A stretch of 64,000 bases of DNA from Panopea generosa (Eukaryota > Mollusca > Bivalvia > Adapedonta > Hiatellidae), in assembly GCA_029582155.1 (NCBI GenBank), contig CM055897.1:94005829-94069828 (forward strand), in the 5' to 3' direction. Under the pieces are notes generated by a model. It did not search any database, was not told the DNA's origin, and saw only the letters and a list, made by a program, of their open reading frames with translations. Position numbers and translations under genes: made by a program. Positions 1 through 64,000 of the stretch are shown here, one piece after another. Position 1 is the first letter of the stretch; each line of letters opens with the position of its first letter.

Positions 1-3000
1 CACAAAACACTATAATATGGGGCTTCAAGTCCACCAGATGGTTTACTGTACCTGAAACACAAAACACTATAATATGGGGCTTCAAGTCCACCAGATGGTT
101 TACTGTACCTGAAACACAAAACACTATAATATGGGGCTTCAAGTCCACCAGATGGTTTACTGTACCTGAAACATAAAACACTATAATATGGGGCTTCAAG
201 TCCACCAGATGGTTTACTGTACCTGAAACATAAAACACTATAATATGGGACTTCAAGTCCACCAGATGGTTTACTGTACCTGAAACATAAAACACTATAA
301 TATGGGGCTTCAAGTCCACCAGATGGTTTACTGTACCTGAAACACAAAACACTATAATATGGGGCTTCAAGTCCGCCAGATGGTTTACTGTACCTGAAAC
401 ACAAAACACTATAATATGGGGCTTCAAGTCCACCAGATGGTTTACTGTCCCTGAAACACAAAACACTATAATATGGGGCCTCAAGTCCACCGGATGGTTT
501 ACTGTACCTGAAACACAAAACACTATAATATGGGGCCTCAAGTCCACCAGATGGTTTACTGTACCTGAAACACAAAACACTATAATATGGGGCTTCAAGT
601 CCACCAGATGGTTTACTGTACCTGAAACACAAAACACTATAATATGGGGCTTCAAGTCCACCAGATGGTTTACTGTCCCTGAAACATAAAACACTATAAT
701 ATGGGGCTTCAAGTCCACCAGATGGTTTACTGTCCCTGAAACAGAAAAACACTATAATATGGGGCCTCAAGTCCACCAGATGGTTTACTGTCCCTGAAAC
801 ACAAAACACTATAATATGGGGCTTCAAGTCCATCGGATGGTTTACTGTCCCTGAAACATAAAACACTATAATATGGGGCTTCAAGTCCACCAGATGGTTA
901 ACTGTACCTGAAACACAAAACACTATAATACGGGGCTTCAAGTCCACCAGATGGTTAACTGTACCTGAAACACAAAACACTATAATATGGGGCTTCAAGT
1001 CCATCGGATGGTTTACTGTCCCTGAAACATAAAACACTATAATATGGGGCTTCAAGTCCACCAGATGGTTAACTGTACCTGAAACACAAAACACTATAAT
1101 ATGGGGCTTCAAGTCCATCGGATGGTTTACTGTCCCTGAAACATAAAACACTATAATATGGGGCTTCAAGTCCATCGGATGGTTAACTGTACCTGAAACA
1201 CAAAACACTATAATATGGGGCTTCAAGTCCACCAGATGGTTTACTGTCCCTGAAACATAAAACACTATAATATGGGGCTTCAAGTCCACCAGATGGTTAA
1301 CTGTACCTGAAACACAAAACACTATAATACGGGGCTTCAAGTCCACCAGATGGTTAACTGTCCCTGAAACACAAAACACTATAATATGGGGCTTCAAGTC
1401 CATCGGATGGTTTACTGTCCCTGAAACATAAAACACTATAATATGGGGCTTCAAGTCCACCAGATGGTTAACTGTACCTGAAACACAAAACACTATAATA
1501 TGGGGCTTCAAGTCCATCGGATGGTTTACTGTCCCTGAAACATAAAACACTATAATATGGGGCTTCAAGTCCATCGGATGGTTAACTGTACCTGAAACAC
1601 AAAACACTATAATATGGGGCTTCAAGTCCACCAGATGGTTAACTGTACCTGAAACACAAAACACTATAATATGGGGCTTCAAGTCCATCGGATGGTTTAC
1701 TGTCCCTGAAACATAAAACACTATAATATGGGGCTTCAAGTCCACCAGATGGTTAACTGTACCTGAAACACAAAACACTATAATACGGGGCTTCAAGTCC
1801 ACCAGATGGTTTACTGTACCTGAAACACAAAACACTATAATACGGGGCTTCAAGTCCACCAGATGGTTTACTGTACCTGAAACACAAAACACTATAATAC
1901 GGGGCTTCAAGTCCACCAGATGGTTTACTGTACCTGAAACACAAAACACTATAATATGGGGCTTTAAGTCCACCAGATGGTTTACTGTCCCTGAAACACA
2001 AAACACTATAATATGGGGCCTCAAGTCCACCGGATGGTTTACTGTACCTGAAACACAAAACACTATAATATGGGGCTTCAAGTCCACCAGATGGTTTACT
2101 GTACCTGAAACACAAAACACTATAATACGGGGCTTCAAGTCCACCAGATGGTTTACTGTACCTGAAACACAAAACACTATAATATGGGGCTTCAAGTCCA
2201 CCAGATGGTTTACTGTCCCTGAAACACAAAACACTATAATATGGGGCCTCAAGTCCACCGGATGGTTTACTGTACCTGAAACACAAAACACTATAATATG
2301 GGGCCTCAAGTCCACCAGATGGTTTACTGTACCTGAAACACAAAACACTATAATATGGGGCTTCAAGTCCACCAGATGGTTTACTGTACCTGAAACACAA
2401 AACACTATAATATGGGGCTTCAAGTCCACCAGATGGTTTACTGTACCTGAAACACAAAACACTATAATATGGGGCTTCAAGTCCACCAGATGGTTTACTG
2501 TCCCTGAAACACAAAACACTATAATATGGGGCCTCAAGTCCACCGGATGGTTTACTGTACCTGAAACACAAAACACTATAATATGGGGCTTCAAGTCCAC
2601 CAGATGGTTTACTGTCCCTGAAACATAAAACACTATAATATGGGGCTTCAAGTCCACCAGATGGTTTACTGTCCCTGAAACATAAAACACTATAATATGG
2701 GGCTTCAAGTCCACCAGATGGTTTACTGTCCCTGAAACATAAAACACTATAATATGGGGCTTCAAGTCCACCAGATGGTTTACTGTCCCTGAAACATAAA
2801 ACACTATAATATGGGGCTTCAAGTCCACCAGATGGTTTACTGTCCCTGAAACATAAAACACTATAATATGGGGCTTCAAGTCCACCAGATGGTTTACTGT
2901 CCCTGAAACATAAAACACTATAATATGGGGCTTCAAGTCCACCAGATGGTTTACTGTCCCTGAAACATAAAACACTATAATATGGGGCTTCAAGTCCACC

Positions 3001-6000
3001 AGATGGTTTACTGTCCCTGAAACATAAAACACTATAATATGGGGCTTCAAGTCCACCAGATGGTTTACTGTCCCTGAAACATAAAACACTATAATATGGG
3101 GCCTCAAGTCCACCAGATGGTTTACTGTCCCTGAAACATAAAACACTATAATATGGGGCCTCAAGTCCACCAGATGGTTTACTGTCCCTGAAACATAAAA
3201 CACTACAATATGGGGCTTCAAGTCCGCCAGATGGTTTACTGTACCTGAAACATAAAACACTATAATATGGGGCTTCAAGTCCGCCAGATGGTTTACTGTC
3301 CCTGAAACACAAAACACTATAATATGGGGCTTCAAGTCCACCAGATGGTTTACTGTCCCTGAAACACAAAACACTATAATATGGGGCTTCAAGTCCGCCA
3401 GATGGTTTACTGTACCTGAAACACAAAACACTATAATATGGGGCTTCAAGTCCGCCAGATGGTTTACTGTACCTGAAACACAAAACACTATAATATGGGG
3501 CTTCAAGTCCACCAGATGGTTTACTGTCCCTGAAACATAAAACACTATAATATGGGGCTTCAAGTCCACCAGATGGTTTACTGTCCCTGAAACACAAAAC
3601 ACTATAATATGGGGCTTCAAGTCCACCAGATGGTTTACTGTACCTGAAACACAAAACACTATAATATGGGGCTTCAAGTCCGCCAGATGGTTTACTGTAC
3701 CTGAAACACAAAACACTATAATATGGGGCTTCAAGTCCACCAGATGGTTTACTGTCCCTGAAACATAAAACACTATAATATGGGGCTTCAAGTCCACCAG
3801 ATGGTTTACTGTCCCTGAAACACAAAACACTATAATATGGGGCTTCAAGTCCACCAGATGGTTTACTGTCCCTGAAACACAAAACACTATAATATGGGGC
3901 TTCAAGTCCACCAGATGGTTTACTGTACCTGAAACACAAAACACTATAATATGGGGCTTCAAGTCCACCAGATGGTTTACTGTCCCTGAAACACAAAACA
4001 CTATAATATGGGGCTTCAAGTCCACCAGATGGTTTACTGTCCCTGAAACACAAAACACTATAATATGGGGCTTCAAGTCCACCAGATGGTTTACTGTACC
4101 TGAAACACAAAACACTATAATATGGGGCTTCAAGTCCACCAGATGGTTTACTGTACCTGAAACACAAAACACTATAATATGAAGCTTCAAGTCCACCAGA
4201 TGGTTTACTGTACCTGAAACATAAAACACTATAATATGGGGCTTCAAGTCCACCAGATGGTTTACTGTACCTGAAACATAAAACACTATAATATGGGACT
4301 TCAAGTCCACCAGATGGTTTACTGTACCTGAAACATAAAACACTATAATATGGGGCTTCAAGTCCACCAGATGGTTTACTGTACCTGAAACACAAAACAC
4401 TATAATATGGGGCTTCAAGTCCGCCAGATGGTTTACTGTACCTGAAACACAAAACACTATAATATGGGGCTTCAAGTCCACCAGATGGTTTACTGTCCCT
4501 GAAACACAAAACACTATAATATGGGGCCTCAAGTCCACCGGATGGTTTACTGTACCTGAAACACAAAACACTATAATATGGGGCCTCAAGTCCACCAGAT
4601 GGTTTACTGTACCTGAAACACAAAACACTATAATATGGGGCTTCAAGTCCACCAGATGGTTTACTGTACCTGAAACACAAAACACTATAATATGGGGCTT
4701 CAAGTCCACCAGATGGTTTACTGTCCCTGAAACATAAAACACTATAATATGGGGCTTCAAGTCCACCAGATGGTTTACTGTCCCTGAAACAGAAAAACAC
4801 TATAATATGGGGCCTCAAGTCCACCAGATGGTTTACTGTCCCTGAAACACAAAACACTATAATATGGGGCTTCAAGTCCATCGGATGGTTTACTGTCCCT
4901 GAAACATAAAACACTATAATATGGGGCTTCAAGTCCACCAGATGGTTAACTGTACCTGAAACACAAAACACTATAATACGGGGCTTCAAGTCCACCAGAT
5001 GGTTAACTGTACCTGAAACACAAAACACTATAATATGGGGCTTCAAGTCCATCGGATGGTTTACTGTCCCTGAAACATAAAACACTATAATATGGGGCTT
5101 CAAGTCCACCAGATGGTTAACTGTACCTGAAACACAAAACACTATAATATGGGGCTTCAAGTCCATCGGATGGTTTACTGTCCCTGAAACATAAAACACT
5201 ATAATATGGGGCTTCAAGTCCATCGGATGGTTAACTGTACCTGAAACACAAAACACTATAATATGGGGCTTCAAGTCCACCAGATGGTTTACTGTCCCTG
5301 AAACATAAAACACTATAATATGGGGCTTCAAGTCCACCAGATGGTTAACTGTACCTGAAACACAAAACACTATAATACGGGGCTTCAAGTCCACCAGATG
5401 GTTAACTGTACCTGAAACACAAAACACTATAATATGGGGCTTCAAGTCCATCGGATGGTTTACTGTCCCTGAAACATAAAACACTATAATATGGGGCTTC
5501 AAGTCCATCGGATGGTTAACTGTACCTGAAACACAAAACACTATAATATGGGGCTTCAAGTCCACCAGATGGTTAACTGTACCTGAAACACAAAACACTA
5601 TAATATGGGGCTTCAAGTCCATCGGATGGTTTACTGTCCCTGAAACATAAAACACTATAATATGGGGCTTCAAGTCCACCAGATGGTTAACTGTACCTGA
5701 AACACAAAACACTATAATACGGGGCTTCAAGTCCACCAGATGGTTTACTGTACCTGAAACACAAAACACTATAATACGGGGCTTCAAGTCCACCAGATGG
5801 TTTACTGTACCTGAAACACAAAACACTATAATACGGGGCTTCAAGTCCACCAGATGGTTTACTGTACCTGAAACACAAAACACTATAATATGGGGCTTTA
5901 AGTCCACCAGATGGTTTACTGTCCCTGAAACACAAAACACTATAATATGGGGCCTCAAGTCCACCGGATGGTTTACTGTACCTGAAACACAAAACACTAT

Positions 6001-6535
6001 AATATGGGGCTTCAAGTCCACCAGATGGTTTACTGTACCTGAAACACAAAACACTATAATACGGGGCTTCAAGTCCACCAGATGGTTTACTGTACCTGAA
6101 ACACAAAACACTATAATATGGGGCTTCAAGTCCACCAGATGGTTTACTGTCCCTGAAACACAAAACACTATAATATGGGGCCTCAAGTCCACCGGATGGT
6201 TTACTGTACCTGAAACACAAAACACTATAATATGGGGCCTCAAGTCCACCAGATGGTTTACTGTACCTGAAACACAAAACACTATAATATGGGGCTTCAA
6301 GTCCACCAGATGGTTTACTGTACCTGAAACACAAAACACTATAATATGGGGCTTCAAGTCCACCAGATGGTTTACTGTACCTGAAACACAAAACACTATA
6401 ATATGGGGCTTCAAGTCCACCAGATGGTTTACTGTCCCTGAAACACAAAACACTATAATATGGGGCCTCAAGTCCACCGGATGGTTTACTGTACCTGAAA
6501 CACAAAACACTATAATATGGGGCTTCAAGTCCACC
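1..6535. repeat. 4,048-bp higher-order duplication inside the 57-bp satellite
   Basis: The variant pattern of bases 1-2600 reappears at about 4049-6535. Markers are the 58-bp unit (741 and 4789), gggac in place of ggggc (247 and 4295) and a gctttaag variant (1961 and 5895). The offset is 4048 bp (71 units, one of 58 bp), dropping to 3934 after loss of two units in the second copy. This points to a recent block duplication by unequal exchange. Confidence 0.8.
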
Positions 6536-8512
6536 AGATGGTTTACTGTACCTGAAACACAAAACACTATAATATGGGGTCTCAAGTCCGCCAGATGGTT
6601 TACTGTACCTGAAACACAAAACACTATAATATGGGGCTTCAAGTCCATCGGATGGTTTACTGTCCCTGAAACACAAAACACTATAATATGGGGCCTCAAG
6701 TCCATCGGATGGTTTACTGTACCTGAAACACAAAACACTATAATATGGGGCTTCAAGTCCACCAGATGGTTTACTTTACCTGAAACACAAAACACTATAA
6801 TATGGGGCCTCAAGTCCATCGGATGGTTTACTGTCCCTGAAACACAAAACACTATAATATGGGGCTTCAAGTCCACCAGATGGTTTACTTTACCTGAAAC
6901 ACAAAACACTATAATATGGGGCTTCAAGTCCACCAGATGGTTTACTGTCCCTGAAACACAAAACACTATAATATGGGGCCTCAAGTCCACCGGATGGTTT
7001 ACTGTACCTGAAACACAAAACACTATAATATGGGGCTTCAAGTCCACCAGATGGTTTACTGTACCTGAAACACAAAACACTATAATACGGGGCTTCAAGT
7101 CCACCAGATGGTTTACTGTACCTGAAACACAAAACACTATAATATGGGGCTTCAAGTCCACCAGATGGTTTACTGTCCCTGAAACACAAAACACTATAAT
7201 ATGGGGCCTCAAGTCCACCGGATGGTTTACTGTACCTGAAACACAAAACACTATAATATGGGGCTTCAAGTCCACCAGATGGTTTACTGTACCTGAAACA
7301 CAAAACACTATAATATGGGGCTTCAAGTCCGCCAGATGGTTTACTGTACCTGAAACACAAAACACTATAATATGGGGCTTCAAGTCCACCAGATGGTTTA
7401 CTGTCCCTGAAACACAAAACACTATAATATGGGGCCTCAAGTCCACCGGATGGTTTACTGTACCTGAAACACAAAACACTATAATATGGGGCTTCAAGTC
7501 CACCAGATGGTTTACTGTACCTGAAACACAAAACACTATAATATGGGGCTTCAAGTCCACCAGATGGTTTACTGTCCCTGAAACACAAAACACTATAATA
7601 TGGGGCCTCAAGTCCATCGGATGGTTTACTGTACCTGAAACACAAAACACTATAATATGGGGCTTCAAGTCCACCAGATGGTTTACTTTACCTGAAACAC
7701 AAAACACTATAATATGGGGCCTCAAGTCCATCGGATGGTTTACTGTCCCTGAAACACAAAACACTATAATATGGGGCTTCAAGTCCACCAGATGGTTTAC
7801 TTTACCTGAAACACAAAACACTATAATATGGGGCTTCAAGTCCACCAGATGGTTTACTGTCCCTGAAACACAAAACACTATAATATGGGGCCTCAAGTCC
7901 ACCGGATGGTTTACTGTACCTGAAACACAAAACACTATAATATGGGGCTTCAAGTCCACCAGATGGTTTACTGTACCTGAAACACAAAACACTATAATAT
8001 GGGGTCTCAAGTCCACCAGATGGTTTACTGTCCCTGAAACACAAAACACTATAATATGGGGCCTGAGGTCCACCAGATGATTTACTGTACCTGAAACACA
8101 AAACACTACAATATGGGGCTTTAAGTCTACCAGATGGTTTACTTTACCTGAAACACAAAACACTACAATATGGGGCTTCAAGTCCACCAGATGGTTTACT
8201 GTACCTGAAACACAAAACACTATAATATGGGGCTTCGAGTACACCAGATGGTTTACTGTGCCTGAAACACAAAACACTATAATATGAGGCTTCAAGTCCA
8301 CCAGATGGTTTACTGTGCCTGAAACACAAAACACTATATTATGGAGCTTCAAGTCCACCAGATCGTTTACTGTACCTGAAACACAAAACACTACAATATG
8401 GGGCTTCAAGTCCACCAGATGGTTTACTGTACCTGAAACACAAAACACTATAATATGAGGCTTCAAGTCCACCAGATGGTTTACTGTACCAGAAACACAG
8501 ATGGTTTACTGT
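1..8512 (-). repeat. 57-bp satellite derived from ABCD4 exon 3' splice site (about 149 copies)
   Basis: Tandem head-to-tail 57-bp units, continuing beyond the left edge. On the gene strand each unit reads tgtgtttcag followed by GTACAGTAAACC and 34 further bases ending in ATAGTGTTTTG: a polypyrimidine/CAG acceptor plus exon-like sequence. Joined to the dangling G of exon J, the unit translates GTVNHLVDLKPHIIVF, which parallels the residues that follow this position in vertebrate ABCD4 (GSVQMLTDFGPHGVLF, from memory): 7 of 16 identical and several conservative. The unit is 19 codons with no stop. Common variants are TAC/GAC after the acceptor and ACC/ATC in the middle. Two 58-bp units (about 741 and 4789) shift frame. 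The array ends at 8512 with a truncated, rearranged unit. Confidence 0.9.
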
Positions 8513-8718
8513 ACCTGAAACACAACATATCTTTGTATAAATCTCAATGTTAACAGAAGTGGAAGTAACAAAGAATATGACATACATATGACGTAAACAA
8601 TGAATGCTGCCCTGTTTTCACAATAATGGAGACTTATGACCAATTGTTTTATTGTGTAAAATAAAATTTTAAATTTTGAAATGAGTAAGTTTACCATCTG
8701 CAAAGCATAGCCCTTAGT

Positions 8719-8948
8719 TTAACCCTTTACTTCATAGATACGCGCTTTCCCACACCAATCACAGAATGCCTTTGAAAACAGTGCAGGAAGAGTTCAGATT
8801 GCTCGTAACGAGCAATCTGAACACTTCCTGCACTGTTTTCCACTCTGTCAATTAGTATAAACATAAATCACCCATTGCTGATACATGGTGAATTAATGCT
8901 TTCAATATAAGAGGTGTCCAAAGGCGTCTATATGAAGTAAAGGGTTAA
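8719..8948 (+). mobile_element. piggyBac-like MITE, copy 1
   Basis: A 222-bp element (8723-8944) bounded by TTAA on both sides, with inverted ends CCCTTTACTTCATA / TATGAAGTAAAGGG. Inside lies a long palindrome (8783-8836, arms of about 25 bases around cgtaacg). TTAA target duplications and CCC...GGG ends are the hallmark of piggyBac transposons. It has no coding capacity. Confidence 0.75.
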
Positions 8949-8950
8949 AC

Positions 8951-9226
8951 TTATTTATTTTACTTTGATTGTGAAACAAGTTATTTCCACTTATACAAAT
9001 CACGCTTGAAATCTTCTCGGGTAGAACCAGTACTAAGCACATACAGAAAGTGTCTTGGGTAGAACCAGTACTAAGCACATACAGAAAGTGTCTTGGGTAG
9101 AACCAGTACTAAGCACATACAGAAAGTGTCTTGCTCAATGACACCACACATAGCTGTGGCAGAGGATCGAACCTACAACCTTCTGATCATGAGGTTGATG
9201 CTCTACTACTGGACCACGCGCTCCAT
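8951..9226 (-). mobile_element. tRNA-derived SINE, family A, with 38-bp triplication
   Basis: On the minus strand: a tRNA-like head with A box (tggtccagtagtagagca) and B box (ggttcgatcc) at 9150-9220, a body with three tandem 38-bp units (agtactggttctaccca core, 9017-9133), and a tail acttgtttcacaatcaaagt...aaataag. Head and tail match the copies at 63.5 kb and 50.7 kb. Confidence 0.75.
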
Positions 9227-9299
9227 ACTAACCAGGGTGTATGATAACATTCACCTTGTTGCGGTATTGCACATTCCTTCATGTGATAAACCTAACTAT

Positions 9300-9899
9300 G
9301 CAGTCCCCCATTAATGCTTCAAATAAAAGGACAGCCAGTTAACCGTTTTACCACTTTATTGTTCTTGCACAAACTGACAAGGTATGGATTTGTGATAACT
9401 TGGTAAATAGCTGCAAAGAAACAAAATAAAAACCCTATTACTTTAAATTCCAAATGGAGATAAATATACATATATTTCACTCATCATGTTTTCGATGAAA
9501 GAAGAATCAAAATGCAACATACATGGAAAATACGCTGTAGATATAAATCAACACTCTAGATAATATACCTAATTACATTTTCCATTAATGTTTAGTTACT
9601 TAACAAAAATAAATCCCTCAGAGCAACCGCATACTTATTATGGGTGCGAAATAGCATGGGGCGAAGTGTGCTGCTCAATGCATAAATATTCTATAAAGGC
9701 AATAAGAGGCGAAATGGAAATTACTTTAATTGCAAAATAAAGCTGGATACTGCATTTCACAGTATTCACTGTTTATCTTGGTGGATTTCAGTTGTGCAAA
9801 TATTCTTTCATGTGACACTCAGGTGACTGTCACATGACCAGTGCTTAAAATAGATGTTCTAAGAATAACTGGAAGTACCATGTGTCTGGGACCAGAATG
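9300..9899. other. non-coding stretch before the retrotransposon genes
   Basis: No gene or clear repeat. It may include the left terminal repeat and promoter of the Ngaro element, but no match to the right flank was found by eye. A short inverted pair (catgtgacactcaggtgact / gtcacatg) lies near 9810-9836. Confidence 0.4.
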
Positions 9900-10007
9900 C
9901 ATTGCAGGACACACTTCCTCTTTACATTGTTTCAAAAGGAACAACATCTGCAACTTTTGAGTACATTTCTAATCTGAAATATTCTTCACACTGAAAAACC
10001 ATCAACA

Positions 10008-11039
10008 ATGTCTGGAAGAGGCAAATCAAGGCCAAAGCAAAAGAGAGCAGCTTCTGAAGCTTCAGGGTCCTCCAGTGCAAGGCCTAAAAGGCAGAGAGGC
10101 ACAACTCCAAGTGAGCAGGTGGAGACTGTCTCCTTGGCAGACTGCACAGAGGACGATCCAGGTACATGTAGAAATATAAATACCTCGATAATCCCAAAGA
10201 ATCCTGATGTGGTGGATTTTGATAACATTTTAAAAATGTAAACTTTAATAATGCTTAAAATTGAGTCTCAGCCAGAACTAGAAATGATAAGGTGTGGTGG
10301 GGACGACCTGACTTCGCACATCCCAAAACAAATCAAAGACAAAATACATGATTGTCAATATGTGAATTTAGCCTTATTACTCAAAGGTTCTGTGGAGCTT
10401 TCAGATATCTGCTCCGGTGGCTCACTCTATTTGAACGAAAAAGGCACCATTGAATCGAAACCTAGACGGGTTAAACAGATTGTCCAAACAATAGAGGAAT
10501 GGACAGATGCATTCTTGGTTTTTTGTGGCATATTTTTGGCAAAATACCCTCATGAAAACATATCTTTAATTAAATACATGACAGTTATCAGGGATGCGGC
10601 CAAAAGATACCCAGATATTTCCTGGAGGACGTACGATGAGCAATTTCGAATACGTCAAGGCATTCCAGAGCTAAGACAGTCATGGGGTACTCTAAATAGT
10701 GAATTGTGGCTTCGTACTATGTCTGCCCCTGTTACACAACCCATAGTTGCAACACCAAGCCAGTTTGGCAGCTATGTATATCAAGGACAAACAGACCGTA
10801 AATCACAGGTATTTCCCTGTAATGATTTTAATTCTGGACTTTGCACTTGGTCAAAATGCAAATTCAAACATGTTTGCGCTGCTTGCAACTCCCAAACACA
10901 TGGAAAATTGAGATGCCCAAATCTCAACTTCAGCAATGTTGAGACTCCAATAGTAAGTCGAAACCATTCTTTTCGAGGTCAAAGGTATTCTTACAGGGGA
11001 TTCAGACCATTTGGGAAGTCGCGCTTCAATAAAAAATAG
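10008..11039 (+). pseudogene. Ngaro gag-like protein, interrupted by one stop
   Basis: One frame from ATG 10008 to TAG 11037-11039 is broken only by TAA at 10239-10241; both halves lie in the same frame. The N-terminus is basic and low complexity (MSGRGKSRPKQKRAASEASG). The central part resembles the capsid-like region of DIRS/Ngaro elements (EEWTDAFLVFCGIF...YMTVIRDAAKRYP). The C-terminus has a CCCH-type zinc-binding cluster (CNDFNSGLCTWSKCKFKHVC) with further Cys/His, then an Arg/Gly/Phe-rich tail. Intact length would be about 343 residues. The stop is either a disabling mutation or, less likely, a readthrough codon. It overlaps the next frame by 29 bases. Confidence 0.75.
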
Positions 11040-12681
11040 GTCAAAAAATCATGAATCAAACACGGGTATCTATACACTGGCTAAAACACCAATATGTCTA
11101 GAGAACCTAGAAAAAGAGCTTGTTGAATATCCGTCAAAAGATGCCAAATTTATTTTAAATGGTTTTAAACAGGGCTTTCCACTGCAATATATTGGACCAA
11201 GGGAACCAAAATTGTCAAAAAACCTTAAATCTGCTCTGATGCACCCAAAAGTAGTGCAAGAAAAAATTGATAAGGAGATTTCTTTTGGTAGAGTAGCGGG
11301 CCCTTTCGAGTTCCAACCTATACCTACATTAAGAGTTTCGCCAATTGGCCTGGTTGAGAAAAAGAATAATGATTTTAGATTAATTCATCACCTTTCTTTT
11401 CCCGAAAATGACTCAGTTAATGACTACATTGACCCAAAACTATGCTATGTGCAATACACCAATTTTGATGAGGCAGTGGAACTCGTGCAAAAACTAGGTC
11501 AAGGCTGCCTTCTGGGAAAGTCTGACATCAAATCAGCTTTCCGTCTCTTACCAATATCGCCTTTAGACTTCGACCAGTTGGGTTTTCACTTCAATGGCAA
11601 ATTTTATTTTGACAAATGCCTACCCTTTGGTTGTGCAATAAGCCCAGCAACGTTTGAGAAATTTTCCACTTTTCTCGAATACACAGTACGCAAAAGAACA
11701 CCTATAGGTGAACTACTTCACTATCTGGATGATTTTCTTTTTGGTGGGGCACAAGGCACTGATGACTGTAAAACAATTATGAGCCATTTCGAGAATTGTA
11801 TGAAGGAATTGGGGGTACCAATAGCCTCCGAAAAAACGGAGGGACCTAAGACAGTAATGATATTCTTGGGTCTTGAGCTAGATTCTGAAGAAATGGTTGT
11901 TCGTATTCCTTTAACAAAAGTAATGGAAATCGTTGAGAAAATTACATTAGTAAAACAAAAAGAAAAGGTCACTTTACGGGCTATGCAGTCTCTTATAGGC
12001 ATATTGCAGTTTGCATGCAGGGCAATAATACCTGGCCGCCCATTTTGTAGAAGGCTGATTAACTCTATTTGTGGTTTAACACGTCTCCATCATCATGTAA
12101 GAGTAACAAAAGCAATGAAACGGGATCTAAATATGTGGCTCAAATTTTTCAAAGATTTTAATGGCATTTCAGTTTTTCATGACAGGTTTTGGATCACTAG
12201 TCATGATGCTGAATTGTATTCCGATAGTGCGGCAGCGTTTGGATTTGGTCTATATTTTGCTGGTAAATGGGCCTATGCAGCATGGCCCGCAGATTGGAGA
12301 GAATCTGGTTTAACTGACAATATCTGTGTCTTGGAATTTTTTCCAATTCTAGTGTCCCTTTACATATGGGGAGAAGAGCTCAGAAATAAAAAGGTCATAT
12401 TCCATTCTGATAATGTAGCAACTGCGCAAGCTATAAATTCAGCAACATCAAAATCAGATGGTTTAATGGTTCTGTTGCGTGCCTTTACCCTAAAATGCCT
12501 TAAGCTAAATATTGCATGCAAAGCAGAGCATATCCCTGGTGTCCAAAATGTTATAACTGACAGCCTTTCAAGCTTTCAGATACAGAAGTTTCGACAGCAT
12601 GCCCCACAGGCAGCCGCAATGCCAGAAGAGATTCCGAACCATCTCTGGGGAATATTCGAGCAGGAATCAAAAAGCTTGTGA
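11011..12681 (+). CDS. Ngaro reverse transcriptase-RNase H
   Basis: About 556 residues, open throughout, beginning at a non-ATG codon inside the gag end, so translation probably depends on frameshifting or a fused product. RT motifs in order: KSDIKSAFRLLPI (motif A Asp), LPFGCAISPATFEKF (motif B) and LHYLDDFLFGG (catalytic YLDD, near residue 240). RNase H follows with LYSDSAAAFGFG, FHSDNVATAQAIN and VITDSLS supplying the acidic residues. The RT resembles those of DIRS/Ngaro and related tyrosine-recombinase elements. It overlaps the recombinase frame by 83 bases. It makes element DNA from the RNA template, probably in cytoplasmic particles (family knowledge). Confidence 0.88.
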   Translation: MGSRASIKNRSKNHESNTGIYTLAKTPICLENLEKELVEYPSKDAKFILNGFKQGFPLQYIGPREPKLSKNLKSALMHPKVVQEKIDKEISFGRVAGPFEFQPIPTLRVSPIGLVEKKNNDFRLIHHLSFPENDSVNDYIDPKLCYVQYTNFDEAVELVQKLGQGCLLGKSDIKSAFRLLPISPLDFDQLGFHFNGKFYFDKCLPFGCAISPATFEKFSTFLEYTVRKRTPIGELLHYLDDFLFGGAQGTDDCKTIMSHFENCMKELGVPIASEKTEGPKTVMIFLGLELDSEEMVVRIPLTKVMEIVEKITLVKQKEKVTLRAMQSLIGILQFACRAIIPGRPFCRRLINSICGLTRLHHHVRVTKAMKRDLNMWLKFFKDFNGISVFHDRFWITSHDAELYSDSAAAFGFGLYFAGKWAYAAWPADWRESGLTDNICVLEFFPILVSLYIWGEELRNKKVIFHSDNVATAQAINSATSKSDGLMVLLRAFTLKCLKLNIACKAEHIPGVQNVITDSLSSFQIQKFRQHAPQAAAMPEEIPNHLWGIFEQESKSL

Positions 12682-13546
12682 AAGCAAGCTATCTGGGAAT
12701 ACCCAGCTGACGTACAGAAATGCTCTAAACTCTTTCAACAAATTCCGTACAGATTATCACCTTGATGTTGTTTGGCCAGCACCCTCTAATGATTTAGTTT
12801 TATTCTTGGCCTTTTGTTTTGAGAAAGGCTATTCTCCCGCTACCTTATATACCTACTGCTCAGGTATCAGTTTCTATCACAAAATGAAATCCTGGCCAGA
12901 TCCAACTGACGAGTTTATCGTCAAGAAAGTTCTAGAAGGGTGCCGCCGTACAAGAAAATGTGTTGACACAAGAATGCCTATTGGTGATACACTATTGGTA
13001 AAAATTTGCGATATTTTACCCAAAATATGTTCTAGCCAATATGAACATATGTTATTTAAAGCAGCTTATACATTAACATATTTTGGCTTGTTGAGAATAA
13101 GCGAAGTGGTTTATACTTCAGCAATTCAATCCAATCGTCCTTTGTTATTTAAGGATGTTCAGCAAGAATCCAATGACACTATCTCTATACTAATACGAAC
13201 GTCAAAGACCAATCAATCTGGCAAGCCTGTCAAACTTAGAATTCATGCTTCTAGTAATGCTAACATTTGCTGTGTGAAAAGTGTTCAGAGTTTTCTAACA
13301 GTTAGACCTGCCTTTCAAGGCTATTTCTTGTGCCATAATAACAAATCCCCACTGACACAATATCAGTTTTCAGCCATATTGTCAAAGTCTATCAATAATT
13401 TGGGGATTTCTAGTCGTAATTATAAAACTCATTCATTTAGAATAGGAAGGGCTACAGATTTGGCATTACATGGGGTCCCGTCCGAGACAATTAAAAAAAT
13501 GGGACATTGGAATTCTGATGCATTCCAAAAATATGTCCGAACCTAA
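12599..13546 (+). CDS. Ngaro tyrosine recombinase
   Basis: 315 residues from ATG 12599, in a third frame. An N-terminal SAM-like DNA-binding region (TQLTYRNALNSFNKFRTDYH...SPATLYTYCSGISFYHK) precedes the catalytic domain. The catalytic residues are visible: Arg in YFGLLRISEV, His-x-x-Arg in KTHSFRIGRATDL, His/Trp in MGHWNSDAF, and the nucleophile Tyr in FQKYVRT. It inserts circular element DNA into the chromosome without target duplication (family knowledge). The open frame and full set of catalytic residues suggest this part decayed less than gag or SGNH. Confidence 0.9.
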   Translation: MPHRQPQCQKRFRTISGEYSSRNQKACESKLSGNTQLTYRNALNSFNKFRTDYHLDVVWPAPSNDLVLFLAFCFEKGYSPATLYTYCSGISFYHKMKSWPDPTDEFIVKKVLEGCRRTRKCVDTRMPIGDTLLVKICDILPKICSSQYEHMLFKAAYTLTYFGLLRISEVVYTSAIQSNRPLLFKDVQQESNDTISILIRTSKTNQSGKPVKLRIHASSNANICCVKSVQSFLTVRPAFQGYFLCHNNKSPLTQYQFSAILSKSINNLGISSRNYKTHSFRIGRATDLALHGVPSETIKKMGHWNSDAFQKYVRT

Positions 13547-13608
13547 ACAACTTGTATAAAAGCACATGCTTCAAATGCCAACAAATTTGCATTAAAAATA
13601 TTTTTCAG

Positions 13609-14160
13609 AAATATGGTTAATTGGCGATTCCATTGTTAAGCGGGCTGAAGAATATGCTAAATGTTCTGGGGATTTGCAGTTAGGACAGACATCGCACAAG
13701 GTTTTCTGGATGGGCGCGTCTGGGATGAAATGGGAACGGCTACATCAAACCATTCAGTACCAGATGCTCCACAGAAGACGCCCTGATGCTATTTTAATAC
13801 ACTTAGGTGGGAATGATATTGACTCCACTAAACAAATTAACATTATTAATGGCATACAAAGATATTAATTACATTAACTCTACCTTCCCAGATTCATTCA
13901 TAATCTGGTGTGATATTTTACCAAGGCTCGTATGGCGAAACAATAATGCGGAAACGCCAAAAATTTTAAATATCAAGCGAAAACGTATTAATCGTCTATA
14001 CTCTGAATAATGGTGCAATAATTTCGCCCAAGATAGAATGGGATATGGGAGAACTTTTTAATAATGATGGTGTCCATCTTTCTCAAATGGGAAACCTAGT
14101 ATATCTACAGACGCTAAAGATAAATATCAAACAGATCTTATCGGGCAAAATTCCATTATA
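13609..14160 (+). pseudogene. Ngaro SGNH/GDSL hydrolase domain, frameshifted
   Basis: Remnant spread over three frames. Block I WLIGDSIVKR (GDS, frame of 13614) and block III ILIHLGGNDID (GGND) share one frame to a stop at 13866-13868. It continues one frame over as YINSTFPDSFIIWCDILPRL up to a stop at 14008-14010, then in the third frame as NNDGVHLSQMGNLVYLQTLK (block V DGVH) to a stop at 14158-14160. All blocks of an SGNH esterase are thus present but broken by two frameshifts. A tttttcag just before the domain could be a splice acceptor, though its phase does not join simply to the recombinase end. SGNH domains are reported in some Ngaro and LINE elements; their role is unknown. Confidence 0.75.
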
Positions 14161-14170
14161 GTTTATCACA

Positions 14171-15100
14171 AGCGCTAAAGTTTAAATTTCGTTTTGCATA
14201 GAATTTGGGGGAAAATGTTCATTTTCTGTGGCGGAAATTCTAGGGAAATTTTAGCCTGTTGGAAGTCTGTTAAGCAGTTTAAATAATACAGCTACAAGTT
14301 CTTTGTCCTCCGAGTAGTTGGCGTCTGTTTGCCGGACAAACCAGCACCAGGAGACAAGGTTCAATTGTGTAGCTTTTTCGGATAAAATAAATCACTTTGG
14401 TCACTTGGTTGCATATCAGTTGGGAGGCAGGGTGTTCTGTCCGTATCATATGTGCAGTCGCCTACCTGCCTACCCTCTTATTAAATTTTTGGACATTTTC
14501 AAAAATTATTTTCTTTGATAGTGACCGGAAAATGTATATATATAAATGGCATTTGTGCTTATTGGTTGCACAGAAACAAATGGTTGCTTATAAATAAATG
14601 GTTGCTTATAAGTCAATGGTTGCTTATAAATAAATGGTTGCTTATAAATAAATGGTGGCTTATTGGCTGCTTATAAATAAATGGTGGCTTAATGGCAGCT
14701 TATTGGTTGCTTATAAATAAATGGTTGCTTATTGGTTGCTTATAAATAAATGGTTGCATGCAGTTTGCACATAAGTAAATTATAGTTGCATACAAGTTGC
14801 ATATAAATATGGTTTCAACTTCCAACGGCTAAATTTCTCTTATCTGATTTGGAGTGACCAGACAGATTATGTTGCGGCCATATAACCCCATCCATTGTTA
14901 TATCTCGATGCAAGTTGCTAATACAGAAATATATAAAATTATATTATTGTCATAAATCAATCTAAGAGTTGTTGTAACTGTTGGTCATCTTTAGCTTTGA
15001 CCTGGGCTGAGGCAGCCTGCAACAAACCTGTAACAATAGTAATGCTAACCTTTCAAAATCGAAGGAATAATTTAAATTCAAAATTGTTACAACTTAGTAT
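14171..15100. other. 3' flank of Ngaro with short AT-rich tandem repeats
   Basis: No gene. From 14578 to 14760 the motif ttataaataaatggttgc and variants recurs about nine times. A 20-22 bp inverted pair occurs at 14245-14266 (gaaattttagcctgttggaa) and 14818-14837, about 570 bp apart; this may mark an internal or terminal structure of the element. Confidence 0.5.
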
Positions 15101-15440
15101 TTGCATTCTGCCTCTGCTTGGGTTTGGGTCGAGGTTGACCAACTCTTGACGTGTCCTTGTAGAAAGCCGTCCTAAGATAAACAAAGGCATTGGTAAGATT
15201 AAATAAAGTGTAATTCTAAATAAAACTTACATATAAGGGCACTAAAATAGCCGATATACAACCATGTTGAACCAAGCAGCAGGATTCAATCCAATATGTC
15301 TGCCTCCTGCCGAAGCCGCGAGGTGTAAAGACCAAAAATAGTGGAAAGTAACGGAAAGGATGGCACATACTAAACAGCACACTAACCACGTGCCTAATAA
15401 ACCCCTGCATGCATGTGTTACAAGGCTGGCAAGCACAGAT
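15095..15440 (-). pseudogene. possible remnant of a membrane-protein gene (two exon-like blocks)
   Basis: On the minus strand, a block ending at a strong donor (TAT|gtaagt, 15236) encodes a hydrophobic stretch (GLLGTWLVCCLVCAILSVTF, HYFWSLHLAASAGGRHIGLN, PAAWFNMVVYRLF), then an in-frame TAG at 15240-15242 and CPY. A second block after acceptor tttatcttag (about 15173) continues in the same phase: TAFYKDTSRVGQPRPKPKQR-QNANTKL and a stop. Hydrophobic then basic tail looks like the end of a membrane protein. I do not recognise the family. The frame agreement through the TAG suggests a recent nonsense mutation, or chance in T-rich sequence. Confidence 0.35.
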
Positions 15441-15599
15441 TTATCTGTTTATATTTATACATAACAATAACTACATTTTTATTTGACCTTTAAGTTTGAA
15501 CTTGCCCTTTGAATTACAGATGGTTATGGTGTAAGCACTTTATAGTTGTAGAGAGCAATCATACCGAAAAAGATTTAATCCTTCCATGAATGGATTAAG

Positions 15600-15872
15600 C
15601 TTGAATTAGTCATCTTCTATGTAAACAGACAGGTTATTTTGCTAGTCTTCTTCTATGTAAGCAGAGAGGTTATATTTGCTAGTCCTCTTCTATGTAAGGT
15701 AAGCAGAGAGGTTATTTTTGCTAGTCCTCTTCTACGTAAGCAGAGAGGTTATACATTGTATTTGCTAGTCTTCTTCTATGTAAGCAGAGAGGTTATATTT
15801 GCTAGTCCTCTTCTATGTAAGCAGAGAGGTTATTTTTGCTAGTCCTCTTCTATGTAAGCAGAGAGGTTATAT
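15600..15872. repeat. 37-bp tandem repeat (about 7 copies)
   Basis: Units tctatgtaagcagagaggtt plus atttttgctagtcctct, with small insertions. Plus-strand units contain tatgtaag, which resembles a splice donor, but on the strand opposite to the ABCD4 gene. Confidence 0.85.
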
Positions 15873-16110
15873 CTGCTATTCTGCTGTTCTGATTGTTCAC
15901 TGAATACAAAGCCCATTTCTATCCACCAATCAGAATCAAGTTGTTCCTAGCTCAACACTTCATGGAATTTGTCTCAATATTTCTACATTATAACATTTTC
16001 ATATCAAGCAGAATGAATTTTTTAAAAGAAATGATTTATGATTGAAATAAACTGACAAATTTTTACAATGTGTAAGTATACAAGTCTACTTTTATATTTT
16101 ATACACAAAC

Positions 16111-16221
16111 CTCTAACTTCTGGCCATATACCATTGATGACACGGAGAAGGGAACTCTTGCCACACCCACTGTTACCAGAGACGAGGATGTTCACCCCAG
16201 ATTCAAACTGGAAACTCAGAT
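16111..16221 (-). CDS. ABCD4: ABCD4 exon J (Walker A)
   Basis: 111 bp; acceptor ggtttgtgtttcag, donor AGAG|gtttgt. The reading [37 protein letters not shown] contains the Walker A P-loop GNSGCGKS of the nucleotide-binding domain. It ends with the first base (G) of a glycine codon. The next exon is not found between here and the left edge as a full copy, but its beginning is recognisable in every unit of the 57-bp satellite at 1-8512. Confidence 0.93.
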
Positions 16222-19200
16222 CTGAAACACAAACCAGTATCACAATGTTGATAAAATCATGTTTTATTGCATTTATTTACCTTTGAGTATGTTTTTATAA
16301 TAAATTGATGGATTTGCTATGATAGTTTGATGAGTATTTTGCGTATTTGTTATAATACTTGATGCTACTACCACATACATTGCGTATATTACATATAATT
16401 TGACATGACACCTTGTCCTGTTATGCTGAACATTTCTTTATTAAACTGTTTTTCAACTGGTATAGGTCTAATTAACAAATACTTCAAGTACCACCTGATA
16501 TATCACCAGTATGATACTGAACTGATATTAACTTCAGGTCTCTGTAATCAAGTCACCACAGTAAGCATTAATGTATATCTGTATAACATTAACCGTCTTC
16601 TGATGTACATTAGTGTATATCTGTATAACATTAACCATCTTCTGATGTACATTAGTGTATACCTGTATAACATTAACCATCTTCTGGTGTACATTAGTTT
16701 ATATCTGTAAAACATTAACCATCTTCTGATGTACATTAGTGTATACCTGTATAACATTAACCATCTTCTGATGTACATTAGTTAATATCTGTATTACATT
16801 AACTATCTTCTGATGTACATTAGTGTATACCTGTATAACATTAACCATCTTCTGATGTAAATTAGTTTATATATGTATTACATTAACCATCATCTGATGT
16901 ACATTAGTGTATATCTGTATAACATTAACCATCTTCTGATGTACGTTAGTGTATATCTGTATTACATTAATCATCTTCTGATGTACATTAGAGTTTATCT
17001 GTATAACATTAACCATCTTCTGATGTATGATGTATATTAGTGTATATATGTATAACATTAACCATCTTCTGATGTACATTAGTTTATATCTGTATAACAT
17101 TAACCATATTCTGATGTACATTAGTTTATATCTGTATAACATTAACCATTTTCTGATGTACATTAGTTTATACCTGTATAACATTGACCATCATCTGATG
17201 TACACTAGTTTACACCTGTATAACATAAACCATCTTCTGATGTACACTAGTTTATATCTGTATAACATTGACCATCATCTGATGTACACTAGTTTACACC
17301 TGTATAACATAAACCATCTTCTGATGTACATTAGTGTTTACCTTATAACATTAACCATCTTCTGATGTACATTAGTTTATATCTGTATTACATTAACCAT
17401 CTTCTGATGTACATTAGTGTATACCTATATAACATTAACCATCTTCTGATGTACATTAGTGTATACCTGTATAACATTAACCATCTTCTGATGTACATTA
17501 GTTTATATCTGTATAACATTAACCATCTTCTGATGTTCATTAGTTTATATCTGTATAACATTAACCATCTTTTGATGTACATTAGTGTATACCTTATAAC
17601 ATTTACCATCTTATGATGTACATCAGTGTATACCTGTATAACATTAACCATCTTCTGGTGTACATTAGTGTATATCTGTATAACATTAATCATCTTCTGA
17701 TGTACATTAGTGTATATCTGTATAACATTAATCATCTTCTGATGTACATTAGTGTATATCTGTATAACATTAACCATCTTCTGATGTACATTAGTGTGTA
17801 CCTGTATTACATTAACCATCTTCTGATGTAAATTAGTTTATATCTGTATTACATTAACCATCTTCTGATGTACATTAGTGTATACCTTATAACATTTACC
17901 ATCTTCTGATGTACATTAGTGTATACCTGTATAACATTAACCATCTTCTGATGTACATTCCTGTATAGCTGTATAACATTAATCATCTTCTGATGTACAT
18001 TCGTGTATATCTGTATAACATTAATTATCTTCTGATGTATGATGTATATTAGTGTATATATCTATAACATTAACCATATTCTGATGTACATTAGTTTATA
18101 TCTGTATAACATTAACCATCTTCTGATGTACATTAGTTTATATCTGTTTAGCATTAACCATATTCTGATGTACATTAGTATATATCTGTATAACATTAAC
18201 CATTTTCCAATGTACATTAGTTTATACTTGTATAACATTGACCATCATCTGATGTACATTAGTGTATACCTTATAACATTAACCATCTTCTGATGTACAC
18301 TAGTGTATATCTGTATAACATTAACCATCTTTTGATGTACATTAGTTTATATCTGTATAACATTAACCATCTTCTGATGTACATTAGTTTATATCTGTAT
18401 AACATTAACCATCTTCTGATGTACAATAGTGTATATCTGTATAACATTAACCATATTCTGATGTACATTAGTTTATATCTGTATAACATTAACCATTTTC
18501 TGATGTACATTAGTTTATACCTGTATAACATTGACAATCATCTGATGTACATTAGTGTATACCTTATAACATTAACCATCTTCTGATGTACATTAGTGTA
18601 TATCTGTATAACATTAACCATCTTCTGATGTACATTAGTGTATATCTGTATAACATTAACCATATTCTGATGTACATTAGTTTATATCTGTATAACATTG
18701 ACCATCATCTGATGTACATTAGTGTATACCTTATAACATTAACCATCTTCTGATGTACAATAGTGTATATCTGTATAACATTAACCATCTTCTGATGTAC
18801 ATTAGTTTATATCTGTATAACATTAACCATCTTCTGATGTACAATAGTGTATATCTGTATAACATTAACCATATTCTGATGTACATTAGTTTATATCTGT
18901 ATAACATTAACCATTTTCTGATGTACATTAGTTTATACCTTATAATATTAACCATCTTCTGATGTACATTAGTGTATATCTGTATAACATTAACCATCTT
19001 CTGATGTAAATTAGTGTATATCTGTATAACATTAACCATATTCTGATGTACATTAGTTTATATCTGTATAACATTGACCATCATCTGATGTACATTAGTG
19101 TATACCTTATAACATTAACCATCTTCTGATGTACAATAGTGTATATCTGTATAACATTAACCATCTTTTGATGTACATTAGTTTATATCTGTATAACATT

Positions 19201-22200
19201 AACCATCTTCTGATGTACATTAGTTTATATCTGTATAACATTAACCATCTTTTGATGTACATTAGTTTATATCTGTATAACATTAACCATCTTCTGATGT
19301 ACATTAGTTTACACCTGTATAACATAAACCATCTTCTGATGTACATTAGTTTATATTTGTATAACATTAACCATCTTCTGATGTACATTAGTTTATATCT
19401 GTATAACATTGACCATCTTCTGATGTACATTGGTGTATATCTGTATAACATTAACCATCTTTTGATGTACATTAGTTTATATCTGTATTACATTAAACAT
19501 CTTCTGATGTACATTAGTGTATACCTTATAACATTAACCGTCTTCTGATGTACATTCGTTTATATCTGTATTACATTAACCATCTTCTGATGTACATTAG
19601 TGTATACCTGTATAACATTAACCATTTTCTGATGTACATTAGTTTTTATCTGTATAACATTAACCATCTTCTGATGTACATTAGTGTATACCTGTATAAC
19701 ATTAACCATCTTCTGATGTACATTAGTTTATATCTGTATTACATTAAACATCTTCTGATGTACATTAGTGTATACCTGTATAACATTAACCATCTTCTGA
19801 TGTACATTAGTTTATATCTGTATAACATTAGCCATCTTCTGATGTACATTAGTTTATATCTGTGTAACATTAACCATCTTCTGATGTACATTAATTTATA
19901 TCTGTATTACATTAACCATCTTCTGATGTATATTAGTGTATACCTGTATAACATTAACCATCTCCTGATGTAAATTAGTTTATATCTGTATTACATTAAC
20001 CATCTTCTGATGTACATTAGTGTATACCTTATAACATTAACCATTTTCTGATGTACGTTAGTGTATATCTGTATAACATTAATCATCTTCTGATGTACAT
20101 TAGAGTTTATCTGTATAACATTAACCATCTTCTGATGTACATTAGTGTATATTTGTATAACATTAACCATCTTCTGATGTACATTAGTTTATATCTGTAT
20201 AACATTGACCATCTTCTGATGTACATTAGTGTATATCTGTATAACATTAACCATCTTTTGATGTACACTAGTTTATATCTGTATAACATTAACCATCTTC
20301 TGATGTACATTAGTGTATACCTTATAACATTAACCATCTTCTGATGTACATTCGTTTATATCTGTATTACATTAACCATCTTCTGATGTACATTAGTGTA
20401 TACCTGTATAACATTAACCATCTTCTGATGTACATTAGTTTATATCTGTATAACATTAACCATCTTCTGATGTACATTAGTGTATACCTGTATAACATTA
20501 ACCATCTTCTGATGTACATTAGTTTATATCTGTATTACATTAAACATCTTCTGATGTACATTAGTGTATACCTGTATAACATTAACCATCTTCTGATGTA
20601 CATTAGTGTATACCTGTATAACATTAACCATCTTCTGATGTACATTAGTTTATATCTGTATTACATTAAACATCTTCTGATGTACATTAGTGTATACCTG
20701 TATAACATTAACCATCTTCTGATGTACATTAGTTTATATCTGTATAACATTAGCCATCTTCTGATGTACATTAGTTTATATCTGTGTAACATTAACCATC
20801 TTCTGATGTACATTAGTTTATATCTGTATTACATTAACCATCTTCTGATGTATATTAGTGTATACCTGTATAACATTAACCATCTCCTGATGTAAATTAG
20901 TTTATATCTGTATTACATTAACCATCTTCTGATGTACATTAGTGTATACCTTATAACATTAACCATTTTCTGATGTACATTAGTGTATATCTGTATAACA
21001 TTAATCATCTTCTGATGTACATTAGAGTTTATCTGTATAACATTAACCATCTTCTGATGTACATTAGTGTATATCTGTATAACATTTACCCTCTTCTGAT
21101 GTACATTAGTGTATATCTGTATAACATTAATCATCTTCTGATGTACATTCGTGTATATCTATATAAAATTAACCATCTTCTGATGTATGATGTATATTAG
21201 TGTATATATGTATAACATTAACCATCTTCTGATGTACATTAGTTTATATCTGTATAACATTAACCATCTTCTGATGTACATTAGTTTATATCTGTTTAGC
21301 ATTAACCATATTCTGATGTACATTAGTTTATATCTGTATAACATTAACCATTTTCTGATGTACATTAGTTTATACCTGTATAACATTGACCATCATCTGA
21401 TGTACATTAGTTTATATCTGTATAACATTAACCATCTTCTGATGTACATTAATGTATATCTGTATAACATTAACCATCTTTTGATGTACACTAGTTCATA
21501 TCTGTATAACATTAACCATCTTCTGATGTACATTAGTGTATATCTGTATAACATTAACCATATTCTGATGTACATTAGTGTATATCTGTATAACATTAAC
21601 CATCTTCTGATGTACATTAGTTTATATCTGTATAACATTAACCATCTTCTGATGTACATTAGTGTATATCTGTATAACATTAACCATCTTCTGATGTACA
21701 TTACTGTATATCTGTATAACATTAACCATGTTCTGATGTACACCAGTTTATATCTATATAACATTAACCATCTTCTGATGTACATTAGTGTATATCTGTA
21801 TAACATTAACCATGTTCTGATGTACATTAGTGTATATCTGTATAACATTAACCATGTTCTGATGTACATTAGTGTATATCTGTATAACATTAACCATGTT
21901 CTGATGTACACCAGTTTATATCTATATAACATTAACCATCTTCTGATGTTCATCTTTATTATAATTTACCTTTACAAAGTTTATCGCTTGACTTTGGTGC
22001 AGTATATGTGACATCATTAATCTGGAAGGCTGTGATTGGTCCATTTCCACCCTGACTTTCATTACAAGCCTCACTTTGAGTCTCAGGTTCATTATCAATC
22101 AATGTCTCCCTGATTAAAGAAAAAATTACATTTCTTATAATAATATACTTATTTTTATGTGCAATTATCACATGTTGTTTTATTTTACAACTTCCTCTTC

Positions 22201-25200
22201 TGTTATAGTTAGTCACTCAGTAATTCTTTTATTTTTATCAAATTAGTTTAATAGGTTTAATATTGGAACCATGATTGGATATATATAAAACGCTAAGTGG
22301 ACATATTCAAATGCTTGACAGCCAAGTACTCGTCAAACGATATAAAGTATATTAACCAAACAGAGAAGTCATGTTAATATATATCATACTTCTTGTAACT
22401 GAATGTTTGCACTTGAGAGTGACACAGGTAAACAATTAGGATGGTTTTAAAGCGTATACTGGAAAATACATGTCAAATGTGCTGTGTAGAAATTGTATAC
22501 ATGAATGTTTACATATCCTTACAAGAATATACCATTTATTTAATGAGCTGGTTATAATGAAAGACATGAAAATACTTGTAAACCACTTACAGGAGTCATG
22601 TTTATTATTGTACTGTTCGCTAGATATTAGGAACCAGAATTGCTGTTTAAAGGAGAATATTCTGTTAGTGGCAATTTAGGTTTAGACTCGGTGGATGCAA
22701 CATGTACAAAATGTAGTTGAATAAAATATATATAGAAAGTCCTGCTTTCTGTGTTGGTTTGTGTGTGATGTTGAAACATCTTTTAATGACGAAGAAGAAT
22801 CAAATATTTCTCACTCAAATTACACAAACTCACATTAATATTTTCTACTTTTTTTTTCAATTGGCTTCAACACCATATTCAACATATTATTAGTTTGTGT
22901 GGACATCCTGTTTTATTGCTGGCGGAAGACTTAAGTATGAATCTGAACAAGAGGTCCATGGGTCTTAACGGTAACCTGATTATCCTTGATGACATAAAGC
23001 TATATGAATTTATTTTGTCCTTTGGGAAGCTACAAAAATCCAAACATTGATATTGAACGTCATATCTGCATCAACAAATCATTTCATTTTCTCTTATATA
23101 GATTTAGTAAAGTAGTACCCACATCAAGGGTCAAACCATGAAACAAAGGGGCATGAAATTCACAGTTTGTATTAATGAACCATAGGTGTCAATAATCATG
23201 CTTTATTGTTTCTGAGAATATGAAGAAGATTTTTAACGTTTACCTTCAATTTTACTTTTTGGGGCCCAGGCCCAAGGTTACAGAGCAGAGGGGCACTCAA
23301 TAAATCATAAGCATTAACCGTCATGTCAGCAACAACAAATCCCACCAAAGCCCATTCTCAAAGTGTAACGAGTCATCAGAAATGACGTTTTTTGTCATTT
23401 TCTCAAGTATATAGGCCAAACCCAGGGACATGAGATTCACAATTTTTATAAAGGACCCACAGATGTCAATAATCATGCTCAAAATTTGTAACTGAGTGCT
23501 TTCTATAATAAGAAGAAGATTTTTAAAGTTTTCCTTGAATTTTACTATTTTAGCCCCGCCCAAAAGACCTCATTGGGTACGGAACGATGAAATTCACATA
23601 GGTATTAACCGTCATGTCAGCAACAACAAATCACACCAAAAAACATTCACATAGGTCTGCTCAGTCAAAAGAAATAATGTTTTCTTGTCAATTTCTCTTG
23701 TATAGATTTAGTAAAGTAGGTCCCACACCCAGGGCCCAACCGCATGACCCAGCGACATGAAATTCACAATTTTTATAAAGGACCCATAGGCGTCAATTAT
23801 CATGCTCACAATTTGTTTCTGTGTGCTTCCTGTAATAGGAAGAAGATTTTTAAAGTTTATCTTCAATTTGACTGTTTTGGGCCAACCCCTAAGTCCTCAT
23901 GGGGGTTGGAAGCATGAAATTCACAAAGGTATTAACCATCATGTCAGCAACAACAAATCACACCAAAAACATTCACATAAGTCAATTCAATTATAAGAAA
24001 TAACGATTTTTATTAATGTCTCTTATACAGATTTAGTAAAGTAGGATCCAAACCCAAGGGCCAAAACATGAGACCCAGGGGCATGAAATTAACAAATTTC
24101 ATAAAGAACCCATATATGTCAATTATCATGCTCCAATTTGTTTCCCAGTGATACCTACAGTAAGAAGATTTTTAAAGTTTACCTTAAATTTGACTATTTT
24201 GACCCTGCCCCAAAGGCCCAAGGAGGGTTAATGCAATTCACAATTATGATTGACCATTAAGTACCAAAGCTGCATACAACATTTCATTACCATTGAGCTT
24301 GCGGTTTTTGGGAAGAAGTCAAAAATGTGAATTGTTTACGAACACATGACGGACAACACACAAAGAAAGACAAAAGGTGATTGAAAAAGGTCGCTCGAGA
24401 TAAAGTTTCAGGTGACCTAATAAAACAATCACCCTGTCACAAGTTAACTTGTAAGCTTTTTCATATCAAATCCAGCTAAGCTTAAATAGGTGACCTAAAC
24501 AATGACAGGCAAGAGGTCTCATTACTCTATCTGGTCTGGAAGTCTTATTTTGTGTGCATTTCAACGTTACTCACATTTCACTCCACCCAAACCCGCGGGA
24601 CTCAGTAGGTCTACTGGCTGACCTCGACTGTTGACACTCGTACAGCTGGTCTAAAACCTCCACCATCTCCGCAACTCTGCGAACAACACAAAATTAAAAC
24701 AGTAAATTTCTTTATTATACATGTATATATGTTTTTAAAATGCTTGCAATGAAGACTTCATAAGGCTTACATTTTTTCCCTTCCTTTAAGTTTGCAGTGC
24801 ATTCAAGCATTCACGAAAGTATCATTCTTTATAATTTCAAGGAGTGATTTTAAATTTAAATGAAAACATTTTCTACATAATACACGGAGCATTTTAAACA
24901 AAAATCATTGTATTAATAAAATGCAAAGAGTGTTTTTAAATGAAAGTCATTATTTATAATGCTTGGTTCATTAAATATGAAGATCATCTCTTTATAATGC
25001 ATAGCGTGCTTACATAATTATACGACGCATCTCTGTTTTGATCTTAAATAGTAAGAAGCAATAAATACTGAACTGATTGAATTGATAAACATAAACTTGC
25101 AAAACACCTATCCCCTGTATCAGAATGAACCGATAAAATCAGTGAAGCACTTTTCTTTCCTTCTCTTAAACCAAATATCTTTTTTATTTGAAATATTCTG

Positions 25201-28200
25201 AATAAACCATTATTTCATTTATCAATTTTTGCACATTTGGCTAAATTGAAATTATTATGAAACATGATTGATTGATTGATTGAATATTTAGTGTCATTTT
25301 TATGCCATCAAGGGCTAACATAACAGACAATCAGTTAACCTAACCACTGTTTCCTGGGATTAACCAGCACTTGAGCACACCCGATCTCGCAAGTAACTGA
25401 TAACTTTCCCACTTGAATCAGTGGTGAGAGACAAATGATAATGAGACACAATGTTGTATATCAATCATCACGGAGACTGTTGCCGGGTGGGGGATTCTAA
25501 CTCACGACCCCTGGATTGATAGTCAGACGCCTAACCAACTGAGTTAATCGGGCCCGGCTATATTATGAAACAATATGATAAAGTCTATATGAAATGTGAA
25601 ATAACTGTTATGGAAGCAGATTTTAAAGATTTTTCTGTATCCGTTCCACATTTGTTAAATTTAGGACTTAATGCTTTATTGTTAACTGTATGCTAAATAT
25701 ATGTACTTATGTGAATAAAATATTGTTTAAACTAATGCATAGTGTGTATTTATATGAAAACCATTCTTTACAATGCATTACATGTTTTTAAATGAAGGCA
25801 TTTGCTTTATCATTCATGGCATGTTTTTAAATGAATGGCCTTTCTTTAACATTCAATATTTTCAAATAATGTTTCTTGTAACTACAAGTCACCTACCTGT
25901 GTGTTGTTCCGGCAATATCTGTAACCTTCACTGACAGGTCTATCAACTTGGTAAAACAGTTGATGAGATAGATTACTACAAATGCATTCTGAAAATATTA
26001 AATGTAACATAACTGAACGAGACTGTATATTAAGTTTCATATGCATACATCTCTACAGTTAATGGCTGGACCCTGTAAGCTCAGTCTGTAGGGTATCGGA
26101 CTATTGATCTAGTAGTCGCTCATTCATATTCCTGCTCAGTCAGTCTCCATGATGATTGATATACAACATTGCATCTCATTGTCTTTTATCTCATATGACT
26201 GATTCAAGTGGGAAGTTATCAAATACTTGCAGAAACGGGTGTGCTCAAGAACTGGTTAACCTTACAGGATCCCAGGAATGAGTGGGTAGGTCAACTGATT
26301 GTCTGTTAGCTCTTGATTATATAGATTATATAGAAAAAAAAGCTTCAATCAATCAGTGTAAATGTATCAAGATATCACTTCTATTAAGAAAAGTCATAGC
26401 AACATGTCAAGTGTATTTGTGCTGTTTTACCTAAATCACACTGGAGACACTGGTAAGTAACCCTCATTTAAAATAGTATATCAAAGAACATATCGGTATT
26501 GCAATAAGTATGTTACATGGATTACCCATTGTCAGATACCCACGGGTGTCAATTCCAATACTCTCCATCCATCAATGGTGGGAAATTACACTAGGTTTGT
26601 GTTGTTTTATTTTAACAGAACAAAATACAGCTAACATTAATGTCTTATCAAAATGGCGCTTGCATGAAACTACCGATGCAATTGGATAATATTACCCTCA
26701 TGAAATCGTGAAGGAACCAATCATATGGTTGCATCGTGACTTGGTAGACACAACGCTAACGCTAAGCTAGTGTAACATCCCATGGGTGATAAATGAAGAG
26801 CATCGGAATGGATTAGGCATTGGTATCCGATGATGCAATTTCATGAAATCTCACTTTTATTTTCTCCTTTAGGTACTCATATAGGTTCAATTAGTAAGAA
26901 TCTACTAACAGTGCAACAGAGGAACTGATGTACAAAGAAATGAAAAACCAGTGTCACATGCTCCTCTAAATATTTGGAATAGAGAAACAAGATAGCCATA
27001 ATGGCCCGAATCTTTACCTGTCACTTCACTCAGATATCAATAATTAAAATAGGCATTTTTGAAATATGAAAAAGCGAGTGCTAGAGTGCAACCAAGGTCA
27101 AATATGCATTTGTGACAGTTCAAGGACTGAAACTCTAACATTAATTATCTGATGTGGTTAGTTCATGAACTCATCTGAGCTATTTTAGTGAAACAACTAT
27201 TGTGTCAGTTAATATTGCATTATTTGATGAGACAAGGTCAATAACACCAATATTAATTATGCAATTCGATTAGTTCAAGAATTTATCCCAGTTACAACAA
27301 AAAAAATATCACTGGTATGTGTCGCATGTCGGTGAAAAATAACATATATGTTACGATAGGTAGCAATGTATTCATGAATAGTAATGGACTGATATTCAGA
27401 CTAGACATGCAATTTCATGTTTTATTTACATTAAAGCATGACATTGACCTTTGTGTTATCTTGACCTTGACATCTGTTGTAATGGTCTGGGTATTTCTAC
27501 AGTTAAATGACATGCTGATCACTTGCGTCAAGCTATTTTAAAATCCCTAAATGTAAGACAAAATTACAGATCAATTGTTGATCAATGGATAAATTGAGCC
27601 AAGTGTTTTTGAAATCCATTCATGTATGACAAAGTTAAAGGACGGAATTGAAATCTCAAACAGATTCAAAGTATTGTCATACATATTAAAAGTGTGAACT
27701 TGACCTTTGAGGTACGGGTCTAGGTCTTACTTATGTCACATCGTCATGTCATCGTAGTAAATTGAGCCAAGTTAAAGAAAAAGTCACAGACCAGACATGC
27801 AATATCAAACAAATTGAAACTGTGACCTTGACCTTTGAGGAAAGGTTCTGGGTCTTACAGGCGACACTTAATTATGTCATGATGATCACTTGAGCAAAGG
27901 GTTTTTGTAAAATTTATCAATAGATGACAAAGTTACTGATCGGACAAAAAATGTCAAAATGACTAAAAGTGTTGTCAAACAAAGTTTAATTGTGACCATT
28001 GGAGAGGGAGTCTGGGTATTAAGTGCAACACGTTGTCATGTTGTGTTGATCATTTGTAGCAAGTATTTATAAAATCCATCTATGCATGACAAAGTTACTG
28101 GCAGGACATGAAATCTCACACAGACTCAAAGTGTTGTCAAACAAACTCAAAGTGTCACCTTGACCTTTGAGGTATGCATGTGGGTTTTACGCGTGACACC

Positions 28201-31200
28201 TTGTAATGTCATGCTGATGAATAGAGCCAAGTGTTTTAAAATTTATCCATAGGTGACAAAGTTACAGACCGGGCACGAAATCTCAATCAGACTGAAAGTG
28301 TCATCAAATAAAGTTAAATTGTGACCTTGACCTTTGAAGTGGGACTCTGGGTATTAGGTGCAATATGTCGTCATGTTATGTTGATTATTAATTTTGCAGC
28401 AAGTATTGATAAAATCCATCTATGCACGAAAAAGTTACTAGCCGGGAATGAAATCTCATACAGACCTATGAGGTACAAATATGGATCTTACAAGTGACAC
28501 GTTGTCATGTCATGCTGCTGACTTGAGCCAAGTGTTTTTTAAATTTATCCATAAGTGACAAAGTTACAGACCGGACACAGAATCTCAATCAGACTGAAAG
28601 TGTCATCAAACAAAGTTAAATTGTGACCTTGACCTTTGTCATGTTATGTTGATCATTTGTAGCAACTATTTATAAAATCCATCTATGCATGACAAAATTG
28701 CATGCTGGACACGAAATCTCACACAGACTCAAAGTGTTGTCAAACAAACTCAAATTGTGACCTTGACCTTTGAGATATGGTTGTGGGTCATACTTGGGAC
28801 ATGTTGTCATGTTATGTTGATCATTTGTAGCAAGTAATTATAAAATCCATCTATGCATGACAAAGTTACAGGCCTGACACGAAATCTCACAAAGACCAAA
28901 AGTGTTGTCAAACAAGCTCAAATTGTGACCTTGACCTTTGAGGTATGGGTGTGGGTCTTACTCGCGACACATACTCATGTTATGTTGATCATTTGTAACT
29001 AGTATCAACAAAATCCATCTTTGAATAACAAAGATACAGCCTGAAACAAAATACCAGACGGAAGAAAGGTAGGACGAACAGATCGACAGAAGAACGGACG
29101 CTGCGATTACTTTATGCCACCGCAAAAATTTTGGGAAAGGGGCATAAAAATACTATGTAAGTCCAATAAACACTTAATGTGCCAGAGAGCACACAACATA
29201 TAAGTTTACAGCCAGGCGAATGGATGAGCAATGGATACAAATCAATCAGAATAGGTTATCTGGAGCTTAGGCTATAATAAATTAATTGCTAGGTATCATC
29301 ACCGCCCACCCCTTAATTTTCATGCTGCACGGACCCTTTTTATTTTCATAAAAAAACAAACAATAAAAAAATAAACAATAAAAAAAAAACCATCTAAATT
29401 TTTAAAAATGAAAATAAAAAATAAAATCCTCCTGCCCTTCCGGTTTCTAAGAAAAATTTGGATGATAATCTAGCAAATAGTTTATAATGGCCTTAGTGAG
29501 TATACAAGGGAAGTAATTCTGTCTTTAAATAACCAGGAGTTATCCCCTTTTGTACTGCACCACTGTCTCATTATGCTTTACAAACATACAAAGTTTCAAC
29601 AAATTATCATATGTACTGTTCAAGTAATAAATCTGACTGGAATCAAATCTATTCCTATTGTGTTTAAAATGAAAAAATAAATCATTCAAAGGCTTATACT
29701 CCGCCATTTCTGATTTCAAAACTGATTTCATCTGAGCCTTCTTTATATATTCCTAACATTTTAACCAAGTTTGGTCTAAATCGGAAATGAACTGGTGTTA
29801 TGGTGTTGTCATGGCAATAATAAGTATTCTAATAAATTCAATGGTCATAACTCCATTGTTTCTAGTCCGATTGAGCCAATTCAACATTATATTCTAGATT
29901 TCATGACAATTAAAATAAAGCCATAGTTTGGTCAGGATCCCCTGTAATATGAAGGTGCCAGTCGTATATTACTGGAAATTAAATACCGGTACATGGATGA
30001 TGTATTGACAATGGATAAATAACCACGACATACTAGCTCTCTGGCTTTTCGCCAGTACAGCTGAAGTTTGTTGTATTTTTTATGCATTGTAAAATAATAG
30101 ACATTAAAATGCAATAAAAACGAAAGATAAAACAAAGACAAAATTTATTTAAACACAACAAACATAAACATGTACAAGTACATTCAATTTCTTAAACAAA
30201 TTTCCCTCTAGATTAAATTGTATGTAAATAACAATTCTGTATGAATTAAGATTGCTTTACAGAAATAACCAGACTCAGATGGGTTTGTCTGATGCATGAC
30301 TTAGTTTTCTGGATCTCTCTATATAAAGTATAGCAAGCATAAATAATCAGCTAAATAAAATATTAGCCAGACTTATATAATTTACAAAGCATTAGAAGTA
30401 ACCATCTAGTAGTGTAGATGGAAAATGTTCAGCATATTGTTGCTAGACATTCCAATATACAGTTTGTTGTCCTGGTCACTATACGCTATGGAAGAGGGAC
30501 TTTTCACTCCGTCTGTCTTATTTAGTAGGATCTGCAACTTCTCACCGCCTGCCGTTATCTGATGAACATTGTTAGAGTTGTGCCCGCACACGTAAACAGT
30601 TCCATCACGATCAACACATATTCCTGTGGCTTGCTTCAGGTCATCATCCTTATATGTGGCTATAATTTCTCCTTCCAGGGTCAGGTTGGTCAAGGAATGG
30701 TTGTTAAAGTCTGAAATATGCAGAATCGTATGGTCAGGACTGATAGCTATATAATGTGGATTAATGAATAGTCTCCCTCCACTGGCATCTGTAGATAAAA
30801 CTTTCAACACAGTACCATCCATTTTCATGATTTCAACTTTGGCTGGGTCACAGAATGTCACTGCAAGTTTGTCCATGTAACTCATTATTCCCCTGCATTT
30901 ACCATTGACCTTTACCTCATGACCTTTGGACAGAGTGTCTGATGCTGATAGAAACTGAATCACTTGTTTTCTGTTGAGAGTTACAGCAAGTTCCCCTGGT
31001 GCGGTCTCTGTAATGTCCCATGGCGATGAAGGCAAATGGAGCTTTGATGTGACCTTGTTTTGTTGTGTGTTGACAAGCATAGCACTATCTCCACTAATAA
31101 CAGCAATTTGTCCATCAGACATAATTCTTAATCCAGAAATTAATTCTTTAAACAATGAAATTTTGATATCTTGCAAATGTTTTGCTTTTAAGTCTCCAGC

Positions 31201-34200
31201 AATTTTCAATTGACCAAACAATTTCAGGTTTTCAAGTAAGTCTTTTATCTGTTCATCTGGCACAAACTGGTACTGAATTATCATGTTCTCCCTTGCCATC
31301 ATTGCTAAGTCATCTTCTAATGCATCCACATCCTTCTGTGATTTTTTCATTCTGATAAACAGATTTTGATACTGTCTAGATCTTTTAAATATCTCCATAT
31401 CTGACTTCAGTGTTTCAATATCCTTTATGGCCTTGTCACATTTACTGGAAATGGCACTCATCCTATCAATATCAGCATCCAGGGAGAGTTTGGCAACTTG
31501 TTCAATTTTGTTTTCAAGTTCATTAAACATAGTATTAATATCTTCTCTCAGTTCTTTTACAGTTTTTATTACTTCAGAGTAATATTTTTCTGATTCTGAG
31601 CGATTGACCTTTGTTTTTTTCTCATTAAAATCAAATTTGTCTTTGGTTTTGTTTAGTTTTGTGATGAAGTTCTTATATTCTTCACTCCCTTCAATTTCAT
31701 TAGCAATATTTGGGATATAGGTTACGTCACCGCAGCAAGTGTTCCCAGTGGCCAAGCAGGCACTGCATCCAAGCTGACTGTGTAATTTACAGAAATACTG
31801 AATAGATTTGCCTGCGTGTTGGGTGCATTTGTCTTTCATTAATGTACGATTCTTTTTCTTTGGCATGGCATATTTATCCATTAGCAAATGGTTCTTCATT
31901 GGTAATGGCAGGCAATGATGCTTGAAGCATGTCTCACATAAATAATGATTACAGTCCACACAAAATCCAGTGACAGGTAAATGATGTCCCTCTATGCTGC
32001 AAGGGTCACAGAACAGTTCAACCTCTTCCAGCGAAGCTCCAGTAACAGAATCACTTGGTCTGGTTGTGTTCCTTCCCGGCACTTCCATCGTCACTTTTTT
32101 ATATTTGCCTTACATATGAGGACAGGGATGCTACAGTTACATATACACTCATAATATGTTTGTTTTTTCCCGTCACTTCAATTTTCATATATGTGCATGT
32201 CACTATCGTAATTAGTTCTACTTTACGATCATCATTACAAATTTTAGTGTAATAGCTTTATATTACAATATTTCACAGTCCTCATCATTTAACATTGTAG
32301 CTACATATAGAATATTACTGATAACAAAATGGATGTTAGTCAGTGCACTACCTGATTACATATCAACCTTACTGCATGTTAAAGGGGGCTCATCTACTGA
32401 TACAGTATTTTATAGATTACATTAGCAATCACCACCTTTGCACCCTTCTTTGTAGATACTGACAGTGAGTGGCATTCTCCAGGGACTGTTCAATTACCCT
32501 ATACGTATATAAACATGACATTCTATAGGGACTGTACAATTACCCTATATGTATATAAACATGACATTCTATAGGGACTGTTCAATTACCCTATATGTAT
32601 AAAACATGACATTCTATAGGGACTGTTCAATTTACTATGTCTGTAATGCAGAACCACATGCTCCATATTGGTCAAATGATAAATCGAGGTTCTACTTATG
32701 TTCTATATAAATGGCTATACAAAATTAAACAGTTACTAATATATCGGAAAATGTTCACCTGTGTATTCACAGTTTTCTTATGTGCCGGTAGAAGATGAAC
32801 TTTGATTTAAAGCCGGGAGGTAGTGCAGTGTATCTTATGTTTACTGCTCACATTAACAGTTGTGGGTTTGCTATACATGATAGCCTCTCCAAACAGAAGG
32901 CCTAAGAGGGCCTGAATCGCTAGAGGATTTTATTTTTGTAAGTTACCCTCAAATTGAGCTTATTAGCCTCAAATGACCCCAAACTTAATCCCAGGGCTTC
33001 CACAAACATTCAGGATCCCATCATGCAATGCTACTTGTAAAAGGCCAACAAGGCCTTCAACTTTCAGAGAATATTTTTTATTTTAAAGTTCCTCTTCAAA
33101 TATGCTAATAATCTGTCCTTTTGTGCTTTCTTAGCAATCAAGCTAAATTAGTTTAAACTAATGTTTGACAATGAACTACACATACAATGACATGTCCAGC
33201 CAATATTTATGTTTGGCAATGAACTACACATACAATGACATGTCCAGCCAATATTTATGTTTGACAATGATCTACACATACAATGACATGTCCAGCCAAT
33301 ATTTATGTTTGACAATGAACTACACATACAATGACATGTCCAGCCAATATTTATGTTTGACAATGATCTACACATACAATGACATGTCCAGCCAATATTT
33401 ATGTTTGACAATGAACAACACATACAATGACATGTCCAGCCAATATTTATGTTTGACAATGAACAACACATACAATGACATGTCCAGCCAATATTTATGT
33501 TTGACAATGATCTACACATACAATGACATGTCCAGCCAATATTTATGTTTGACAATGAACAACACATACAATGACATGTCCAGCCAATATTTATGTTTGA
33601 CAATGAACAACACATACAATGACATGTCCAGCCAATATTTATGTTTGACAATGAACAACACATACAATGACATGTCCAGCCAATATTTATGTTTGACAAT
33701 GAACTACACATACAATGCCATGTCCAGCCAATATTTATGTTTGACAATGAACTACACATACAATGACATGTCCAGCCAATATTTATGTTTGACAATGAAC
33801 TACATAAACAATGACACGTCCAGCCAATATTTATGTTTGACAATGATCTACACATACAATGACACGTCCAGCCAATATATATGTTTGACAATGAACTACA
33901 CATACAATGACACGTCCAGCCAATATTTATGTTTGACAATGAACTACACATACAATGACATGTCCAGCAAATATTTATGTTTGACAATGAACTACACATA
34001 CAATGACACGTCCAGCCAATATTTATGTTTGACAATGAACTACACATACAATGACATGTCCAGCCAATATATATGTTCCAATTTCATGCTACTTTTCAAG
34101 ATTCAATAAATCATTTGAAAAACTAAATAACAGTGGTGAATCTTGTGTAGCTATCTTCGTCAAAAATGTATAAAATATATTTTACTTTTTCATTTTTTAA

Positions 34201-37200
34201 ATATTTTCATTTTCAAAATTAGCGAAAGGTCAATATAGTTTTACAATAACTGTAAGTAATCTCATAAATTTATTTGTTTCAAGCTAACTATCTTAATAAA
34301 AAGATGCAAACTTATTTTGCTATGTGAACATTAGTAAAAATCAACATTGTCATGAGTACCTTTAACATAACAGAAGATAACCAAACATGGTTCAAGTGAA
34401 TGATATAATTCGTAACTTGTAAACTGTATATTTTTATCTCAAATTTAGTGGTTATCTTATACCTTAATGATTAAATAAATATAGAATTTAAGAGTATACC
34501 AACACATTGTGGCTATATGATACCCAGCTGAAAGAAAATTCCAGACTCATTTTCCAAGTTCAAAATAAGAATAGCCAGATAACAAACTAAGACAAATATC
34601 AAATCAGATTATAAATAAATAAAAATGAAGGATGAGCCCAGAACCTTCATATCCGTGGAACTACCAAGATTTAAGCTCAACTGCAATGCAGGTTCATAGC
34701 TTTTGTGAAATGTTGTTAGGCCTGTGTCTTGGGTAGAGCCCATACTGGATGCTGTTTTTGAAAGGCATTTCGGAGCCTGAATTATAAGAATCTTACATCG
34801 GTTTGAAATTTGGACAGAAAATTCTATCCCAAGGGATAACTTACAGTGATATCTGCCGAATTAGTGCAAAAATAGTTATCTGGGAGGGCAGAGCTTTTTT
34901 TTACCGAAAAGAAATAGCCATGATTTTTTTTCTTTCTTGAAAACCAAACATACTGAATATTATATTTGAAGTTAATTCATCATCATATTTTACCACGACC
35001 ATTTTTAAGAACTCAAATTCTATCATTTATGTTATATTTATTTTGTGTCATGCCATAGATGGTTCTAACATCACCACAAAAGAGTGAGGGTGTAGGAGGC
35101 AAAATAAGTAACGAGTAAAAATATGTGGAAATCCTTGTCCGGTATGCAAGAATGAGTAGTCAAAGCTTATCCACTGCACTACTCCTGCTTGTACAATTGT
35201 CTAAAAGGTTCTCCTTTCCTTAATAGCTCAAACTGAATGTTTGCAAGAGACAGATGGTTTCAACATAAAAGTCCTGAACTGTAAGTGGAGTAGTGGGTAT
35301 GGCGGGTATGCCCTGAACTGTAAGTGGAGCAGTGGGTATGGGAAGAATATGCCCTGAACTGTTGTGGAGTAGTGGGTATGGTGGGGATATGCCCTGAGCT
35401 GTAAGTGGAGTAGTCGGTATGGCAGAAATATGCCCTGAACTGTAAGTGGAGTAGTGGGTATGGCAGAAATATGCCCTGAACTGTAAGTGGAGTAGTGGGT
35501 ATGGCAGAAATATGCCCTGAACTGTAAGTGGAGTAGTGGGTATGGCAGAAATATGCCCTGAACTATAAGTGGAGTAAAGTGTGCTTAAACGTGAAAAAAG
35601 CAATTTATAAGTTAGTGGGTTGAGAATTATTGCAGGATGAGAATTTAATAGAATAATAAAAGTAATACGTACAGCTGAAATGAGAGCAGAGAGATCGGCA
35701 GCAGAAAAACTGTCGTACGCTCCCAGGAAGATTGGGAAACCGATTGCGATGTAGCTAAATATTCCGCCCAAATAGTCAAATAGGTTCACAGAAACTGAAA
35801 TATTAAAAATCAAGTTACACACAAAACAAAAATGTGTTTTAAAAAAATGCTACACATGAATATAATTATCGATTTTAAAATATTTATTACACATGTTGAA
35901 GTTTGTATATATTTAGGACATGACTCTAAATTTTTGTTTGAATAATTAGTGTCAGACGATCAGTAAACTTAATCCTGTTTTCCTGGGATCAGATTAATCA
36001 ATACTCGATCATACCCATCTCAACAAGTAATTGGAAACTTTCCCAATGAAACAGTTGTGAGAGAGGAATGACAATGAGATTCAATTTCATATACCAATAA
36101 TAACAGAAACTGTGACAGGGCAAGGATTCAAACCAACGACCCCTGGATGGATATTCAGACATGCAACCAACTGAGCTAACTTGGCCCCCTGGCTATCTAT
36201 TCTATAAAGCACAAATATATTTGTTATAATTATGTGAAGTTCAAATATGTTGGCCCTCTATCTGTTGTTATATCAAAACTATGTTGTGTTGTCCTGAGCA
36301 CAAACAACCTGCAAGCATGTTTTTAGGATTTGTATCAATATCATCTGATATGAAGCACAGCTTGTTTTGCTTTGATAGATAATTGTAAATAAAATAAAAA
36401 GTAGGTGCCTCTGGAACTTTATACGTATCTTAACATATAAGCAATCAGTAGTGTCATTTTTTAACCCATGTGACCTTGGTCTTTCTGTTATCTATAATAA
36501 AACTAAGACTGGTTCTCATATGACTGTCAACACTGAGGGCAGTTCAGTAGTTATAACTCTACAGTCACTGGTTAATAAATGTTTAACTGTACTGAAAAAA
36601 AACAACCATTTTACCTTACAATATTTGATAAAGATAAAAGAAATGTTTGTTGATTTGTACCAACCAATACCCACTACTCCACTTACAGTTCAGGGCATAC
36701 CTGCCATACCCACTACTCCACTTACAGTTTAGGGCATATTTCCCCCATACCCACTACTCCACTTACAGTTCAGGGCATACCTGCCATACCCACTACTCCA
36801 CTTACAGTTTAGGGCATATTCCCCCATACCCACTACTCCACTTACAGTTCAGGGCATATTCCCCAAATACCCACTACTACACTTACAGTTCAGGGCATAC
36901 CTGCCATACCCACTACTACACTAACAGTTTAGGGCATATTCCCCCCATACCCACTACACCACTTCCAGTTCAGGGCATACCCGCCATACCCACTACTCCA
37001 CTTACAGTTTAGGGCATATTCCCCCTATACCCACTACTCCACTTACAGTTCAGGGCATACCCGCCATACCCACTACTCCACTTACAGTTCAGGGCATACC
37101 TGCCATACCCACTACTACACTTACAGTTTAGGGCATATTCCCCCTATACCCACTACTCCACTTACAGTTCAGGGCATACCTGCCATACCCACTACTCCAC

Positions 37201-40200
37201 TTACAGTTCAGGGCATACCTGCCATACCCACTACTACACTTACAGTTTAGGGCATATTCCCCCTATACCCACTACTCCACTTACAGTTCAGGGCATACCC
37301 GCCATACCCACTACTCCACTTACAGTTCAGGGCATACCTGCCATACCCACTACTACACTTACAGTTTAGGGCATATTCCCCCTATACCCACTTCTCCACT
37401 TACAGTTCAGGGCATACCTGCCATACCCACTACTCCACTTACAGTTCAGGGCATACCCGCCATACCCACTACTACACTTACAGTTCAGGGCATACCTGCC
37501 ATACCCACTACTACACTTACAGTTTAGGGCATATTCCCCCCATACCCACTACACCACTTACAGTTTAGGGCATATTCCAACACTACTCCACTTCCAGTTC
37601 AGGGCATACCCGCCATACCCACTACTCCACTTAGAGTTAAGGGCATATTCCCCCCATACTCACTACTCCACTTACAGTTTAGGGCATATTCCCCAAATAC
37701 CCACTACTACACTTACAGTTCAGGGCATACCTGCCATACCCACTACTACACTTACAGTTTAGGGCATATTCCCCCCATACCCACTACACCACTTACAGTT
37801 TAGGGCATATTCCAACACTACTCACTATTCCACTTACAGTTCAGGGCATACCTGCCATACCCACTACTCCACTTACAGTTCAGGGCATATTCCCCCCATA
37901 CCCACTACTCCACTTACAGTTCAGAGCATATTCCCCCCATACCCACTACTCCACTTACAGTTCAGGGCATACCTGCCATACCCACTACTCCACTTACAGT
38001 TTAGAGCATATTCCCCCCATACCCACTACTCCAATACTACACCACTTCCAGTTCAGGGCATACCCGCCATACCCACTACTCCACTGACAGTTTAGGGCAT
38101 ATTCCCCCAATACCCACTACTCCAATTACAGTTCAGGGCATACCTGCCATACCCGATACTCCACTTACAGTTTAGGGCATATTCCCTCTATACCCACTAC
38201 AACACTTCCAGTTCAGGGCATACCCGCCATACCCAATACACCACTTACAGTTTAGGGCATATTGCAACACTACTCACTACTCCACTTACAGTTCAGGGCA
38301 TACCCGCCATACCCACTACTCCACTTACAGTTTAGGGCATATTCCCCCCATACCCACTACTCCAATTACAGTTCAGGGCATACCCACCATACCAACTATT
38401 CCACTTACAGTTCAGGGCATAACCTCCATACCACCTACTCCACTTACAGTTCAGGGCATAACCGCCATACCCACTTCTCCACTTACAGTTCAGGGCATAA
38501 CCGCCATACCCACTTCTCAACTTACAGTTCAGGGCATAACCGCCATACCCAATATTCCACCTAAAGTTCAGGGCATACCTGCTATACCCACTATTCCACT
38601 TACAGTTCAGGGGACAACCACCATACCCACTATTCCACTTACAATCAAGGGCATACCTGCCATACCCATTATTCCAATTACAGTTTAGGGCATACCTGCC
38701 ATACCCACTTTTCCATTTACAGTTCAGGGCAATCCTGCCATACCCACTACTCCACTTACAGTTCAGGGCATACCCCCAACATACACACTACTCCTCTTAC
38801 AGTTCAGGACATACCCCCACCATACCCACTACTCCACTTACAGCTCAGGGCATATTCCCCCCATACCCACTACTCCATTAACAGTTCAGGGCATACCCCC
38901 CCCCCCCCCCCCCCCCCATACCCACTACTCCATTTACAGTTCAGGGCATATTCCTCTCATACCCACTACTCCACTTACAGTTCAGGGCATATTCCCCCCC
39001 ATACCCACTACTCCACTTACAGTTCAGGGCATATTCCCCATACCCACTACTCCACTTACAGTTCAGGGCATACCCCCATCATACCCACTACTCCACTTAC
39101 ATTCAGGGCATACCCCAATCATACCCACTACTCAGCTCACAGTTCAGGGCATATTCACGCCATACCCACTACTCCACTTACAGTTCAGGGCATAACCGCC
39201 ATACCAACTACTCCACTTACAGTTCAGGGCATACCCCAACCATACACACTACTCCACTTACAGTTCAGGGCATAACCCCATCATACTCACTACTCCACTT
39301 ACAGTTCAGGGCATACCCCAATCATACCCACTACTCAGCTTACAGTTCAGGGCATATTCCCGCCATACCCACTACTCCACTTACAGTTCAGGGCATAACC
39401 GCCATACCCACTACTCCACTTACAGTTCAGGGCATACTCACCATACCCACTAATCCACTTACAGTTCAGGGCATACCCCATCATACCCACTACTCCACTT
39501 TCAGTTCAGGGCATACCCCAATCATACCCACTACTCAGCTAACAGTTCAGGGCATACCCCATCATACCCACTACTCCACTTACAGTTCAGGGCATACCCT
39601 ATCATACCCACTACTCCACTAACAGTTCAGGGCATACCCCAATCATACCCACTACTCAGCTTACAGTTCAGGGCATACCCCATCATACCCACTACTCCAC
39701 TTACAGTTCAGGGCATACCCTATCATACCCACTACTCCACTTTCAGTTCAGGGTATAGCCCAATCATACCCACTACTCAGCTTACAGTTCAGGGCATATT
39801 CCTGCCGTACCCACTACTCCACTTACAGTTCAGGGCATACTCTCCATACCCACTACTCCACTTACAGTTCATGGCATACCCCCACCATACCCACTACTCC
39901 ATTTACAGTTCAGGGCATATTCCCGCCTTACCCACTACTCCACTTACAGTTCAGGGCATATTCCCCATATAGCCACTACTCCACTTACAGTTTAGGGCAT
40001 ACCCCCACCATACCCACTACTCCACTTACAGTTTTGGGCATACTCCCACCATACCCACTACTCCACTAACAGTTTAGGGCATACCCCCACAATACCCACT
40101 ACTCCACTAACAGTTTAGGGCATACTCCCACCATACCCACTACTCCACTTACAGTTAAGGGCATATTCCCCATATACTCACTACTCCACTTACAGTTAAG

Positions 40201-43200
40201 GGCATACTTCCACCATATCCACTACTCCACTTATAGTTTAGGGCATATTCCCCCATACCCACTACTCCACTTTCAGTTCAGGCATATTCACCATATACTC
40301 ACTACTCCACTTACAGTTTAGGGCATACTCCCATCATACCCACTACTCCACTTACAGTTTAGGGCATACCCCCACCATACTCACTATTCCACTTACAGTT
40401 CAGGCATATTCCCCATACATTAACTACTCCACTTACAGTTTAGGGCATACCCCCACAATACCCACTACTCCACTTACAGTTAAAGGCATATTCCCCCCAT
40501 ACCCACTACTCAACTAACTATTAAGGGCATACCCCATCACACCCACTATTCCACTTACAGTTAAGGGCATACCCCCACAATACTCATTACTCCAATAACA
40601 GCTTAGGGCATACCCCCACCATACCCACTACTCCACTTACAGCTAAAATCATACCCCCACCATACTCACTACTCCACTAACAGTTCAGGGTATAATTTCC
40701 CCATATACCCACCACTCCACTTACAGTTCAGGGAATACCCCACCATACCTACTACTCCACTTACAGTTCAGGGCATACCACTCACCATACTCACTTCTCC
40801 ACTGACAGTTCAGGGCATATTCCCCATATACCCACTACTCCACTTACAGTTTAGGACATACCCCCACCATATTCACTACTCCACTTACAGTTTAGGGCAT
40901 ATTCCCCCTATACTCACTACTCCACTTACAGTTCAGGGCACACCCCCACCATACCCACTACTCCACTTACAGTTCAGGGCATACCCCCACAATACCCACT
41001 ACTCCACTTACAGCTAAAATCATACCCCCACCATACTCACTTCTCCACTGACAGTTCAGGGCATATTCCCCATATACCCACTACTCCACTTACAGTTTAG
41101 GGCATAACCCCACCATATTCACTACTCCACTTACAGTTTAGGGCATATTCCCCTTTATACTCACTACTCCACTTACAGTTTAGGGCATACCCCCACCATA
41201 GCCACTACTCCACTTACAGTTCAGGGCATACCCCCACAATACCCACTACTCCACTTACAGCTAAAATCATACCCCACCATACTCACTACTCCACTTACAG
41301 TTAAGGGCATATTTCCCATATACCCACTACTCCACTTACAGTTCAGGGCATACTCCAACCATACCCACTACTCCACTCACAGTTTAGGGCATATTCCCCC
41401 TATACTCACTATTCCACTTACAGTTCAGGGCATACCCCCCCATCATACCCACTACTCCACTTACAGTTCGGGCATACCTCCACCATACTCACTACTTCAC
41501 TTACAGTTCAGGGCATACCCCACCATACCCACTACTCCACTTACAGTTCAGGGCATACCCCACCATATCCACTTCTCCACTTACCGTTAAGGGCATGCCC
41601 CCACCATACCCACTACTCCACTTACAATTCAGGGCATACCCATCCATACCCATTACTCCACTTACAGTTTAGAGCATAACCCCGACATACCCACTACTCC
41701 ACTTATAGTTTAGGGCATACCCCCACAATACCAACTTCTCCACTTACAGTTAAGGGCATATTCCCCCCCCCCCCCCCATACCCACTTCTCAACTTACAGT
41801 TAAAGGCATACCCCACCATACTTACTACTCCACTTACAGTTCAGGGCATAACCCCACCATACTCACTACTCCACTTACAGTTAAGGTCATACCCTCACCA
41901 TACTTACTACTCCACTTACAGTTTAGGGCATGCCTCCACCATACTCACTACTCCACTTAGAGTTTAGGGCATATCCCCACCATACTCACTACTTAACTTA
42001 CAGTTAAGGGCATACCCCCACCATACTCACTACTCCACTTACAGTTTAGGGCATAACCTCACCATAATCACTACTCCACTGACAGTTTAGGGCTTATCCC
42101 CATCATAATCACTACTCAACTTACAGTTTAGGGCATACCCCCACCATACTCACTACTCAACTTACAGTTTAGGGCACATTCCCCCCATACCCACTACTCC
42201 ACTTACAGTTTAGGGCATACCCCCACCATACTCACTACTCAACTTACAGTTTAGGGCACATTCCCCCCATACCCACTACTCCAATTACAGTTTAGGGCAT
42301 AGCCCCACCATACTCACTACTCCACTTACAGTTCAGGGCATATCCTCCACCATACTCACTTCACTACTCCACTTACAGTTTAGGGCATATCCCCAGCATA
42401 CTCACTACTCCACTTACAGTTCAGGGCATATCCCCCCTATACTCACTACTCCACTTACAGTTCAGGGCATATCCCCACCATAACCATTACTCCACGTACA
42501 GTTTAGGGCATATTCCCCCTATATTCACTACTCCACTTACAGTTCAGGGCATATCCCCCCTATACTCACTACTCCACTTACAGTTCAGGGCATATTCCCC
42601 CCATACCCACTACTCCACTTACAGTTCAGGGCATATCCCCACCATAACCATTACTCCACTTACAGTTTAGGGCATATTCCCCCTATACTCACTACTCCAC
42701 TTACAGTTTAGGGTTTTTCCCCACCAAACTCACTTCACTACTCCACTTACAGTTTAAGGCATATCTTCACCATACTCACTTCTCCACTTACAGTTTAGGG
42801 CATATACCTACCATACTCACTACTTCACTTACAGTTTAGGACATACCCCTACCATACTCTCTACTCCACTTACAGTTCAGGGCATATTCCCTCTATACCC
42901 ACTACTCCACTTACAGTTTAGGGCATATCCCCACCATACCCTGCACTCCACTTACAGTTCAGACATATTCCCACCAAACCCACCACTCCACTTACAGTTC
43001 AGGGCACATTCCCCCTATACCCACTACTCCACTTACAGTTCAGGGCATACCCATCCATACCCACTACTCCACTTACAGTTCAGAGCATATTCCCACCAAA
43101 CTGGCTACTCCACTTACAGTTCAGAGCATATTCCCACCAAACCCACTACTCCACTTACAGTTCAGGGCATATTCCCCATATACCCACTACTCCACTTACA

Positions 43201-46200
43201 GTTCAGGGCATACCCATCGATAGCCATTACTCCACTAACAGTTTAGGGCAAACCCTTACCATACTCACTACACCACTTACAGTTTGGGGCATATTCCCTC
43301 TATACCCATTACTCCACTTACAGTTCAGGGCATATCCCCACCATACCCACTACTCCACTTACAGTTAAGGACATATTCCCCCTAAACCCACTACTCCACT
43401 TACAGTTTAGGGTATACCCCCACCATAGCCACTACTCCACTTACAGTTCAGGGCATATTCCCCCTACACCCACAACTCCACTTACAGTTCAGGGCACATT
43501 CCCCCTATACCCACTACTCCACTTACAGTTTAGGGCATATTCCCACCATACCCACTACTCCACTTATAGTTTAGAGCATATCCCCACCATACTCACTACT
43601 CCACTTACAGTTTAGGGCATATCCCCCCTATACTCACTACTCCACTTACAGTTAAGGGCATATCCCCAACATACCCATTACTCCACTTACAGTTCAGGGC
43701 ATATTCCCCCTATACTCACTACTCCACTTACAGTTTAGGGTTTTTCCCCACCATACTCACTTCACTACTCCACTTACAGTTTAGGGCATACCCCTACCAT
43801 ACTCACTACTCCACTTACAGTTTAGGGCATATCTCCGCCATACCCATTACTCCACTTACAGTTCAGTGCATATTCCCCCTATACTCATTACTCCACTTAC
43901 AGTTTAGGGTTTTTCCCCCACCATACTCACTTCACTACTCCACTTACAGTTAAGGGCATACCCCTACCATACTCACTACTCCACTTACAGTTCAGGGCAT
44001 ATTCCCTCTATACCCACTACTCCACTTACAGTTTTGGGCATATTCTTACCATACCCATTACTCCACTTACAGTTCAGGGCATATTCCTCCTATACTCACT
44101 ACTCCACTTACAGTTTAGGGCATATCTCTGCCATACCCATTACTCCACTTACAGTTCAGTGCATATTCCCCCTATACTCATTACTCTACTTACAGTTTAG
44201 GGTTTTTCCCCACCATACTCACTTCAGTACTCCACTAACAGTTTAGGGCATATCCCCACCATACTCACTTCTCCACTGACAGTTTAGGGCATACCCCCAC
44301 CATACTCACTACTCCACTTACAGTTTAGGGTGAACCCCTACCATACTCACTACTCCACTTACAGTTTAGGGCATATCCCCACCATTCCCATTACTCAACT
44401 TACAGTTCAAGGCATATTCCCCCTAAACTTACTACTCCACTTACAGTTTAGGGTTTTTCCCCACCATACTCACTTCACTACTCCACTTACAGTTTAGGGC
44501 ATATCCCCACCATACTCACTTCTCCACTTACAGTTCGGGGCATATCCCCACCACTCCACTTACAGTTCAGGGCATATTCCCGCCAAACCCACTACTCCAC
44601 TTACAATTCAGGGCATATTCCCACCAAACCCACCACTCGACTTACAGTTCAGGGCACATTCCCCCTATACCCACTACTCCACTTACAGTTTAGGGCATAC
44701 TCCCACCATACCCACTACTCTACTTACAGTTTAGGGCAAACCCCTACCATACTCACTACTCCACTGACAGTTCAGGGCATATTCCCTCTATACCCACTAC
44801 TCCACTTACAGTTCAGGGCATATTCCCGCCACACCCACTTCTCCACTTACAATTCAGGGCATATTCCCGCCACACCCACTACTCCACTTACAATTCAGGG
44901 CATATTCCCGCCACACCCACTACTCCACTTACAGTTTAGGGCATATTCCCGCAAAACCCACTACTCCACTTACAGTTCAGGGCATATTCCCGCCAAACCC
45001 ACTACTCCACTTACAATTCAGGGCATATTCCCGCCAAACCCACTACTCCACTTACAATTCAGGGCATATTCCCGCCAAACCCACTACTCCACTTACAATT
45101 CAGGGCATATTCCCGCCAAACCCACTACTCCACTTACAATTCAGGGCATATTCCTGCCACACCCACTACTCCACTTACAATTCAGGGCATATTCCCGCCA
45201 CACCCACTACTCCACTTACAATTCAGGGCATATTCCCGCCACACCCACTACTCCACTTACAATTCAGGGCATATTCCCGCCACACCCACTACTCCACTTA
45301 CAATTCAGGGCATATTCCCGCCACACCCACTACTCCACTTACAATTCAGGGCATATTCCCGCCAAACCCACTACTCCACTTACAATTCAGGGCATATTCA
45401 CGCTTGATGAGTTGATGCTGAGTACTGATCAGGGTTGTTAAATGATTGTTGGATTTCTCTTTTTCTATTGCACCAGATCTGTAAAATGCTGCTGACTCAC
45501 TATTGGTCCTTATCTGCATGTGCTTAAACCTGGAATAATTGAAGTGACCAATGGCTATTGTTCTTTTTTTTGTTAATAATTTTACACGCAAACGTTGAAC
45601 ACACTAATTCAAACATGTAGAAAATGGTATCAATTACTAAATATGCATGTTGTTTCCAAAATGTTAATACGACTTCATTAAAATGTATGTCTTCTTTCAT
45701 GACTGTACACATATTATTTTGTAGCATCTGCAGACACCTGATATGATGAAACTAGAGAGTCATTAAATACTGTGAAATCATTAATTTTTGTGGGGAACTA
45801 ACTTTCGTTGACTTTGTGGGAAGCCTCATCAAAGAAATTAAATCCCAACAAAATTGTGTTACATTCGTACTGAATAGCATTTACCTGTAACAAAAACATA
45901 GACCTACCTTTCTTGACTAGATCTATATGTTATCTGATATTTTCTATTCAATGTGTTAATTTTGTTAATATTGAAAATTTATTTATTGCACTGTAACTGT
46001 AACTGAATGAATATACATCTATTTCATGACATTAAATATGCCCGTCAATATCAGAGGTTGTGTGTAGACTTGTGTGTATTACGTTTTCATCACTGTGGAA
46101 AGGGTTAAAAATAGACCGTTTTCTGAAAGAATATGGCAACTACAAAAGTAGATGACACATTTTTCATAATTGTGTAGACAACAAACACTACTCATTCCAG

Positions 46201-49200
46201 TAGACAACAAACACTACTCATTCCAGTAGACAACATACACTACTTATTCCGGTAGAGAATAAACATTTCTGATTCCAGTAAACAACAAATACTACTAATT
46301 CCAGTAGACAACAAATACTACATATTCCAGTAGACAACAAACAGGTCTGATTCTAGTAGACAACAAATGCTTCTAATTCCAGTAGACAACAAATGCTATT
46401 AATTCCAGTAGACAACAAACAGGTCAGAATCCAGTAGACAACAAATACTTGTAATTCCAGTAGACATTAAATACTACTGATTCCAGTAGACAACAAACGT
46501 TTCTGATTCCAGTAGACAAGACATACTACTGATTCCAGTAGACAGCATATACCTCTAATTCCAGTAGACAAAACATACTACTGATTCCAGTAGACAACAA
46601 ATGTTACTGATTCCAGTAGATAACAAATACTACTGTTTGCAGTCGACAACAAAGGTTACTGATTCCAGAAGACAACATACACTACTAATTCCAATAGACA
46701 ACACACACTATTGATTCTAGCAGACAACAAATACTACTGATTCCATAAGACAACAAATACTATTTATTCCTGTAGACAGCAAACACTACTGATTCTAGAA
46801 GAAAACAAATACAACTGATTTCAGCAGACAATATTTCCAGTAGACAACAAACACTATTAATTCAAGTAGACAACAAAACCTACTGAATCCAGTAGACAAC
46901 AAGAACTATCACTGAAGGTGATGAAAACCCCCTAAACACCACAATGTCACAGTACATAAAATATAATGTAATATTTTATGATGAAATGGGGAAAGAGAGC
47001 TTTATGCAGTAGGTCTTTCTTCTGTTTTAAGTAAGAAAGCAATTGATTTTAAAGTTTTGGAGGAAAGTGGACCTGGACAAACAAAGGTTTACCAAGGTAT
47101 ATTTTCAATGTAGATGCCAATGCAAGCAAGAGTAAGAAAGACAATATTAAACTTACAGTAATTTCTTTTATTATAATATATTGCACAACATATAAAAATT
47201 AAACCTATTGACCAGAAACATGGACCATGCACAAGAAGACATGGTACTTATCACTTATGTGAAGAATCATGAAATTCTGACCAGTTTTTTTTAGATTTAA
47301 ATCCACAAGATTTTACTATTTCAAGACCCTGTGACCTTGACCTTGGATGTGAAACATAGACCATGCACAACTAGGCATGGTACTTATCACTTGTGTGAAG
47401 TATCATTTAATTCTGACCAGGGATTATTGAGATTTAGCATCCACAAGATTTTACTATTTCCAGCCCCTGTGACCTTGACCTTTGACGTATTGACTAGAGT
47501 CATGGACCATGCACAACTACGCATGGTACTTATCACTTACCTGAAGCATCATTAAATTCTGACCAGGGTTTATTGAGATTTAGCATCCACAAGATTCCCT
47601 CTACAATTTACTATCTCCAGCCCGTGTGACCTTGACCTTTGACTTTTTGACCCGAAACATGGACCATGCACAACTAAGCATGGTACTTATCACTTCTGTG
47701 AAGTTTCATTAAATTCCTAGCAGGGGTTACTGAGATTTAGCGTCCACAAGATTCCGTCTACAGACAGACAGACAGACGGACAAGCTGAATCCAGTATACC
47801 CCACCCCCCGTTCGGGGGTATAATAAATTCTACTGATTCTTGTAGACAACAAAACTACTGATTCCAGAAGACAGCAAATACTACTGATTCCAGAAGACAG
47901 CAAATACTACTGATTCCAACAGACAACAAATACTACTGATTCTAGTAGACAACAAATACTACTGATTTCAGCAGACAATATTTCAAGTAGACAACAAATA
48001 CTACTGATTCCAGTAGCAAACAAATACTAATTATTCTGGTAGACAACAAATACTAGTGATTCCAGTAGACAACAAACACTGTTGATTCCAGTAGACAACA
48101 CATACTACTTATTCCAGTAGACAACAAATACTACTGATTCCAGTAGACAACAAATACTATTGATTTTGGTAGACACCAAATACTACTGTTCCAGTAAACA
48201 ACAAACACTATTGATTGCAGTCTACAACAAATTCTACTGATTCTGGTAGACAACAAATATTATTGATTCCTGTAGACAGCAAACACAACTGATTCTAGTA
48301 GACAACAAATACAACTGATTACAGCAGACAATATTTCCAGTAGACAACAAACACTATTGATTCTGGTAGACAACAAACACTACTGATTCCAGTAGACAAC
48401 AAATATTACTAATTCCTGTAGACAACAAACACTACTGATTCCAGTAGACAACAAACACTACTTATTCCAGTAGACAACAAAAACTACTGATTCCAATAGA
48501 CAACAAATGTTACTGATTTCAGTAGACAGCAAAAACTACTGATTCCAGTAGACAACAAACACTACTGATTCCAGTAGACAACAAATACTACTGATTCCTG
48601 TAGACAACAAACACTATTGATTCCAGTAGACAATAAAAACTACTGATTCCAATAGACAACAAATGTTACTGATTCCTACTGATTTTAGCAGACACTATTT
48701 CCAGTAGGCAACAAATACTATTGAAGCATATTTTCTGAGTATACAGCAACTAATAATATTGATTCCAGTAACTGTAATCGTTGATTTGAGATGAGATTAG
48801 GAAAGTTTTTTAACACAAAATAACTTTTAAAATGAAAGAAAATTGTGTTACCGATACAGGCCACTAACAATAAATGAAAACACATTCAAACCTATAGCTG
48901 ACCTGAAGTTTCCCTCCATTTTCTCTCTAAGGAAAACAAATCTTACAACCGGAGACATGAGCAGTTTGTTACTGATACAGGCCACTAACAATTAGTCATA
49001 ACACATTCAAACCTATAGCTCACCTGAAGTTTCCCTCCATTTTCTCTCTAAGGAAAACATATCTTACAACAGGAGACATGAGCAGTTTGTTACTGATACA
49101 GGCCACTAACAATTAGTCATAACACATTCAAACCTATAGCTCACCTGAAGTTTCCCTCCATTTTCTCTCTAAGGAAAACAAATCTTACAACCGGAGACAT

Positions 49201-52200
49201 GAGCAGTTTGTTAATAACTGTGGCGATGATGAAGAAGATCAAGACACCTACAGGTCCTACATAACCCGAGCTAAAAGGTAAAATAAATTTATTAATAAAT
49301 ACAGGTCACTCAAATAAGCATAGTTGTTGATTTTTTTATCAAAAAATAACATGCAAATATCAGTAAAGCAATGACAGCTGCAACATTTTTTGTCGACTAT
49401 TGTGCAAAATATAATAAGCATTATATGATTATTTTAGACAGTTTTGTACAATATGGAAATATATTGTACAAGTTGGTATTGTGGAGAAAACAATATTTGA
49501 CAAAGACGTCGTAGGTGTAGAGTCCAATGTGATTTTCACAAGTACAATATATTCCAATATCATACAAAAGACTGAAAAATTATCTTTTTATTCTATATAT
49601 CAATCTAATTTATCAAAAATATAAAGAAAAATCAAGATCCTTTAAACATGTATTTGAAAATAGGCACTAAGTAATAAACAGTGGGTCAATAAGCTGAGAG
49701 TTCAAAGCGGCAGATGAAGGACGTTGCAGTGATAACTATTTAATTATCTCATCGTCTCAACCTTCATGCGGAACATTTTGAAGGTTGTTTGTTTATATTG
49801 TATGCAATACCTTTTATTTTCAATCAACATCTTGAATTTTTAACTGTACAATATGAAATAGTTTATTGGATTCAATCAACTTCTACATATTGTACGATCA
49901 TAATTATGGTAACATCTGGAATAGGGGATTGGCTCAGTACTTATAGGTACAGAATAAATAGAGTGGCATCTTTAATATAAACCCTCCCCTCACCCATTCT
50001 TATGGAAAATTACTTAACCATCAGAAAGCTAGTCTTTAATCAAAATAAATACACAAAGATATCAAGTCTGGTTTAAACATTTTAAAGATGAATAAATTTG
50101 GACTTTTGGCCTGCCCTACATGCAAAAGAGTTTTTTCAACACATTGTGCAGTCACCATCATAGCACTGTCTTGTGACTTTCAATGCTTTGTTCACAGCCT
50201 TAATGCGCCATTGACGGTTGTGTATTTCTTTTGCATTTTTTCATATACTTAATAAATAGCTTAAATTTTGTAAACATTTCTCAGACACAAATTAATGCCC
50301 CTTTGGCTTGGAGCATTTATTTGGGAGTATACGGTATGGTACCAATAGGACTGAAATAAATATGAATTGCAAATCTGTAGCTGGGAGACCATGCCAAAGA
50401 AAGTCACCTGAAATGTTTACAGATATATTAATAGACTGACAATGGACAAAGGTCAAGGTGAGCTTATCTTCTGATGAAAGTGAAGTCCAAAACAAGGTAA
50501 GAAAATAAATGACAATAAAGTATGTCACATTACCTTTGCTGGGCCTTGTAGACATAATACACAATGGTAAATGGTGATATGATGAGAGGTGCCACAATCT
50601 GGCTGGCTGTATCACAAATCTTATTTATGTCCTGAGTTATTCTTTGATCTCTGGTAATGGAAAGTATTAAGATTATCAATGCATCATAAATATATGTATG
50701 TGGGGCAATAGTGTAGTAGATAGTGCTGCAGGTTTGATCTCCAGCTTCACCTGATGCCTCTCAAATAACAACACTCAGTACTGGTTCTACCCAGGAAGCT
50801 TACAACACTCAGTACTGGTTCTACCCAGGAAGCTGACACCACTCAGTACTGGTTCTACCCAGGAAGCCGACAACACTCAGTACTGGTTCTACCCAGGAAG
50901 CTGACAACACTCGGTACTGGTTCTACACAGGAAGCGGACAACACTCAGTACTGGTTCTACACAGGAAGCGGACAACACTCAGTACTGGTTCTACCCAGGA
51001 AGCTGACAACACTCAGTACTGGTTCTACCCAGGAAACTGACAACACTCAGTACTTGTTCTACCCAGGAAGCTGACAACACTCTGTACTGTATCTACCCAG
51101 GAAGCTGACAACACTCAGTACTGGTTCTACCCAGGAAGCTGACAACACTCAGTACTGGTTCTACACAGGAAGCAGACAACACTCTGTACTGGTTCTACCC
51201 AGGAAGCAGACAACACTCTGTACTGGTTCTACCCAGGAAGCTGACAACACTCTGTACTTGTTCTACCCAGGAAGCTGACAACACTCTGTACTGGTTCTAC
51301 CCAGGAAGCTGACAACACTCAGTACTGGTTCTACACAGGAAGCAGACAACACTCTGTACTGGTTCTACCCAGGAAGCAGACAACACTCTGTACTGGTTCT
51401 ACCCAGGAAGCAGACAACACTCTGTACTGGTTCTACCCAGGAAGCTGACAACACTCAGTACTTGTTCTACCCAGGAAGCTGACAACACTCTGTATTGGTT
51501 CTACCCAGGAAGCTTACAACACTCAGAACTTGTTCTACCCAGGAAGCTGACAACACTCTGTACTGGTTCTACCCAGGAAGCTGACAACACTCAGTACTGG
51601 TTCTACCCAGGAAGCTGACAACACTCAGTACTGGTTCTACCCAGGAAGCTGACAACACTCTGTACTGGTTCTACCCAGGAAGCTGACAACACTCAGTACT
51701 TGTTCTACCCAGGAAGCTGACAACACTCTGTACTGGTTCTACCCAGGAAGCTGACAACACTCTGTACTGGTTCTTCCCAGGAGGCTGACAACACTCAGTA
51801 CTGGTTCTACCCAGGAAGCTGACAACACTCAGCATGGTTCTACCCAGAAAGCAGACAACACTCTGTACTGGTTCTACCCAGGAAGCTGACAACACTCAGT
51901 ACTGGTTTTACCCAGGAAGCTGACAAACCCCTGTACTGGTCCTACCCAGGAAGCTAACAACACTCTGTACTGGTTCTACCCAGGAAGCTGACAGCATTCA
52001 GTACTGGTTCTGCCCAGGAAGCAGACAACACTCAGTACTGGTCCTACCCAGGAAGCAGACAACACTCTGTACTGGTTCTACCCAGGAAGCTGACAACACT
52101 CAGTACTGGTTCTACCCAGAAAGCTGACAACACTCAGTACTGGTTCTACCCAGGAAGCTGACAACACTCAGTACTGGTTCTACACAGGAAGCTGACAATA

Positions 52201-55200
52201 CTCAGTGCTGGTTCTACTCAGGAAGCTGACAACACTCAGTACTGGTTCTACCCAGGAAGCTGACAACACTCAGTACTGGTTCCTCCCAGGAAGCTGACAA
52301 CACTCAGTACTGGTTCTACACAGGAAGCTGACAACACTCAGTGCTGGTTCTACTCAGGAAGCTGACAACACTCAGTACTGGTTCTACACAGGAAGCTGAC
52401 AACACTCAGTACTGGTTCTACCCAGGAAGCCGACAACACTCAGTACTGGTTCTACCCAGGAAGCTGACAACACTCGGTACTGGTTCTACACAGGAAGCGG
52501 ACAACACTCAGTACTGGTTCTACACAGGAAGCGGACAACACTCAGTACTGGTTCTACCCAGGAAGCTGACAACACTCAGTACTGGTTCTACCCAGGAAGC
52601 TGACAACACTCAGTACTTGTTCTACCCAGGAAGCCGACAACACTCTGTACTGGTTCTACCCAGGAAGCTGACAACACTCAGTACTGGTTCTACCCAGGAA
52701 GCAGACAACACTCAGTACTGGTTCTACACAGGAAGCAGACAACACTCTGTACTGGTTCTACCCAGGAAGCAGACAACACTCTGTACTGGTTCTACCCAGG
52801 AAGCTGACAACACTCTGTACTTGTTCTACCCAGGAAGCTGACAACACTCTGTACTGGTTCTACCCAGGAAGCTGACAACACTCAGTACTGGTTCTACACA
52901 GGAAGCAGACAACACTCTGTACTGGTTCTACCCAGGAAGCAGACAACACTCTGTACTGGTTCTACCCAGGAAGCAGACAACACTATGTACTGGTTCTACC
53001 CAGGAAGCTGACAACACTCAGTACTTGTTCTACCCAGGAAGCTGACAACACTCTGTATTGGTTCTACCCAGGAAGCTTACAACACTCAGTACTTGTTCTA
53101 CCCAGGAAGCTGACAACACTCTGTACTGGTTCTACCCAGGAAGCTGACAACACTCAGTACTGGTTCTACCCAGGAAGCTGACAACACTCAGTACTGGTTC
53201 TACCCAGGAAGCAGACAACACTCTGTACTGGTTCTACCCAGGAAGCTGACAACACTCAGTACTTGTTCTACCCAGGAAGCTGACAACACTCTGTACTGGT
53301 TCTACCCAGGAAGCTGACAACACTCTGTACTGGTTCTTCCCAGGAGGCTGACAACACTCAGTACTGGTTCTACCCAGGAAGCTGACAACACTCAGTACTG
53401 GTTCTACCCAGAAAGCAGACAACACTCTGTACTGGTTCTACCCAGGAAGCTGACAACACTCAGTACTGGTTCTACCCAGGAAGCTGACAAACCCCTGTAC
53501 TGGTCCTACCCAGGAAGCTAACAACACTCTGTACTGGTTCTACCCAGGAAGCTGACAGCATTCAGTACTGGTTCTGCCCAAGAAGCAGACAACACTCAGT
53601 ACTGGTTCTACCCAGGAAGCAGACAACACTCTGTACTGGTTCTACCCAGGAAGCTGACAACACTCAGTACTGGTTCTACCCAGAAAGCTGACAACACTCA
53701 GTACTGGTTCTACCCAGGAAGCTGACAACACTCTGTATTGGTTCTACCCAGGAAGCTTACAACACTCAGTACTTGTTCTACCCAGGAAGCTGACAACACT
53801 CTGTACTGGTTCTACCCAGGAAGCTGACAACACTCAGTACTGGTTCTACCCAGGAAGCTGACAACACTCAGTACTGGTTCTACCCAGGAAGCAGACAACA
53901 CTCTGTACTGGTTCTACCCAGGAAGCTGACAACACTCAGTACTTGTTCTACCCAGGAAGCTGACAACACTCTGTACTGGTTCTACCCAGGAAGCTGACAA
54001 CACTCTGTACTGGTTCTTCCCAGGAGGCTGACAACACTCAGTACTGGTTCTACCCAGGAAGCTGACAACACTCAGTACTGGTTCTACCCAGAAAGCAGAC
54101 AACACTCTGTACTGGTTCTACCCAGGAAGCTGACAACACTCAGTACTGGTTCTACCCAGGAAGCTGACAAACCCCTGTACTGGTCCTACCCAGGAAGCTA
54201 ACAACACTCTGTACTGGTTCTACCCAGGAAGCTGACAGCATTCAGTACTGGTTCTGCCCAAGAAGCAGACAACACTCAGTACTGGTTCTACCCAGGAAGC
54301 AGACAACACTCTGTACTGGTTCTACCCAGGAAGCTGACAACACTCAGTACTGGTTCTACCCAGAAAGCTGACAACACTCAGTACTGGTTCTACCCAGGAA
54401 GCTGACAACACTCAGTACTGGTTCTACACAGGAAGCTGACAATACTCAGTGCTGGTTCTACTCAGGAAGCTGACAACACTCAGTGCTGGTTCTACCCAGG
54501 AAGCTGACAACACTCAGTACTGGTTCTACCCAGGAAGCTGACAACACTCAGTACTGGTTCTACACAGGAAGCTGACAACACTCAGTGCTGGTTCTAATCA
54601 GGAAGCTGACAACACTCAGTACTGGTTCTACACAGGAAGCGGACAACACTCAGTACTGGTTCTACCCAGGAAGCTGACAACACTCAGTACTGGTTCTACT
54701 CAGGAAGCTGACAACACTCAACTGGCTCTACTCAGGAAGCAGACAACACCCAGTACTGGTTCTACCCAGGAAGCAGACAACACCCAGTACGGGTTCTACC
54801 CAGGAAGCAGATATAACAGTGGTTCATATGTTAGTTTTAAGCTTTCTTCACAATCAAGCTAAAATAATTTAGTTTAAACTAAATATATGTAATTAACTAT
54901 TAAATATCAAGATAAATGGATCAATAGATTCTTTAACAGATCATAACAAATATGTCCAATGACAGCTTTTGCCTACATTTAGCCATGATGTAGAAATAAG
55001 CAACACAAGAGACCAACAAGGGCTAGTATCATGGGCCAGTATCTCATTACTAATCAGATTATTATTTTTTTTTTTTTTTGTATTTTGTAATGAGGTTATT
55101 TTATGATTTCTAACACATAACAGGTCATATAGATACATATCCAGTTTTATCGGTGGAGGAAGACCTCGGAATAAGAGTAGAACCACCGTCATTCTGCAAG

Positions 55201-58200
55201 AAACTACCAAACTCACATAATTGTTTTTGGACCAGGCTGGGCTAAAAACCAATGACCACATTTTAACCCTTCGCTCCGTAAGCATTTTCTTGGACTCTTC
55301 TAAATTGAAAGCATTAATTCACCATGTATCAGCAATGGGTGAATTATGCTTATATTAACTGACAGAGTGGAAAACAGTGCAGGAAGTGTTCAGATTGCTA
55401 GTTACGACCAATCTGAACTCTTCCTGCACTGTTTTCAAAAGCCTTCTGTGATTGGTGCGTGAAAACGCGTATCTATGGAGTAAAGGGTTAAGAGGTTAGT
55501 GGTCATTACATGACAGCACCTCATACCACTCGACCACAGAGGACCTCTTTCATATGTTACAAGAGGGATAAAATGGTTTAAATTCTATGCAAGATTATCT
55601 TCTTTTCATGATCAGTTATTGAAGGATATAGTGCCTAATTGTATGTATAATCATAGTTTGAATTAATTAAACAAAACTCTGTTTTAAGGTTATTCCCAAT
55701 AATCTATGCATATTCTTGTTGTTTACCAGAGTGTCCAGCACACTACTAAATACAAACTATATATATTTAAGAGCAAATAACTCTGGTGCAATCTCGCTAA
55801 CAAAATCACTGTTTTGAGTGGCTACTTATTTTCTCTACCTAGCACACACACAAACAAAATCTAGAGCCTCAAAATTGTAATTTACACCTTTGAGTTCAAA
55901 TTAAAAAGAGATGGCTGGATGATGAACATGACAAACTTAGATATGTTTTTTTAAATAATATAAATATTTACGGATTGTCAATCGTCTTATCCAAAACGTT
56001 GATGGCGTAATACAGAACTTCACGGAAGTATTTGGTGTGTAGTTGCTTGGTTATAGTCTCCCTCCATGTCAGATACAGAAAGGAGGAGATAAACGTGGTA
56101 GTGCTCTTCACCTGCAAATATGACACAAAAATTCAACTATCATATATCTTAAAACAAACTACAAAACAGCTCTTCACCTGCAAATATGACAAAATATTCA
56201 ACTATCATACATCTTAAAACAAACTACAAAACATTTACCAGGGGCAGAGCATGGCATACTCAGAAACATTTACCAGGGGCAGAGCATGGCATACTCAGAA
56301 ACGTTTACCAGGGGCAGAGCATGGCATACTCAGAAACTCTGCCGAGTAATATTTGAAACCAAAGCCTAAATATTGAAAACGGTAAAAAGTCGAGAAAAGC
56401 AATAGAAACTAAACAGGAGGGGGTTACAAATAGGTACATAAAGGTCTCAGATGATGTCTTGTTCCACATGTAGCAGCAACATCATAGCACAGTTCAAACA
56501 ATATTGTGGTCCGATGTTTTATCTCCCGAGAACCACTATTTATTGGGACCCGAGTGTACATTGTACAAGTAGACCTTATTTGAAAGTAGAATAACCATAT
56601 AAAGCAGAAAAAGTAAATTCTATTTGAAAGTAAAAAAAATAACCATATAAAGCAGTACAAGTAAATTCTATTTGAAAGTAGAATAACCATATCAAGCAGT
56701 ACAAGTAAATTCTATTTGAAAGTAGAATAACCATATCAAGCAGTACAAGTAAATTCTATTTGAAAGAAGAACAACCATATCACACAGTACAAATAAATAC
56801 TATTTGAAAGTAGAACAACCATATCAAGTAGTACAAGTAAATTCTATTTGAAAGTAGAACAACCATATCACGCAGTACAAATAAATACTATTTGAAAGTA
56901 GAATAACCATATCACGCAGTACAAGTAAATTCTATTTGAAAGTAGAACAACCATATCATGCAGTACAAGTAAATACTATTTGAAAGTAGAATAACCATAT
57001 CAAGTAGTACAAGTAAATTCTATTTGAAAGTAGAATAACCATATCAAGCAGTACATGTAAATTCTATTTGAAAGTAGAACAACAATATCAAGCAGTACAA
57101 GTAAATTCTATTTGAAAGTAGAATAACCATATCAAGCAGTACAAGTAAATTCTATTTGAAAGTAGAATAACCATATCAAGCAGTACAAGTAAAATCTATT
57201 TGAAAGTAGAATAACCATATCAAGCAGTACAAGTAAATTCTATTTGAAAGTAGAACAACCATATCACGCAGTACAAGTAAATACTATTTGAAAGTAGAAT
57301 AACCATATCAAGCAGTACAAGTAAATTCTATTTGAAAGTAGAACAACCATATCATGCAGTACAAATAAATACTATTTGAAAGTAGAACAACCAAATCAAG
57401 TAGTACAAGTAAATTCTATTTGAAAGTAGAACAACCATATCAAGCAGTACAAATAAATACTATTTGAAAGTAGAATAACCATATCACGCAGTACAAATAA
57501 ATACTATTTGAAAGTAAAATAACCATATAAACAGTACAAGTAAATTCTATTTGATAGTAGAATAACCATATAAAGCAGTACAAGTAAATTCTATTTGATA
57601 GTACAACAACCATATAAAGCAGTACATGTAAATACTATTTGAAAGTAAAACAACTATACAAAGTAGTACAAGTAAATTTTATTTGATAGTACAACAACCA
57701 TATAAAGCAGTAAAGGTAAATTCTATTTGATAGTAGAATAACCATATAAAGCAGTACAAGTAAATTTTATTTGATAGTACAACAACCATTTAAAGCAGTA
57801 CATGTAAATTCTATTTGAAAGTAAAACAACCATACAAAGCAGTACAAGTAAATTCTATTTGATAGTAGAATAACCATACAAAGCAGTACAAGTAAATTCT
57901 ATTTGATAGTAGAACAACCATACAAAGCAGTACAAGTAGATTCTATTTGATAGTAGAACAACTATATAAAGCAGAACAATTCTGTTTGAAAGAAGAAGAA
58001 TCAAGTTTTTACTATAAAGGAAAAAACATTCTGACTTTCCATGAACAGGCTAACAGACTGTGAGACAGAAAGGCAGAAATAAAAAATTAAAAAAATTAGC
58101 AACATCAAATGATTGTATAATTAAACACCCTTGGAATTGCAGAGTTTCAACAAATTCTGTATTTAAAATTCATTCTACATTTAAAACGCATATAAGCCAT

Positions 58201-61200
58201 ATTATTAATATTCTTGCCATCAATCACGTTGGCCCCTGGAACCAAACAGGGTTGATTTATTAACCACATTAATCCCTATATTTGACAGTGCATTATATTT
58301 TGACTTACATAAAGTCATATATTTTAAATGTCACCAAAATCAATATTGTCAATAGTTTCTAATTATCTTCTCAATTAACACCCAAAATATCATGATACTT
58401 CATCATTATTGCTCTAATGTTGTATATTCATAATTTTGTTACATGTCAGTAATTAATATATGAGATCACAATGTAACACAAACTTCACACCAGATTGACA
58501 TTTTGCTTTATCTTCAAAACAACCCATATTTCAATTGAGTTAAACATCTCACAGGTCATAAAATATATGGCATAGCCAGACTTATTGGTAGAGGTAAATA
58601 TCAGGATGAATCTGAGTAGTACCACCATCCTTCCACAAGTAGCTGAGGATGGTTTAATGATTTATAGGATGGTTAACTGATTTATGAGATAGTTTACTGA
58701 TTTATAGGGATTTACTGATTTATAGGATTGTTTACTGATTAATAGGATGGTTAACTGATTTACAGGGATTTAATGATTTATAGGATGGTTTACTGATTTA
58801 TAGGATGGTTAACTGATTTATATGGATTTAATGATTTATAGGATGGTTTACTGATTTATAGGGATTTACTGATTTAAAGGATGGTTTACTGATCAATATG
58901 ATGGTTTATTGATTTATAGGCTGATTTACTGATATATAGAATGGTTAACCGATTTATAGGGATTTAATGATTTATAGGATGGTTTACTGATTTATAGGGA
59001 TTTACAGATTTATAGGATGGTTTACTGATTAATAGGATGGTTAACTGATTTATATGGATTTAATGATTTATAGGATGGTTTACTGATTTATAGGTATTTA
59101 CTGATTTATAGGATGGTTTACTGATTAATAGGATGGTTTACTGATTTATATGCTGATTTACTGATATATAGGATGGTTTACTGATTTATAAGATGGTTTA
59201 CTGATATATAAAATGGTTAACTGATTTATAAGATGGTTTACTGATGTATAAGATGGTTTACTGATTTATAAGATGGTTTACTGATTTATAAGATGATTTA
59301 CTTATTTAGAATGGCAAACTATTTCATTGGATGATTTACCGCTCTAAAGGAATTTACAGATGTATACGGTATTTGATTTATAGGATAGTTAATCAATTCA
59401 TAGAAAAATTAACTGATTCATTGGTAAACTGTTTGATAGGATGCTTTACAGCTTTGTAGCGATTTACTGATTTATAAGATGGCTTACTGATTTATAAGAT
59501 GGCTAACTGATTTATATGATATTCTCTGATTTATAAGATGGCTTACTGATTTGTAAGATGTTTTACTGATTTATAAGATGGCTTACTGATTTATATGATA
59601 TTCTCTGATTTATAAGATGGCTTACTGATTTGTGAGATGCTTTACTGATTTATAAGATGGCAAACTGATTTATAAGATGGTTTACTGATTTATAAGATGG
59701 CTTACTGATTTATATGATATTCTCTGATTAATAAGATGGTTTACTGATTTGTATGATGGTTTACTGATTTATAAGATGGTTTACTGATTTATAAGATGGC
59801 TTACTAATTTATATGATATTCTCTGATTTATAAGATGACTTACTGATTTGTAAGATGGTTTACTGATTTATAAGATGGTTTACTGATTTGTAAGATGGTT
59901 TATTGATTTATAAGATGGTTTACTGATTTACAAGATGGTTTACTGATTTATATGATATTCTCTGATTTATAAGATGGCTTACTGATATATAGAATGGTTA
60001 ACCGATTTATAGGGATTTAATGATTTATAGGATGGTTTACTGATTTATAGGGATTTACAGATTTATAGGATGGTTTACTGATTAATAGGATGGTTAACTG
60101 ATTTATATGGATTTAATGATTTATAGGATGGTTTACTGATTAATAGGATGGTTTACTGATTTATATGCTGATTTACTGATATATAGGATGGTTTACTGAT
60201 GTATAAGATGGTTTACTGATTTGTATGATGGTTTACTGATTTATAAGATGGTTTACTGATTTATAAGATGGCTTACTAATTTATATGATATTCTCTGATT
60301 TATAAGATGACTTACTGATTTGTAAGATGGTTTACTGATTTATAAGATGGCTTACTGATTTGTAAGATGGTTTATTGATTTATAAGATGGTTTACTGATT
60401 TACAAGATGGTTTACTGATTTATATGATATTCTCTGATTTATAAGATGGCTTACTAATTTATAGGATGGTTCTCTGATTTATAAGATGGTGTACTGATTT
60501 TTAGAATAGTTCTCTGATTTATAAGATGGTTTACTGATTTATATGATATTCTCTGATTGATAAGATCGCTTACTGATTTATAGGATGGTTTTCTGATTTA
60601 TAAGATGGTATACTTATTTATAGGATGGTTCTCTGATTTATAAGATAGTGTACTGATTTATATGATAGTTCTCTGATTTATAAGATGGCTTACTGATTTA
60701 TAGGATGGTTCTCTGATTTATAAGATGGTTTACTGATTTATAAGATGGTTTACAAGATTGTTTATTGTTTTACAAGATGACTTACGGATTTATAGGATGG
60801 TTCTCTGATTTATAAGATGATTTACTGATTTATAAGATGGTTAACAAGATAGTTTATTGATTTACAAGATGACATACTGATTGATTAGATGGTTTACTGA
60901 TTTGTAAGATGTAAGATGGTTTACTGATTGATACTATGGTTTACTGATGATTCATAAGATGGTTTACTGATTTATAAAATTGTTTACTGATTGATAAGAT
61001 GGTTTACTGACTGATTAGATTGTTTACTGATTAATAAGACAGTTTACTGATTGATAATATATTGATAAGATGGTTTACTGATTGATAAGACAACCAGAGT
61101 TTCTGTAACATTAAAGATTTTCCTTCTCGTGTGACTTTTTCACATGATGCAGCATGTTCACATTTATGCTTAATAATTCATAGTCATACAGCTAAGGAAA

Positions 61201-62633
61201 ATATGCAATAAATCTTGATATGTAAGCCAGTTCACATGTTAATAATTACTGAGATGTACTGCTGGTATTCTCTGCTATTAAACCTTTAAATGTCAACATG
61301 TGAACCATCTAACCTTTAAAACTTGAATATGTTTACTAAATTTAGGTACAAACTTGTTTACTAAGATAAATAGATCACCATAACAAACTGCAGGCATATA
61401 AATTTTTCAAATTTGACTCATAACATCCCATATAGATCCTTTTATAGAATAGCATAGAATATTTTGACATTTAACAACAAAGCATGCTCTCCAAAACCTA
61501 AGTTTTACCCATTTATTAAGGTAAAATATCCCAGTCTGTGGTCCAAGTGCCATCACAGCATGTCGATCTTGGCTAGAAATTGTCATATTATAACTGTGTT
61601 ATAAAATATCTCTCACTTTCCTTAAAATAATCTCATTAATAACTTCTTCATTACTCATGGGCTGCTGTTAAAAGAACTTGGTAAGAAGGTTATTTACGTT
61701 ACTTGCAGAAAGACGGTGGTTCTGCTCAAATTCATAATGTCTCCCTCCAGCAATAAAATTGGATTTGCTATATATAACAATTAATGTGTTGAAAACAATA
61801 TGCAGATGAGGGTCTTGTTGGCCCTAAATTACTTACCTTTATGGGCGGTCGGACGATGACACAGGGTGATCAAATAGCTCTTGACAATAAAAGTTGAACT
61901 TTGCACAAACCCCATAGGTGAAACAATTACTAAATTAATTGATCCTATTTTTTCATGTCAATATAACTTTGACCTTTGACTTACCAATTCCAAGAATATA
62001 AGGGTCATCCTCTTTTCAGACAAATCACCCTGCAAACTTTTGGATTTCTAGGCCAAACAGTTCCAATTTTATCAGTCTGAAACCAATTTTTCTATTAATT
62101 GTCATTATCAACTTAACCCCTGACTTACAAATGTAAAACGACTGGGTTATATTTAATTACCAAACTGTATAACAATCAAATTCTTACCAAGATGATTCTA
62201 CCAGCAAAGTTTGAAGCCTGTACACAAAACAGTTCCTAAATTATCAGTCAGAATTAGATTTTCTGTAAATAACCATTTCGACCTTGACTTTTGACACAAA
62301 AATAAAATGGGGTCATCGACTTCCCAAGATGAACTACTTGGCAAAGTTTGAGGACCCCAGGCCAAACAATTCCCCAGTTATCAGTTGGAAACAGATTTTC
62401 AAGAAATAACAACTCTGACTTTGACCACTGACCTACAAACTGTATTCAGTTATTGTATCGATATCAAGATGTTCTACCATAAAAAAAAACATTGGTTTTA
62501 CTCACAAAGGCCTCAGCAATGATAAGACAAAGGGCAATGACTGTCTGTTTCCAGAATCCTTCATGATCTTTGTCACCCAGCACCTTGTAATACTTGCTGG
62601 GAACCATTCCTATGTTGTATATTATGTATTGCT
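16111..62633 (-). CDS. ABCD4: ABCD4-like ABC transporter gene, partial (10 internal exons)
   Basis: Half-type ABC transporter of subfamily D. In vertebrates ABCD4 sits in the lysosomal membrane and, with LMBRD1, releases cobalamin to the cytosol. Ten minus-strand exons (62506-62633, 55972-56111, 50534-50650, 49145-49270, 45384-45529, 35673-35794, 25897-25988, 24575-24676, 21970-22109, 16111-16221) have AG/GT borders and join without a phase error into about 408 residues. Landmarks shared with vertebrate ABCD4 (from memory) include [107 protein letters not shown] and Walker [10 protein letters not shown]. Exons A-G carry the membrane domain, H is a poorly conserved linker, and I-J start the ATPase. 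The 5' exon(s) and the Q-loop, signature and Walker B exons lie outside the window. The unbroken frame argues for a working gene. Assignment to ABCD4 rather than ABCD1-3 rests on the linker, on KHMQIR and on exon phases. Confidence 0.9.
16555..21955. repeat. 42-bp minisatellite (about 128 copies)
   Basis: Head-to-tail units with core cattaaccatcttctgatgt and acattagtgtatatctgtataa. The unit is a multiple of three, so short open frames run through both strands, but stops recur and the predicted peptides are simple repeats. It fills most of the intron between exons I and J, ending about 15 bases from the exon I donor. Blocks of several units recur (for example near 19.5-20.0 kb and 20.3-20.9 kb), showing higher-order duplication. 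Some units carry caggtatac on the gene strand, a donor-like string. Confidence 0.95.
21970..22109 (-). CDS. ABCD4: ABCD4 exon I
   Basis: 140 bp; acceptor tctttaatcag, donor AAAG|gtaaat. The reading [47 protein letters not shown] holds an acidic linker and then the first ATPase strand: [17 protein letters not shown] parallels AFLLERVSISAPSSDK of vertebrate ABCD4. A 42-bp minisatellite begins about 15 bases inside the following intron. Confidence 0.9.
22113..22895. other. unique-looking intron sequence
   Basis: AT-rich intron between exons H and I. Nothing recognisable beyond the polypyrimidine tract and acceptor of exon I at its low end. Confidence 0.6.
22896..24425. repeat. dispersed element with about 300-bp internal tandem units (4-5 copies)
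   Basis: Recurring landmarks attaaccgtcatgtcagcaa, agaagatttttaaagtttac and tagatttagtaaagtagg at spacings near 290-330 bp. The right end is a non-repeated tail with acatgacggacaacacac and aaaggtgattgaaaaaggtc. A tandem core with a distinct tail is usual for non-autonomous molluscan elements; no coding capacity. Confidence 0.7.
24575..24676 (-). CDS. ABCD4: ABCD4 exon H (linker)
   Basis: 102 bp; acceptor tgttcgcag, donor AT|gtgagt. The AG of exon G plus A gives Arg, followed by [33 protein letters not shown]. This is the linker between membrane and ATPase domains. It is weakly conserved, so the call rests on phase at both ends, splice sites and position. Confidence 0.82.
25258..25556 (-). 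mobile_element. tRNA-derived SINE, family B, copy 1
   Basis: On the minus strand: A box ttaactcagttggttaggcg, B box ggtcgtgagttagaatcc, a body with ctgattcaagtgggaaagtt and gggtgtgctcaa, and a simple tail of ttga/atca repeats (tgattgattgattgattga at 25265-25283). Closest tRNA unclear. Confidence 0.8.
25897..25988 (-). CDS. ABCD4: ABCD4 exon G
   Basis: 92 bp; acceptor aatattttcag, donor CACAG|gtaggt. The reading [31 protein letters not shown] is nearly residue for residue the vertebrate NAFV-IYLI-CFT-LIDLS...AG-THR helix at the end of the membrane domain. Confidence 0.93.
26070..26350 (+). mobile_element. tRNA-derived SINE, family B, copy 2 (diverged)
   Basis: Plus-strand copy of the 25.3-kb element: degenerate head gtaagctcagtctgtagggt, body catgatgattgatatacaac and ctgattcaagtgggaagtta, end caatcaatca. 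It lies about 80 bp upstream of exon G in transcription. Confidence 0.75.
26351..27430. other. intron sequence with no recognised feature
   Basis: AT-rich, no open frame of interest and no clear repeat. Confidence 0.5.
27440..29155. repeat. dispersed element with about 170-bp tandem units (about 9 copies)
   Basis: Each unit carries gtgaccttgacctttgaggt, then tcatgttatgttgatcattt, aaaatccatctatgcatgac and aaagttaca. The right end is distinct: ggacgaacagatcgacagaa and gcaaaaattttgggaaaggg followed by gcataaaa. The reverse of the core, TCAAAGGTCAAGGTCA, contains the extended nuclear-receptor half-site TCAAGGTCA. The unique tail ending in ggggcata suggests a mobile element with an expanded internal repeat. 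Confidence 0.75.
29156..30400. other. intergenic/intronic sequence with diverged repeats
   Basis: Contains an A-rich tract (29347-29430) and a stretch (29480-29930) with phrases such as gaagtaattctgtc and ggagttatcccctttt that look like a common dispersed repeat. Low end of the region downstream of the B-box gene; a possible polyadenylation signal (aataaa on the minus strand) lies near 30147. Confidence 0.4.
30406..32088 (-). CDS. intronless B-box / coiled-coil / NHL-like protein (TRIM-related)
   Basis: 560 residues from ATG 32088; an in-frame TAA lies a few codons upstream, so the start is secure. There is no RING finger. Residues about 27-70 form a first B-box ([20 protein letters not shown] then CETCFKHHC), and about 88-135 a second ([20 protein letters not shown] then CSACLATG). 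A long charged coiled coil follows (about 140-280). The C-terminal half repeats beta-propeller/NHL-like strands ([40 protein letters not shown]). This architecture is typical of the expanded TRIM-like families of bivalves, with suspected roles in innate immunity or RNA binding; ubiquitin ligase activity is unlikely without RING. The gene lies on the same strand within the ABCD4 intron between exons F and G. A single exon suggests retroposition. Confidence 0.88.
   Translation of the reverse strand: MEVPGRNTTRPSDSVTGASLEEVELFCDPCSIEGHHLPVTGFCVDCNHYLCETCFKHHCLPLPMKNHLLMDKYAMPKKKNRTLMKDKCTQHAGKSIQYFCKLHSQLGCSACLATGNTCCGDVTYIPNIANEIEGSEEYKNFITKLNKTKDKFDFNEKKTKVNRSESEKYYSEVIKTVKELREDINTMFNELENKIEQVAKLSLDADIDRMSAISSKCDKAIKDIETLKSDMEIFKRSRQYQNLFIRMKKSQKDVDALEDDLAMMARENMIIQYQFVPDEQIKDLLENLKLFGQLKIAGDLKAKHLQDIKISLFKELISGLRIMSDGQIAVISGDSAMLVNTQQNKVTSKLHLPSSPWDITETAPGELAVTLNRKQVIQFLSASDTLSKGHEVKVNGKCRGIMSYMDKLAVTFCDPAKVEIMKMDGTVLKVLSTDASGGRLFINPHYIAISPDHTILHISDFNNHSLTNLTLEGEIIATYKDDDLKQATGICVDRDGTVYVCGHNSNNVHQITAGGEKLQILLNKTDGVKSPSSIAYSDQDNKLYIGMSSNNMLNIFHLHY
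32473..32632. repeat. 46-bp tandem repeat (3.5 copies)
   Basis: Units of ctatagggactgttcaatta plus ccctatatgtatataaacat and gacatt. Confidence 0.9.
32640..33118. other. diverged repeat sequence
   Basis: No gene. Includes short inverted phrases (gaaggcctaagagggcct; aaggccaacaaggcctt), possibly an old dispersed repeat. Confidence 0.35.
33119..33161 (+). mobile_element. SINE family A tail fragment
   Basis: tgctttcttagcaatcaagc then taaattagtttaaacta closely matches the 3' tail of the SINE ending at 54.9 kb. The 48-bp array starts immediately after it. Confidence 0.6.
33163..34075. repeat. 48-bp minisatellite (19 copies)
   Basis: Very homogeneous units (aatgaactacacatacaatg, acatgtccagccaatattta, tgtttgac). 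The 16-codon period leaves frames open on both strands; this is arithmetic, not evidence of a protein. The array abuts a SINE tail on its left. Confidence 0.95.
34080..35265. other. AT-rich intron sequence
   Basis: No gene. A short piece at about 34730-34760 (tgtcttgggtagagcccata) resembles the SINE family A body. Confidence 0.4.
35270..35577 (+). repeat. reversed block of the exon E-junction satellite (about 8 copies)
   Basis: Units of about 37-40 bp with cctgaactgtaagtggagta on the plus strand, that is, opposite in orientation to the main array at 36.7-45.4 kb. It lies just downstream (in transcription) of exon F. Confidence 0.9.
35673..35794 (-). CDS. ABCD4: ABCD4 exon F
   Basis: 122 bp; acceptor aatatttcag, donor GCT|gtacgt. 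The reading [40 protein letters not shown] matches the vertebrate FDYLGSILSYVVIAIPIF helix. It ends in phase 0 and is followed by NAFVV of exon G. It sits between oppositely oriented blocks of the exon E-derived satellite (35270-35577 and 36664-45390). Confidence 0.92.
35935..36190 (-). mobile_element. tRNA-derived SINE, family B, copy 3
   Basis: Reverse-orientation copy: gccaagttagctcagttggt head (36160-36185), B box about 36130-36150 (gtcgttggtttgaatcctt), body aactttcccaatgaaacag on the plus strand, as in the copies at 25.3 and 26.1 kb. Confidence 0.75.
36191..36663. other. intron sequence with no recognised feature
   Basis: No gene or repeat seen between the SINE and the satellite. Confidence 0.5.
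36664..45390 (-). repeat. about 40-bp satellite derived from ABCD4 exon E 5' splice site (about 220 copies)
   Basis: On the gene strand each unit reads GAATATGCCCTGAA(C/T)T followed by gtaagtggagtagtgggt and a variable 5-9 base linker: the last 16 bases of exon E (codons E-Y-A-L-N plus T) and the first 20-odd bases of its intron, with a consensus donor in most units. The array is continuous with the true exon E junction at 45384. Units nearest the exon (44.6-45.4 kb) share its AATT variant; distant units have AACT. Unit length varies 37-42 bp through C-tract changes (poly-C at 38898-38917 and 41763-41776), and blocks of several units recur. Confidence 0.95.
45384..45529 (-). CDS. ABCD4: ABCD4 exon E
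   Basis: 146 bp; acceptor attattccag, donor AATT|gtaagtgg. The reading [48 protein letters not shown] is the cytosolic EAA-like loop region of ABCD4 (FKHMQIR, E-AAFYR-G). The final T plus TT from exon F gives Phe. The donor is strong, and the junction itself is the founding unit of the satellite that continues leftward from it for about 8.7 kb. Confidence 0.92.
45533..46135. other. intron sequence between exons D and E
   Basis: AT-rich; apart from the exon E acceptor tract nothing is recognised. Confidence 0.5.
46139..46911. repeat. 26-bp minisatellite, left part
   Basis: Units ccagtagacaacaaatacta ctgatt, diverged, about 29 copies. It is the same array as 47823-48725, split by an insertion. 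Confidence 0.92.
46912..47822. mobile_element. element with about 148-bp tandem units inserted in the 26-bp array
   Basis: Four units with gtgaccttgacctttgacgt, atggaccatgcacaactaag, catggtacttatcacttatg and gagatttagcatccacaaga. It ends with gacagacagacagacggaca and a hairpin ccccccgttcgggggtataa. The terminal hairpin and lack of coding capacity fit a non-autonomous element, possibly Helitron-like. It interrupts the minisatellite cleanly, showing mobility after array growth. Confidence 0.65.
47823..48725. repeat. 26-bp minisatellite, right part
   Basis: About 34 units of the motif ccagtagacaacaaatacta ctgatt with point changes and a few shortened units. Confidence 0.92.
48848..49210 (-). 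repeat. 121-bp triplication of ABCD4 exon D 3' end and donor
   Basis: Three tandem units at 121-bp spacing (acctgaagtttccctccatt at 48901, 49022 and 49143). Each holds the last 66 bases of exon D, the donor, and about 50 bases of intron. The unit at 49145 onward is the functional exon. The two extra copies lack the exon's 5' half and acceptor; donors read gtgagc (middle) and gtcagc (left). Confidence 0.9.
49145..49270 (-). CDS. ABCD4: ABCD4 exon D
   Basis: 126 bp; acceptor ccttttag, donor TTCAG|gtgagc. Read in phase: [41 protein letters not shown]. This is a membrane helix followed by a cytosolic loop ending EKMEGNFR, matching the ABCD4 EKLEGDFR position. The last 66 bases with the donor are the third unit of a 121-bp triplication whose two extra copies lie downstream in transcription. 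Confidence 0.9.
49274..50530. other. intron between exons C and D
   Basis: AT-rich, no repeat array, no gene recognised. Confidence 0.5.
50534..50650 (-). CDS. ABCD4: ABCD4 exon C
   Basis: 117 bp; acceptor ccattaccag, donor AG|gtaatg. The first base completes the proline codon from exon B, giving [18 protein letters not shown], then [30 protein letters not shown] is the conserved cytosolic motif of ABCD proteins, followed by a membrane helix. A SINE with a 4-kb internal array begins about 50 bp upstream of the acceptor in transcription. Confidence 0.9.
50698..54890 (+). mobile_element. SINE family A with giant internal 34-bp expansion
   Basis: The head at 50700-50745 keeps an A box-like gtgtagtagatagtgctgca and a B box-like ggtttgatctcc. 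The tail at 54835-54885 (agctttcttcacaatcaagc, then taaaataatttagtttaaac) matches the SINE tail at 63.7 kb. Everything between is a tandem array of its body segment. Orientation is opposite to ABCD4. Confidence 0.75.
50767..54812. repeat. 34-bp minisatellite (about 119 copies)
   Basis: Unit acaacactcagtactggttc tacccaggaagctg with limited variation (cag/ctg, ctc/ctg). The core agtactggttctaccca is the SINE body segment. Blocks recur: 53.21-53.70 kb is repeated at 53.89-54.38 kb (offset 680 bp, 20 units), and a related block starts near 51.65 kb. Confidence 0.95.
55076..55555 (-). mobile_element. SINE family C interrupted by a MITE
   Basis: On the minus strand a tRNA-like head (ctctgtggtcgagtggtatg, 55496-55550) is separated by the MITE at 55263-55491 from the body and tail (gacggtggttctactcttat, gaggtcttcctccaccgata, poly-A at 55067-55080). 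Related tails occur at 58553-58650 and 61675-61780. Confidence 0.6.
55263..55491 (-). mobile_element. piggyBac-like MITE, copy 2
   Basis: Same family as 8719-8948 in opposite orientation: TTAA flanks, ends CCCTTCGCTCC / GGAGTAAAGGG, the same internal palindrome (gtgcaggaagtgttcagatt ... ctgaactcttcctgcac). Length 221 bp. Confidence 0.78.
55560..55968. other. intron between exons B and C
   Basis: No feature recognised other than the exon B donor at its high end. Confidence 0.5.
55972..56111 (-). CDS. ABCD4: ABCD4 exon B
   Basis: 140 bp; acceptor atttgcag|GTGAAGAGC, donor CC|gtaaat. It has 46 codons plus two bases: [20 protein letters not shown], then [20 protein letters not shown] and DKTIDN. 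It covers membrane segment 2 and the cytosolic LH-YF-YY-NVL-DNP stretch typical of subfamily D. Its acceptor lies in a 66-bp tandem duplication (56104-56235), so a second identical acceptor lies 66 bp upstream in transcription. Confidence 0.9.
56104..56235 (-). repeat. 66-bp tandem duplication of exon B acceptor
   Basis: Two copies (56104-56169 and 56170-56235) of ctcttcacctgcaaatatga plus 46 bases. Each contains, on the gene strand, the acceptor atttgcag|GTGAAGAG. Use of the distal copy would add 66 bases with an in-frame TGA. Confidence 0.85.
56231..56339. repeat. 35-bp tandem repeat (3 copies)
   Basis: aaacatttaccaggggcaga gcatggcatactcag repeated three times with one base change. Confidence 0.92.
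56565..57990. repeat. 44-bp minisatellite (about 32 copies)
   Basis: Units gcagtacaagtaaattctat ttgaaagtagaataaccata tcaa. Variants (gatagt versus gaaagt, tataaagc versus atcaagc) separate left and right halves. Confidence 0.93.
57991..58550. other. intron sequence with no recognised feature
   Basis: AT-rich, nothing recognised. Confidence 0.45.
58553..58650 (-). mobile_element. SINE family C fragment
   Basis: Reverse copy of the tail: accaccatccttccacaagt and agacttattggtagaggtaa match the 55.1-kb copy. Confidence 0.5.
58655..61095. repeat. about 20-bp minisatellite (about 120 copies)
   Basis: Core gatttataagatggtttact with frequent changes and variant subfamilies (ataggatggtt; tatatgatattctct) in repeated blocks, for example the same pattern near 58.9-59.2 kb and 59.98-60.2 kb. 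Confidence 0.93.
61096..61674. other. intron sequence with no recognised feature
   Basis: AT-rich, nothing recognised. Confidence 0.45.
61675..61780 (+). mobile_element. SINE family C tail fragment
   Basis: cttgcagaaagacggtggtt ctgctc and ccctccagcaataaaattgg match the plus-orientation tail of family C. Confidence 0.5.
61840..62480. repeat. about 145-bp diverged tandem repeat (4 copies)
   Basis: Units share ctttgaccttt/cttgacttttgac, gcaaagtttgag, ccaaacaattcc and ttatcagtt. It ends 25-30 bases from the exon A donor. Confidence 0.65.
62506..62633 (-). CDS. ABCD4: ABCD4 exon A
   Basis: 128 bp; acceptor ttcacag, donor TTT|gtgagt. Needs one base from an upstream exon outside the window, then 42 codons ending in phase 0. 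It reads [20 protein letters not shown] and continues [22 protein letters not shown]: a luminal loop and a hydrophobic segment that match the region after the first membrane helix of ABCD4. Confidence 0.88.
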
Positions 62634-62636
62634 CTG

Positions 62637-63244
62637 TGAACAAAAATACATCTTATAATCATTTCATCTATTTGAGGGTTTACTGTTATAATGGAATATC
62701 ACTATTAATCTACTGTTTTACTTATAAATGCAATATCAAATGAATGCTTAATGCTTTTGTGGGGTAAGATCATGTAGTCCATGTGTAAAAGACAAACAAC
62801 ATGGGCCCCATTTCACTAACCTCCTTAAGATTTTAAGATTTTACATCAAATTGTGACCCCTAAGAATGTTTCATTTGTGCAGATTTTGTAAAATTAAAAA
62901 TAAATACTATTTACAAGGCTACAGATATTTCACTCCAACGACGTAAAAATAGACAGGACGATTGTTGAAAGAAGATTTTTAATAAATAAAGTGTTTTTAT
63001 TTTGTGTAAGAAAAATAACTCTAATACTGCAAAAGCTTGTGTTTTTATCTGAGTTATCTCCAATTATCTGTTAAAATTTAACAATTGAAGACCATTTCAC
63101 ATAAATGTTTGTTAAATTTTATCTAAGTACAAGTGGTTTTGAAATTGTACTATCATACTTTCTCCTCTTGTAAACAGGACCAGGATATCCTGGTCAAGTG
63201 GATGGTCAACATAATCTCATCTGACACCAACTGGACACACACAG

Positions 63245-63277
<33 letters not shown>

Positions 63278-63505
63278 TCCCCATTTAATAGATCCTTTTG
63301 AATACTCATTAAAACCCATCCACAGTGGCATAGATGCAGATATTTTTGATTATTCCTTATAATATTTAAATTTTATAACAGACAATCATAAGAAAATGTC
63401 ATTCTTTCTTCTAAAGTCAATTGGTACTTGATACAAAAAACTTTACAGTTTAACAGATATTGAGCATAACTAGATTTCGAGCTGATGGAATGTTAAGCAA
63501 ACAGT
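62637..63505. other. intron upstream of exon A with a (CA)n microsatellite
   Basis: A CA-dinucleotide tract lies at 63235-63272. No further ABCD4 exon was recognised. Confidence 0.6.
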
Positions 63506-63507
63506 GA

Positions 63508-63741
63508 GTCCGGAGCAACATGGTCCCGGTGGTACTGTGGTAGAGCACCAAACCCATGATCGAAGGGTTGTGGGTTTGATCCTCCCCCAAGGCCATGTGG
63601 TTGTATCATTGAGCAGACACTATTTTCCGCATATGCCATAGTACTTGGTTCTACCCAAGAAGACTTGGTACATGATTTGTATAAGTTATAAAAACTTGTT
63701 TCGCAATGGAAGTAAAATAAATAAGTTTAAACTAACAGAGC
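63508..63741 (+). mobile_element. tRNA-derived SINE, family A, single-unit copy
   Basis: A box ggtactgtggtagagcacc, B box gtgggtttgatcctc, body atcattgagcagacac...agtacttggttctacccaag (one unit only), tail acttgtttcgcaatggaagt aaaataaataagtttaaac. This is the unexpanded form against which the expanded copies at 9.0 and 50.7 kb can be read. Confidence 0.8.
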
Positions 63742-64000
63742 TTTGAACAACTCAGCCATCAAACACTCTTCATTGTGACTGAGTTCCCTGATCATGAAAA
63801 CTTGTGCTTTCAGTATGTAACCCAGTATTACAAAAAAATCCACTATCTTGCCAAAACAGATTTATAATGACTATGACTTGCAGGAATCACCACCATCATA
63901 CTAAAAATGTATTTTAATGGTTATGAGCTAATGAAATAAATACCATCTATTGCCAAGATTAACCCATACTGACTAAACATTAAAAGTAAATCTGATCAAG

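Follow-up and report, generated by a model that had tools for sequence, protein, structure and literature searches.

A very large mirage-type minisatellite probably derived from a splice junction of a bivalve ABCD4 gene

Introduction

The minisatellite of the human IFI6 gene (6-16) reportedly supplies several splice donors, an observation ascribed to Turri in 1995. The closest described systems are found in amphioxus, where minisatellite-like tandem duplications of exon-intron boundaries, known as mirages, are located at the 5' or 3' ends of introns and contain splice signals in many of their units (PMC3087553, PMC3902484). According to the parts of these reports available to us, mirages occur in the genes for Adh3, the globins BflGb6 and BflGb9, and TnC, the repeats of PGBD5 have been likened to them, and regular splicing is undisturbed while their lengths vary (PMC3087553, PMC3902484). 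The available parts of further sources describe three related situations: downstream repeat units of human IFI6 are used as donors and give rise to alternative mRNAs (PMC4526556), boundary minisatellite expansions in human duplicated genes have formed new introns and contain, on average, 4 units, each of 30 bp (PMC2812944), and satellite-like tandem arrays belonging to oyster Helentrons are dispersed in the genome, some of them near genes (PMC7492417). Within the literature searched, the coverage of which was incomplete, we found no report of junction-spanning arrays in molluscs. Here, we describe such arrays in a bivalve ABCD4 gene.

Results

The ABCD4 gene and its surroundings

The minus strand of the DNA stretch analysed here (64,000 nucleotides from Panopea generosa, hereafter the window) carries 10 exons of a bivalve ABCD4 gene, which encodes the lysosomal cobalamin exporter. 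The peptide of exon E matches ABCD4 structures (E about 1e-6), and the exon shows 75% identity to Ruditapes ABCD4 by tblastn. When the exons were joined and searched together, the best match was the clam Ruditapes philippinarum, followed by other bivalves; the identity of ~69% is only approximate because the 391-residue query lacked exon G2, which was found later, and included residues of a putative exon J. All ten exons have AG acceptors and GT donors and together form 407 stop-free codons. In the direction of transcription, they are exons A (62633-62506), B (56111-55972), C (50650-50534), D (49270-49145), E (45529-45384), F (35794-35673), G (25988-25897), G2 (24676-24575), H (22109-21970), and I (16221-16111). 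Exon E was delimited by its AG/GT borders, by a codon phase that fits exons D and F, and by tblastn, and exon F by codon phase, its acceptor completing the split codon of exon E; exon I contains Walker A, and its phase fixes the reading of a 57-bp repeat unit discussed below.

Tandem arrays make up 57% of the window according to our own listing. An intronless B-box/NHL-like open frame lies on the ABCD4 strand within intron F-G (30409-32109), for which 11 relatives were found, the closest being from Mercenaria mercenaria (30% identity). The segment 36105-36186 on the minus strand looks tRNA-like by eye and is perhaps a SINE, and ARAGORN called no tRNA there. Rfam gave no matches at the gathering threshold, and ARAGORN gave no tRNAs.

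A 41-bp array continuous with the exon E donor

At the end of exon E and the start of the following intron (GAATATGCCCTGAATT|GTAAGTGG), a 41-bp segment across the junction is tandemly repeated. The resulting array (36667-45399, minus strand; TRF and unit alignment) fills most of the 9589-bp intron E-F. The initial annotation had proposed about 220 copies of the exon E 5' splice site; the large array was confirmed, with a count of 214 units by cyclic alignment, the exonic copy included, and a TRF copy number of 213.9. It had also been correctly recognised that each unit joins the last 16 nt of exon E to the intron start, which contributes 25 nt, and that the array is contiguous with the junction, through whose last exon base (45384) it runs unbroken. 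Most units are 41 nt long (145/214), others being 40 nt (22), 39 nt (27), or of further lengths. The description of the copies as 5' splice sites applies to the majority rather than to all, since GT is retained in 202/214 units and GTAAGT in 170/214. The AACT form, AACTGTAAGT, is present in 149/214 units, and either AACT or AATT directly precedes GTAAGT in 163/214.

The variants are unevenly distributed along the array. As the earlier reading had it, the copies nearest the exon share its AATT: the motif is found in all ten exon-nearest units (exonic one included) and in 4 other units. Compared with the exonic unit, these ten show 0-2 differences over 41 positions, vs 0-12 for the following 30. 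Likeness between neighbours is 0.930 among the 20 exon-nearest units, compared with 0.852 for neighbours overall and 0.832 for random pairs; the exon-side edge is therefore the freshest or most homogenised part of the array. The array is G-rich on the gene's strand (G 0.37, C 0.10), a composition that may promote instability. Given that long tandem arrays are hard to assemble, the repeat number might be suspected to be an assembly artefact. However, the position-specific differences that underlie these likeness values, together with local two- and three-unit patterns, are not what copying by software would give, which makes such an artefact extremely unlikely; some over- or under-count of units from assembly is possible. 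An exact scan of viral contigs with 25 bases of the 41-bp unit gave no matches.

A short inverted array of the same unit (7.5 copies, 35273-35576, plus strand; TRF and unit alignment) begins 97 nt past the exon F donor, and its 304 nt are ~90% complementary to the main array. Exon F sits between the two. Such an inverted pair could fold around exon F and favour its skipping or the formation of circular RNA. Simple outward growth from exon E does not explain the inverted copy beyond exon F, which shows that the 41-bp unit can occur elsewhere in the gene and, in this respect, would suit an origin of the arrays as central repeats of Helentron-type mobile elements, which are common in bivalves; satellite-like central repeats are described for oyster elements in the available part of the source (PMC7492417). 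Repeats of this type would be bordered by element modules bearing subterminal inverted repeats and a 3' palindrome. We nevertheless regard this origin as almost certainly wrong because the repeated 41 bp are the splice junction of ABCD4 itself and no gap separates the array from the exon.

Arrays at other junctions of the gene

The left end of the window (1-8499, minus strand) is occupied by a 57-bp array of ~149 units, identified by TRF and interpreted from codon phase together with a protein match. Read on the strand of the gene, it contains TTTCAG|GTACAGTAAACCATCTGG, corresponding to an acceptor TTTCAG and the first 47 nt of the putative exon J. TTTCAG is present in 148/149 units, the remaining one being cut by the window end. 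In the phase demanded by exon I, the unit reads GTVNHLVDLKPHIIVF, vs GTIDYLVDLKPSVILF in Ruditapes at the point where exon I ends (10/16 residues); this match scores 63, whereas the maximum of 100 shuffles is 48. The protein match and the phase required by exon I suggest that the array consists of ~149 copies of the exon J acceptor and exon start, with exon J itself lying beyond the window. It is predicted to start with GTACAGTAAACC, followed by an LPQKPYFTDG-like stretch, to the left of the window. The 57-nt length keeps the frame, and in-frame stops occur in 0/146 units of exactly 57 nt; two 58-nt units break the frame, and a single frame followed through the whole array hits 49 stops.

Two smaller arrays, both on the minus strand and supported by TRF and sequence match, also include junctions: three copies of 121 bp that take in the exon D donor with the 3' part of that exon (48846-49213), and two copies of 65 bp that take in 9 nt of exon B with its acceptor (56103-56233). 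The array at exon E is thus not isolated, being accompanied by those at exons D and B within the window and probably by one at exon J just outside it. Comparing exons A, C, F, G, G2, and I, each extended by 60-nt flanks, with the window gave no further match (E up to 0.01). For exon H and its 60-nt flanks, a second match was obtained only from 17 nt past the donor, to a 42-bp array.

This 42-bp array (16566-21953, 5.4 kb) starts 17 nt past the exon H donor and does not include the donor. The protein-match shuffle test covered 15 repeat units. The 42-bp array was rejected as a derivative of the exon H junction, the match beginning 17-21 nt past the exon end and 8/100 shuffles reaching the protein score, and so was a 34-bp array before exon C (50768-54808, intron B-C), given that the exon C flank has no second match and 50/100 shuffles reached the score. 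An exact scan of viral contigs with 21 bases of the 34-bp unit gave no matches. The sequence GGGTAGAACCAGTACT is common to the 34-bp array and a 38-bp array in intron I-J (9015-9133), in the same orientation, and CAGTAAACCATC on the gene's strand is common to a 20-bp unit (58648-61090) and the 57-bp unit, perhaps by chance or perhaps reflecting a link. A 35-bp unit in 3 copies (56229-56337) lies directly next to the 65-bp duplication at exon B; no source for it emerged from the protein matches tested.

The exon as the probable source of the satellite

The shared sequence at exon E could have arisen in either direction. At its end, exon E codes for EYALN and has one base left over; exon F completes the codon split in this way, in the correct phase. 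In a gap-free alignment with 54 orthologs (the first 54 of 120 listed proteins, from 892 found), L is present in 54/54, N in 49/54, YALN in 31/54, and EYALN in 17/54. Judging from this conservation, the exon end is old coding sequence, which argues that the satellite was copied from the exon and is a product of it. The protein-match shuffle test is uninformative for the 41-bp unit because just five of its residues are exonic (the best match lies elsewhere in ABCD4 and was reached by 4/100 shuffles), and the exon E case rests on position and identity instead.

Under the opposite order of events, an unrelated array would have been present in the intron and the exon end would have been recruited from it through a donor shift. 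The inverted array beyond exon F, by which the unit is seen to sit away from exon E, and the many dispersed satellite-like arrays of bivalve genomes, as described in the available part of the source (PMC7492417), would be compatible with this order, but it is hard to reconcile with the gap-free alignment of the exon end, with its nearly invariant L and N, with the fit of the split codon to exon F, and with the observation that the 57-bp array, too, matches conserved coding sequence. We consider it very unlikely and retain the exon as the source.

Placement of arrays relative to junctions

For a junction-spanning test, 24 non-redundant arrays were picked from the TRF table. Units of 3/24 arrays span junctions in the window, while 0.23-0.28 would be expected for unit-sized seeds (P 0.002-0.003). 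When whole arrays were placed anywhere in the window, 4-5 junctions were covered by chance vs 3 observed; this null was judged unsuitable because long arrays then cover exons, although the result as it stands still opposes enrichment. Placement within each array's own intron was applied to 22 of the 24 arrays (the 57-bp array, the exon of which lies beyond the window, and a dinucleotide run were left out), with junction-spanning arrays cut at the intron edge. By this procedure, 4/22 arrays lie within 20 bp of a junction vs 0.36 expected (P 5e-5), 5/22 within 50 bp vs 0.86, and 8/22 within 120 bp vs 2.06, a number that 0/20000 placements reached. The wider distance bands are fairer because, after edge cutting, randomly placed arrays can hardly attain distance 0. 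Array edges are located at junctions more frequently than expected under random placement, in tests that were all post hoc, confined to one gene, and made with array overlap ignored.

Donor choice at exon E

Codon phase and orthologs place the predicted exon E donor at 45384. With an approximate matrix, the median score is 7.09 for the donors of the array vs 7.30 for the real one, and 16/214, the real one included, reach 7.30; most donors in the array have scores similar to that of the real one, so that site sequence does not single out the first donor. An in-frame TGA begins 36 nt past the exon E end, inside the first added unit, and any later donor therefore adds an in-frame stop. The initial annotation had expected every other donor choice to shift the frame; this is true of 131/214 positions, whereas at 83/214 (including the real one) the extension is divisible by 3, and it is the stop that every later donor has in common. 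In the available part of its source, SRSF1 is described as favouring the intron-proximal of competing donors (PMC5585400), a preference that would here pick the last donor, i.e., the wrong one.

It is conceivable that the array is useful, its donors serving as U1 snRNP decoys, as a shield against premature polyadenylation of a long intron, or as alternative donors that tune ABCD4 output in the manner of human IFI6. U1 snRNP protects introns from premature polyadenylation. The retention of GTAAGT in 170/214 units might be taken in favour of a useful array, as might the use of two downstream repeat units as donors that is described for IFI6 (PMC4526556). However, neighbouring 6-mers (starts 13-26) are kept in 153-179 units, and GTAAGT is no better kept than several of them, giving no sign of donor selection, which was rejected as a candidate. 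Moreover, every later donor adds a stop, and U1 would find no binding sites in an array of acceptors such as that at exon J. A useful array thus appears improbable.

Discussion

The arrays are very probably best explained as a mirage-type minisatellite of very large size, in which the exon E junction was copied in tandem into the intron, with the same having happened at exons D, B, and J. A short stretch of DNA spanning the exon E donor may have been duplicated in tandem, and slippage or unequal exchange may then have multiplied the copies into the intron, as suggested by the unit variants and by homogenisation of the units close to the exon. The copy attached to the exon would have stayed whole because it encodes conserved protein, while duplication and intronic growth were tolerated. 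A like process would account for the arrays seen in the sequence at exons D (donor) and B (acceptor) and, judging from protein match and phase, for that at the exon J acceptor. The exon-attached donor is most likely still used, with exon definition and the non-repeated portion of exon E directing the splicing. Transcripts from later donors would carry the premature stop, be truncated, and probably be degraded.

A broader view is that splice junctions act as satellite seeds in this bivalve lineage, so that an intron would grow as the splice site at one or the other of its ends is amplified, genes would harbour hundreds of decoy donors and acceptors, the true site would be found by exon context and not by site sequence, and the arrays and the inverted copy around exon F would affect ABCD4 output. 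We put this forward as speculation that is rather unlikely to hold as a whole. At the locus itself, the splicing machinery apparently must pick one right site among many near-identical ones, and the ~160 sites of nearly equal strength within 9 kb provide a natural test of donor choice. The locus also bears on how introns lengthen and on whether junctions are hot spots of tandem duplication. It further suggests that minisatellites of the splice-junction kind, as known in amphioxus, can grow to the size of a satellite and form most of an intron in another phylum.

The comparisons that follow are with the known systems as described in the available parts of the sources cited above. Human IFI6 likewise has a minisatellite with several splice donors, but its downstream units are used, whereas later donors in ABCD4 would add a stop. 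Human boundary repeats share minisatellite expansion at exon-intron boundaries and differ in that they created new introns, whereas an existing, old intron has grown here. Oyster Helentron repeats are likewise tandem arrays in bivalve genomes, but their units belong to mobile elements and not to a gene's own splice junction. The amphioxus mirages resemble the ABCD4 arrays in that the repeat unit spans a boundary of the host gene (here at exons E, D, and B, and presumably J) and in that splice signals are present in the units (here GT in 202/214, GTAAGT in 170/214, and TTTCAG in 148/149). They differ in size, the globin case having 6 and 3 units compared with 214 and ~149 here, plus two small arrays, and in that the present case, from a bivalve, involves several junctions within one gene. 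Length instability between haplotypes or cells and normal splicing are reports from amphioxus, while the ABCD4 arrays are known from the sequence of one haplotype. The ABCD4 case is of the mirage kind, and its novelty lies in its scale of hundreds of units, in the involvement of several junctions of one gene, and in its occurrence in a mollusc.
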